Assembly (NCBI GenBank): GCA_963920765.1
Contig: OY987251.1
Coordinates: 2,048,501 to 2,112,500 of the forward strand
Direction of reading: 5' to 3'
Length of the DNA: 64,000 nucleotides
Origin: Ulota crispa
Taxonomy: Eukaryota > Streptophyta > Bryopsida > Orthotrichales > Orthotrichaceae
Part shown: positions 1 through 64,000 of the stretch, in pieces
Position numbering within the stretch: position 1 is the stretch's first letter
How the letters are laid out: each line of letters begins with the position of its first letter
Program-made: the position numbers and the translations under genes
Notes under the pieces: model-generated
The model's input: the letters and a program-made list of their open reading frames with translations, nothing else
What the model was told of the DNA's origin: nothing
Database searches by the model: none

Positions 1-142
1 ACCTTTTTATACCCCACCCACATTCCAAGTTGGTGCCTAAATGCTACTACTCTATTTTGCAAAGCAAGAAAGACTGCTCCAAATGTGTCCAATATATGAA
101 AGTTTTGTGTTGCAAAAGCACATGAAAACCAACATTATTTAA
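1..142 (+). repeat. Left part of dispersed Mutator-like repeat, cut by a TTAA insertion
   Basis: This stretch aligns in the same orientation with 57421-57559, sharing the run from the 'ttggt-cctagaggctactact' area through 'gaaaaccaatattatttaa'. At 139-142 the similarity stops at a TTAA, and the matching copy simply continues with 'gattctg'. The continuation of this copy is found at 16042 onward. It is therefore the left flank of a nested insertion. The true left end of the repeat lies outside the window. Confidence 0.8.
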
Positions 143-531
143 CCCCAAAAGGACCAAGCCCTTTTTTCAATGAAAGTTACTAAAAACTGCCACTATTGGA
201 GGAATGAGTATAAAAGTAGGAAAAACAATTATTTTTGGAAATCCAACCTTAAGATCTTGCCCTAGACTATGGGAGGTACTTGTGAGAAAAAAATCAGCTC
301 ATTCTAGATGTAGAGGAGTGAGATATTGACTTTTGAAGTGAAAAAAAAGTTTTTTTTCCTGCTACCCAAAATTTTTAGAAGTCTCTAATTGCCTCTAAAT
401 TAAAAAAACTGCTCTACGCAAATTTGAGGTTTATTTTTCCCATGTAGAAGACCAAGTTTGGTAAGTGTGGGACAATTTTCAAATGAATTGGAGGTGTGAA
501 ACATACTTTGTAAAATCTTGCAATGCCATAA
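143..531 (+). mobile_element. TTAA-flanked (piggyBac-like) MITE, left half
   Basis: The segment begins CCCCAAAAGGACCAAGCCC directly after TTAA (139-142) and matches the complement of 40697-40330 along its length. The other half is at 15498-16041; the two halves were separated by the large Mutator-like element. Without that insertion the copy is 933 bp, almost the same as the copies at 39764-40697 (934 bp) and 60938-61866 (929 bp). The ends read TTAA-CCCCTAAAGGACC and GGTCCTTTAGGGG-TTAA in the family. TTAA target duplication and CCC-starting ends are the hallmark of piggyBac-type transposition; no transposase is present. Confidence 0.85.
523..531. repeat. Left copy of 9-bp target-site duplication ATGCCATAA
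   Basis: ATGCCATAA occurs here and again at 15489-15497, exactly flanking the 532-15488 element. Joining the sequence before it to the sequence after the second copy restores an uninterrupted TTAA element, as seen on the minus strand near 40330, where the site reads ATGTTGTAA. Nine base pairs is the typical target duplication of Mutator-like elements. Confidence 0.92.
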
Positions 532-600
532 AGCAACAATGCTAGCGTGCGAGCCTAGAGTGGCGAGCGTGAAATCCATGAGCAAGGAGCGTGAAACTTG
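532..600 (+). repeat. Left terminus of the giant Mutator-like element
   Basis: The terminus contains ATGCTAGCGTGCGAGC followed by GGCGAGCGTG, CATGAGC and GGAGCGTG. The GCTA-x-x-GTGxGAGC core also occurs at three other element ends in the window (17598 in complement, 54064, 59153 in complement). The repeated GAGC/GCGTG words are candidate transposase-binding sites; that role is inference. Confidence 0.7.
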
Positions 601-2051
601 GAATTATTGGGGGAAATTGATAACTTTCAGTTCATTTCATTTTATTTGCAAGGTAAAAGTGAAAATAGTTATCAAAAAAACATTTAGCACCTATGACCAT
701 GGAAATAGGGTTGAACCCAAGACCGTGGGATTGTCATGGAATTTCTAGAATGGGTTTTGGAGGTGGTGTACATGTAGGAGTTTTTCTAACAATAATTCAC
801 CTAGAATGTTAGAAATAGCAAAAACAAATATAAGGAACTAACCCATATATGATTTAGGGTGACCGGTTCAGGGTTGAGTGGAACAAACAGTTTAGGGCAT
901 TGGTTTACTACATTTCATCATTGCAGGGTCTAGGGTTTAGGGTCTAGAAAGGTTAATCCAATATATGTTTAACCACAATGGAATACAAATCATGAAATGG
1001 GTTCCAACATCAATGACATAAACATTGAAGCCAAAACATTGAACTAAAGTGAAGGTCAAGCAGTGCTAAATCAAGTAAAGGATAAGGATAACCAATTAGG
1101 GTTTAGGAAATACAAAAGATAATAGTAGTGGGAGAAGGATTATTCAAGGTAACAAACTTGAGCAGGTTCAAATTGCCATGTAGTACATAATGATAGAAAC
1201 TAAAGTGGTTTCCCACAAGCAATATTAAAAAAATGTAATGTCCCTGCACAGGGGGTTGTCAACAACACTGTAGAAAAAGATGATATAATATTTTGATAAA
1301 ATCTATACCTAATGAGTGGTATTGACATCACTAATAACCCACAAAATGCATTCAACTACTCTTGCAGCTTGATAACTCTAGTTTTAATAAGTAGCGTTTT
1401 GATTTTTGTGTAGCTAAAGCTAGGGCCATGTATGAACTTGTCATTGTGAAGGTCCATGCAACATAAGTATAAAAAAAAATAGTATAAGTGCTTGCAGTTC
1501 ACATATTGATGACGTCCTCCAATGGCAGAGATTGTCATGTTTACAAAATCAAGGCAATTGCAGGTTGGAAAACTTCCAATTGTCAGACGGTGCACACTTC
1601 TCTGTTGCTTTGGTCCTGTCTCAAGAGAAACAATTGCGCCCAATGCTGGCAAGGTAGTAGAGTGACCCCCAAAATCTTCCCTTTAACATTTGCAGCACTT
1701 TCTCACTTGTTTTTTTGCTCAAGAGTTGGCACTTTGGTGCCACGATAGATTGTGGAATTTTGCCTCTTTGTTGGGTATGAATCTAGATTAGGAGGGGCCT
1801 GAGTGTATAATGTGCACTCAAAATTAGATGAGACGCCAAATAGTTGACACAGAGATAATGCTGGCTTTTGTTGTAAACGGAAACTAGCATGTTGCAAGAG
1901 AATAGACTCTTCTTTGCTCAATTCTGTCCCTACTAAAATTGGCCAGATATCTGGAACTGTAGGCCAATCAATGACCTAACTTTGTTTAGAGCCTTTCACA
2001 CAACGGTGAATGTCATCAGCACAGCTAGAACTTCACAGTGCGAATGAAAAT
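601..2051. other. Non-coding left flank inside the giant element
   Basis: No convincing gene is seen here. Small open frames on both strands lack motifs and overlap one another. The stretch lies downstream of the transposase stop codon at 2052 and may hold its 3' untranslated region. A TTTAGGG-like string near 925-945 is too short to be a telomeric repeat. Confidence 0.5.
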
Positions 2052-5000
2052 CTAATTTGTTTCCATGATACAATAGAGCAGGAGTACCCTTTGAACCTCT
2101 TCCAACCTTGCAACACATTTGATATTTGAACCACACAATTGTGCGTGGCACTTAGCAGCTGACTTAAGCTTTAGCCTTGCAATGTGCCATTTGGAGGTAT
2201 CATAATCACTTTCATGTGGCATAGTTACATAGGTCTCCTCAAGAGCCTTCGGCAAGGAACTAGGTGCACCTTGGTTATTAGGCACTGCAGTAGTTGTCCT
2301 CCTCTTCACGCGTGGCTCAGAGAAATTAACCTTGTCCAAACAATGGGAGTCCTCCTCGTTACCAACAGGAGTGCCTGCTTTTCTCTTAGAACTACCAAAC
2401 ACCTCCTTACCCTCAAAGTGGAGAATGCGGGTTCCAATATTTTTTGCCCCTAGCAACGAGTTCAAAGCATCAACTATTATTTTTGGATCACCACTTTGCC
2501 TAGCAGCCCTTACTCGTAGCTCATGTGTATTTGGACCAAAACCTGGGGCACTTCCATGCAAATATGCTCTAAAGTTTGTCATTTGCTGCCAAGCTTGTAT
2601 GCTGTCGTCACATGTGACTTTGGATAAATTCTTCCCACAGTTTCTTGGCATTTGCAACCATTTGTTGTGCACGATCTTTGACAAATTGCAAGTGGGCATA
2701 TCCGCCAATTCATCTAAGTTCAAGTTCTGCACAGCAAAGAACATCCAATGCAAAGATATACTTAGCAAATGCAACGTAAATAGATATTCCCACAAGGCCA
2801 TGACTAACACTTCATTTCAGAAAATGTTAAGCATGAAAGAGAGAATGGTCTCAATTGCTGGGACCATAACTTCAAAACAAAGAGCACAGAGACAAGTCAT
2901 CCAATGGATGGTTGCTTCCAATAGTCCACGATGGATATATAATTAACTAATAATGACTCTCTCATGAAAATTAATTCAAAGGAACACACTATTGGAACTG
3001 CCAAAATTGAATGTGAAATTCATGTGTATTTTTAAGTTTTTTTCAAACTTGAATAGTTAGGCGTCATTTTCATTAAAAAGGGAAAAAAAAGTGCAATCAT
3101 GGTGACCCCTCGGAGCACATTTGTCCACAAATGAGCTTTGGGGGGACATTATGACTGCACGTTTTTTTCCTTTTTTTTTGAAAATGACACCTAACTATTC
3201 CTTGCAATGGAGATTCAAGGGTTATTATTTGGAATGTAACAAATTCAAAGTAATGATCTAAATGTATTGTTGTGATAAAGATGTGCATGTAGTTTTTCTC
3301 TTCAAAACTAATAATTTTAAGAAATTAACTTGCTGCAGGGAACTACTACCCCTATGCATGTTTCAGTGGCATATGGAATAAAATAACAACAGGAGGTTTA
3401 GACATAAGTCCATTCCCAAAAAATTATAATATTATTGACCACATAGAGAGCGCTTCTAACTTTACGAGAGAAACCAAAAAATATCTTGAAAAAACATAAT
3501 GAACTATGCGGATTATACTCGGACCCAGAGCACATTTGTGAACGAATGTGGTCCTAGAGGTTTACCAAGCCGTGGACATTGCAAAACTTTCTATGATGAC
3601 TAAGATGTGAGTTTCAAAAATTGTTGACTTAAATTTTAATAGCAATACACATAACAAACAGCAGCAAGATGGAATGTGTTGGAGACAACGTCAGTGCTGA
3701 TTTGAGTACCAAAAAAGTCTTACAATACACATTGCTTTTATTGAAATGAACTACTTTCACACATGATATATATTTCAATATAGATAGAAAGGAAATTGAC
3801 ATGTAGCAATAATGCTTCAATAATTTAGTAAGGTTTACATACCATTTGCATTGGGCCACCCCATTGCCAATACCGAAAGTGCCAAAAGGCTAGCCAATGA
3901 CTTAGATGACACAATGCGTCTTCATTAGCAGCTCCAAATGATAACCACCAAGATCGAATAGCTAAATACCTGGTCTCAGCAATCTTAATAGTAGCAAAGT
4001 CCTTTTATTGCGTGCAAAGTTGCTTGTGTTGATTCCAAAAGGCCTCTTTAATATATTTTTTGGTATGTTTCACCATTGACGTGGTTTAGTAGACTAAACA
4101 AGTCCTTTCCTTGTTTGGCATGACTTCATCACGTTTCCTAGAGTCAAAAACAATTTGCAAAGCCTTCCAGTTTGACATTGCACTGTCAGCCATAAATCCT
4201 TTCAAGTTTGGATTGTCCACGCTAAATCTACTCATTATAGTAATAAGGGATCTCCAAAATTGCACTTGAATTTTTGTATTCTCTAACTGCATATCACAAA
4301 TGGCAATTGTCATCACCTTCTTATATCCTGAGTCATACACATGGCACGCCATAGTGGTCTAGTCTTCAAGTCATTTCACATGATCAAACATCATCTAAGA
4401 CAATTGCAAGTCCCCACCTATCTGCATCCTTCTAACTAAATCAACTCCACTCCTAGGTCCGCCTGTCAACATTTTAAAGAGATATACTTTCTCTTTACCT
4501 TGTCCAAAGAAAACATTGTCATGGATGAATTCAAATATGGCTAGTCTCTTCATGGTCATGATGTTATCAATGACCCCTCCCTTGTTATTTGATCGTAATC
4601 CGGATATGACATTGCAATATTTGGATTGCTTAAGTACTGAAACTTATTTGTGATTTTGTTTCTACCAGTATCGTCTAGCATTCTCTTCTCACCCTCTCCA
4701 CTATGGTATAAGTGATTAGCTAGGAATTTCTCTCCAGCTGCCAAAGCAATAGCAAAGTTTGTTGCTTTGGGAGTTCTAGCTACTTTTGCTGCAATAAGAT
4801 TATGAGTTTCATTTGCCAAGTCTCTAAACAATCCTTTTGCAACAGGGTGATTGTGATTTCCTAAATGAATAGTTGCCCTGCTCATGTTGCTCATGTTGCT
4901 ATATATATAATAAATTCTAGAGTCGCACAACTCAACACAGATGCGGACTTGCTTGAAAACCTTGTAAACCACTGTACTCTCCTTTGGTGGATCAGTAGAA

Positions 5001-5375
5001 ATTGCAAAAGCAAATGTAGTACTACCACTCCACTCCATTTCATTACAACAATTTGCCCTCACTAAGTAATCACAATCTAGGTTTTGACAAGTCAAATGCC
5101 CTACACAACCCGCTTTACAAAACTTGAGCTTATTCTCATTGTGAATATTGGTAGTAACCAATTTACACCAAAAAAGACCATTGTATTGTTTATCCATACC
5201 TTTCAAGTTCTTGGCTGCAGAAGCACAAGCACTAGATCAACTAGGTGGTAGTTCAAAGATGACATTGCCATCAAACAACAAAGGGAGGTACTGCATGCAA
5301 CGGTGCAAAATAGTAGAATAGTTCAACTGTGATAGCTCGCTCCTGCTAAGTTGCATGCTTCCTAATTCTTTCAAT
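2052..5375 (-). pseudogene. Mutator-like (MULE) transposase pseudogene
   Basis: Reading the minus strand from about 5375 to 3846 gives one almost continuous frame. First comes a Cys/His-rich N-terminal region (CKAGC, CQNLDC, then HLGNHNHP) resembling GCM1/FLYWCH-type zinc fingers fused to MULE transposases. Then comes a MULE DDE-type core with VMTIAICDMQ (about 4290-4320) and GFMADSAMSNWKALQIVF (about 4150-4205), ending in WLAFWHFRYWQWGG. A GTATGT donor follows at about 3846, and a last exon from an acceptor at 2727-2729 runs to 2052, starting with NLDELADMPTCNLSKIVHNKWL. In-frame stops occur near 5235 (TGA), in a cluster near 4350-4400, at 4086 (TAG) and near 4015. The middle, 2730-3845, looks intronic. 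It is divergent from the methyltransferase-like gene in the same element. The protein would cut and join the element's ends in the nucleus; this copy cannot. Confidence 0.8.
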
Positions 5376-5388
5376 TAATGTAAAATAC

Positions 5389-6099
5389 TCAATTCACCAA
5401 CAGCTTGTGGATACACAGGAAGACGTGAACTATTTGACCTTTCTTCACAAGCAAATAGATTGGGTTGTCCATTGGGCAATTGTGACATACCAACAGTACC
5501 CGAGACTTGTGGGGAAGAAAAGGATGAACTTTGTCACAAACATCTCTTTTAACTATGTCGCCATCTGATTCACTAGACAATTCTAAGATGGAACAAAGTT
5601 TCTCCACTTTCACAACCTGCAGAAGGAATGCTGAAGGTACAACATCATCATTGAGAGGAACAACAATAGCAATAGGGGAAATTGGAAGGCAAGGCATATC
5701 TACACTAGAACCACTAGAATTCAGCTGTGGCTTTCAATTACTATAAGAGGAGTTTGCTGAAGGGAGGCCGTAAACACAAAATGATCCACAAAACAAGTTC
5801 TAGTAGTCACCAGCATCATCTATTGACTTTGTAACAAGGTTGCACTGTAACAACTCACCACTTTTTGATCTACTCTCCTCTTCAACATAAACTAAATCCT
5901 CAATGAAACAAAAACAAACATGAAGAAGATGATTCAAAACCTTAGCTCTGCCATGACAATCCAAAGGAACAATCAAAGGAACCTTGTTTCCATTAGCACA
6001 AATAGAGGCCATGGTGCCAAAGAAACTAACTACCTGATCATTACAGAATAGAAACACAATTCTTGGACAACACAAAGATGGGCATCTAGCACTTAACAA
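5389..6099 (-). other. Possible N-terminal exons of the transposase pseudogene
   Basis: Two minus-strand frames (5389-5697 and 5800-6099) lie just upstream of the recognisable transposase. One contains an acidic stretch around VEKLCSILELSSESDGD; the other contains several cysteines. They fit the place of 5' exons, but I see no diagnostic motif, so the assignment rests on position and strand only. Confidence 0.35.
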
Positions 6100-7974
6100 G
6101 GAAGCATGGTTTAACGGGCCTTGGGTATAAGATTAGGGACACACAGACGCAAAAGGAGAACCATCCACATTATTCAATGGGTTTGCCAACCACATGAATG
6201 CTTCTGCCTGTAAATCTATTGGGAACATAGATATTCTATAGCCTAGGTACCTAGTAATTCATAAGATTTTGTAGATTGTGACGATAAAGCTGAAGTTGTG
6301 GTTAGTGGATGTTAATGCATATTTGACTAACAGATAAGATAGTATTTTTGCTAGATATAAAATTTGCCAGTGACACCATCACCATAGAAACAAGCTATAT
6401 AATAACAAAGTGGCAGTACTAACGGCTTCTTTGACAAGTGTCAAAAGATCCAGCTGCAACATTTTAAAAGAAATTGTACTTGATAGCAAAGGTGGTGTTC
6501 AAATGAAGGCAGCATATATTTTGTGTACATTAAACCATTCAAAATGAATACTCTAATAGGGTTTGAGCTTTGGAAATTGACACACCTAATTAAGCATTAA
6601 ATGAATGTGTAAGCCACAAATATAATTGTCAAGTATGCCGCCGCTATACACAAAGAAGTTCCACCAAACTTAGGCGGAAAATTAACAAAGAGCAACTGCA
6701 TAAAGATTGCAATCTGATAGTAAGGGGCAGATATTGATACTTTGAATATTGTCCACAAATCTATATAATATAGGGATGCTTATGTTCTCTTGATTTTGTA
6801 CAGCTATATGGCCAGCACACTTGTCCAATTATATTGTAGTAAGGAACTTCCAAAACTTACATAGCATTCACATAGAAAGCCAAGGATGAATTCTTCCTAA
6901 GATCCCATCAAAAAACAACTTTATCATTCCAAGAGAAAGGACAAATCTCATTGCTATAATTTCATTCAAATGAAAAAGCCTCTTTTGTGGATTTGTAGTG
7001 AGTTCCAAATGTCTTGCACTTCACAACACATAAGGCAGCAACCAAGGACAATTTTGTGGTTGTATTGAGGGGAAGAAAAGTTGATCATAGAGGGCGGGGG
7101 CAAGGTGATCCAAGTTTGTAGTTTTTGCAAAGGATGAAGAGGTGCACAAAACTTTTGTCCGAGCTTTTGGAAAAGTGCAACAAAGTACAGAGAGTATTGT
7201 CATTTGAGGAAAACATAGCAATGGACGATATGGACATTTGTATTGCAATAGTACAAGGCTTTGGCACTACATTGAGCAAAGGGTGCTCCTCCTTAGTGTC
7301 AAGTGCTGGTGAAACTTTACATCAGGTTAGACCCTTTTGATGTTTGATTGCTTCATGTCTAAAGAAAGTCAGTCATATCTTGCCGTTTAGTCTAGTGTAG
7401 CATCTCATCAAATAACTCAATCCAATAATCCATTGTTGAAAATGTTGCACTTCATTATATAAAGGGGATGGTAGAATGCTGCACTATTATTTACGTGGAC
7501 TGATGAATTTAGAAATATTTGATTATGCTATAGTTTCACAGAAATAAATTACATAGACTGTGTGGAGTAATTAATAAATTTGGTATAAAATTAACTTCAT
7601 ACATAGTTGCATTTGAGGTTCAATATCTAAGTAGACCGTACAAGACACTATATTATTCATGAATAATTACTACTTGATTATAAACTCTTTTTTCAAGCAC
7701 ATATGAAGTATCCAAAGCAAAATAGAGTAACATAACAAAGAATTAAATGATTTCATGTTTCATAGCAAATAATTTATTAGCGGTATGAACTTCATTAATT
7801 CGGAAACACAATGGCTACATAAAAGAAGTCATTTGACCTTACATAATAGAAGGTAACAACATAAAGTATAAACAATGCTACTAACCATTATTTGTGATTG
7901 CCCTTAACATTAGAATTTAATTAAAGCAACCAAGATCCCTAGCCAACAGTGATCAATATCTGTAGGAGATCCTA
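6100..7974. other. Divergent intergenic region between transposase and methyltransferase-like genes
   Basis: This is the shared upstream region of two divergent genes. A 71-codon plus-strand frame at 7125-7340 has no recognisable domain. AT content rises from about 7380 to 7970. Promoters for both genes should lie here, but I cannot single out a convincing TATA box because the region is uniformly AT-rich. Confidence 0.45.
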
Positions 7975-8636
7975 TGAGTGCACAGCCATAGGCTTTAGGG
8001 TTCCTCCTTGACGTTTGCATTCTCCTCCGCTGTTTCCGCAGCTGCTACACTAGCTCCCTCTGTGTTCAGCGGTCCCTTTCTGTTTTGCGTTTGCAGAAAC
8101 CTTATCGTCACTGCGCCTTTCCGGCTGACAAACGGCGCGTCTGTTCTGTGTAAGTATCCTTGTTAAGCTGCATGTGTCACAATTTGCTGTACTTGTGTTA
8201 CTTGGATTTCAACTTTGTGTACGCAGGCATCATAGTTGCCGACTCCGTTTGGGTAAATTCTCTAGTCGCTGCGGTTTTAGGGTTTAGGGATTGTCTTAGA
8301 TCTTCCTCCATCTCTCTGAAGTTACAATTTTGCGTAAGCTCCAAGCAGGTAGAGATTGATTTAGACCAATGTATGTACACTCGCAGGGATGAATTTTAGT
8401 CAAAATTGGGGTTTCTATAGGAGGGTTGCAAACTAGACCTTGATGTACTTCAAAGCATTTCACTGCCACATCAAAATTGCTTCTTTAGAAAACCTCAAAC
8501 AACTTTGTACCTTACTGTCTCTATCACCGCGATCTTGTAGAACGTGTAGATCTCAAAGGAACTCCTCATTTTTGTGCATTCAAAAAGTGACTTTACCTTA
8601 GGTTTGTTGATTTAGAGGGAGCAGTTGCCCGCTGAC
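7975..8636 (+). promoter_or_regulatory. Probable 5' leader of the ParB-methyltransferase-like gene
   Basis: Base composition shifts to clearly higher GC at about 7990-8150, with pyrimidine-rich, leader-like sequence ending in a GTAAGT donor at 8150. An acceptor (TACGCAG) precedes 8228, and a telo-box-like TTTTAGGGTTTAGGG lies near 8276-8290, a word often found near plant transcription starts. The first good in-frame start, in GACATGACC, is at 8637. The start and leader exons are inferred from composition and splice signals only. Confidence 0.45.
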
Positions 8637-9400
8637 ATGACCACTATCCAAGGGCAACGGAGGTATGCTTTGCAAGAGTCCAAGTCAAAGGGGGAGCATT
8701 GTTCACACGCACCAAACATAGCAAAGACGTCCTCCTAGGATGCTGTAAGTAGAGCTTAGAAATCTATGCTTTCAAAACACTAATCCACTTTATTGAGAAC
8801 CTATGACGGGAAGCATTTACATGTGCTAGCAATTCAACCTTGAAGATGTTTGACCAAATCCTAAGCCTCGATTCCTAAACCAATGAGACGGACCTGCCAA
8901 AACCTAATTATGCTACAACCTTAGCTTGTTGGTGAAATGGAATGAATGACGCCCAACACCTAAGTTTATGTGATCATGACTTTCTGTGGTACACCAGATT
9001 ACATACAAATACAAATATTTTGCAACGATAAAACAATAGAATCTGGAGTACTACAAATGAAATGCCTATGATTACTATTAGTATTAAATTGTTCTATGCA
9101 GAGACGACTCCCAATTCCAGCGGCGAGTGTCAAGAGGTTGCTACTCCCACAAACTTTTGAGGACAAGGAGATGCCTACAGTGCAAAGCACGTTTCCAAAG
9201 AGTCACAGCATTCACTTGCCTCCAGCACATCCTAAGGATGAGGACCTTGAAGAAATAGAGGAGGTGAGCCATACTAGGATTCAATTTTTGCCGTCCACTG
9301 CAATCTTTGCACTTAGAACAAATTACGCAAAAGGATGCCTTCATAATTCTTTGCTTGAAATTGTAATATTTCTACAACCCATCTTCAAAACTGTTTGTAG

Positions 9401-10068
9401 CCTCAGACTCCTCAATTGCCCATAAGGATGAGACAGCTAGAAATCGAAGGCACCAATATTCCAGGGACAAATTAGCAGGTAGAAATTGGGGATGATGAAG
9501 ATGTTTTGAGCCCAATAGATGCTGAACCTGATGAAGAGGTAGAGAAATTACTCAAGAGCAACCTCCGCCAATTGCAGAAGGTGGATGATGTGAAAAGCAT
9601 CGCTGGTTTGCGGAAGAAACCCAAGTTGCTCTTCCGCCTTTGTATTCCTCTAATTAGGCTGGTACCAATACCAGTGGTTAGGTCGACATTGTCTTGTGAC
9701 CTTACTAAGTTAGAGTATGAGTTTGTCCATGGCTATTGCAATGGGGCTGCGGTGTTCTATTTGTCGGTAATAAACAAAGAGGGCAACTCCTCAGACTTCT
9801 CAGCAAAGGAAATGGCATCATGGGGGTCACTTTGGCAGGTGAAGAATTCAGCGTTTGTGAAATCCCTTGGAGTGCATCAAGAGCTACAGTTTCTAAGATG
9901 TGCAAAATTGTATGTTTGCAATGGTAACCACAGAAGGCTGGAGTGGATTAATTATATAGAAACGCAACACCCACTAGACCCGAGCTGGCACTTATCTGTG
10001 GGCTCCTTTGTTCTAGAGACTAAAGGGCGCACTGAGATTGTCATGCAAATAATGCACAACATGAACAA
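9401..10068 (+). other. ParB/sulfiredoxin-like domain exon
   Basis: The exon starts after a TTTGTAG or, alternatively, after a CAG at 9476-9478, which would skip the TAG at 9473. It ends before GTAAGT at 10069. The frame reads an acidic start, LTKLEYEFVHGY-NGAAVFY, then KLYVCNGNHRRLEWINYI and SFVLETKGRTEIVMQIMHNMN. The hydrophobic strand followed by C/DGNHR and a helix matches the ParB-like nuclease/DNA-binding signature (DGxHR). The next exon continues with a HVKTNMVHTL helix. The ParB call rests mainly on this one motif and the fusion context. Confidence 0.55.
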
Positions 10069-10516
10069 GTAAGTACTTCAAGTTTGCCTATCATGCAGCT
10101 TCTGATCATACATTCTAAATGCCAACTATAGTTAGTGACACCAGAGAGCATGAACTTACCGCAACATCTATATTTTTGGTATCCAAGCATACCAAAGACT
10201 CGCATGTCAAAACAAATATGGTACACACATTATGCCATGTCCAGAAATACGGCCTTCTCCCCTTAGAAAAATTCAAGGATTTGCTTTGCCCAAGCAAACT
10301 CAAGAAGTGCAAGCAGACATCTACAAAGAAGACCTAGTATACTACATTGGCTGAAATACTTTCAAGCTTCATATTCCGGGTGAGTCATTTTGGACATCAA
10401 ATACAATACCCTTGTGATTGAGTTGTAATTGACATTGTGTAGCTTTGAAGATTTGCATGATACATGGACCCGCGCACTTTCTCTGGATATTGATTGAGGT
10501 CATTTGTGCGTTTAGG

Positions 10517-11160
10517 TGCGGGTGCTTGCACGCTTGCGAGTACCCTCACCGGCAAGGATGCTCACAGGCACACAAGCACCCGCGCTCCTTACTCTACATA
10601 ATAGCAACTTCTGTTGAAGGTGTTGCGGGTGCTTGCGCGCCCATGAGTGTCCTTGCCAACGATGACGCTTGTGGGCTTGCAAGCACCCGCGCTCTTTGCA
10701 AAAATGAGCTTGGGTGCTTGTGCGCCCGTGAGCATCCACGCCAGCAAGGGTACTTGCGGGCGCGCAAGCACCCGCACTCCTTGGATGAAAAAAGCGCGGG
10801 TGCATGCGCGCTCGCGAGCGTCCTTGCCGACAAGGGTACTCACGGGCGCGCAAGCACCCGCGCTCTTTGCAAGAATTGAGCGCGAGTGCTTGCGCTCCCA
10901 CGAGCATCCTTGCCGGCAAGGGTACTTGCGAGCAAGGGTACTTGCAAGCGCACAAGCATCTGTGCTCCTTGGATGAAAAAAGCACTGGTGCTTGCACACC
11001 CACAAGTGTCCTTGCCGACAAGGACGCTCGCGGGTGCTTGCGCTCCCGCGCTCCCTACTTTGCAGAATAGCAACTTTTGTTGAAGGGGCCGAGGGTGCTT
11101 GTGCGCTCGTGAGCACCCTCGTCGGCAAGGGTGCTTGTGGACACGCAAGCACCTGCACTT
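10517..11160. repeat. GC-rich array of about seven imperfect palindromic repeats
   Basis: About seven units of 70-100 bp start near 10517, 10623, 10710, 10797, 10882, 10983 and 11090. Each is itself an imperfect hairpin: arms of the type GCGGGTGCTTGCGCGCC and GGCGCGCAAGCACCCGC around a CCTTGCCGGCAAGG centre. Units are separated by three spacer types in the order A-B-C-B-C-A: A contains ATAGCAACTT-TGTTGAAGG, B contains TTTGCAA--TGAGC, C contains TTGGATGAAAAAAGC. The array is GC- and CpG-rich in otherwise AT-rich DNA and lies in an intron of the methyltransferase-like gene. Open frames across it on all strands are composition artefacts. Confidence 0.85.
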
Positions 11161-13603
11161 GTCTATATCATTGCATCATCTTTGATTGCTCTCGGGCATG
11201 GTCTCACAAGTGTTATGATTGGCTACATTTTCTATTTGCTTGTATGTTTCTCATTTATGCAATTGTTGTTCATGAAGTGTGATGTTCTATGGTCCGTTAG
11301 TCTGCTGCTAGGGAATTTATGGGTATTTCTTGGTGTCTTTCCCGAATTGGTATTTTTGGCATTGGATAGTTTTCAGTTCTGAGGGATTGCACTGGAGGGC
11401 TCCATTTTATTTTTATCCCTACTGGCAATTTTTAGTGGGACCCTACCTAATTGTTTTTCATTGTTGTCATGTAATCCGCTAGCGTTGGAATGTTTGGCAT
11501 CATTGTTGACCTGAGGGTGGATGTTGTGTGGAATTTCTTGGGGAAAGTTGTCCAATTTTACTGTTGGCTTTGTTGACAAGGAGGTCTTGTATATTTGTAT
11601 TGCAGCAAGAGATATCGGCAGCTGCAGATCTGGCTTTGCGTATTTATAAGGAGAGTATGCCTATGGAAGATAGATCCACGAAAGCAATTGCTGATGTTAT
11701 GCGGGCTGGTGCCAATGAGAAGGACCGCATGCAGATTCAAAGGATGGTGAAACCTATTGCTGCCACAAATCCTTCCAACGGCAAGGAGTTTTTACTTGAG
11801 GTATTATATCTGACCCCAAAGTTTGATCTTTGTCAGATACCTCATGCACTAGCTTATTTTTTTTACATTGTTCTATTTTCTAGGTTGAGAAGCACTACAA
11901 CGCAAATGAAGTCCCTGAAATGACATTGGACAAACTTTAGATTGTGGCTAGTTGTGCTACCACAGCTCATCATAAGACTAAATTTTTGAAGTGGTGGAAC
12001 TCAAGCATGCCTTCAAGAGAATCTAGGTAGTTTCATCCAAAACTAGTTGGTGATGACCCTTTGAAAGGGTTCCTTGGGAAATGCATCTAGTATGCGGGGG
12101 TACATGTTGGAATTTCTATTTGAATCATTTGTCTTGATTTATATTCTCATTTCTTACATTTAAAGTTTTGGCACGTGTATTGAATTTGTTTGTGGTATGT
12201 TTTGCCAGGTATTCATTGTAATATATTTCCATGGTTTTTTTACCTTTACAAATTGAAGATGCTGCTGTGAGCTTTTTCGATAATGTTGTGAAGAAAGATA
12301 ATCTTTGAATAGATATGACTGTAGCACTTGAACCAGAAACTCTTCCCAAGTATATTGAGGGTAGAGACGCAAAATCTAGGACCATGCCTATTTGGGTGTT
12401 TTGAGAGGAGCAAAAAATTTCAAAAGGGGGGACAATTTCAGCAACATCACAAGTTCTAAGCAAGTTGTATAGAGGGTCTTATTCCGGTAGATTAAGTTTT
12501 CTCTCTCATTTTTTATCTATTTGTTTTGTCGCTATGTTTGGTTCTATGTCATTTGATTTAGGGAATGTCCCCTTTAAATCACATTTTGAGTGTTGGTTGC
12601 ATTCCTATGTGTACTGTAATTGTGGGGCTTAATTAATGTTGTCTTTGCAAAGCACCATAACTTTTCATGAAAATTGGCATTGAGAATCTTGGTGAGGTCA
12701 TTGTGATAAATAGCCGGTCCTCCAACTTTGATGTTTGTTACTATTTTTGGGTGTTTTAGATACTTCAAGCTTGAACTGGTTATGAAGAAGGCGCTTTCTT
12801 GCAATTCCCTGCTGCCATTTCTCTCCACCTGGCTTAATTGTAGCTCACCTGAATTCATGTTCGCTGCTACCCAAGTTAGCCTTTTCACCACCGCTGAGTT
12901 GGACAGTTGCAGTTGGTTCTTGAATTGTAGTATAGAGTTTACGCACCCTTTTGAGGTAGCTCTTCGAAAGTCACTAGAAGGGGTAGGAGCTATTGATGTG
13001 GAGATTCTTGAGTTTGCCGGATTGAGTGAGGAGGAGAAGGCCATAGCCATAGAGAAGCGCGCAGCTGCAGATACCAAGAAAATAGACAAGGTGAAAATTA
13101 TAGTGGCGGCTAAGGCTACCAAGGAGGTGGAGAAGAGGAAGAAGATCAAAGAGCGTGCTGCGGAGAAGAATAAGGGTTCAAAAGGCAAAGCAAAGGTTGC
13201 AAAGGTTGTGCCCGCTATAACTACGGTCCCAAAATCCTAAACCCCTAGTTCTCAAATGCAAACTTGCTCTCAACAAGCTCTTAAGAGAAAGAGCACCGTC
13301 ATTGAACTCACAAATGAGGAGGACATCATCTTCCAAGGCTCATAGGTTGTTTCCACTAATGCTATTGTCGATGCGAGCGTGCATGAGATGATTTTGAATG
13401 TTTCTATGAGTGGTGTGGTGGAGAATATGGAGCTTGTTGGTTCTAACAACTACACTGAGATCACGGACTTCCTTAGGAAGATGTGTATGTACTTCATGCT
13501 TCCTAAACCCTTGTGACTATGACTACAATTATGATCTTATTTTTTTAATTGTAATGAATTACACTCTCTAGCTAACATAAAATGTTTCATCTGTCATTGG
13601 CAG

Positions 13604-14633
13604 GCTGCTGGCAACAAAGGGCGGTGCATAGCAAGACAGGTGGATGAAGATGCTGTTGTTGACCTAGTCCTGGTGGATTGCCCTGAGAATCTTATGGTGC
13701 CAATGATCTCCACTTCTACAACGGACATTCCTACTTGGAATTTGGACTTAATAAATGACCTGATGAATGCAGTGTTTGCTTTTGCCAAAAAGCATTTGCA
13801 TGATGATGGGGCCATCATCATTGTGCACTCTTTCAGCGTAGCCTCCAAGTCACGTATTGCAAGACTGTGTAATATGTATGCTATGCAAGTGAGGAGGGAG
13901 TGGCAGGCAACAAACTGTCTTTAGTTGGCATTAGCCATTGACCCTCCCAAGACAGTGAGTTAAATTATTTCTAAACTTACCCATTAAGATTTTGGTTCAA
14001 CCGCATTAGTTGTTTGATTTTATTCTAAAGAAATCTGTGTTTGATTGCAGACCTAGAAATTTGTGGCTACATTGTTAGTCAAAAAGCTTGGGAAGGGCAA
14101 GCAATCAAGCTTTGCATTTTAGTACACCGAGGCCTTGGAGAGCTTGGGTACTGACGTTGGGATGGATGATATGCTCCTCAATCTCATTGGGATCAATGAT
14201 TTGGCAAAACATGGCTCCATCACCTTGGAGAGGACTGTGAAAGAAGGATGCTTGATTTTATCAGCTGCTCATTGAAGCTTGCTCAGGTTATGAAGACGTG
14301 ATTGTCAATTGTACAGCATCTACAGGATAGTACTTAATGCACTCATCTCTGTTGTTATTCAGTCACTATGTTAGTATGATACTCAAGTTGATGGTAATTG
14401 TTTCATTTTCCAAGAGGGTCTATTGCTGCTTGCCGTGCTAGTGGTTGTAGTCTACTTGCTCTAGAGGCTGACAAAGTTATATTTGAGGCTATCCTCCGCC
14501 CAATGATCTAGCTTCCACGTGCTGCACCTGTTGCAATTGACCTAGAAATTTTGCCAGAGACAACAATGTCAGAGGATCCAAATACAACTGTCATAGTTCC
14601 TATGCAGTTTGTTTGCAAGACTAAACCTAGTAA
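13604..14633 (+). other. Beta-class DNA methyltransferase-like domain (three exons)
   Basis: The first exon (13604-13954) holds DLVLVDCPENL, equivalent to motif IV (usually DPPY), then FAKKHLHDDGAIIIVHSFS, resembling the strand after the catalytic loop in amino-methyltransferases. The second (14051-14327) ends with LIEACSGYEDVIVNCTASTG, aligning with motif X and the start of motif I. The third (14415-14633) continues GSIAACRASGCSLLALEADK, the AdoMet-binding glycine loop and acidic strand end. The order IV-X-I defines the beta class in the bacterial/phage nomenclature. Stops at 13922, 14054, 14120 and 14509, with frame changes, break it. Confidence 0.68.
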
Positions 14634-14726
14634 GTAAGTTTTTTTTGTAACCTCTACTCTTATTGAACATTCATTCCAATTGAGTGTTTACTAACAAATC
14701 TTCTTGTGTTTGTTGTGTTTGTGCAG

Positions 14727-14994
14727 CAAAGAAGAAATGAAGCAAAGGAAGAAATCTAGAGGCAAGACTATGTGTGATGATTGGGTTAGCCCAGACAAGA
14801 CCTTCTTCTATCCATCTTATGCTATGCAAGTAGGAGATGCTTTTGCAAAATTTGGTACAAAGAAGCCTACTTTGAGAGCTCCTAATTATTCAAATGATTT
14901 TTTAGAGTTCATGGATGTGATGGCAACTAAAGGAGGCAGTGTTTCTTTGGACCATATTTCTTTTGACTCTCCTGGTGATTCTAGTATGACCTAA
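14727..14994 (+). other. Intact C-terminal exon of the ParB-methyltransferase-like gene
   Basis: After a GTGTTTGTGCAG acceptor the frame starts with a lysine-rich stretch (KEEMKQRKKSRGK), continues with DDWVSPDKTFFYPSYAMQ and ends at a TAA at 14992-14994 after FDSPGDSSMT. It has no internal stop, unlike upstream exons. No domain is recognised. The basic start may aid DNA binding or nuclear import, which is inference. Confidence 0.55.
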
Positions 14995-15342
14995 TATTTT
15001 GGATTTTTTTAGAAGTTCAATTGGGTTATCTCTCTATCAGAATTTTTACATTCTATGGAGTACAGTCTGTCATTATTTTATTATATGAGCACATTCTGTT
15101 ATTGCTCTACTCTTGTCTATATCTTGGTTTCTTTGAAGACCACTTTTAGGTATGGATGCATGTTTATATTGTGATTTGTTTTATGATACCTCCATTCCCT
15201 TAATCTTTTGATAATCATTATACATCATTACTCATTTCTGTAATCACTTGATTCCCACGGTCATAGGCATTACTCACCAATGTAATTTCCCTAATTGCAC
15301 AGTTATGGGTTCCCATGTATTCTTTCAAGGGATAAAGTTCCC
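14995..15342. other. 3' flank of the methyltransferase-like gene
   Basis: AT-rich DNA between the gene's stop codon and the terminal repeat array. It probably holds the 3' untranslated region and polyadenylation area. No gene is seen. Confidence 0.4.
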
Positions 15343-15454
15343 GCTCACAAGCTCACAGGCTCACAAGCTCATAGGCTCACAGGCTCACAGGCTCACAAGC
15401 TCATAGGCTCACAGGCTCACAGGCTCATAGGCTCACAAGCTCACAAGCTCACAA
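15343..15454. repeat. 8-bp tandem array (GCTCACAR) at the right end of the giant element
   Basis: Fourteen consecutive 8-bp units, GCTCACAA, GCTCACAG or GCTCATAG, partly follow a four-unit order (AA, TAG, AG, AG). The array continues, less regularly, as GCTCTTGCTCACAAGCTTGCTTGCTAGC up to the element end. In complement each unit reads YTGTGAGC, the same word found near the ends of the related elements at 17598, 54064 and 59153. Confidence 0.9.
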
Positions 15455-15488
15455 GCTCTTGCTCACAAGCTTGCTTGCTAGCAACCCT

Positions 15489-15497
15489 ATGCCATAA
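15489..15497. repeat. Right copy of 9-bp target-site duplication ATGCCATAA
   Basis: Identical to 523-531. It separates the last bases of the giant element (GCTAGCAACCCT) from the resumed TTAA-family sequence (GGCCATCAAATTTGCATA). Confidence 0.92.
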
Positions 15498-16041
15498 GGC
15501 CATCAAATTTGCATATACACTAGGCAAAATTGGAGGATTTATGTAAAATTGAAAAATGTGAATTACTTTGATCCAAATGGTGAAAATCAAGGAATCTTAG
15601 TCTACTACAATAAGGAAAAAGAAAAGTCAAAAAACAAATTCACAAAGAGCACAAAAAAGTAAAGCACCAAAGGCAATAGAAATGGAGATATGGGAGTTCC
15701 GTACCTGCCCGCAAACAAAAAGTTTTCACTCATAAATTGAAATTGAATGATTCAATGCTCCCTGCATATGTATGAATCTAAAGAACCAATTTCAGATTTT
15801 TATTTTGAAAAAATGTTGTTTTTAGAAAAGTTTTTGGCTGCCTAATCTCCCTTGTATATCAAAAATTCATGCATAATTTCTTCAATAAATGTCAAAATGA
15901 AGGAAAAATTAGATGCCCACATAGGTCTTTGAATTCCTTATCTTCTATAAAAGTTTCAAAAAATCATACAAAGTAGTTTAGTTGTAAGTACATGCCCAAA
16001 ATCCCAATTGTCCCCCAAGGGGACAGTTGGTCCTTTAGGGG
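15498..16041 (+). mobile_element. TTAA-flanked (piggyBac-like) MITE, right half
   Basis: The segment matches the complement of 40330-39764 throughout. It ends GGTCCTTTAGGGG followed by TTAA (16042-16045). The next bases, GATTC, are those that follow TTAA in the uninterrupted repeat at 57553-57562. It is therefore the right part of the element whose left half is 143-531. Confidence 0.88.
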
Positions 16042-17598
16042 TTAAGATTCCATGCAAACCACCTTAGCATATAGGTGTCAAAACAATAATTGTTGAAATA
16101 AATTTCTCTTCAAATAATTACTATAGAAATCAAAGATTTTGTTTGAGGAGGCTTTTGCACTAACTATTTTCACTTTTTTGATTCTAAAGTTTTAGACTTT
16201 TTTTTGTATCAGACTTGGTTTTATTTCTAAAAAAAATTATAATATTTTGAATTGAGAAACACATACTTAAAATTTTGAATGAAAAGCTAGCGCCATAAAA
16301 GTTCTCATGGGAAGTCATTATTTCATCATTTTTTAGCTTCCACATACAAAAATAGTTACAAAATGTAAGTGGTAGGGTTTTAGATTTAGCTAGCTTTAAA
16401 AAAGGGGAAAAGAAAAGGGAAAAGGTGGCCAAAATTTGTGGTTTTGACAATCTCAATTAACATAGGGTTACTTTTAACAAAACTGAAGTAAAGGGCAGTA
16501 AGTAGTAATGTATTAGCATCATTTGTCATAGCATCATGAATTCCTCAAGATGTTTGGTTCACAACTTTAGACCACTTTTTATGTAATTGTATTGTGGCCA
16601 TGCCAAATGCCCTCTTAGGATCTAAAAAATGCCTCAAAGAACCTCATTTTTACAAATTAGCTTTTTATTTTTGCTTTTATGGTTTATATTCATTTTTTAA
16701 AATTATTCAATATTAAAATTAAATTTAGAAGATTCAACATTCTTCTTATTTTATAAAGATTGTCTTAGCAATTTTAATGTGTAATATTACCAAATAAAAA
16801 AAAAACATAGTCAAGTTTATGTTTCCAATGATTTTACAAGCCTATTTGCGTTCAAATCTTTTCACCAAAAAATTTTTCTTGATTGAATTTTTGTTAAACA
16901 TTTACTTGAAAATGTTTTCAATATTTTAAAGAAAATACTATATCAACATTCAAATGTATTAAAGCAACAATAAAAAAGTGTACTTTAGTTTTGGAATTTG
17001 AAATATACATATGAATCCTTTTTTTTTGAGATTAAAACATTTCTATCATTGCTATCATTGTAAACTTGTATTGATAAAATTTGAATGTGCTCAAAATTGC
17101 AAACAAAAATTAAAAACATTGGATTGATTTAAATTATAAGTACAACTAAAATATAGCAATGGTACATGAAGTAATGAAAGTTTCAACTTAAAAAGTGTAC
17201 TTGATTTATTTTCTTTGAAGTTGTTGGCAATGCATGAAATCTTATACTTGAACTTCTTTTATTGAAAAAGTGGAAATCTATGAAATTTTATATTTTTTAA
17301 TTTTGGTAATTGTACATTGACTTTTTTTATAATGTGTTTTCCTAAACGCGTTTGCATCATATTTGTTATCTACTTTTCACCTACATTCATCCATTTGAAA
17401 TTTTATTTACTTGGTATGGTTTTTCATGTGTTTGTATCAATGGATGAATTTCAAACCTCATCCAAAAACATTATTCATGTAGTGATCATTTTTGCATACT
17501 TATAGTTGTATGAAACTCATTAAAATATCTTCTACTGCTCAAAGCTCACTGCTCAACACTCAACACTCAAGGTTCTCTGCTCACACTTTAGCAACCAT
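16042..17598 (+). repeat. Right part of dispersed Mutator-like repeat, with its terminus
   Basis: Aligns colinearly with about 57553-59153, for example at AATAATTGTTGAAATA, the GCTTTTGCACTAACTATTTTCAC area and the CATTCATCCATTTGAAATTT area. It ends GCTCACACTTTAGCAACC (17579-17598), nearly the same end as 59153. The last 60 bp are made of GCTCAAC/ACTCAAC-type words. No coding potential is evident; a 62-codon frame at 17317-17505 is not convincing. Confidence 0.82.
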
Positions 17599-17599
17599 G

Positions 17600-20230
17600 T
17601 GAGTCAGTCTACTATTAGTAGAATCAAAAAGGAAATCTTCAAAAATGTATTTATGAAGCCTATTGGACGTATGTTTGCAAAGTGTAGGACCTGCGACCAG
17701 CTTTGATAACAGTTCCTTCCAAAAACTCCAAAAAGGAGTCCCGAGTACGTGGAGTTCATGAAGCAACGTAATGAACATTCAAATCACCAAGCTTCACGTC
17801 GTTGGCTGTATGCGTCTTGGCATAAAGATTCCAAACAGAATCCACAAGAAATTCTTAGTAATATTCACAACAAGATGGATACAACCAAACAGCTCTTCCA
17901 AAAATGGGAATCATAGCAAAATCAAGGCAAGGTCTTGGGCAGCTTCTGATGAGCGCAATTGGAGTGGTAGCTTATGGTCACAATGATAGTGCATACACTC
18001 ATTATGCTCCTTTGTGTTGGCCAAGAGACTCAAACTTTTTTGTTTCTTTGTTAGTTAGATTATTTCATCAACCAAAGGGTTGTCAAATACAAGAAACTAG
18101 TGATCTCTTTCCATATCTGCCGGCAAATACAATATTTGAGGCATATCTCAAAGGAAAGTCTAGGTGTATGGAGAGTTTGAATTTAATTGACAAGGGAGCC
18201 CGCATAGGATCCGCACCATTGCCTAGAAGTCTATATCTGCAACTTGATAATTGTGCAACAAATAATCAAAACCAATATTTGATGGCATTTGTATCCCTTC
18301 TGACTGCTTGAGGTATCTTTAAAGAAATTCAAGTTGGATTTCTGCTAGTCGGACATACTCATGAAGACATCAATGTTTATTTCAGTCATCTCTTTAAAGC
18401 CTTGAAGAGCAACAATATTTTTGTAGTTGCTGATTTGATGAAAGCCTTTGAACATGTAATTGCAAAAGTTATCATTAATGCCACAGATTATACAAGAAGT
18501 TGGAGACTTCAAGTTGTTTGTGAAAGATTACCAAAGTATCAGCTTTGCTAGGTTAATTAGGTTGGCTGAAACACACTTGGGTACTTGCAAAAATGACTTC
18601 TCTCTTTTGTCTCAAACACCCTTAGTATTGGTAGTATTGATAGTACTATTGAGCTTCTGGAATAATTTTTTTAAATAAAATAAAATATGAAAAATTTGTA
18701 AAGCATTTAAAATAGCATACCTATGAAAATTTAGACCTAGAAAAATTTTATTCTAAAAGTTATGCGCAAAACAAAATCACCTTAAAAAGCCAATTTCTTT
18801 CTTGCTTTTTAGAAAATAGTAAATTAATTCAAAAAATAATAATAAAAATTTGGCATTTGAGAATCCATTAAACACATTCACATGGTACAATTGCTTTGCT
18901 GAGGAATTTCTTTGTATTTTGCCAATGAAGGGAGATAGGATGTCCACTTTGAGACAATGTAGATGCCATGGAATTTATAATTTTGCAAAACCCTTCTAGA
19001 AATGCATGTATGCATGTTCCATAAACAACATCCTTGATTTATAGCCCTAGAAAAGATTCTTTGGACCCAAAATAGTACTAAAAACCCCCCAAAATGGCTA
19101 AGGTAGACACCCATTTGGAGGCTGCTTAAAAATAGCAAAATAATTTCAAAAAACACCAAAAAATCATTGAACATCAGTAACTTGCATGTTCACATTACTC
19201 TAAAAAGACAAGTCAATATGACTTCTTTTGCAAAAGTTACAAGCAAAAATCAAGCCGCACAAGGTGAGGGGGACAGAATGTAGTACATGTCATTCTTGCA
19301 ATCACTCACTTGTTCCAATTCTACGTAAACAATGAGGGGTGGTGGATATGAGGTATAAGAAGTCTGCAGCTAATAAGCAGTGGCTACTAGCCGATAGAAC
19401 GCCTGCTTGCCTTTGGAAGCAAGATTGCATGAGCCAGCCTTTGCTCTTTCCATTGAGCCCAAAGCTTGGTCCATTTAATCCCATGTGGAGCAACAAAGTT
19501 TTGAAGGCGACAAGGAACCAAAAGAAGGCAAGGGAAATGGCTCAAAAAGTTACCCTGAATACAAATTTTATGTTATTAGGACTAGAAAAGCACACACAAT
19601 ACTTGTCAAAATGCAAAGGATTTGCAACTGCATTTGCTCTATATGTTGAATATTGGAATTGAGTGTTGCACAAGCTTCAAGAGCCATTGCCTGACTGTCC
19701 TTTGGAATAGGTGGAAGGCTTCAAGCTTAAACACAATTGGAGCTAGCACCTGACTACATGTCTTGCCCAAGGGCCAAGGTTAATTCCAAGGATGTCATTC
19801 CAGAAGTAGAGGTGTTGGAACTTTATTGTGACCTTGCAAATGAAGCGCCACAAGAAAGCTTCAATCCATGGCTTGATGTACTACCTAGCTCAAGGGTTTT
19901 TTCTAGACTTGAGGACCCCGTGGTTTGTGCACATTGGCTAAGAAGAATGCTCTCCACTATCTGCAAAATGGAGGGAAATGTGAATTACAAGAAGTTCCTT
20001 CTTCAATACTAGAAACAAGATAACTCCAAAACTAATCTTCAAATAAAGTACCGTTACTGCTGGTACAAAAAATGGATTGTTGAAATTAGTGTCCACTCTT
20101 TGATTGATGCAACTTGTGTAGTATATTCCAATTGGTTTAAGATCGTGGATCCAAAATCTAAATCAATTCCTAAGAGATGCTGTGATTTTGTGTTAGTCAA
20201 TTTGAATAGGTTCAATGAGGTTGACTCTTG
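17600..20230 (+). pseudogene. DUF7869-type transposase-like pseudogene
   Basis: Plus-strand frames give SPEYVEFMKQRNEHS, then MSAIGVVAYGHND, LFPYLPANTIFEAYLKGKSR, LYLQLDNCATNNQNQY and, after a TGA at 18309, FLLVGHTHEDINVYFSHLFKAL and MPQIIQEVGDFKLFVKDY. This is the D-x-N/GHTHED pattern of DUF7869 proteins, thought to be transposase-derived. After about 640 bp the frame resumes with HLFQFYVNNEGW (about 19305), RYKKSAANKQWL and FNPMWSNKVLKATRNQKKAREMA; other frames carry VIPEVEVLELYCDLANEAP and HWLRRML. Several stops and frameshifts are present. A Mutator-like terminus abuts its 5' side at 17598, so the start is probably lost. The domain name is from memory of the family pattern. Confidence 0.65.
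18680..19300. other. AT-rich insertion or intron in the DUF7869-type pseudogene
   Basis: The coding similarity stops near AETHLG at about 18580 and resumes at HLFQFYVNNEGW near 19300. The interval has no coding frame. It could be an intron or an inserted AT-rich fragment; I see no clear terminal repeats or target duplication. Confidence 0.4.
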
Positions 20231-20259
20231 ATCAAGTACAAAACTATATAGTTTTTCTT

Positions 20260-20470
20260 TCATTGGGGATCTCCCAATGTTTCTCAAATTTTTAGAGTGA
20301 GGGTTCACTTTCATCAAGGGATCCTTCATCCCTCAATGTTTCCCAAGTTCTTGGCATCATCGTTTTTTTTAATATTGGAGGATGCTTTAATGTTTCTTAA
20401 GTTCTTGGTGTCATGGTTTCACTTTCATCAAGGGATCCCCCAATGTTTTCCAAGTTCCTAGCTTGATGAA
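20260..20470. repeat. Short degenerate tandem repeat
   Basis: The phrase TTTCACTTTCATCAAGGGAT with a following CAATGTTT-CCAAGTTC appears near 20303 and 20416, with a partial third copy near 20263 (GGGGATCTCCCAATGTTTCTC). The period is about 110 bp. Confidence 0.6.
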
Positions 20471-22064
20471 CTGTGGCCCATTATTCAATGTACATGGTTC
20501 AACATGGTATTTCTCATAAATTAAGCTTTGTTTATTGCTCCTGTAAAGACTTATTCAGTCAATAGATAAAATGAAAAAGCAAAGAAAAAACTTTTGGTAG
20601 TCATTGATTGCATCCTTTGTTGCTTTTGTGATATCAACTTCTGTCATGTTGAGACATTTAAGCAGTGCCTCTTCTTTGGTCTTCAAGTTCATTTTTGTTT
20701 TATAAATATATGTAGTTCTTAGGCAATGTTTTTCCTGTTACAATTCAGTCATTCTTGAATCTACATAATCATGTTAGCTCTTCAATGTTTTCTTATTTGG
20801 GTGTTTGTGATTTCTATACAATCTTCTAATTATGTTTTTAATTATGTATTTGAATCTATGGAAATTTACTTCAACAAGATTGAATGCTCACTTACCAAAT
20901 GTGAGCAAAGGCTACAAGGTGGATGCCTAACTGAGTAACCTATCTGGCTCATCTTTGACATCCAAACATCTCCTAATGGACTTCATTATAGGGAGATGAC
21001 AACGGTGAACTATTCAAATGAATGTGATGTTATGTTACATAGAGGAATTTTAGATACACATGTTGTAAGTGTGCGCAACTTCTAACAACAAATATGGCCA
21101 CTTCAGTAGTCTACAATAATTTATGATACTTATTCAAGTTGCCAATCAATGCCAATGCTTACAACTCCGGAAGCAACATAACAAGTTTGAGTTTCATCTC
21201 TTTGTCTAAGTAAACCCTTGCCTTTGTCAAGGTTCTCCAACAACTCAAGAATGGGCTGGTGTAAAGTCTCACAAAGCAACACCAAACAGAGCGCTGATGG
21301 CTATGGCCATCACTCCAAGAATCCTTAAAGGAAGAGCCTAGTTGTGGCGCCTTGAAACAACCACTGATTTCCTTATGGTCTTGTTGGATACATTGGGAGA
21401 TCTTGCGTGGGATAATATTGGGGGATCTTCCAATACAATTGATTATAATGAAGTGCTCAGCCAATGATTCATTTTCTGACTTTGGATTTTGCACTATACA
21501 TTAGGAGATCTCTTAATGAAATTGTGTAAATTTAAGCATGGCCAAGGAACAATTGTAAAACATTCCATTTTGCACTAATCATTGGAAGCTCTTATAATTT
21601 GGTGCATTGGAAGATTTGTGGTTTTTATGAATTTTGGACTTGCCAAAGTCAAAAAGTAGTTAAATATGGCATAATTGTAGTTTTGTTGGATTGATCAAAC
21701 TTTACTTTCTTCTAGTAATGCGTTTTTTTCCTTATCTATACTTGATGTTGGCTTGAGGGATTCATTGCATTGGAAATGGTAGTGTTTGTCTATAATACAA
21801 AGACATTATCTATTCTTATAAGCTTTGTAGCCAATAACTTGGTCAATTGAAGATGTTGCGTTTAAATTTGTCTAGGTTCAATTACAAAATGATTGTCTTT
21901 GACTTTTACTATGGGTTATAGATGTAAAGAAATAGTTCTCGTTAAGTCTTTAGGTTTTAAAAAAAAATCAAGATACTTCCATTGTCCATTGTGATTCAAT
22001 TTTTTTCTTCCACTTTCTCCAATGTAAAAAAAAATTTATTTGATAAAATAAGCTTTTATTATAT
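20471..22064. other. AT-rich DNA without recognisable genes
   Basis: No coding region is supported. A 111-codon minus-strand frame at 21159-21494 has no motif. Phrases such as CATTGGGAGATCTT and ATTGGGGGATCTTCC recur near 21390-21430, suggesting old tandem duplication. Confidence 0.4.
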
Positions 22065-22072
22065 TATATTTA

Positions 22073-22476
22073 GGGACTTGCAAAAGCCACATCCAAAATT
22101 GCTAACTCCGCATCTTGAGGTGTGCTTTGAGCATGGAATATGAGAACTTAGTGCTGATTTTATTAATTTGGATAAAAATATTTGTTTCACCTTTATCATT
22201 CTAATCTTGTATTCAAAAAAATTTGAGGTGCTTGAATTTGAAACTAAAAATATAGTACTTTTAAATTATTAAAGAAAAATACATCACAAACATAGCAATG
22301 GTGCATTTAAAGTTCATTTTTTATTTATTTGTTCTTCTTTCTTTCAAGGAAGTGATAACATTGTGACCAAATTAACAATGGACCACTTGAATAAATAATA
22401 ATAGCATTAAATTCTCAAATTTCATTTTCCTAGGGGTGTGACATTAGCAATTTTGGATGTGGCTTTAGCAATTCCC
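22073..22476. mobile_element. MITE with 8-bp target duplication (hAT-type spacing)
   Basis: The left end GGGACTTGCAAAAGCCACAT and the complement of the right end GGGAATTGCTAAAGCCACAT form about 33-bp inverted repeats with two mismatches, continuing CCAAAATTGCTAA on both sides. TATATTTA flanks both ends (22065-22072 and 22477-22484). An 8-bp duplication suggests a hAT-type transposase acted on it. A second, truncated and inverted copy lies at 42641-42935. Confidence 0.88.
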
Positions 22477-22484
22477 TATATTTA

Positions 22485-22791
22485 TTGGAAATATGAAATT
22501 GATATTTTGTATTCATAAAGATGCAAAAATATAGCAACATAAAGCTTAAACAAATTTTGAAGTTTTAATTAGAATTATTTATGATATTCAAAAACTACTT
22601 AAATGTTTCTCACAAACATATAATTACTGTCAAGTGGAAATTACAGTTTTGATAGAACTTATATAATTTATCAATCACTGCTAATATTTCACACAATTAG
22701 TTCATTTTGTCACAATTTTCATTTTGTTGTTTGCACAAAAAAGATGCGTGCTATTTCACCTCTTACGTAATAAACTCTAAACCAAAATTTA
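22485..22791. other. AT-rich spacer between two MITEs
   Basis: No gene or repeat structure is seen in this short interval. Confidence 0.4.
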
Positions 22792-22793
22792 TA

Positions 22794-23372
22794 CTCCCTT
22801 TGTCTCTCTAAAAACCCATATTTTGACTTATTTTTTGTCTAAAAAATAACCCATGTTTGTATGTTGACTTTATTTTTGTCACAAAAAGAACCTATGCTTA
22901 TCTCTACCATAAACATTAACTGTTTGGCATCTTTGGTGAAATTTTTTGGGCATTTTATGCTCATTAATTGCTAATGATAGCATTGCAAACTTGATTTAGT
23001 GATTTTTGTTTGCAAATTATGTCTATCATTAACCTAAAATCATCAATAATATCAATGTTAAGATTTGATTTTTAGGTAAACAAGACAACTTGGACATCTA
23101 GGCTAACTTGTTATTTACTTAGAATTGCATTGAAACACTTCATATCAAACTTTTTTCTAATTTTTGGCAATAATAACTAAACACTTGAAATTTCAAAATT
23201 TCGGCGCTAAATTCCTTTCCTTTTTAGAAAACACTAATTCTTGAAAAAATTTAAACTAAATTTGGAATAGTTCAAACCTATGATCTAGTAACTTCCAATT
23301 ACAATTTGTTGATAATATTTCATAACCCCTCACAAATTCTCAGATACGGGTTTTTTGGTGAGACACAAGGAG
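22794..23372. mobile_element. Stowaway-like (Tc1/mariner) MITE, 579 bp
   Basis: The left end CTCCCTTTGTCTCTCTAAAA and the complement of the right end CTCCTTGTGTCTCACCAAAA are followed on both sides by AACCC-TAT. A TA dinucleotide flanks each end (22792-22793, 23373-23374). The CTCCCT start and TA duplication are typical of plant Stowaway MITEs. Just inside the left end, the ACCCATRTTTG phrase is repeated. No open frame is present. Confidence 0.85.
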
Positions 23373-23861
23373 TATGTGCTTTCAAAAAGGTGTACAAGCA
23401 ATATATTATATTATCAGCCTTAATATAAAAATTAATTACAAAAGCTGCAATACCCCAAATGCCATGTTTATGATATCATACTATAGTCTAAAAGAGAATC
23501 CAAGTCCACATTTTGTAACAAGCTCCAAATTCCTAAATGATTGAAGCATGTGCTAGTTTTAGGGTTTCAACATGATAAGGTCAAATTCAAGCTCAAATTT
23601 GGAATTGACATTTTATCATTTTTTTAGACATTTTGGTTCACATACATAATCATATTTTGTCATTTTCATTTTTGGCCTTTTTCTTCCTTTCCTTGACCTT
23701 TGTGGTCATCCAGAAGTGTTAGAGAAGTGGACAAATTTTATTTGTTTTTGGTGTTTTGCAATTGACTTTGCTATAGCTAAGGCATTTGGGCAATAAATTG
23801 TATGTTTAAATAAATTCTTCATAACTAATACGCTTTTTCTTTAGCAATTTTTGATCAAATG

Positions 23862-23894
<33 letters not shown>

Positions 23895-24023
23895 TCAGGT
23901 AAAGGAATTTAAGACCTTTCTTGCAATACTTGTAAACCCAAATTTGAAGCTAGCCCATAACTTATTTTTTTAAGATAGAGAAGTGATAATAGGTGCAAAG
24001 TGATAATAGAACAAACTACTTAA

Positions 24024-24083
24024 AATTGAGGTTAAAGATAATGTTTTGTCAATTGAGGTTAAAGATAATGTTTTGTCAATTGA
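24024..24083. repeat. 27-bp tandem duplication
   Basis: AATTGAGGTTAAAGATAATG plus TTTTGTC occurs twice head to tail without a mismatch. Its perfection in an old-looking region suggests a recent slippage event. Confidence 0.9.
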
Positions 24084-24759
24084 TCAAAGAACTTGACAAA
24101 CTACAAACATATTGATTTGTATAATAAGGAACTTGACTTGGTAGCTTCAAAGGTGGAAGTCAAGCTCTAGAATATGACTAATAAAATCATGAAAAGGTAT
24201 CCACATATTTAGCTTTATGAAAACACTTCATTGTTTAATGTGCAAGGGACCCAAGAAATTGAAGACTAATTGACCTACACTTACAACACAACAACAAAAA
24301 GGTTTGATTGTATTCAATGCTTTCTTTGCTCCTAAACCCCTCATTGCCTAAGGTCCAAAGATGCTTAATAGCCTCTTTGCAATTCAATTGTTGTGGGTCT
24401 AAATGTCAATAAAATCTGAAAATCTCAACTGTACAATCTTGTAGTGTTCTTGTTGCAAATCACGTAGATCAAATTTAAGGTCATTTGACCACATAGATTG
24501 AAAGATTATATTGTTTTAGTGTTGAAAAAACAAGCTAAAACTTCCCTAAAAACACATTATTTTGGAGTTGAATTTTGATTTCTAAACTTGCTCAAATGAA
24601 AAAAACTTAAATTATAAAGTGCTTCAAAGCTAGTATACATACACATTGGTGGAAAAGAAATTACTCAATAGACTCATTATGTTTGCAAAATTGTTTTAAA
24701 ATGTCAAAAAACAACGACAAAAGTAGCAAAAAATTGCCTCTATAGCAAACTCTTCCTCT

Positions 24760-25265
24760 ACTAAAATGATTCTCATTCACTCATTACTTCTTGGATTGAT
24801 ATGAAATTGTATTAACAAAAACTAGAATAGTGTGCACAACTTTTCCAATAAAAACTACTAAAATTGGATGTTATATGAAGAAGTTATAAGCCACCAAAGT
24901 TCACAATAACTAAAAAGTGTGGGAATTTTGAACTTTGAGTTGCTCCCAAACATTCAAAACAACTTGGGTTGACATAAAAATTCTACAACAATTAGTAGAC
25001 TTTAAGGGGAACAAATCCAATAAATGTTATTGAAAAAAAACATTTGATGAAAAAGATACAAGCCCCCAAAGTTGCAGCCATCACAATGCAATGTGGTGAA
25101 TTCAAATTGAATTTGTGAACTTTGAATGGCTTTCACAAACTCAATAGTTCTTAGATTGTTCTAAAAATTTCACCATAAAAACTAGACTATTATGAGCAAC
25201 TTTGCCAAGAAATTTTATTGGATTCAAACTATCAATTCAAAAGTTATAGCACTTTGAATTACATT
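24760..25265. repeat. Degenerate tandem repeat of about 190-bp units
   Basis: Three loosely similar blocks each contain a CTTGGATTG/CTTGGGTTG/CTTAGATTG word, then AAAAATT-AC and an ACTAGA/TAGACT-GAGCAACTTT phrase. They then contain AAAGTTATAGC/AAGTTATAAGCC and ACTTTGA. Divergence is high, so the period is approximate. Confidence 0.4.
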
Positions 25266-27620
25266 GATAGAGTATCAAAGGACACTTTTTGTCCCGGAGG
25301 CAATGAGGAGTTGTTGTTTCTTGTCCCTCATCACCTTGGGCAAATGGTAGAGGATCTTTTCAAGTTATTAATATAGAATTTGATATCATTTTACAGAAAT
25401 CTACCAATTGCCGTTACTGCTTGAAATGGTTGAATATATCATTCTATAACAAAAATACAAAAACAAATGTCTTTTTTAACAAACTTTTGTCTGCTACAAC
25501 TAAGAGTATAATTAAAAATAAGTTTCTTTGTGCAAAATAAAATCTTGCTCAGAACAATATTCATTTTAAAATGAATTGCAGTAGACAAAAACATTGATTT
25601 TGGAAATAAGGCCTACAATTACAATTTGTGTTCTGTTTCTTGTCCTTTATTCATCTAAAGTTATGTTAAATTATAAAACATAACGTTGTATACTTTAAAT
25701 TTGACTTTAAAAAAATCCAAGATGTTGCAAAAAAACAAATTTATATTGTATAGTATTTGCATTATAAATTCATTTCAAATAAACTGTAGTAAACATTGTA
25801 GTTTTTAAATTATTAGTAACTTTTATTAACAAAGTTGAATTTTTAGTTCACTGTACCTTTTAAAGAACTGGAGAAAAAATTAGACATTTTACAATTACTA
25901 CATCCACAAAATTCTGTAATTTTTTAGTCTTGTTTTATTTGCTTCATAAGATATATAAACGTTTCCAATACCTTGTCTGTTGCTTTCTAAGTTGATGAGA
26001 AAGGTTGGAGTTTTTCTAGTCTGTTGTAGATTGTTATGAAGTTATGATTGAAAATTTATTCTATGTTTTAATAGTTAGCTTGAAAGTATCCGAGCAAATT
26101 TTATTGGTATTGATTTTAAGTTTTCATTTTTTGTGATGATAATGTTGCTATTATAAATTTTGAAAAATAATAATAATAATAATTGAGCAATGTTAAGATT
26201 AGGTTGTGAGTTCAAAAATAACTCATGGTATTGTGCAGCTTTTTAAAATATGATTTTAAATATCAATGGTTTGGCTTCATACATGCTAATGTAAAATTCA
26301 TTTTCACTTTTCGTATTTGACAATTGAATTATTGACCTTGAGTATTCCCTAATATCATTACTTTTTTATATGTTTAATGAAAAATAAATAATTTTTTTGC
26401 AAATGCCAAGACGTACCACTAGTTGCAAAGTCTTCATTGTCTTCAGGATTGAATGAGATGCGGGTTACAATATGCACAAATGTTGTACCAAACAATTCCT
26501 GCATAATTCAACACCAGTAATGGAAAATGTGTCTTGAACGACTTGTCCTCAACAACCATAACTGTTTACAATGATTATATAATTGTAAACTACATGTGTT
26601 CTTTTTACAATAACAACTCCAGTTTCTTTCTATGCATGAATTTCAATTACATTTTCTTATTACTGCTTAGTATTATGTAGGTTATGGAGTACAAAAAATT
26701 ACACAATGCAAAATCACAAGAGGCAAAGGCAGTATGAACTCATATTTACATGCCTGATAATGCTTCAATTCCCAGCAAGAAAGCCAAGAACCTCCATCTT
26801 CCAATTTTGAAGCAGCCATCATCAAACCCTCATCTTTTGAAAATGCGCAAATTTCAATTTCTGCAATAAGAGAATTTCAAATGTACGTTGTCTTTTGTTT
26901 CTTATTTGATGACAATTCTTGACAATATGCTACAAATACACAAAAATTACTCATATCATTTAGTTTCTAAAGTTCTTCCTATCTTTTTTGTGTCGTATTT
27001 TGTTCATTTCCTACTCTAGGTGTTCATATGGCATGTAACATGAATATTTTTGTAAATTTGTTGAATATTGCTATGAAAACTAGTGCCTTTGATGATTGAT
27101 TGTATTGCAATTAAAGTAAGAGGACATGATTGTATTCCCTTGAGCTCCACATTTCAATGGATTCCTAATGTCACTAATGGTTTTCATTTTGTAATAGCTT
27201 AACAACAGTAATAATGTAAAATCGATTGAGCACCAAAAAACTAATGATTATTGACTTCAAAGATCCATTGCAAACTAGGGTTTACAACACATAAGATATT
27301 AAGATTCAACCAAGCAGTAACCATAACTTTATTTAGAATTTTCCATGGTATCTAAATCACATTTATCAAAATATTTTTGCAATTATGAAAAAAATACATC
27401 AATGTTTTAATGCTTGTAGAATTTCCTATTGACGATAAATAAATGAATTTCCACATTAAAGTAAAAATCAAGAGGATTGATAAATGGCCTAAAATCATCC
27501 CTCTCACTTTTTTATTTGGATGCTGTAAGCAAGGATGTAGAAATTCTATTATTGAAGTTGGTGTTGTATACATAACTTATCCATTAATGATAACATTCAA
27601 TAATTTTAAGATAAACTTAA

Positions 27621-28874
27621 CTCCTAAAGGCCCAATTTTTTTTTTTGGCAACATAGCAATTTTGGGCAACTCACTACCAATGGGTTTTTTTGTTTTTATA
27701 ATTTGAATTTTTCACACTTGATTTTCACAACACAAAAATTTTGGGCAAGTACTTGTGATTGGAGATTTCCATAATTTAGATTGAAATTCTAACGAAAGGT
27801 GGTGACAAGAAATATCTTTCATTTGCACTAATTTTCATGACGTTTGGAATTGTGAGCAAAAAGTTATGGCCTAATATGTTGCTTTTTATGTTCTGCGGGC
27901 AACTTGAGGAGGTTTTTTAAAACTCACTTTTTTCAGAAAAATAAAACTTGAAATTGGTTCAAGAGATTTATATGTATATGGAAATCTTCAAATCACTCCA
28001 TTTGGATAGATGAGATGAAAGTTATCAAGAGTTTATGTTTGCGGGCAGCTATGGATGCTATACTCTAAAGTAAACTTTGAAGTCTCTTATTTTACTCAAT
28101 TTTCAATATTTTAGAAAATATATAAGACCAAGGGTTGTATATTGTTACTCACAATGTTAAAACCGTTGGGATTGAATTTTTTTATTTCCATAACTAAATT
28201 ATTAATATTTAATGTTTTTAACCATTCTTTACATCATTTTACTTCCTAATAGGAAATATTTGTTAATTTAGGAAAAAAGGAGGTACCATTTTGTACTTCA
28301 CCTCAAACCCAAAAAGTTACCTTAAAATAGATTTGAAGGTATCAAATTCAATCTGAGCCACTAAGATTTTTTCCCTCACAAATCCCTCCTCTCAAGTGAG
28401 GGCATGTGTACAAAAAAAAAAAAAATGAGCTTGGTTTGAGGTGAGTCACTTCAAACATTTGAAAAGTCCCAAAATCTATTGTTTTTCCCAAATTAACAAA
28501 TATGGTGTTCTATTTTTTTCCCACATGTTGTACAAATTCCAATTGATTTGAAATGTTTTTGATAGGCACCTTACGGTGGAATATGGAATCTAAAGAAGTA
28601 TTGTTGACATGGCCTTTTCCCTTAGGAATTTCACCTTTTGAAAGTAGGTGCCTAGTTTTCCACATGACCCAAAAAAACTTTTCGAATTGTTCTATCTTCC
28701 AATCCACTAGGTGAAAAATTCTGAAATATTTTCCACATCTTCTAAAACTATTGCACTACAAGGTCCTGCAATTACATATGCAAAAAAGCATTTTTGTTTT
28801 CAGACTTGGTTAATGCTCTAAAAATGGCAATTTTTGAGAATTTTTGGTAAAAACTGAGCTTGGTCCTTTCGGGG
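27621..28874 (-). mobile_element. TTAA-family MITE copy with a nested MITE
   Basis: Starts CTCCTAAAGGCCC after TTAA (27617-27620) and ends GGTCCTTTCGGGG before TTAA (28875-28878). Internal sequence matches the other copies, for example TGCGGGCAGCTATGGATGCT and CAATTTTCAATATTTTAG. The length of 1,254 bp is explained by a 248-bp MITE inserted at 28256-28503. With the adjacent copy at 28879-29730 it forms a subfamily with a distinct AAGCCC-side end. Confidence 0.82.
28256..28503. mobile_element. 248-bp MITE nested in a TTAA-family element
   Basis: Inverted ends ATATTTGTTAATTTAGGAAA and, in complement, ATATTTGTTAATTTGGGAAA. Inside, TACTTCACCTCAAACC and GGTTTGAGGTGAGTCACTTC form a further inverted pair. 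It resembles the element at 47074-47317 (shared GGAAAA--GGAGG-ACCATTTTGTA). I cannot fix a target duplication. Confidence 0.75.
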
Positions 28875-28878
28875 TTAA

Positions 28879-28994
28879 GGTCCAATAATTTTCATAACTT
28901 TTGACTACATGGTTCAAAAGTTCTTGCATGATATGTAGCTTTCTTTATTTGCTGGGCAGCTCGAGCAGCTCAAATTTATTTTTTTAAATCATAT

Positions 28995-29026
<32 letters not shown>

Positions 29027-29730
29027 AAAAAAAAAAAACTAAAATTGGTTCTTTAGATTTAAAAATATGTGAGAAGTTTTGAATCATTCCATTTTGAAGA
29101 AATAAAAGTTATGAGGAGATTTTGTTTGCAGGCAATTGTGGATTCTCTACTCTATAAAAAAATCTGAGTCCTTTATTGTACTCAATTTTCAATATTTTGG
29201 AAACAAGAACAAAACTCAATGATGTAGATTTTTTATTATAGAACAATACAACCATTGGGATTAGCAATTTTTACTTCCATTATTCAATTCTTCACAATCT
29301 AGTGATTTGAGTCATTCTCTACTTCTTTTTACTTATTGTTTTTTCCCATGTGTTGTACAAATCCAAATGATTTCAAAATATTCAATTGTGTACTCAACTT
29401 GCTTTGAAGAACAAATCCAAAGAACTACAACCATTTTGGAATTTGTTTGTACAAATATGACCTTTGTGAAGTGCAGCTTCTCGGGTTTTTGCAAGGACAA
29501 AAAATGACATTTTGTCAATTCAAACTCAAAAATCTTACAGTCTACATGGTGAAATTTTTGAATGTTTTTCCACATCTTTTGAAACTAGTGCACTACAAGA
29601 TTCTATGGTTATATGTGCCCAAAAATGTTTTTTTCCTGAAATTTGATACTTGTACAAAAATGGCAGTTTTGGAGCGGTTTTGGAGTAGTTATGATGAAAA
29701 CTTATTCAAAAACCCTTGACCCTTTAGGGA
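28879..29730 (-). mobile_element. TTAA-family MITE copy, truncated at one end
   Basis: Ends CCCTTTAGGGA before TTAA (29731-29734). The interior matches the preceding copy (GTGCACTACAAGATTCTATG against TTGCACTACAAGGTCCTGCA). The opposite CCCCTAAAGG end is missing, so the copy is truncated where it meets the previous element. A poly-A/G run at 28996-29038 lies inside. Confidence 0.75.
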
Positions 29731-30054
29731 TTAAATGATATTGAACAAATTATGGGATAGAAAACTTCATTAAAATCTCTGTTAAGGACTAGATTGAAGA
29801 CCTTAAAATGTTGCTCACGCCTTACCTTTTGTTTGCCCTTACAAACCATACTGAGAATGGTTCAATGTACTATAACGCACTGAGATCCTTACCAATAATT
29901 CTACGACAAATTTTTCTAATTCAATTTCTGATTTTTAAATATCTAACATCAACAGTATTCACGTGAAAACTTCTTCTGTAAGTAAAAGATTCAAGTTTGC
30001 TTGTTATGTTTTATGAAGATCTTTTGATTTGGGATTTATTGAAGAACCAATTAT

Positions 30055-30993
30055 CCCCTAAAGGACCATCGTCCATCGTCCATCGTCCCTGCAATGGACA
30101 GTTTGGACTTCGGGCATGTACCTATGGCTAAACTACTTCGTGTGATTTATTGAAACTTTTTTTAAGGTGGGGAACTCAAAGATCTATGTGGGCATCTAAT
30201 TTTTTCTTCATTCCGACATTTCATGAAGAAGTTATGCATGAATTTATGAAGATTTGGGGGACTACCCGTCCAGACAACCCAAAACCTTCTTTAAAAATTA
30301 CATTTTTTTAAAATCAAAATTGAAATTGGTTCTTCAGATTATTTTATACATGAGAAGTTTTGAATCATTCAATTTCAATTAATGAGATGAAAGTTATGAG
30401 GAATTTTTTTTTGCGGGCAGTTATGGATTCTCTACTCTAAAATAAACTTTGAAATCTTTTATTTAACTCAATTTTCAATATTTTGGAAAAAAATTCAAAC
30501 AAAAGGGTATAGATTGTTTATCACAACATTATAATTGTTGGAATTTGTATTATTCATATCAAAAATTAATTTTAACAATTTAGTGTTTTGATATATTCTC
30601 TACTTCTTTTTTCTTACTATTTTTTCTCATTTGTTATATAATTCCAATTGATTTGAAATTCTCCCGCACATACCTAACTTGATCTCCTATGTAGAAAAAT
30701 AAAGTGCATTTTTGGGTAGAGCAATTTTTTTGTTGTAAGAGTGGTTAAAGGCTTCTAAAATTTTTGGGCAGCTAGGAAAAATACTTTTTTTTTCACTCTA
30801 GATGTAAACATCTCACTCCTTTCCATCTAGAATGAGCTAAATTTTTTCCCACACTAAGTACCTCTTCTAGTCTAGGGCAAGATCCTACAATTAGATTTCC
30901 CAAAAACAAAACATAAAATCCTTTTTTACTAAACCTCTTAGAAGTGGCAATTTTAGTGATTTTCACAAAAAAAAGGGCTTGGTCCTTTAGGGG
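30055..30993 (-). mobile_element. Full-length TTAA-family MITE copy (939 bp)
   Basis: CCCCTAAAGGACC begins after TTAT (a mutated TTAA) and GGTCCTTTAGGGG ends before TTGA. Near the left end CCATCGT is repeated (GACCATCGTCCATCGTCCAT). The interior shares GGGCATGTACCTATGGCTAA, the GATCTATGTGGGCATCTAA phrase and TCTAGGGCAAGATC with the other copies. Confidence 0.85.
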
Positions 30994-31060
30994 TTGAAGG
31001 GCCAGTCTTTTAAGTAAAATTTTAGCTTTCAACATGGAGAAAACCTTCATTTATAAAAAT

Positions 31061-31062
<2 letters not shown>

Positions 31063-31109
<47 letters not shown>
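31063..31109. repeat. (TA)n microsatellite
   Basis: About 23 perfect TA repeats immediately beyond a TTAA-family copy. Confidence 0.97.
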
Positions 31110-31111
<2 letters not shown>

Positions 31112-31806
31112 CTTGTATACATATTATTGCATCCTTTTGTTTAAAATACATATCCCAGATATTGTTATGGGCTTTGCAAATGTATTGATGCGCAATTTGG
31201 CAAGTGATAGAAAATTTAATCCAATAACCATTTGAGTATAGTGCATGACATTTATAACTAACAACAATTGGTCAAATAAGAAATACTAAGACACAACACA
31301 TATTCTCATTAGCTTAAAAGTAATTTCACCAACAAGTGGAACAAATCCTAAGCCTTATCTTTGTGGATTTGAATTTCTGATAACTTTTTTTTTTGACAAA
31401 ACCTTATACTAACCACTTGAGTTGGAGGTTGTTGGTTATAAGTGTCATGCACTGTATGAGAATCAGACTGCGAAATGAAACCCAAAGATTGCAGCAGTTA
31501 AAGAACAAAGATCATATTGACTTTTTGTCAGAAAATATCACAAAGCACAAAGCACAAGCACACGATAAATATGTGATAATTTACAGTGATCAATCATTAA
31601 TACAATAGAAACTTACAATAATCATTACATTTGTGTAAAACTAGTTGGTTCTTGTTTGATGTTGTTTACAAAATAGCAAATTTGACAAATTGTTCTTTCT
31701 ACTAGACTTACATTGATGCAAAATATTGTTTTTAATCAATAGTAGAAAACTAAAAAAATTGATTTTGCTATTATAACTGGAAAATGACTAAATAAAAACT
31801 AAATCA
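31110..31806. other. AT-rich DNA without recognisable genes
   Basis: Only a 71-codon frame (31393-31608) with no motif is present. Nothing else is supported. Confidence 0.4.
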
Positions 31807-31808
31807 TA

Positions 31809-32148
31809 CTCCCTCCATCCCAAAATGATCTTCTTGTTACACAAAATGTTATAGATTAAGTTTAAAAAAAACCATTTTTCAAAAAAAATTGACCTATGAA
31901 TAGAGTTTGATGTCCTCCTATTGTTCTGAAATTTTGAGTTTCATATTTGTTTTCAACTTGTGATTGAATTTTTGAGGCATTTTTGAAGAGCATTGGTGGC
32001 CACTCACTTGATGGCATGGAATTGGTTTGCATGCTCATGCTTTTGGACTATGTGCAAATGTTGTTAGCTCCCTTCCTTCTCCAACAAGAAAATCATTTTG
32101 GGACATTAAATAAAGGTCAACAAGAAGATCATTTTGGGACAGAGGGAG
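31809..32148. mobile_element. Stowaway-like MITE, 340 bp
   Basis: Left end CTCCCTCCATCCCAAAATGA and complement of right end CTCCCTCTGTCCCAAAATGA, both followed by TCTTCTTGTT, give about 30-bp inverted repeats with two mismatches. TA flanks both sides (31807-31808 and 32149-32150). Near the right end the ACAAGAAGATCATTTTGGGAC phrase is present twice, 40 bp apart, as if the terminal repeat had been partly duplicated. This is the canonical plant Stowaway structure. Confidence 0.92.
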
Positions 32149-32150
32149 TA

Positions 32151-33300
32151 TGACTTAAACTGGTATCACAAAAAAAAAGAGGGAATTTTGTATCTTTACT
32201 CTAGCCCCTTGTAGTAATAATTTGATGACTAGCTTCGCAAAACACAAAAATACAGGGTAGATGCATGGTTGAGTGGCTCAATTTTGGCAAGAGTCCCTAT
32301 TCTTAAAGTCCGTTAAGTGGATTTAAGGATTTTAACTCAAATGTTAATTTGCAATTTCATCAAGTGTCATGGCAGTTAAGTGGCCTCTTCATGTCTACAA
32401 TGGACTTATAAACTCAATCCAATGGTCTGATGTCTCTGGATCCTTACCCATTACAAGCTGTGTTTTAGGGCTTAGACTTAAATCAATCAAAGTTATTCAA
32501 AAATTCCTCATTGCTAAAAGCGGTCCTAGAACTCAAAAAAACATTCAAGTTGAAAAAAAAATATAGGAAAAAAATAAAAAACAAAGAAGGAAAGGACTTC
32601 ATAAAATCCAAGGTTAAAAAAGGCATTAAAAAGTACTTTGCAAACATTCAATACACATCTACAAAACAAGATTATAATTTTTTAAAATCTTACCCAAATA
32701 CCCACTAGAATCATAGTCCTTTGTATTCTTTTAAGTAACTAAACCATCTTTAAAAAGTCCTTGAAAAACTTATTGACAGCAAAATTGTCACACTCATGTT
32801 TTCTCAAAAGTCCTCCACACCTCCATAAAATGCCAGAAAAGAAACTGAACAACATTATTGTAGTTACAATGAAGTTTAAGTCTCTACAATGGACTTTTTT
32901 TTTTTTTGAAAATTTCCAATGTACCTTTTAGGCATTTGAAAATTGGATGTGTGCAATTTTTTATAGTGTGACATGATTTTGAGCCACTCATTCATGCATT
33001 CACTTGACAAGCTATTACAAAATTCGTTAAGGGAAAGTCTAAAATAGCTAAAGTTATAGGATCTAAGGTCAAATGAGAAGTAAATAATGTTCAATTAAGG
33101 AAATGTAAGGATAAGGTTATGACAAAGGTATATCCATTTAGGAATTGGATAAATAGACTTGTGTTTACCCTCCCCATCTTTAAGTTTCAATAGCTAATAA
33201 TCAATCCATTAAACATGAATGTAATCCCATGCAAATGTTGTATCACTATCAAAGGATTTAAAATGGGATTTGGGAATTAACATTCATCAAACAACACAGG
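32151..33300. other. AT-rich DNA without recognisable genes
   Basis: Two 65-codon lysine-rich frames at 32369-32708 reflect A-rich composition. No gene, RNA or element boundary can be supported. Confidence 0.4.
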
Positions 33301-34640
33301 CAATAATCTTTGGCAATAGTCACGATCAGTAGCCAAATAGTCCCGGGCTATAGTCTAGTTATTGAGTGTTATCAACATTACAATGTGGCAATAGTCTGAT
33401 AGTGATTGTCTGTCAGTAACCATGCGTCAGTCTTTTGTAATCAATAACCATCATAGCAAATTCAACTAATTTCCATCCTTAACCTTTTTTGCTTTCAATA
33501 CGTCTATGGCCTAGTTCAAAAAGGATTCAGAAAAGAATTAATCATTTGCATGGTTAAATGATCCACAGTTTTCCCATAGTCATAAACAACATTGTTCTAC
33601 TACTTAGTCAATAATCATGTCATTCAGTCAAAAGCCTGATCAATTCCATCTCAAAGTATGAAATCCATAGCTAATGCCTCAGTTTCTATCACAAAAACTA
33701 TCATGTAATCACTATATAAATAAACAACGTTATACGTCAATTGCCTTTTGCTTTCTCCTTGCAGTATTTGCAATAACTAGGAGCTTGTATTTAGCTATAA
33801 TCTTTTACTTCACGCTTTGGCTATAGCCTTTCTCCTTGCTCCAATTATAAAAATCACACGCACAGTATCTTCCTTAGATCATGGCCATCATCTTTTTACT
33901 CAAGCATCACATTAATTCATCTTCATCATCACAATCAGATTATTAAGTTTGACCACTCATGCTATATTCTCGCCTATTTCAATTAGGATCAAGATCCTTT
34001 CTAAAACCATCCAGGTAATCTCATTCAAGAGCATCACTCCATCAAATTATTCTATGCATTGAGTTTTACAATTAGGGTTACGTCAATTGCCTTCAGCATT
34101 TTCTCTTATATGAAAACACTTGCATGATCTCTATCAATCAACATGCAATGATCTAAATACTCTTCTCAAGCATAGCTTCTCTTATTAATTACCTTGGCTG
34201 TAATGAATTAAAATTGCATCTCGCTATAGCAAGGAATACACTTACAAATAATATCAAACTATAGCCTTACGCTCTCAATCACTGAGACACTGTTAATGGC
34301 AATAGTCTTAATTCTGCAACATGAACACTCATTTTAGATTATAGCTTTCTCTCTTACAAATAAACTTTTGTAACAACTTTGGCTATATTCTACTAACTTC
34401 TACTAACTTTTACTCAATCACTGAGTATGCAATCGGCTATAACCCTAAGCTCTCAATCACTGAGTTGCTCTCAATGGTCATAGCCTCTACTTTTACAAAT
34501 AAGAATATCTACTTCAAACTATTGCCTTGCCTCTCTCAGGCTGTAACTAAACAATCATACTTGGGCTATAGTTTGGTATGCTCACTCACTGAGTCCTAAT
34601 AGGCCATTGCCTTCAATCACAGTTTAGTTCAATCACAAAA
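33300..34640. repeat. Degenerate array of GGCTATAGCCT and CAATCACTGAG words
   Basis: Variants of GGCTATAGYCT or GGCAATAGTCT recur irregularly (33353, 33397, 33822, 34258, 34302, 34379, 34430, 34562). In the right part they alternate with CTCAATCACTGAG (34277, 34411, 34453, 34583). Spacing is about 40-90 bp in the densest part. This looks like a worn tandem repeat, not a gene; no long frame crosses it. Confidence 0.55.
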
Positions 34641-37125
34641 ATCATCAATTAAATCAATCAAATACATCAACTAAATCAAATCACTCTCATACAACATTGG
34701 TCCCACAATTTGCAAGCCAAAAAATACTAACACAAAGAGAATATTGCCTTCCACAATCAAAATAGATTGGGTGCATACATATTATAAAGCATAAAATTGA
34801 ATACAAAGAAAACAAAGAAATTGCAAGGGAAATTAGATCTAAATTTTGCTGCAAAGAAAAATCTAGAAGTCCATAGCATTATATGCTGAAAGAAAGTCTC
34901 TTCATTTCTGTAACTAACTTTAGGCTATGTAACCTCCCAATTGTATATAGCCTATTATCCAATTGCTTGTATAATCACTTACACATTGCACTATATTTTT
35001 GAACCAGAATGCATTTTATAACTATTCACACTCAAAGTTCAAATGCAAATATATAATCCAAAAAGTAGTGTTCACACCCCTCCTTTTCCTTTCCCTTCCC
35101 TCTTCAAATTTCTTTCCATGTCTTTTCCTATCCATTCTCCTTCCTTCCATTTTAGAATTTTAGAAAAACACTTTAAACCCAATCTATCTTAGAATCTTCA
35201 TTAGTTGGGTAGTTGTGTAAGCAAAGTATGATTTGCATAAAAGTGATTGGCCAAGAGTCAAGGGGTAAAGTGAAAAAAATATGATTGGCCATGGGGCAAG
35301 GGCAAAGTGATGAACATGGGCGTTGCGTGTGAAAGAAAATCTGTGGTGGATTCCATCGAACCTATTTCCAACTTGAACATGAAATTTACATATAAGGGGT
35401 GGAATGGGAGATGAAGAGGTAAATTGATTGGAATCTAAGATTGAATTAGTTTGAATTTATATTATTCCATGGAATATTTTTTGAGAGCAATGGTGGCATG
35501 GGAATGGCATGGGGGCCATGGAGGGCATGACCTCGTTGATGCAATGGACCCGTAGGGTGTACCAATCTATCTATATCATTTCATGAAAAATGTTTCATGA
35601 TATAATGATTGTTAACACCACAAGATCCAATACAAGGGAGAAAGGAGAGGAAAGACAAGAGGGTGAAATGTTGCAAAGGGAGAGGAAAAGGCACCTAATT
35701 GGAAGGTGAAAACTCAAAACGTCAATCATTGGACTTGTGAAAAGTCATTGGAATATTGAAAAGTCATTCAACTTTTCATATCTATCCTTATTAACAAAAA
35801 AAATGGGTGTTGTGTAAGCCCCAAGGTTAGCACCTTGGATAAAAAGCTCACTTATATTTTTATTTTGCAGTTTTTAGTATGAAAAAATGTCAAAAAACCC
35901 AAAAAAGTAGTCAAAGCTAACTTTAATGAATAGTTAGATGTACATAGATATGCTTTACAACTTTTGCTACTTATTTCCTACTTTAAAAAAATTTAAAAGT
36001 AGTTAAAAGGATAAAATTATAGTTAGTAGGTTAGGGTTAGAGGCCAATTGTAAATTGGCAACGATTTAAGAAATTTAGACTAAAAGTAGAACTATCAAAA
36101 ACTGTTTTAGAATCTCATGGGAGGTTCCCCAAAAATTCCCAAAAAGTTTTAGTAATCCAATCTCTTTGTCCGGACGGTCAACTATTGAAATTAATTAACA
36201 AAGTATTTCTAAAATTCCAAAAATAGCAGTAAAATCCCACAAAAAATTAGAATAAGTTATTTTGTGTCAATAAAACACTGCAACAAAATTGAAGTTATTC
36301 CAATTGTAGAAACTGCCTCAACGGACGACTTTAGCAACTTTAACAATAGGCAACGCTTTGACCAAGATTTTGGAAGGCCCCAACATTCACATATGGTAAA
36401 TAAAAAGTGTTTTCTCACTCCCACAACCATTTTGAACAAATTGGTGAAGTTAAAATTTTGGGAAAAAATAAATTCCTTCATTTGAAGTTTTACCCTCCTT
36501 ATTTTGGCTATTTTTAGGCTTTTTAGGCTTTAAATATTGAAAAAATAAGTGTAAGGTATCTTTAACTTCTAATTTGGGTCTTATAAAGCCAATGGCACCA
36601 TTTGTTTGTGATTTGGAGCTTTTCTCCAAAAATTAGTTTTTTACTCCAGCTTATTATTTTTAGTAAGTTTGAAAATTTGCCTTGTATTCCAATTTACTAT
36701 TTTTAGTAAATTTGAGGATGGAGAAGGGAAATAATTGAGGATCCATGGACCAATCAAATGGAAATTACAGGTGGTCCTTGGAGACTTTGAGTATATAGGA
36801 CCTCTCTCCTCTTCCTCTTGTACCCCTCTTTCATTTTGAAATTATATGTGTAGGCTCTCTGTTGTATTTTGGTATCCATGTTTGAGTTTTTGAAGTTTAT
36901 TTTTGTTATTTGCTCCTTGAAGGACGTGGAGGTTCCTTCAAAGCACTACCTACATAGGAAATAGCTAATTTGCTAGTACTAACCTTTTATATCATCACTC
37001 TACTCTATCTTTCTTCTACCTCATTAGTTATTAATAGTTTGTTCTTACTATTGTATTAATCTTATGAGAGTCTTTGCTATGACATGGCAATGCCGCTTGT
37101 CAAGACTCCCTAGATGGTTTTAGTG
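34641..37125. other. AT-rich DNA without recognisable genes
   Basis: A pyrimidine tract (CCTTTTCCTTTCCCTTCCCT near 35083) and a possible TATA-like GAGTATATAGGACC near 36790 are visible. Frames at 36257-36485 on both strands lack motifs. No gene is supported. Confidence 0.4.
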
Positions 37126-37139
37126 TGTTCTTGAGACAA

Positions 37140-37373
37140 GTCTATGTTCTTTTTTTGTGGTATTTTTGTGTTCTAGTGGTTCTTTCTTTTTTTAGAAAAC
37201 TTGAGTTGAGTTTATGGGAAAACCTTTGGCAAAATTCAAAAGTTTTAGGTGAAAGAGGTTCTCTTCTTTTTGTGGTGCTTTTGTGTTTGGTGGTTCTTTT
37301 TTTTATAGAAAACTTGAGTTGAGTTTAGAGGGAAACCTCTAGCAAAGTTCAAAACTTTTGAGTGAAAGAGGAA
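37140..37373. repeat. Tandem duplication of about 118 bp
   Basis: The block with GTTCTTT--TTTTGTGGT, AGAAAACTTGAGTTGAGTTT, GGAAACCT--GCAAA-TTCAAAA and TGAAAGAGG occurs twice head to tail. The copies differ by scattered substitutions and small indels. Confidence 0.85.
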
Positions 37374-37705
37374 TCTTTATCTAAATTAAGAATGTTAGAA
37401 GCTTCAAAGCTTGGAGAGTTGTGAAAACTAGATTTAGTGAGAACTTGTGAGAAAGTTGAAAGGTTACACAAAACTTGAGAGTATTTGGAAGAGAGGAGTA
37501 GCATTTAGAGGGTTACTTGGAGGTCTTGAGTCTAGGGATTCCCCCTCCAATTTCCATCTCTGTGGTTCCTCTATCCAAAAAATCAATTTCAAACTTACAT
37601 ATGCATGATTTAAGGCATTTTTTAATACCATCTCTTATTATTGTGCAATTAGCTAAAATAGCCCAAAGTCTAGACAAAGGCTTAAAGAAGAAAAAAAAAG
37701 AAAAG

Positions 37706-37708
<3 letters not shown>

Positions 37709-37750
<42 letters not shown>
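37709..37750. repeat. (TA)n microsatellite
   Basis: Twenty-one perfect TA repeats. The tyrosine/isoleucine open frames across it on both strands are artefacts. Confidence 0.97.
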
Positions 37751-37752
<2 letters not shown>

Positions 37753-38059
37753 AAAGAGAAAGAGAGTGAGTTTTGAATTTTTATCTATAGTTACTTTTTC
37801 TTCCATAGAGCCTAGGGATGAGGCATGGATGGTGGAGGATGGAGGAAGTAGAGATGGAGGTATTATCCTCCATCTTATATGTTGAAGATTTTTTTCTATT
37901 AATTGTGGTTGAAACTTGTCCTCTTGATCTCTAGTTACTAGTTGGTTGAAAGACTTAAAAGTTATACAAGACCTTTTAGAAATAGTGGAGCTAAATTTGT
38001 TCATTGCTTAGAAGGTAGTAGTTGGTACTAATGCAATCCACCCACTTGTTTAAAATTTT

Positions 38060-39763
38060 GTCCTTTCATTATAAAGAACTCAATTGTGCTCGCTTTTTCC
38101 TCATGGGTGGAGGAAAAAATGCTGACATGCTGCAACGTGTCCCTATTGAATCATTGGTGATTTGATATTTGGAAGGTGAGAGGACATTCTCAATGAACCT
38201 TTTTAGATAGCTCTTAATTTGTATTTTAACGTGAATACAAAGGGCAGGGGAGGGAGACAAAAAGACAACTGAAATGAACCCCTTCAAATATCTATTCAAT
38301 TTAAATCTGAAATTTAAAATTACAAGAAGTATAAATTGACATGAAAAGATATATCTAATTAATGAGTCCCATTGGAGAATTCTTGATTTGAATTTGAAAT
38401 TCAAATTCAAACAATAAGGAAGTAAATGAAAGGGCATTTTTCATTTACCTTGATAAATGGGTTCATATATTATAAAAAATGTGTGTTTGTAGATATACAA
38501 GCAAACTAATAATAGTATAGATGGGACAAAAGATATGATCAGGCCTTCATTTACCTTGGTAAATGGGCCACTTTGTGTAGGTTATTTTGTGTTTGTGTGT
38601 GTATTAGTTTGATAATTCCCAATGAACCTTATTAGATAGCTTTTAATTTGTAGTTTAGATAGGATACAAAGGGGTGGGGAGGAAGACAAAAAGGCAATTT
38701 AAATTTGAAATTTAGAATTGTAAGAGGTATTGATTGACATGAAAAGACATATTTAATGAGCCTCATTAGATAATTCTCAATTTGAACTTGAAATTTGAAT
38801 TCAAACTATAAGGGTAAATGAAAGGGCATGTTTTTATTTTTTTAAATTTTAAATTGCCTCATTAGATATTTTCTAATTTGATTTTTAAATATTGAATATC
38901 TTTGCACTCTTTTTATGAATGGCATATATTTTTTATTATAGAATTCAATTCAAATGACCATTAGAATTTGCTCAATTTATTAGAAATTTTACACTAGAAT
39001 TATCCAATTTAGTCTATTGTTAAATGGGGCTACATACTCATCTACCTATGCTAAATGGAAACACCACATTTACCCTTTATATGCTAAATGGGGCTACCTC
39101 CCTCTTTAATAAATTCCCATCCCTTTCTATTTTTCAAATACAGATTTGACACCGTTCTAACTTATTATTCCAACAATCTTACTTGAATCCCCAATTTGAG
39201 TTCCACACCACCATGATAGACAATTTATGAGACCATTTTGAGGTAGCAAAATGGGATCAGGACTTGTCTATCCTTATAAAAGAATGCCCACTTTTCTTAG
39301 TGTATTTTATATGTGTTTGTGTGTTTGTGTCGGTTTGATAATTAGTAATTGGTCGAGGGCCAAGGGGCAAAGTGAAAGGGCAATGACATGGATGTTGGGT
39401 GTGAAAGGACATCTTTTGGTGGAACTATTGAACACTTCCTACCTTAAAATTTGAATTCTAAAAAAGGTGGTAAATAGGCAAACTAATTTGAAATTCAAAT
39501 TCAAAAATTCAAATTCAAACAATAAGGAGGTAAATGAAAGGGCATGTTTGCATCTATTTGAATAAATTTAGATGAGCTTCATTGGATTTTTTTTTAAATT
39601 TAATTTTAAAAACATGAATTTCTTTGCACTATTTTTATGAATGACGTATATTTCTTTCTAGTAAATTAAATTCAAATGATCATCAGAATTTTCTCAAATT
39701 ACTAAAAAAAGTATTTTAGAATTATCCAATTTAGTTTATTTATTTTCTACTATTTGGGTATAA
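38060..39763. repeat. Block of related dispersed repeats, left of a TTAA element
   Basis: The phrase TTAGATAGCTCTTAATTTGTA with ACAAAGG--GGGGAGG-AGACAAAAAG appears near 38205, 38630 and again at 41045. The phrase ATGATAGACAA--TATGAGACC with AGCAAAATGGGATCA-GACTTGTCT appears near 39215 and again at 40885. Related AATGAAAGGGCAT and TTTACCTTGATAAATGGG words recur. No gene is supported. Confidence 0.65.
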
Positions 39764-40697
39764 ACCCTAAAGGACCATTGTCCCTTTGGGGGACAAATGG
39801 GACTTCAAGCATGTACTTATAGCTAAACTACTTTGTGTGGTTTTTTTGAAACTTTTATTGAAGATGGGGAATTCAAAGATCTATGTGGACATCTAATTTT
39901 TTCTTCATTTTGATGTTTATTGAAGAAGTTATGCATAAATAACTAAAAAGCAAGGGAAAATCAAGCAACAAAAAAATGACTTTTTTTAAGATAAAAATTT
40001 GAAATTGGTTCTTTAGATTTTTATATATGTGGGAAGCTTTTAATCATTCAATTTTGGTAGATGAGATAAAAGTTATGAGAAGTTTTAGTTTGCGTGTAGG
40101 TATGGGACTTCCAAACCTCCATTCCTTTTCTCCCCTTGTAAAATTTGTTGCTTTACTTTTTTGAGCTCTTTGTATATATATTTTTTGACTATTTTTTGCA
40201 AGTTGTAGTAGACTAAGATTCCTTGGTTATTACCATTTGGATCAAGCTAATTTAGATTTCTGAATTTTACATATATCCTTCAATTTTGCCTAGTGTATAT
40301 GCAAATTTCATGGGGTTACAACATTGCAAGATTTTACAAAGTATGATTCACACCTCCGATTCATTTGAAAGTTCTCTCACACATACCTAATTTGGTCTTC
40401 TACTTGGAAAAAATAAAGCTCAATTTTGCATAGAGCAATTTTTTGATATAGGAGAGGTCAAAGGCTTTTGAATTTTTTGGGCAGCAATGAAAAAAAAAAA
40501 TTCACTATAGATGTCAATATCTCATTCCTCTACTTTTAGAATGAGCTGATTTTTCCCACAAGTGCCTCCCATAGTCTAGGGCAAGATCTTACAATTGGAT
40601 TTCCAAAAAACATTTTCTTCTACCTTTCTACTCATTCCCCCAAAAGTGGCAATTTTTAGTGATTTTCACTAAAAAAGGGCTTTGTCCTTTATAGGGG
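39764..40697 (-). mobile_element. Full-length TTAA-family MITE copy (934 bp); empty site for the giant element
   Basis: Starts CCCTAAAGGACCATTG after TAAA (mutated TTAA) and ends TTATAGGGG before TTAA (40698-40701). It is the closest relative of the split copy 143-531/15498-16041. On its minus strand near 40330 the sequence CTTGCAATGTTGTAACCCCA runs straight through the site where the giant Mutator-like element is inserted in the other copy. Confidence 0.88.
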
Positions 40698-40701
40698 TTA
40701 A

Positions 40702-41400
40702 TTTAATACCAATTTTTTTTTGAAAGTTTAGGTTTCTATTAAAAAATAAAAAATAATTCATCTACTTATGCTAAACAGAAACACCACATTTACCTTTGCT
40801 ATGCTAAATGGGACTACCTCCTTTTTTTAATATATATTTTTTCCTTTCTATTTTTCAAATACAAATTTAGTACTGTTTCAACCATGATAGACAAGTCTTG
40901 AGACCATTTTGCGATAGCAAAATGGGATCAAGACTTGTCTAAAATTAATAAAAAAAACTCGCATTGGCAACCTCTGTTCAGTTGTTTGTGACTTGTTTAC
41001 TTGATATTTGGAAGATGAAAAGACATTCTCAATGAGCCTTATTAGATAGCTCTTAATTTGTATTTTAAAATTGAATACAAAGGAGTGGGGAGGGAGACAA
41101 AAAGACAATGGAAATGAACCCCTTTGAATAATTTTTAAATTTGAATTTGAAATTTAAAACTAGAAGAGATATAGATTGACATGAAAAGACCTCTACGTTG
41201 AGTCCCCAATTAAAATCTCTCCACTACTCATTTACCTTGATAAATGGGTTTACAAGACTAGTTCAATATTATAAAACATTATAGGTTTGAAAATCTTTAT
41301 TGCCTTGAGAGGGAAGGGGGAAGGAGAGAAAAATGTAGGGAAAGGGTGGGTAAATAGTTACATAGAAAAGTACACACCTCATCTACATTATTATTGAATG
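40702..41400. repeat. Block of related dispersed repeats, right of a TTAA element
   Basis: 40760-40950 repeats 39040-39280, and 41015-41122 repeats 38176-38270, in the same orientation. The TTAA element may have inserted in a locally duplicated repeat. No coding region is supported. Confidence 0.6.
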
Positions 41401-41589
41401 GAATTGCTAAAAGTGCCTGTGATGGTTGTCCCAATGAATTTCTTTGTAATAAAATTTTGTTGTGTAACTATTATAAAACTGACTTTTCATCCACCTGGCC
41501 AGCAAAATGAGAAGTGGGCAACTGAATGAGAAGTGGACAAGTGAACGAAAAGTGGACAATGGAAAGACAAAAATCAGATGGAGGATGGT

Positions 41590-41870
41590 ATGACATGGAG
41601 GGATGATGATATGACACGGGGGGCTGGGATGGATGACATGGGGGGGCAAGATGGATGACATGGGGGGGCAAGATGGATGACATGGAGGGATGATGATATG
41701 ACACGGGGGGCTGGGATGGATGACATGGGGGGGCAAGATGGATGACATGGGGGGGCAAGATGGATGACATGGGGGGGCAGGATGGATGACATGGGGGGTG
41801 GGATGGATGGTATGGCATTGAGAGGATGGATGGTATGACATTGGGGTGAGATGGCATGGCATGGAGGGGA
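41590..41870. repeat. G-rich 22-bp minisatellite
   Basis: Units of the form GATGGATGACATGGGGGGGC plus AA are repeated. A longer unit of about 87 bp (ACATGGAGGGATGATGATAT, GACACGGGGGGCTGGGATGG and two 22-bp units) is present twice, from about 41596 and 41683. Runs of six or seven guanines occur at regular spacing on the plus strand. Proline-rich frames on the minus strand are artefacts of the repeat. Confidence 0.92.
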
Positions 41871-41879
41871 CAGCATGGG

Positions 41880-42640
41880 GATATGTTTCACATATCAGCC
41901 ACTTGGTACAATAGGTAAAAAGTACTTGTACTTCATAACAGAGTGTTTTAGACATTTAAAAAAAACTTTAGAAAAACATTTTAATGACTTTTTACTTTTC
42001 CATTAGGTGTATTTCCTCTCCCTTCTCCTTCTCTAATAGAACTTGTGTTGTGAGTACAAAATCAAATAATGAGATAAACAACCCCCTCTTACTCTTTCTA
42101 ATATAAATAGATAGAAAAATCCCATTATGCTAAGTTACGCAACTAAAAGCCTAGACTACAATTTGTTACACAAATGCAATTTGAATTTGCAAATTCCTTT
42201 AATAGTTAAAACCATGTTTAACTGATCGTTCAACTTCTGATTATTAAATAATAACAACAAAGCTATGTATTGATAGTATTGTAATAATATGTTGTAGTAT
42301 ACTCAAAATAATCAAATTTAATCAAAAAAATTATCCATATTGTATTTGTATGACAAAGAAATTTGTAGCAAATTCTCTTCAAAATAATGTTACATACAAC
42401 TAAAAACTTTTTGCCTCTTAGTGTCAACATACCATGTATTTAATTTTCTTGGTTCTCTTGTATGAAGATTGTTTTCCTATATAGCTAGTATTGTGTACTT
42501 ATAGTATTTTGTTTTCTTAGTCTTCATTAAAAAACAAACTTTCAACAATACTACTCCTATAAATTCCTATATATCTCAGTATTGTATTGCTTATTACAAA
42601 TAAGCTCATATAAGTTTCTCATGTTTTATATATATATATA
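41880..42640. other. AT-rich DNA without recognisable genes
   Basis: No gene, inverted repeat or array is seen apart from a short TA run at about 42629-42640. Confidence 0.4.
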
Positions 42641-42935
42641 GAGAATTGTTAAAGCCACACCCAAAATTGCTAACACCACACCCACATGAGCATATAGTTT
42701 GAGAATTTAATGATTTATTTATTTAAGTAATCCATCATGCATTCAATCATGACATTATCACCTCCTTGAAAGAAAGAAGAACAAATACAAATTTCTTTGG
42801 AACTTTTATTGCACCATTGCTATTTAATTGATATTTTTTCTTTAAGTGATCCAAAAGTCCTATGTTCCAATTTCAAATTCAAGCCTTGCAAGATCACTCT
42901 CCAATTTTTAGTAAACTATGTGAGATAAAAAATAT
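42641..42935. mobile_element. Truncated, inverted copy of the 22073-22476 MITE
   Basis: Begins GAGAATTGTTAAAGCCACAC and continues parallel to the complement of 22476-22200, including GAGAATTTAATG, TATCAC-TCCTTGAAAGAAAG and CACCATTGCTAT. The opposite terminal repeat is missing. Confidence 0.75.
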
Positions 42936-42959
42936 GGTCAATTTTATTCATTGGTGATA

Positions 42960-43367
42960 AATTTTATATCTTTTTTAGAATTACCATAGCATTGGAATAA
43001 TATGTCTTGCTTCCATTACAAGAAAGTTTGGGCCTAGGGAGAGCTTTCTCGGCTTTGAGAAAATGAACCAATGGGCAAGAACGGGCGAGGCACAAAAACA
43101 ACTGGTCAAGCACAAAAAGAAGGGGCCAGGCAGTTAGCGGGAAGCTGAATGGGCGGGATATTTCAAAACAAGTGGCCATGATTGTCCAAGATCATTGCTG
43201 ACATATTGCCTTCATCTACTTTCCTGCTTTGTGAGTCTCTGCTAGCACTATCGCTTGAGTTGTTGCTATTCATGCATTACGTGCTTTGCAAATGTGCTTG
43301 GGATTCTGAGAGCTGTAGCTTTTTTGTTGTGTTAGTGATGTTTCTTTGTTTCTAAAATTTGTTAGAA
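42960..43367. other. Upstream region of the coiled-coil transposon pseudogene
   Basis: GC content rises at 43020-43165. A GGGCGGGATATTTC word lies near 43153. Minus-strand frame 42964-43179 has no motif. The region may be the promoter and leader of the gene relic that follows, by position only. Confidence 0.35.
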
Positions 43368-44850
43368 GATGGCTTTATGAGATATTACAAATGAGAAGTC
43401 GTATAAAATTCAGGCATGGATAGGAAGTAGATACAAACCTCTTGTAATTAGAAGACGTCCACTAGACAAGCAAGTTGGTAGATCAAAGTTTGTACATAAA
43501 AGACATGTTGGATGCCAAAATTTGGATTTATGGCTTGATAGTTCACTATACCCTATCGATCCAATTTTTGGTAAACGACCAAGAATTGATACGCACAACC
43601 AATTATTAGAGTTCATTGGAGATGGCAAGAATGGATTTATGGGGTATGTAACAAAGTTGGAAAATATGTCTGGTGGAACTGCATCTCTTGTTCACAAAAA
43701 AGAAATCAAGATATCTGTACTTCAAAGCCGTATCAATGAACTCATTCAATGCTCATCTGCAAAATCCAGTGAATTTCATATTCAAGTTCAAAAACTGCAA
43801 GACAAATTGGCGTCATTACATAGTGGGATTTTGGTAATGCAAAATAATTATGAAGGGCAAATATTGCATCTTACTGCAGAAATTTGTTTGAGAGAGGATT
43901 TACAAAATCGTATAGCTGACTTGGAACAACAGTATAGAGAGAAATTACAAGAAATACAAATTTCTCAGAAGATGGAATTTAGTGGTGTCAATGCTAGATT
44001 TAAAAAGGCAAATACTAAATTGAAGAAAGTCCAATCAAAGTTGAATCGAATGGTGAGAACTCCATACGGATTTTGAAGTCAAGTACGTAAGCGTCGTGAT
44101 TAGTGTGACCTTACTCCTAAAGGAGGCCATGGTAAAGCAGCCCGCCATTTGGCACATCTGATTGTTGCACCGAAAACATCAAAGAGAATTTAGGAAGAGA
44201 ATGCAATAGCATCTTCACTCAAGCGTTTATGTAGAAGTAAAGAGTTTCAAATGGAAACAAGGAAAGTGTTCAATTCCATTCTTTCTCAAACAGAAGTTCA
44301 ATCATTGTTGAATCTACCAATTATAAAACCTGTTGGAATCAAAGTGGCTAATCAATATTTGGCTAAGGTTGGAGATGCAATAGGCCCTCATGAAATTCTT
44401 GAAGTCTGTGACAAAAGTGGAATTGCACTAGATGGCTACAATAGAATGTTTAAGACATTCAAAGGTGGATTATAAGTGGCTGGTAAAGGCCTTAGATTAG
44501 AATGCATCCCAAACCCTCATCAAGTGCAACTACTTTGAAAGGCACTAAATGGAAATTTTGAGGATTTAGGCGGTCGGTATATGTGCATTAATAGTACCTA
44601 CGAAGTAACAAGCAGCTTGAAGAGTTGCGGTAAAACAAAAGAGAAAGCACTGAAATTGGATAACTTCAACAACTTGTTTCTTGTTGTAGAAGCCATGCAA
44701 AGAATAATGATTTGACTCTACAAGTTCACTGTTGAAGGTGAGCGTTCATCCTTCTTTTGAGTCTTAATTCTAAAGTGAGTATGAATTGAGGTAGAGCCAT
44801 AAATTCAATTTTAATTATCTTCATGACTTCTTACCAACCAAAGTTTTAAG

Positions 44851-45158
44851 AGAAACTTTCATGGATACCCTTGAAGTTTGCAATAGTTTCATGGATACCC
44901 CTTCTTTCTCAGAAATTTCACAGATACCCTTGCACCAAAAATTTCCAAACATTTTTTGTTGTTGTGCATGTCATTTACTTCTCCTTTTGTGCACACACTT
45001 CTCTCTTGTTATGTGTGTGCACAAAGGAAAAAAGCAAGTGACATGCACAACAAAAAAATGCTTGAAAAATTTATTCTAAGGGTATTTGTGAAATATTTGA
45101 AAAAGCAAGGGTATCTATGAAATTATTGCAAACTTCAAGATATGCATGAAATTTTCCC
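44851..45158. mobile_element. Foldback MITE inserted in the transposase-like pseudogene
   Basis: The two halves are almost complementary. Left AAACTTTCATGGATACCCTT, GAAGTTTGCAATA and TGTGCATGTCA are answered by the right half in complement; the turn lies near 45004. TTTAAG flanks both sides (44845-44850 and 45159-45164). A solitary end of the same family (GGTATCCATGAAATTTTCCC) is at 45363-45382. Confidence 0.8.
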
Positions 45159-47073
45159 TTTAAGATAAATCCCCACCAGCATTATTGTCATCATTCTTTG
45201 TCATGGTCAATTTCAACCACCGTAACCACAATTGATACATTAACTAAGACAAGTGGTAAGCATCACCATGCAATACCTTTGTAAAACACCCCAACCAATG
45301 CTATTTCACCTTCTGTGTTTTGAATGACATTGGATATGGATGACTGGAGAAAATTGCTGAGGGTATCCATGAAATTTTCCCAAGTTTTAACACCGTAGTA
45401 TTTTGTAAATGATCAACAACGTCGTTAGATGTGTTGCATGCCAACAATTTCGCAATTCTTAGAGCCATTTAGATTGTGATTGGACCTTAGATTTCACAGT
45501 AGTGCAAATAGTGGACTATGGAGGCACAAAGGTTGAATAGAAGACTCATATAGTCAAACCTTCTAGAAGATGATGTTGGCTTGTTTTGCTTTTAGTGATG
45601 ATTTGAACATTTATCTTTTGCAAAACTGAAAAATTTGCCGCTAATATGCGTTCTCAAAATGGGTGAAGCCAAGATAGTGTATGGTGAAAATTTGGAAAAA
45701 ATGAGCATTACTATTATGAATAGAGCATTGGATGAGGAAATTACCAAGAACAACAAAAACTATTTCTCAGTGCAATCTGAGCATGAGATATGGCCAATAG
45801 GTTGTTTCAGGGTACCTAAGGAGAATTACAAAGTGCTCAAATGGGTTTTGGAAAAAACCAAGATACCTTGTTTGACTGAAGCTCAAAATTCCGGGCAAGC
45901 TCTTGAAGTAGAAGGGATAGGTTCATTCTAGATTGACTGGCATTTAGCTTTAGACATGAAGACGATTAAAGCCCTTTATGGCTTAAGTAACGGAGCAAAT
46001 GCAAAGCGCTGCTACATATATTGCATGCAAGAGAAAACAAAAATTGCCATTAGAATAGAGACTGATGCTATTTTGGCACAGAAAAAAAGAACTCCTACTT
46101 GGAATGGAGGAGTGTTTGCTTCAAAATAAGCTCCAAATGAGTTTCTCTTAGCAGTTTTCCAAGTAGATGGAAACCAATAATCCCCATACCTTTAGAGAAA
46201 GTGCATATTTGCACTCTCCATGCCCTTAATCGGATTTGTGAGAAGATATTACACTTACATTTCCAAAATGTATGGACAACTCAAGACAAGAGGATTCAAA
46301 AGTTGGCAATTAAAGACATGGAAAGAATTTTATCCTCAACTGATATGCATAGTGGACAAGTGAAGATTTTCAAAGACCAAGATTTATCTAGTAAATAATT
46401 TAAAATACTAAGATCAATGATTTTTGCTTCTCCAATACAATTTAGTAAATTAGCATCAAATTTTTATTACAACCGGTATCTGGTTTAGCTCAATTCTAGC
46501 ACTATCAAAGCTGTTAATAAACTGTTGATTTGGTTCATTAATCTCAAGAAATGTTCTTCAAAACACTATTTGTCACTTCTTTACACTATTACTGTTCTTA
46601 GTCAATTGAGGATGGACCTATCATATTCCCTTTGAGTTCATATCTCATGCAATCTCATGCAATCTTAGGTAATGCAAACAACGTTCCAAATAAGCCATCT
46701 CTAAATGGCGTTCATACAAATAAGTTGTTTAAAGAATCAACTCTACCTTCTATATCTAATTGAATATGGAAAGACATAGTGATGGCTGAAAGAAATGGAG
46801 CTGCTGATGGGACAATTTGCCATGATTGAATGACTTGTTGGGCTGCCCTCAAGAAATTATTGCCATATTTTACAAGATTGACATTAACAAAGGATCAATG
46901 TACATCATTTAAGAACCTTGCACATGAATTTGGTCAACTATTTCTGAAGGTGTATGGAGAACATCATGTCACCCATTATCTAGTAAGTTGAGAGCTAGCT
47001 AGTTGTCACCCCTTTTGCTTCTCATTGCAATGTTGAGCTAACTTGTTCTTGAAGGCATTATATAGAGAGCACC

Positions 47074-47317
47074 ATATAAGGTAAGTTGGGAAAATGGAGG
47101 GACCATTTTGTATTCCACCTTAATCTTACATACAATAAATGTAGGCATAGCTATAGCTCAAAGTTGTAATTATTTGAGAGCCTTGGAAACAATCAGTGAG
47201 ACTTCACTAATGTACAAGAAAATGTATACTTGTTTTTTTGTAATATGCTAAATTTTACACAATGACAAAAATAGTGAAGGTTCCAAAATGTACCATTTTT
47301 CCCAATTTACCTAATAT
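47074..47317. mobile_element. 244-bp MITE in the transposase-like pseudogene
   Basis: Left ATATAAGGTAAGTTGGGAAA and complement of right ATATTAGGTAAATTGGGAAA are inverted ends of about 25 bp. Subterminal GGACCATTTTGTATTCCACC matches the nested element at 28256-28503. The disrupted frame resumes downstream near 47420. Confidence 0.78.
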
Positions 47318-48049
47318 GATGTTAGAGATAGAATTCTTGGTTTACTACTCTAAGCTATTAAAATGTCTTGGAACTAACCTTTGATTTTATGTGAAATTGT
47401 CTTTTAGCATGTTTTCATAAAACATGAGGTGGTTTGTGGATAAATATAGTTTGCTTTCCATTTGGAGCTGCCAGGGGATGGAATTTTTGCATCATGCGGC
47501 TAAGGTAGTGTATCATTGTCACACAGCTCATGGTGGGTCCATAAACAAAAAGAAACCTTTCTTGCAAACTTACCAACACTAGTTTAGGATTATACAACAC
47601 AGATTTAGGAATATGAACATGAAAGACAAAGAAGCTCTGGTTGACAAAGGAACTACAGAAGAAATAGTTCGTAAGCGGAGAGAGAGTTCTATAAATTCAA
47701 GCGCATTTGCTCACGCAACTGAATGGATTGCAAAATGCAATAGAGTGGGAAGTCGTTGGGTTCCTAGATCTTCAAACAACAAAGACGTCAACAATAGTGA
47801 AGAAGACTTTGAAATGGAGATATCAAATACAATATAGTAATTTTGTCTACAACTTACCTTTGGTATGCTATGGTCACTCTCCAATAACTTGTGATACTTT
47901 TGGAGGTATTACATCTCTTAGAGTCTTTTTCTTCTCATTTTGTGTACTGACCTGTGGTAGATAAAGAAGCTAAGTCAATACTAGTTCCTATTAGTCAACT
48001 TTAAAAGAACTCGATTCAATTTTAAGTAGAGTAAAATTACCCTCTCTCT

Positions 48050-48736
48050 TGTGCGACCCCCTTCATAGATGTACATTCAAAAGTTGTCATGATCAATGTA
48101 GGAGCCAAAGATAATTTTGATTTCTTCTCGTACACTTGACAATGTCCAATCTAACCCCACTTCTAATTCATGTGCTTCAGGATGCAACTCTGATAATACA
48201 CAGAGGACCTTAACCATTTCATGGTGTTGTACCTATTCTATAGATTCCCAGACTAAACCATGAATGTAACGTAGGCGATTATACTCAAAATTCAAGTATA
48301 ATGTTGACCTCCCGATATGATATTGGAAAACTACTCTTGCGCAATCAATTATGCATTTGATTTGATATGCTCCATCACATATATTTAAATCCCATCCATC
48401 ATCTAATAGAGAATGAGAGTCATCTTTTGTCAAACTCTTGAACACAAAGAATGTAGTAGTCTTATGAAGTTTTGCTGATGTGAACAAATCCACCATTACA
48501 TGTGTTGGTAAAAACCAACGCAAATGGGTGATTCTAGAGCCTACATTTGGTTTCTTAGCACTCTGAATATTGGTCCTAATGCAAGCTCTGAATGATTCAC
48601 TTGTCATCATGTCAAGTAGAGGCCATTCTGGGTCTTGGAAACTAGGGAGAGGAATATGTTCTAGTTGTCCATAAGGAGAATGACCACTTGGAGGACAGTA
48701 ACACGAGTTGTAAAAATAGATACCAATGTTGCACAA
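48050..48736 (-). pseudogene. Unrecognised conserved-looking reading frame
   Basis: The 167-codon frame 48736-48233 reads like a real protein: FQDPEWPLLDMMTSESFRAC, KKPNVGSRITHLRWFLPTHV, KTTTFFVFKSLTKDDSHSLL, then YQIKCIIDCARVVFQYHIGR and YIHGLVWESIE. After a TAG at 48233 the same frame continues with HHEMVKVLCVLSELHPEAHE and DWTLSSVREEIKIIFGSYID to about 48080. The composition and the continuation past one stop suggest a degraded exon of a larger protein. I do not recognise the family. It may belong to the same transposon as the preceding pseudogene, on the other strand. Confidence 0.5.
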
Positions 48737-48739
48737 ATC

Positions 48740-49511
48740 TTTGTGTGTCTGATTTCCTTGTTGTGCCTCACCAATGGCTGCATGCTATATGTAAATTATG
48801 TCTTTAATTGCTCTAAAATCTATCCAATCCTCCGTTTTAGAAAATTACACGTCTATTGTCAATCAACACAAAAGATTTAGAAGATTATCAACTTATCAGT
48901 GTTATGAGATCTTGGATTAAGACTTGAAATTAGGGTATTGCTCTGATCAATCTTCTAATATATATACCTTGGGGGGTGCACTCTTTGTATTTTTTGTGTA
49001 TCATGTGCAGCAACGGGATATTATTTAGGGGGCTAATTACCTATGAGCTAGGAATAAAATGGTCTCTTTAATTACTTAATTTTTGAAAGTGGCCTATATG
49101 TTGGTACTCTTCCATTATTTATAATGCTCATGTCAATGGAATTTTTGGTACACTATCTTCTTTATAATGAAAAAAATCAAATTCAAAAGCAAAATTTAAG
49201 ATAGAAATGATTAGCTAAAAAGAAGTCCAATAACTTATATGACATTTATTTTTTCATGGGTTTAGGGCACGAGGATGTTTGGAGGAGTTCAAGTCCAAAA
49301 AAATGGATACATGTCTTCAATTATCTAGGGTTTTAGGGTTTAGCACCGTGATAGCACAAGAAAGTACTTATCCTCTTGTTGGCACTTAAAAATGACTTAA
49401 AACACCAAGAAGATGACTTGTTTTTGTTCCATAGGGATTTAGTTTGTAGATCCTAAAGATGATTGGAACAGGATGAGGAAATCCGATTTCTAATTTGCAA
49501 ACAATCACAAA

Positions 49512-49546
<35 letters not shown>

Positions 49547-50610
49547 CGAGTAACTAGGAGTTTTTTGATCAAGAGATCTGATTTCCCAATTACATCCTCC
49601 TATTCTAATTGACAATTAGGACTTTTGGAAGGTGTATCCAATCCTTGTTCCTCTTCCTCATCAAGATACCAAACAATTAACACATTACAAAAGTTTAGCC
49701 TCTATAACAGAGGGTTCTGCAGTTGGATTAAGGAAGGCAGCGTGAGTTCCTAACCTTCAAGAGTTTATAGTGAATGAAGTATCACTAAACAAAACAACAA
49801 AGAACACAAAGAAAATAGGGTGCAATTACTTCCTCACAGCCAATCCGGAAGTGATTCCAAATAGACAAGTGATGCAAAAAACCCCTACAATCCCAAAAGT
49901 ACTACAACGATAGACTCTCTCTTTCTCAATTTTGATTGCTAAGATGGTAACCGGATAATTAGTGGATCTTTATTCTTTTGCTCACAATCACTCTTGATGG
50001 TAGTGGAACCTCTCAAGCCATTGACTAGCATGCCTTGGGATTGCTATCCAAATTGCCCTAGTCTAAGGGTGGTTATTCCTCACAGAAATATCTGGATCAT
50101 AAGCCCAAACAAAGACTACCTTCTAGTACACACAATTTTCCAACCACCTTGACTTGCCTCCCAAAAATTGGATCAGACAAGATCCGGAGGTTTCTTCTAT
50201 TCCTCTTCCCCAAACACTCACATTCCCATGCACAAAACACCAAGTGATCAATTCAGAGTTCTATGATAGAAAACTTTGCTTGCATTAAGAGAATCAAAAA
50301 TATACAATTGCCAGAGGCAACCAAATTTAGTTTTACCTCTAAAAGCTAAAACCTAAAAAAAACCTTAAAAGATCTCCTTCCGGAAAGCTACCAACCAAAG
50401 AATGACACATTACATTCCTTGATCCAAAAAGTGGTGGTTCTCCCTTCCTCTCGCAAAGCTCAGATGATAGCAAATCTCAAATCCTAAAATTCCGGATCCG
50501 TGTTTCTAGGTTCATTTAATCAAGAAGCAACTACTCCTTACTTTCTAAAGTAAATAAAATTTATTTTATTTATCCTAGTACTACTATCATTACTACTACA
50601 GTATTACTAG
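48740..50610. other. Non-coding region with a (CA)n repeat
   Basis: Contains (CA)15 at 49513-49542. From about 49600 GC content rises slightly and the style resembles the following retroelement-like region. No gene is supported. Confidence 0.45.
49513..49542. repeat. (CA)n microsatellite
   Basis: Fifteen perfect CA repeats. Confidence 0.97.
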
Positions 50611-50611
50611 G

Positions 50612-52420
50612 CATCCTTCCTCTTCTTCAAAGCAACGGGCACCTCCTTCCAGGTGAGTCGCTTCTTGCTAGCTAGAGCGCGGGTTACCTTTGCGATTTTC
50701 CCTTTCTTCTAGCTAGGCTTCTTCCTCCCCATTTGTGACATGGCCATCGCCTCAAGATCGGAATCTCCAAATTTTTCTTGTGACTCTCTGGAATGACTCT
50801 CGCTTTTTGTGCTAGAGGTGGATGGTTTGTCATCTAAGTTGATTTATTGGGGAGTTCAACTTGCGACGATGCTTCTCTATTGTCTTCCTCTTCATCGAAC
50901 TTGATACTTTAGCTGGGCCTCCATTGTCAAGTGTTGTCCAAGTCTGGCTTCGAGTCCGAGATCCGGGTGTTGACTCTTCTTTTGATCCAAAGTCAACCTT
51001 ATAAAGAAGTCAAGAGAACGTGGAGTTCTAACCTCCTTGGCTTCCTTCTTCTTAGTGGGACAAGGCGATGGAGGGGGAGGGGTTTTTTTAGCAGGGGTAG
51101 CCTCTTGGGCCTTTCCAGATCCTTCCCCTCCTTCTGGTCTAACCTTGAGGCCTTGCAGGATATCCCTCATCTGCTGCAGGGTCGACTCCATCATTTCTGC
51201 ATACTCCTCCAAGACCCCAACCAGCTTTGGCACCAGCTGTAGTCATTCTTTCAGGACTTTAGCATCAAACAATTTGGCCTTATTTACCATGTCACCCAGA
51301 ATCACCACAAAACTTTGGAGACTGGTAATATCACGGAATGCCTTGTCTGCCAATTTGTCTTCTTTTGCATCCTGCCTCAGCTAGGCCCAAAGGTCAATTA
51401 CCTGTCCGGATAATCTCTCACTCTCTAATTTGTTGGCCCTCTTAAGCTGTCAGAAACCTTCACTTTATTGAATATTTTGTGAGGGTGAAAGACCCCTACC
51501 AGCGCACATACCTTATTGAGTAATTCTTGGTCAAGCATGAACCTCACCTAATGCTCTTCCAATTGAGCCATAACCCCAGCAAAGGGTTGGGTGACTTGGG
51601 ATACCTTGGGTTCCTTCTTCTTTGGTTGGTCTATCCTTCTGGTTTCTTCAACCGGCTCCTTACCCTTCCCCATTGCTCCCCTCTTTCTCTCTTGCTCTGA
51701 GATTTCCTCATTCTTCTCCTCCTCAAGTTCTTCTTCCGAATCCGCCTCCAAAACCAAGTCATGCTTTAGTATTACTAAAGCAAACCTGTAAGCTATCCTC
51801 TTGATCTTCCCTAATAAATCCAAGGGATGATACAGATGGTATAGAAAGGGGCTAAACCCGGAGGCTTTGATATTTCCTAATGATCTAGTCATCTTCACAA
51901 CTAGGTCCCGAAACACTATACCCAAATTTATTGGCCAATCCCCCATCAATGGAATAGATGGTATTGGCGAGAGTGAAGGTCAAATAAGCCGGATGTTTCA
52001 GGAGCAAAATGAGGATTAGGTACTCAAGCAATCTCCTCTCACAAGGACTCTTAGCATTTGCAACTTGAGTAGCCATTCTTTGAGTGAGGTCCGGTGGTGA
52101 ATTTACTTGTGCCAAAGTCATTGATTCAAGATGCCAACCTTTCTTGGATGGGATCAAAATGGTAAACTGTGCACTAGTCTTCTATCAAACTCCACAAAGC
52201 CAATTGAGCTCGCTATGTGCCATCCCACTGACTTTGCGGCTCCTCCAGCAATTCCCGCACCATGTCCTTGTCTTTGAACAGCCATAGCATCTCCAACAAT
52301 CCTTGACAGCCCATCTATCGCAAATCCTCCTCCAGTATCATCTGTTTGTTATACTCCTTGGGTACACCTGGCATCATAAACCTGAGAGCTACATGCACTG
52401 CTTCCTTCTCTTTCCCCATC
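50612..52420 (-). pseudogene. Gag-like or retroelement-associated protein, decayed
   Basis: The minus-strand frame starts MGKEKEAVHVALRFMMPGVP at about 52418. It continues with LLEMLWLFKDKDMVRELLEE, then in another frame GWHLESMTLAQVNSPPDLTQ and LGNIKASGFSPFLYHLYHPL. It ends in charged stretches (EADSEEELEEEKNEE, TPAKKTPPPPSPCPTKKKEA) and a basic tail before a TAG near 50612. Higher GC than the surroundings, an acidic/basic low-complexity C-terminus and the neighbouring integrase suggest a gag-type polyprotein or a retroelement accessory ORF. I see no CCHC zinc knuckle, so gag is not proven. Several stops and frameshifts are present. Confidence 0.45.
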
Positions 52421-53185
52421 GTTCTAGAATCATTGCAGTCCAGAAACTAACGGAGACTATAACAATGTTACAACTAAGCTCTGACAGTGCTCTAAACTAT
52501 CTCAAAACTATCCCTAGGCAAGAAAAGGAGAGTGAGGGCAAGAAGGTAAGTGAGGAGCATGTTTGTTGTTCCCTCCTAATCTCAATCTTGGCAGTTGATT
52601 AGATTGTTGTAGCCGTTGGCAGTTGATGATTAGGAGTTTAAACGCCCTTCTCTGAAGCGCCGTTTTGTGATGTGATGGAAATCGTTGGAGTACCAAGCCA
52701 ATCCTAATACTGGTTGCAATACTGCCTCTATGGATTCTTGGACCGCCCGATACCAGCACCGCTATCGGAAACTACTCCATCTGGATTCAGGGGTGAATCC
52801 AGGACTCTTATCCGACTTAAAGGAGGACATGTGATACCTCTTCTTAACTAGTTTATCTAATCCAAGATTATTATATTGTGCCAACCATTCATTTCAACCA
52901 TTTTCATGTTTCTGGTTAAGAAAACAACAAATTTTTGGCTAGAAAGGATTGATCTACCTGGATAATACTATAACATGTATATTTACTACATTCTAGATTG
53001 TCACATTACCCCATTTTCACATGTGAGCGTCCTCGCAAACACTAAGGAGTAGGAGGAATTCTAGGTATGTAAAATAACAAAAAGGGTCTTCAAATATATG
53101 TTTATACCACATATATAAATACATATATATATATATACATGTATATATATGTATATATATATACATATGTATTTAAAAGCTGTTG
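52421..53185. other. Possible long terminal repeat region between integrase and gag-like relics
   Basis: In minus-strand order this lies after the integrase end and before the gag-like start, the position of an LTR shared by tandem elements. GCTGGTATCGGGCGGTCC near 52745-52760 (in complement) could be a primer-binding site. I cannot define LTR borders. A TA/TATG-rich microsatellite occupies 53109-53170. Confidence 0.35.
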
Positions 53186-54060
53186 TCATACGGCTCCGTA
53201 TTTGTTCCGGATAAAGATTCTGGCACATATCGTTTAATCCGAGAGCCGTTCACTTTGGTATCTAACCACAACCCTTCAAGGTCTTGGAGCTAAAGGAAAC
53301 CATTAGGGAAGATATAAACCACTTTACAAGGCCCCATCCATCTGGTGTGTAACTTATCAAGGAAATCTTCATGACGGTTGTCATAAAACAAAACAAATCC
53401 TCCTTCTTCTATTCCTGAACTCTTGGGTATTTTTGCATCAAAATTTTCCTTCCTCTGTCCTTGAATTACAGTAGTTTGCTCCAATGCATCTCCACGAGCT
53501 TCCTCCAGATCCTCAATTGCCAGTAACCGGAACTTCATCTTTGGATCAGGAATACTACTATTGGTTGCCATAACTTGGAGAGTCTCTACCTCCATCTCGA
53601 TTTTGTTTAATGCTTCTTGTCCAAATACTAGAAAGAATGGAGTCTTCTCGGTAGTATTCTTCTCTAATGTGTTGTAGGCATGGATTGCTAAAGGTAGTTT
53701 TTGATCCTAATCAATCTTGTGAGCTGAAGCCATCTTGTTTAAGACTTTCCCAAAAATCCCGTTGGCTCTCTTAGTTGATCCATTGGCCATTGGGTTATAA
53801 GGAGTTGTCTTCTGGTGCTTAATTAGGTAGGTAGAGGTGATGTTACTTATAATATCATTAGAAAAATGAATCCCTCTATCACTCACCAACTCTAATGGGT
53901 GTCCATATTGCATCATGATCTGTTCAAACAGGAAACCGGTAGCTGTGGGAGCATCATTTCTCCTTGTGGCTCTAGTCTCCACCCACTTGGTGGCATAATC
54001 CGTGGCCAGGATAATATTTTTCCGGGCACTGGCCAAATTAATAAGCTCAAAAAAATCTAA
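53186..54060 (-). pseudogene. Ty3/gypsy retrotransposon integrase fragment
   Basis: The minus strand reads LDFFELINLASARKNIILAT, then DYATKWVETRATRRNDAPTA, HPLELVSDRGIHFSND and TTPYNPMANGSTKRANGIFG: the D, D and E positions of an integrase core, with the usual AN(G)xxERANG region altered to STKRANG. After a TAG at about 53707 it continues LPLAIHAYNTLEKNTTEKTP, then RKENFDAKIPKSSGIEEGGF and LHTRWMGPCKVVYIFPNG, a gypsy-type C-terminal domain, and a TAG at 53291 before LQDLEGLWLDTKVNGSRIKR. The zinc-binding N-terminus, reverse transcriptase and protease are missing. The coding sequence ends abruptly at 54061, where a Mutator-like terminus starts. Confidence 0.88.
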
Positions 54061-54061
54061 T

Positions 54062-54115
54062 GATGCTAGAGTGTGAGCAGGGAGCAATAAGCGTTGAGCG
54101 TTGAGCAGTGTGCAG
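54062..54115 (+). repeat. Left terminal repeat of the 5.1-kb Mutator-like element
   Basis: GATGCTAGAGTGTGAGCAGG followed by GAGCAATAAGC, GTTGAGC twice and AGTGTGC. It aligns base for base with the complement of the end at 59153 at most of about 50 positions. Confidence 0.75.
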
Positions 54116-55185
54116 TTGGATTTGAGTAGTGAAAATTCATGTCTTACTAAAAATAACATATTTCAGAGCATTATTAAGTGAATTTGGGCCAAAAATAGTA
54201 GTGGATAAATTATTAAAATGGAAAGATTATTAAATAAAATTGGAAGAAGAGAGCTTTCATGAACTCATCCAATGTTCAAATAAGGTCACTAAAGGTAGAA
54301 ATGGTAGAAACTATACTTTATGCACATGAAAGAAACTTTGAACCACATGAAAAATAAATTTCAATCATTCATGATAAAAAACATTCATCCAATCATCCAT
54401 CCAAGTATCATCTAAGTACCATCCAATGAATGAGATTCTGACGCAAATTTTGGATACAAAATGAATAGGCGTGCAAAAATATGAAATTAAGATAACCTCT
54501 TCAGCTTCCAAAGAGACTTCAAGCTATGATATACTAATGTTTACAAATTCACTTGCACACTACAAACTTCCTCTTCAGAACCAATAAGATCTCACATAAG
54601 CTACCATGTGAATTGTCGACGGCTAAACAACTAGATGTATATGCAGATTTTTGAATTTTAGGTGGCCTTTATGGATTTTGAAAAGGCTGCAGGCTATGAA
54701 AAACTCACATTTACAAATTTGTTGGCACATATTATACCCCCTCTTTGGTTCCAAAGAGGTATCAAGGGAGTTGCCATGAGATTTTTCAAAAACTAAAAAG
54801 TTGAATTAGTAAATATATATATATGATACAATGACAACCTCCACAAACTCAAAGGAAGCTTTAACCATAACAAACTCATGCTTTCAAATTCCGGTCCTCC
54901 ATTTTAAAATCTAGTAGGTCACAAAAAGACAAAATTGCAATTTGTAAAAAACAAAAATTAAACTAACAACCTTAAGAACAATGCATACGAAGCCTCCTAA
55001 GAATCCCAAAGAAGCTTGGGCCTACAAGATAAGTTTGTTTGACTAAGAATATGGTCAATTGATTACTCCAAATGTGCTTTTGGTATTCCTTGACAAAAAC
55101 AATGATACAGAGCAATAACTATAACTACTTATGCACATTAAAAATACAAATTGAAAAACAATATTGATTTGCAACAATTAGTGCT

Positions 55186-55221
<36 letters not shown>

Positions 55222-55814
55222 TATTATGTATTTTAATTTTATGATGTGACTATGCAGTCAAGGCTCCTTTGCAATCTAAATTGAGAAATCTAATATAGTG
55301 AATTTTTTTGGTCTCTTATTGCAATCTAATACAATTCCGTATCATGCAAAACACTAATTCACTCTATATACAATTATGACTAATTATCCCAATGAACAAT
55401 ACTCCTTAATTGTCACTTCCTTAAATCTCTTAAACCTTGCATAAACAAGGACAATTTAGCACCATAGAAATCATGGTTCATTTAAAAAACTCTCTATAGT
55501 ATTTTTGGCAATTCTATATGAACAATTTGAAATGCTAGATTAAACTTTGAGCCTTCTACTTTAGGTGGCTTTTACGACTCATTTCTAAACAACAAAATAG
55601 TATCCTAGAACTCTACTACACGTTAGATTGATTCCTAGTTCCACTAAGCTAAGTTTTCACAAGCTAAAGAATTCACACAATAAAGGCAACTTGGAACCTA
55701 GACAGAGTTCTAACCATTATTGTCAATGTTGTAACTTTCTAAAACACTCGAAGTTTATAATGTTCACCTTAAAGTTTCCAAGTTCAATAAATGTCAAAGA
55801 AGCCAAGCTTGACC
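54116..55814. other. Interior of the Mutator-like element, no gene seen
   Basis: AT-rich sequence with a (TA)n microsatellite at 55191-55218. The phrase TTGGC-CATTATA with TGGTTCCAAAGAG near 54720-54750 and similar words near 54570 hint at old duplications. No coding region is supported. Confidence 0.4.
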
Positions 55815-57650
55815 TTTGTTGTAATTACTTGAAGAAAGTTCTATTTCAACAATTATTATTTTGACAATTACATGCTATGGTAAATTGTATAGAATCTTAA
55901 ATAATATTGGTTTTTGTATGTTTTTGCAACTCAAAACATTTTTAACCAAGCACGTTCAAAGCAGTCTTTATTGTTTTGCAAAATTGAGTAGTGGCCTCTA
56001 GAGACCAACTCGGAACTTGAATCGGGTATATAGAGGTTCAACTAATTTGTGCTTTGAACAAAGTTTCATTTTCATTGGCTAAACAAGCACTTTATTTATT
56101 TGTTTATTTTATTTTTCATTGCAGTTCTTTTTTTTGCTTTTTACAAATTTGGTTAGTGTGTTGTAAGACCCTATTCGAAACCCAAGAGCCCTATTTGTGC
56201 TTGTCATGTGTTTTGTAAAGGGCTCTTTGGATTCCAAAGAGCCCCATTAACAAATTATTATTATTAAATTTTCCCATTTTTTTTAAAGTTTTTCACCAAT
56301 TTTTTTTTGTTGTTTTTTATATTTTACAGATTGGTTGGTGTGACTTAGGACCTTCTTTGGAACCCAAAAGCCCTATTTGTGCTTGTCACAATTTTGTAAA
56401 GGGCTCTTTGGATTCCAAAGAGCCCTCATTAACAAGTTATGTACTATTTTTTTTTCCCATTTTTTCTTAAGTTTTTTACCATTTTTATTTTTATTTTTTA
56501 ATTTTATGGACTGGTTGGTGTGACTAAGGACCCTCTTTGGAACCCAAGACCCCTATTTGTGCTTGTCACAATTTTGTAAAAGAATCATAAAATATGTTGA
56601 AATTGCACAATGTATGAAATCTCAAGAACAATTAGTGTTTTTAATTAAGAAACTTAGTTATATTTGCTAAATGTGATGAATTGAATTGTTTAATTCAACG
56701 TAATGATTGTATGGACTTGGTAATAAAATAACAAATTTGGCACTTGTGTTTGTAGAAAGGTCATTTAAGTTGGTTTTAGCCTTGATTTATCATATATAAC
56801 TAAGTTTGTTAATAAAATCACTAATTATTCTTCAGTTCTCATACATTGTGCAATTTTGACATATTTTATGACTCTTTCACAAAACTGTGACAAGCACAAA
56901 TAGGGGTCTTGGGTTCTGAAAAGGGTCCTAAGTCACACCAACCAATTTGTAAAATATAAAAAACAAAAAAAAAATTGGTGAAAAACTTAAGAAAAATTGG
57001 GAAAAAAATAATATTTAATCTGTTAATGACGGCTCTTCGGAATCCAAAGAACCCTTTATAAAACCCGCGACAAGCACAAATAGGGCTCCTGGGTTCCAAA
57101 GAGGGTCCTTAGTCACACCAACCAATCCATGAAATTGAAAAAAACAAAAAAAATTGGTAAAAAACTTAAGAAAAAATGGGAAAAAAAATAGTATGTATCT
57201 TGTTAATGAGGGCTCTTTGGAATCCAAAGAGCCCTTTACAAAACATGTGATAAGCACAAATAGGGTTCTTGGGTTCCGAATAGGGTCTTGCAATATACCA
57301 ATCAAATTTGCAAAAAGCAAAAAAAAGAATTGCAATGAAAAATAAAATAAACAAATAAATAAAGTGCTTGTTTAGCCAATGAAAATGAAACTTTGTTCAA
57401 AGCACAAATTAGTTGAACCCCCATATACCCGATCTAGGTTCTGAGTTGGTCCCTAGAGGCTACTACTCAATTTTGCAAAACATTAAAGATTGCTTTGAAC
57501 GTGCTTGGTTAAAAATGTTTTGTTTTGCAAAAACATATGAAAACCAATATTATTTAAGATTCTGTACAATTTACCTTAGCATGTAATTGTCAAAATAATA
57601 ATTGTTGAAATAGAACTCTCTTCAAGTAATTACTACAAAGATCAATGATG
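55815..57650. repeat. 1.8-kb near-palindrome (long inverted repeat)
   Basis: The left arm, from about 55815 to 56700, is matched in complement by the right arm, from about 56760 to 57650. For example, GACAATTACATGCTATGGTA pairs with 57575-57600, and AATTGCACAATGTATGA at 56600 pairs with 56840-56860. The spacer is under 100 bp. Each arm holds about 2.5 tandem units of 180 bp with AGCCCTATTTGTGCTTGTCA and GGGCTCTTTGGATTCCAAAG. The RNA of such a structure would fold into a long hairpin; whether it is transcribed is unknown. Minus-strand frames at 56866-57354 are artefacts of the repeat. Confidence 0.88.
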
Positions 57651-59060
57651 AAGTTTGGAGAGGTTTTTGCACCAATTGATTTCACATTTGTTATTGCAAT
57701 TTTTTAGATTACTGTGTTTGTGTTAAACTTGGTCTTATGCCTAAATTTTTTTGTAACATTTTGAATTGAGAATCACTTACTAAAAAGTTAAAATGAGAAG
57801 CTTCAAGAAAGTTCTCATATAAAGCCATTATTTCATAAGTTTTTATCTTCTACATAAAAATAAATTTCAAAATGTAAATGGTGGAGCTATAGATTTTAGC
57901 TGGCTTTAGAAGAGAAAAGAAATGGAGGAATTGGCTAATAATTGTGATTTTGACAATCTTGATTAACTGAGGGTCACTTTTCAAAAATGTGAAATGAAAG
58001 GTAGTACGTAGTAGTCATTGACAGCATTTGCTATACCATTATGAAGTCCTCAAGATGTTTGATTTTTAACTTTAATCCATTCTTCATTTAATGGTATTGT
58101 GACCATGCCAAATGTTTTCTTAGGGTTTTCAACTGCCTCAATGTGTCTCCAAAGAGTTTATAAACTAGCAATATATTTATGTTTTTACTAATACTTTCTA
58201 AATTTTATAATCAATCACAATGAAAAACAGTTCAATTTTTTTTACATTCTTCTTATTTGATAAAGAATTAGAAAATGTCTTAGCATTTTCAATATGATAA
58301 ATTACTAAATGAAGGGAATTGTAGTGAATTTTGTGTTTCTAATGATTTGGCAAGTTTATTCAATTTTGAAGTTTTTACCAAAATTTATTTTTTGATTAAA
58401 CATTTGCTCAAATTTTGTTTGAAAATGTTTACAATATATTAAAAGAAATACTATATCAACATTCAAAAGTATCAAAGAGATAATTAAAAAGTGTACTTTC
58501 ATTGTAAAATTTGCGATATAAATTCAAATTTCTTCTTATTGGGATTATAAAATTTATTTCATTGCTATTATTGTAGACTTGTATCCTCAAAATTTGAATG
58601 TGTTCAAAATTGCAAATTAAAAATTAAGGATTTTGGATTCTTTTGAATTGAGAGTACAACAAAAATATGAAAATAATATATGAAAGGTTCAATGTTTATT
58701 GATTCATGGTATTCTTTTTTTTGAAATAGTTAGTATTGCAAGAAATCTTAGACTTGATTTTTTTTCTTTCAAAAAGTGGGTATTAATGAAATTTTGTATT
58801 TTTTGGTTTTGAATAGTCTCCATTGATTTTTTTATAATGTATCTTCCTAAATGAGTTTCCATCATAATGGTTGTCCTATTTTCATCTACATTCATCCATT
58901 TCATTTTCATTGAGTTGGTATTGTTTTTCATTTGTTTGTATCAATGGATGAATTTTAAATATCATCCAAAATTTCTATTCATGTAGTGATATTTTTGCAT
59001 ATTTACAAACGTATGAAAATCACCAAAATATCAGTCTCAATTTTTTAATTTTCATGAAAA
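57651..59060. repeat. Right interior of the Mutator-like element, shared with 16100-17530
   Basis: Colinear similarity with the repeat copy at 16100-17530 runs across the whole interval, with many substitutions and small indels. No coding region is supported; the 75-codon minus-strand frame at 58704-58931 lacks motifs and is not preserved in the other copy. Confidence 0.75.
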
Positions 59061-59153
59061 GTCTGCCCATTGCTCAATGCTCACGGCTCATTTCTCAATG
59101 CTCACGGCTCATTGCTCAATGCTCATTGCTTGTTGCTCACACTTTAGCAACCG
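59061..59153 (-). repeat. Right terminal repeat of the 5.1-kb Mutator-like element
   Basis: A run of GCTCAATGCTCACGGCTCAT-type words ends in TTGCTCACACTTTAGCAACC. It matches the end at 17598 and, in complement, the start at 54062. Confidence 0.78.
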
Positions 59154-59155
59154 TG

Positions 59156-59465
59156 GGCCCTAATAAGGTCCTAAGTTTCCCAGCATGGGAACTTGAAACC
59201 CATTAAACCAACCTCTACACATGTGCAAGCTGACGTGGCACCATTGGTGCGCAGTTAGCTTTTTTGATTTTGTTAATTTAAAAAAAATAAAAAAACTACA
59301 AAAAATAAACTTAAAATCTTATTTTTTTCGAAGGCTTTTTTTATTTTTTTTATTTTTCTGATTATTTTATTCTAGCGACTAGCAAGGGCTGGTTCTCCAC
59401 ATTGGCAACAAAATAAATGGAAGGTTGGTTGGGAACTAATGGTTTATAAAGGCCTTATTGGGGCC
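59156..59465. mobile_element. MITE with GGCCCTAATAAGG ends
   Basis: Left GGCCCTAATAAGGTCCTAAG and complement of right GGCCCCAATAAGGCCTTTAT form imperfect inverted ends. It abuts the terminus of the Mutator-like element. No target duplication could be fixed and the superfamily is unclear. Confidence 0.6.
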
Positions 59466-60933
59466 TTAGATTTTTCCTAATGAAGGTACTTAGAAGCCCT
59501 TAGAAAATTTTGCTACTAGCCATATTATGGTCTACAATATTCTAGATGCTAGTAGCATGCTCAAATTCCGCTCAAGCTCTAAAACCATCCACCTTCTCAA
59601 AGGTAATCCCTTTGAACATGTTGTTTTTCATAAGTTTCAACAATGTACAAACAATGCACATTTGAGGAGGTGAACAATTTTAGAGTCCTATGTCACTTCA
59701 ACTTCAAAATTTTCTAAATAATTTCATAAAGCTCCAAAAATTATGAAACAACTTGGGTTAGATGCCAATTCTTCATGTCTTTCAAATAAATATTTATTCA
59801 AAAAATATGTTTCAGAATGTTTCACCTCCCAAAATTAAGTTTCAGCCCTTAAATGACCTGTTTATGAGCCTCCTACCTTACACGTATATAATTCTTCAAA
59901 CAATTTCTAGTTTTCTTAATTCAGGATCATAAAAAACCTACCAATTTTATCAATTGACTTGCATTCTTGAATCGAGTCAATTTACATCCACTCACTTCAA
60001 TTGTTGAAAGGTTTACATAGTACCAAATATATTTCAATGAGCACTTAAATAGTTGAAATTTCTAGTGCAGTGAACGAATGTGTGAATGTACATGTGTATA
60101 TATACAAGTATATGTGCCTGTATATATATATTACAACAAAAAATTAAGTAGCAAAATTTATATTGTAGAAATAACTATTGAAGCTTGACAAGTGCTGTAT
60201 TCCATTGTTTTTGGTTCATTTCCTTTATATGTACAAGTTTTACAGATATTTTGAAAGTCTTGTAATTTCAGATATAAACATTTACATATCCAAATTTTCT
60301 AGGTTTTCAATGTGTACACTTCTAAACTGAGATTTTTTTAAAGTCTAAAAGATTATCTCCTGAAGTTGTTTGGTTTCCTAATATATAATGGAAAAACAAA
60401 ACAGAATAACCATGTAGTACATTATAAGGAAAACTGTTCAAAATGACAAAAATATGTCCAAATTAACATGGCTAAATTTACAAAAATTGTCCAATTTGAT
60501 AATTTTTTTGTCATTTTGAACACATTTGGTCAATTTGGACATGTCAATTAGGACACAAATTTTTGTGGTGATGGTCTAAATATGGCTTTTACAATTCTAA
60601 AAACCATGAATCTAAATTTAAATTTACATACATTTTTCAATATAATATTTTATTTGAGTTTTTTAACCCCTAAACGTCAAGGCGGACAAAAAGCGTCCGC
60701 ACGCTCTGAAAAAAGGTTCTATGTTCTAGAAAAAAAAATTTTTCATTTGATTTTTTTTAGAAGTGATCATAAACACATGGTCCATCACAAAAGGCAAAAA
60801 ATTACATCATCTGATGCATTTGTATTTTTAGGCAACCCAAATTGTGATAAGATTCAAAAACACGGTATTAAGTCCCAAGCTACCCATCTTGCACTTTTCA
60901 TGAGGGCACCATAGATTGTTGAGTTTTCCAAAT
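59466..60933. other. AT-rich DNA with a short inverted repeat
   Basis: GTTCAAAATGACAAAAA (60436-60452) and its complement (60505-60521) form a small hairpin. A TTAACCCCTAAACG word at 60663 resembles a TTAA-family end. The 110-codon frame at 60582-60914 overlaps it and lacks motifs. No gene is supported. Confidence 0.45.
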
Positions 60934-60937
60934 TTAA

Positions 60938-61866
60938 CCTCTAAAGGACCAAGCCCTTTTCTTTGTAAAAAACATTGAAAATCGCCACTTTAGGGGGGAT
61001 GAAAGGAATAGTGATTATTATTTTATTTTTTTGAAATCTAACAATAAGATCTTGCTCTAGACAATATGAAGTTCTTGGGAAAAAAATTGAGCTCATTCCA
61101 AATGAAAAGGAGTGAGATATTTATATGTGAAGTGAAAAAAAAAAAAAAAAAAAAAAAAAAATTCTTACTTCCCAAAATTTTCAGAAGCCGTTGACCACTC
61201 CTATATCAAAAAAATTTCTCTACACAAAGTTGAGGTTTTTTTTTCTCATGTAGAAGACCAAGCTAGGTATGTATGGGAGAATTCTCCAATCTATTGGAAC
61301 TATACAACACATGGAAAAAAAGTAAGTAAAAAGAAGTAGAGAATGAGTTAAAACATAAAATTGATAAGAATTTAATTATTAAAAATAAAAAATTCAAATC
61401 CCAATGGTTATAATGTTGTAATAAACAATATACATCCTTTGGTTTTGTTCTTTTTCCAAAATAATAAAAATTTAGTTAAATAAAGGACTTCAAAGTTTAT
61501 TTTAGAGTAGAGAATTTAGAACTGCCCACAAACAAAAACTCTTCATAACTTTCATCTCATCTATTAGAATTGAATGATTCAAAGCTCCCCATGTCTATAT
61601 AATTCTAAAGAACCTATTTCAAATATTTATTTGAAAAAGATGAAATTTTTAAAGAAGTTTTGGTTGCCTTGAGAGCAGCATTTTCCAAATTTTCATGCAT
61701 AACTTCTTCAATAAATGTCGGAACAAAGAAAAAATTACATTCCCATGTAGATCTTTGAATTCCTCACCTTCAATAAAAGTTTCAAAAAATCTTGCAAAGC
61801 AGTTTAACCATAGGTACATGCCTAAAATCCCATTTGTCAGTTGAATGGACAATGGTCCTTTAAGGG
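60938..61866 (+). mobile_element. Full-length TTAA-family MITE copy (929 bp)
   Basis: CCTCTAAAGGACCAAGCCC starts after TTAA (60934-60937) and GGTCCTTTAAGGG ends before TTAA (61867-61870), so both target copies are intact. The interior matches the complement of 30055-30993 from end to end. An A-run lies at about 61135-61161. The minus-strand frame at 61649-61957 is not gene-like. Confidence 0.9.
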
Positions 61867-61870
61867 TTAA

Positions 61871-64000
61871 GAAACAAAATTTTAATGGGTGGGCACCTGC
61901 CACACCATTGTAGAATCTATTGTAGAGGGCAGGCACGGCCACCCATCCAATGTTCAAGGATTAAAGGACAAAAAAATGTTGATTTTTGTGATTTTGGATG
62001 TGGATTAAAAGCTCACAAAACCACATATGTGTAAACGCCTACTTCATGAAGTATATGGTGCTTTATTCATTAGATTTGAACAAGTGTGATTAAATTGTAA
62101 ATGTTAGGATTTAAGATATACATGATATAATCTATCAAGACGATAATTTTCTATTTTCTTCTCACTTGAAGATTCAAGTGTTACTGGACTTTTGGTTTGC
62201 AAGTTCCTCAGTTTGGAAACTTTATTTGCAACAAACATCACTCCTCACCTTTTCTTTGGTCCAGTACGTAGGAAGTTACCTGTTTATATTTTTATAATCC
62301 AAGATGGCCAAAAAAACGTGGATACTGAATATGTTTGGATTTCTAGGACAACATCGTAGTTAATCCTTAATATCAACATTCTACTATTTGGAACTTTTTC
62401 TACCGTTAACGAAAAATATCTTCTTACTTTCTACTTGGTTGGGAATGTATAGTGCCACAACACGTAATAAACGAACACCCACTTTTATGTGTAGGTTATC
62501 TTGGCTTTATGATTGCCACTACAATTATGGCACAAGCTTTGCTAGAACCTTTTTCTGCTAGTTTTCAAAAGCTCTATAATGATTGTTAGTCTCCAAAAAA
62601 CAGATTTCGAAACTCATTTTTTCAAATCACATTTGTTCATAATAATAAACTGTAAGGCACAAGGGTTTTTACAAAGATTTTGATTGTAGATAAAATGTCC
62701 TTCAGATTTATTTTATTTTAAAAGGAGCTTATTCAATTTAAATGAGAGATTATATTGCAGTTTTCTGTCCATTGTTTCATGCTTTTTAATTCAACCACAA
62801 GTTTGTTCAAAAACATTTCACATATGAAAGTTGAAAGTTTTGAAAAGTTATATCTTAAGATCAAAATTTCTATTAGAAAGCTAAGCATTTCAAAGTAAAA
62901 TTAAAAAGAGTGAGCTCAATGATTTAAAAATCTTGGATGTGGTATACAAGCTGCAACATAAGGTTATCAGATTGTGAACGTCTTTGTAACAAAGAATTTC
63001 AAGCATCATCAAAATACATCATTTTTTTAAAGCAATGGTTCTTGACTTCTAGTAAACCATAGTTTTGTTTTGAAAGTGCAAAAAAAAAAACAAAAAACAG
63101 TACAGTACAGCATAATCATTTGCCTTTGTGTAGACATGATACGAATTTTTTATCTTCCTCATTTAACTTTGAATTTTTTTTACCATTCATGGTAGATATT
63201 TATTGTACCAACGTGAAACCAACTGCAAAATAGCCTGGACTTCAAATCAAATGCGCACCTGCATTATTTTTTATTGCAAATGATAGACCCATCTTTCTTG
63301 ACTTCCGCATGTCATAAATTGATACCTAACAAATTTGAGCACAAACAATTTGTAGGTTACATGTTTATCAATGTGAATTAGTATGAATAGACAAAATTGC
63401 TAATAATGATATCTAATTTTAGTTTTATCGTATTCAAACTAATTAGAGAATGTCTATTGAACTGCACTGTGATGTATGATAAATACAAGTTAAATATTCA
63501 ATTTTAACCCCTACACGCCCAAGGGAATAAGGACAAAAGATTCATCATCAAATGACACTTTTGTAACTTTGATGAAGTTTGTTTTAAAAGAGAAAATAGA
63601 AATCACGATGTTTACTAATCATCCATATTGTCAAACATTCAAAAAAGGTTTTGGACTCTTATTTAATGAATTTAAAAGTATTTACCAACTAACATTCATC
63701 AAAATTACAAGTTTTTTTTTTAATTTTAAAATTTTGTATGATTGATCAAAAGTGGATGTTCTATTCTAAAACTAAAAAATGCAATGTTTTTAAAGGAGAG
63801 AACATTGTTAGTTTTCCAAAATAGTAAACTTTACTACACTAGCAAATATTGAAATGTTTATCTTTGAAATTTTCTCCTTTGTGGACTTTAACTTGGATTG
63901 ATATGATTCAAATTGGGTCAGAAAGTAGACTTGCTTTCCTATATGTGTGTATTTTATATTTTTTCAAATAACGTTTTTTCATCTTGGACATCTCGCAAAA
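61871..64000. other. AT-rich DNA to the end of the window
   Basis: A short GC-rich inverted repeat (GGGTGGGCACCTGCC and GGCAGGCACGGCCACCC, about 61889-61946) and a TTAACCCCTACACG word at 63504 are visible. No gene is supported. Confidence 0.45.

Follow-up and report, generated by a model that had tools for sequence, protein, structure and literature searches.

A spliced accessory gene for a ParB-like and methyltransferase-like protein in a transposon family of the moss Ulota crispa

The 64,000-nucleotide stretch of Ulota crispa DNA analysed here (the window) contains a decayed copy of a ca. 15-kb transposon with terminal inverted repeats (TIRs), which carries two divergent genes, one of them transposase-like and the other a spliced accessory gene combining a ParB-like N-terminal segment with a methyltransferase (MTase)-like C-terminal half. 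The accessory gene is an integral and long-maintained gene of the transposon rather than captured cargo. On balance we regard it as rather probable that the maintained, noncanonical protein is a self-recognition factor of the element.

Ends and architecture of the element

The window copy spans positions 532–15488 (~15 kb), and is flanked by the target-site duplication ATGCCATAA at 523–531 and, as an exact 9-bp match, at 15489–15497, the homology between copies stopping just before the right-hand site. The ends are short TIRs, which start with AGCAACAATGCTAGC and AGGGTTGCTAGC. The left TIR region (AGCAACAATGCTAGCGTGCGAGC; 532–554, forward strand) is where the homology to a second copy, on contig C3, begins (532–534), and the right one (reading inward AGGGTTGCTAGCAAGCAAGC; 15455–15488, reverse strand) is an end common to the window copy and the copies L027 and L028. 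In the C3 copy, GATTTGAGC is present at both ends, and its exact left boundary is ambiguous because the left end is repeated about three times. The 9-bp duplication was present in both copies that were read at both ends (window and C3). The TIRs, the duplication and the second copy with both of its ends bear out the proposal of an earlier note on this DNA that the gene resides inside a transposon.

A motif search of the window identified a 13-bp inverted subterminal motif, as CCTATGACCATGG on the left (690–702, forward strand) and as CCTATGACCGTGG on the right (15255–15267, reverse strand); the window matched it at these two sites only, one at each end of the element, against an expectation of 0.07, and the same motif was found in nine distinct copies. 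A tandem array of the 8-bp unit GCTCACAG (14.5 copies) occupies 15343–15458, and two GTGAGC sites were found in the right end of L027 and two in that of L028.

Accessory gene and decay of the window copy

The accessory gene is located on the forward strand and is split into multiple exons. It comprises a ParB-like exon containing the motif GNHR (9476–10068; 151 matches in the genome), an ORF with a conserved exon between both domains (11510–11923; matches in 9 of 20 ten-kb loci searched), an ORF with a conserved exon and a Lys/Glu-rich linker (12710–13240; matches in 16 of 20 such loci), and four terminal exons. The first three of these are MTase-like, carrying motif IV as DCPE (13604–13954; with matches across the genome, the copies having been compared), running up to motif X and into the first part of motif I (14051–14325; frameshifted in the window), and holding the rest of the motif I region (SIAACRASGCSLLALE; 14414–14633), whereas the last exon (14727–14994) carries the stop codon (14992–14994). 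Splice-site positions recurred between diverged copies, and a GT donor directly 3′ of the motif IV exon was present in 13 of 20 rows.

The window copy of the gene is a relic. A stop codon lies within the motif IV exon and a frameshift precedes motif X, and comparison by eye with the sibling copy L027 indicated that one donor and one acceptor were lost. The GNHR motif, the charged linker and motifs IV, X and I of the multi-exon relic described in the earlier note were each located on the forward strand.

The ParB-like segment

The ParB label of the N-terminal segment rests on one motif and is weak. The GxHR(R) motif and its flanking pattern are present in the segment. Against a ParB profile of 21 sequences, the highest-scoring local alignment was a single 11-residue motif, reached by 2 of 200 shuffles; a first profile of 13 sequences had given a weak result, its local match being reached by 9 of 150 shuffles, and the global comparison failed (103/150). 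The segment had no match to PF02195 in Pfam and none in PDB, and the single ParB match in PHROG (E 0.26) stood beside ten other weak families. A single-sequence AlphaFold model had a pLDDT of 31.7, too low to use. Of the ParB-type assignment made earlier, the presence of GNHR and the best local profile match stand, whereas Pfam, PDB and the global comparison lend it nothing.

That the N-terminal domain is not ParB, being an unrelated domain in which GNHR arose by chance, would leave the rest of the explanation standing and is what the missing PF02195 and PDB matches, the weak PHROG result, the confinement of the match to 11 columns and the global score speak for; it nevertheless appears rather doubtful, as the motif gave the top local alignment with the ParB profile (2 of 200 shuffles), GNHR itself occurs in the phage ParB proteins L108 and L109, and the order of ParB followed by MTase is that of phage fusions.

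The methyltransferase-like half

Judged by profile comparisons, the C-terminal domain is homologous to beta-class DNA amino-methyltransferases with the motif order IV-X-I, in agreement with the earlier note. Against PDB, the MTase family profile returned CcrM (E = 4e-7) as the closest solved relative and DpnA (E = 0.0012); two unrelated proteins were returned as well, with E-values of 0.35 and 1.5. PHROG DNA methyltransferases were matched by 7 of 13 family members (best E 2.8e-6) and PF01555 by 5 of 13 (best E 0.0013), so that of the two Pfam families which the earlier note had put forward for a profile check, PF01555 was recovered and PF02195 was not. A genome-wide PF01555 scan gave nothing over the cut-off (best E 0.217), and when single exons of the window copy were scanned against Pfam, no relevant family came up for ParB, MTase or transposase. 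Family alignments (A1, A2 and A3, with 17 of 26, 13 of 22 and 9 of 13 sequences, respectively) were informative where single exons were not, for the MTase only. Two PF01555 matches elsewhere (L057, L058) were set aside since by eye they resembled a conserved cellular methyltransferase, presumably TRMT11-like.

Compared with phage ParB-methyltransferase fusions, the hhalign score was reached by none of 150 shuffles, with hhalign's own probability at 50–59%, and the global profile alignment of the MTase half was collinear with them in the order IV, X, I. Like the phage ParB-N6/N4 methyltransferase fusions (L046–L051), the moss protein has its ParB-like segment N-terminally and its MTase-like half C-terminally in this motif order; unlike it, the phage fusions retain DPPY as well as a motif I with DPF and have no introns, and identity in the MTase alignment was ca. 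12%.

In motif IV, (D/N/S)PP(Y/F/W), which was located by a regular expression and placed by eye in L088, L098 and L102, none of the 40 copies read had an aromatic residue at position 4. The phenylalanine of the AdoMet motif I, FxGxG, was missing in all 18 readable copies (of 22). The protein is therefore noncanonical and, as far as its motifs tell, possibly non-catalytic. A conserved (I/V)PxWN follows motif IV after 14–18 residues and may take over the role of the aromatic residue, in which case the protein could still be catalytic. The earlier note had named intact homologues without an AdoMet-binding motif as an outcome that would speak against its reading; this state is nearly reached for the FxGxG phenylalanine (0/18), while homology to methyltransferases itself holds.

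An active N6-adenine or N4-cytosine methyltransferase marking the DNA of the element itself would be consistent with CcrM as the closest solved relative, the architecture common to phage ParB-MTase fusions, purifying selection on the MTase domain, and the self-marking suggested for algal proteins in PMC12477816, but is quite unlikely given the aromatic residue (0/40) and the phenylalanine (0/18). The self-methylation role suggested earlier consequently lost ground, because the residues that amino-methyltransferases normally need are replaced in every copy read. A bacterial-type DNA methyltransferase fold without the usual catalytic signatures suggests a self-targeting helper protein, not a working methylase.

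Copies, linkage and selection

In the 275-Mb genome, at least 117 ParB-like loci and 107 MTase-like loci were identified after merging. The transposase-like ORF was located upstream on the opposite strand at 86 of the 117 ParB-like loci, when random placement gave a mean of 0.61 and at most 3 (200 rounds). An MTase-like exon was downstream at 80 of 117, both neighbours were present at 68, and wrongly placed neighbour pairs numbered four in all. The linkage input comprised most rows of the three genome searches, apart from ca. thirty ParB rows (the weakest ones and those that were a copy's second fragment), ca. thirty partial MTase rows (query about 46–106, mostly ~55-aa frames with stops) and ca. 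twenty transposase rows (again second fragments and weakest matches).

Subfamilies were ca. 33% identical in the ParB-like exon. Copy pairs were used for dN/dS if their dS was in the range 0.05–1.6 and they had a minimum of 80 codons in common. The median dN/dS was 0.25 in the MTase domain (36 pairs), and, from few pairs each, 0.35 in the ParB-like domain (10 pairs) and 0.20 in the transposase-like sequence (6 pairs). The closest copy pairs had dN/dS near 0.7–1.0, whereas older pairs show purifying selection, which indicates that the protein was maintained although it is noncanonical and possibly non-catalytic. The designation "transposon cargo" was accordingly abandoned, as the gene behaves as integral in its linkage (86/117 and 80/117) and in the purifying selection between older copies. 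Passive capture of host or prokaryotic DNA in the Pack-MULE manner with no role in transposition, disfavoured already, is very improbable: elements of such kind do capture genes and none of the copies is demonstrably intact, but it was rejected because of the linkage at 86 of 117 loci, spanning subfamilies this divergent, and the median dN/dS of 0.25–0.35 between copies.

Transposase-like gene

On the reverse strand, the transposase-like gene is represented by an N-terminal ORF (4556–5236; 126 genome matches, linked to ParB-like loci), a broken core with the signature GFMADSAxANW (4092–4619; 80% identical to an ORF of L056, with three internal stops), an ORF of the C-terminal part (2052–2816; a similar ORF is in L056), and a C-terminal ORF that shows a SWIM-like pattern, CxC...CxH (1356–1682). 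These ORFs had no Pfam match to MULE (PF10551) and no other relevant one, and neither had the CxC...CxH pattern, which was recognised by eye in the window and in L059. In a proximity test of 95 of the 117 ParB-like loci, none of 54 canonical MULE matches lay at a distance of 20 kb or less from any of them. Comparison of the transposase-like profile with 12 canonical MULEs of the genome was marginal, with a local score of 17.4, just above the highest shuffle score of 17.0 (0/80), and a global score reached by 60 of 80 shuffles.

In the Mutator superfamily (MULE), the target duplication is 8–11 bp, usually 9 bp. The 9-bp duplication of the window and C3 copies agrees with the earlier term "Mutator-like", whereas the missing PF10551 match and the 0/54 proximity result do not, and the transposon is divergent and probably Mutator-related.

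Relatives and known systems

As to the old transfer and later domestication that the earlier note suggested, no close prokaryotic or viral relative was found in the few searches, which covered IMG/VR, phages and plasmids. The IMG/VR scan with the ParB-like alignment returned 35 pattern matches and no relative. Among the matches listed, tblastn gave insignificant hits only (best E 0.07 for phages, 0.04 for plasmids), annotated DNA methyltransferases made up 13 of 15 phage and 33 of 40 plasmid rows, and no plasmid match began in residues 1–109 of the composite query, i.e. the ParB-like part. A virus or provirus origin was considered; by eye, no ORF read looked viral.

Among the matches listed in open-access literature, no description was found of a gene of such kind in moss or another land plant, and the words moss, bryophyte and methyltransferase are absent from the available part of PMC6446971. 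Accessory genes of the ParB-methyltransferase kind have been described before in transposons of algae. Sola elements have a 4-bp TTAA duplication. According to PMC12477816, Sola1-1_Ec32 of Ectocarpus has an accessory ParB-like and N4/N6 DNA methyltransferase protein with a predicted active product, and similar transposon proteins occur in green and red algae (Iyer, Abhiman and Aravind 2011; Petroll et al. 2025, both cited there). Likened by description, the moss element and Sola1-1_Ec32 are both large DNA transposons with a ParB-like and methyltransferase protein on the strand opposite the transposase; the latter belongs to a brown alga and the Sola superfamily, whereas the moss element has a 9-bp duplication and eroded motifs.

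To our knowledge, VANC has no methyltransferase domain. As described in PMC10398659, the anti-silencing protein VANC of Arabidopsis VANDAL elements binds noncoding tandem repeats of its own element and removes silent marks; it is, by this description, likewise an extra transposon-encoded gene, and the moss element also has noncoding tandem arrays.

Interpretation

Under the preferred reading as a self-recognition factor, we infer that the protein contacts the DNA of the element through both its N-terminal and its MTase-like part, with either the GTGAGC repeats or the subterminal inverted motif CCTATGACCRTGG as candidate binding sites. By analogy to VANC/VANDAL, the bound protein may help the element to escape silencing or to assemble a transposition complex, and action by binding would be likelier than by methylating. 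Several points count against this: the subterminal motif may instead be a site for the transposase itself, intactness was demonstrated for no copy, the ParB-like segment is without Pfam or PDB match and the transposase-like ORF without a relevant Pfam match, and dN/dS comes from few pairs in two of three domains. More tentatively, a bacterial-type ParB-methyltransferase fusion might have turned into a non-catalytic, sequence-specific self-recognition protein that binds the element's own inverted subterminal sites and counters silencing by the host; the VANC strategy would then have been invented a second time, without relation to the first and from a dead methyltransferase.

Transposon-encoded ParB-methyltransferases have so far come from single algal genomes and were thought to mark their own DNA. 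The present family adds 117 loci in one genome and in a different element type, with the 13-bp inverted subterminal motif as a candidate binding site. Selection keeps such a gene across divergent subfamilies even with the catalytic signatures gone, which makes the self-methylation idea testable and suggests DNA recognition as the retained function.

Structure of the accessory gene and the element ends

The accessory gene was delineated from the window sequence and its comparison to 20 loci of ten kb each from the same genome (274.8 Mb in 157 contigs searched), which revealed conserved exons in fixed order on the plus strand, i.e. the ParB-like exon (9476-10068), a conserved exon (within 11510-11923), a linker exon (within 12710-13240), the methyltransferase-like exon with motif IV (13604-13954), two exons following it (14051-14325 and 14414-14633), and the last exon (14727-14994), the stop codon of which falls exactly at the gene end proposed in the earlier note. 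Splice positions were repeated across diverged copies; of 20 rows, for instance, 13 have a GT donor directly 3′ of the motif IV exon. The copy in the window is a relic, with a stop within the motif IV exon, a frameshift ahead of motif X, and one donor and one acceptor lost, the latter two judged by eye against the sibling locus L027.

The closest sibling lies on contig C3, and its homology to the window copy extended from 532-534 to 15486 of the window, spanning both this gene and the transposase-like gene, and was broken at an intronic repeat array (10547-11128) and, towards the right end, at an 8-bp array (15386-15430). Immediately outside the homology, the window copy was flanked on either side by ATGCCATAA and the C3 copy by GATTTGAGC, which fits 9-bp target duplications. 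The exact left boundary of the C3 copy is ambiguous, as this end is repeated about three times; the tandem repeats lie at 6325-6460 of locus L056, with a GATTTGAGC flank at each.

The element ends have a short inverted repeat in common (AG...TGCTAGC). The 13-bp motif CCTATGACCRTGG forms an inverted pair at 690-702 and 15255-15267, with no further window sites at up to one mismatch (0.07 expected). The variant YCTATGACCRTGG followed the gene on its 3′ side in 8 of the 10 copies with the last exon located, an exact match being absent from two of the ten, L024 and L036; L015, which belongs to a subfamily sharing about 37% identity in the ParB-like exon, had it as well. Overall, YCTATGACCRTGG was found in 11 of 111 loci, representing 9 distinct copies (two loci were duplicates); allowing one mismatch, it is also present at the C3 copy's left end. 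A GC-rich 86-bp tandem array within an intron of the accessory gene (10625-10930), nearly missing in the C3 sibling, contains GAGC-type words resembling the element ends.

Linkage of the two genes

After merging, and using most but not all genome matches (second fragments, the weakest matches and partial methyltransferase rows were omitted), 117 ParB-like, 107 methyltransferase-like and 104 transposase-like loci were counted. The methyltransferase exon was located within 20 kb downstream on the same strand in 80 of the 117 ParB-like loci, an opposite-strand transposase-like ORF upstream in 86, and both in 68, with four misplaced neighbour pairs; shuffling of transposase positions (200 rounds) gave a mean of 0.61 and a maximum of 3 against the 86 observed. 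Conversely, a ParB-like partner was found for 79/107 methyltransferase-like and 85/104 transposase-like loci. Seen from both sides, therefore, the accessory gene is a standard component of the element family, not an occasional passenger.

Four compact relatives (C5:8400621-8402660, C2:6135883-6137917, C1:23589177-23591117, C1:34334201-34336238), each pairing a methyltransferase-like exon with an opposite-strand transposase-like piece about 1.5 kb away, are perhaps short derivatives.

Transposase-like gene and other window features

The core of the opposite-strand gene is conserved (WTTMACHVYDS...GFMADSAxANW), and a CxC...CxH pattern resembling SWIM was seen by eye; nothing relevant matched in Pfam. 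Local alignment to 12 canonical MULEs from this genome gave a best score of 17.4 vs a shuffle maximum of 17.0 (reached by 0/80, a small margin) and placed GFMADSA on what we take to be the second catalytic-D region of MULE; the global comparison failed (60/80 shuffles reached the score). Of 95 ParB-like loci tested, none had any of the 54 canonical MULE hits within 20 kb. The 9-bp duplication supports the element being a divergent Mutator relative.

Elsewhere in the window were ORFs resembling retrotransposon integrase (53290-54162, minus strand), an ORF with QLDNCATNNQNQYLMAF resembling a further transposon relic (17862-18311, plus strand), and an inverted repeat (55809-57645) with 436-bp arms, 93% complementary and separated by 965 bp.

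Homology of the encoded domains

With matches accepted up to E 10, a 13-copy methyltransferase profile found six sequences in the PDB: four adenine methyltransferases (CcrM 4e-7, two DpnA entries 0.0012 each, MboIIA 0.39) and two proteins without relation to them (0.35, 1.5). A PHROG DNA methyltransferase family was matched by 7/13 members (best 2.8e-6) and PF01555 by 5/13 (best 0.0013). A genome-wide PF01555 search returned seven weak matches, none of which passed the cut-off (lowest E 0.217); two of these lie downstream of family methyltransferase exons, at 0.3 and 0.6 kb. In hhalign comparison with the methyltransferase halves of seven phage loci ordered ParB then methyltransferase (in one of which, L053, the ParB part is interrupted by a stop), the score was reached by 0/150 column shuffles both locally and globally; the program's own probability was 50% and 59%, respectively, and, at 12% identity, the global alignment ran collinearly from motif IV through to motif I.

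For the N-terminal part, no family member matched PF02195, a genome-wide PF02195 search found nothing, and the profile gave four weak PDB matches, all unrelated. A PHROG ParB family was matched by a single member out of 17 (0.26), beside ten other weak families. Profile comparison with phage ParB domains gave its best local alignment exactly at FICDGNHRxxA on IIAGHxRxxA; this local score was reached by 9/150 shuffles with 13 ParB sequences and by 2/200 with 21, and the global comparison failed (103/150). GNHR itself occurs in the phage ParB proteins L108 and L109. Single-sequence AlphaFold yielded no usable fold (pLDDT 31.7). On the basis of motif and domain order, the N-terminal part is probably ParB-like.

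Catalytic motifs and selection

The phage DPPY aligned to a family tetrapeptide that is mostly D(C/V/M/I)(P/L)(E/K/D), its fourth position being E (26), K (9) or D (5) in all 40 copies read, and the phenylalanine position of FxGxG was T, I, N or M in 18/18 readable copies (of 22). These altered states are common to subfamilies about 25-30% identical, and therefore do not reflect a single decayed copy. The tetrapeptide is followed 14-18 residues downstream by a conserved (I/V)PxWN, with W in 21/22 rows and one row unreadable. Catalysis is unlikely but conceivable, because this W could supply an aromatic residue.

Between copies, Nei-Gojobori dN/dS had a median of 0.25 in the methyltransferase exon (36 pairs from 11 copies), 0.35 in the ParB-like exon (10 pairs from 26) and 0.20 in the transposase-like core (6 pairs from 13), with values of about 0.7-1.0 for the closest pairs. 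This is the pattern that genes selected in active elements and decaying after insertion would show, and thus the accessory protein was probably functional with its unusual motifs.

Proposed role and novelty

VANC proteins bind noncoding, tandem-repeat regions of their own VANDAL elements and remove silent marks (PMC10398659). By analogy with such self-element recognition, the accessory protein may recognise DNA of its own element, which would help the element to escape silencing or to transpose, and the methyltransferase-like fold may be retained for DNA binding, perhaps also for AdoMet binding. Active self-methylation by the accessory protein appears a rather improbable alternative to this recognition role.

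A transposon-borne ParB/methyltransferase accessory gene is of a kind already known. As far as the literature was searched, the novel features are the host element type with its 9-bp duplications, the number of copies together with their tight linkage, the evidence of selection, the subterminal motif, and catalytic signatures lost from every copy read.
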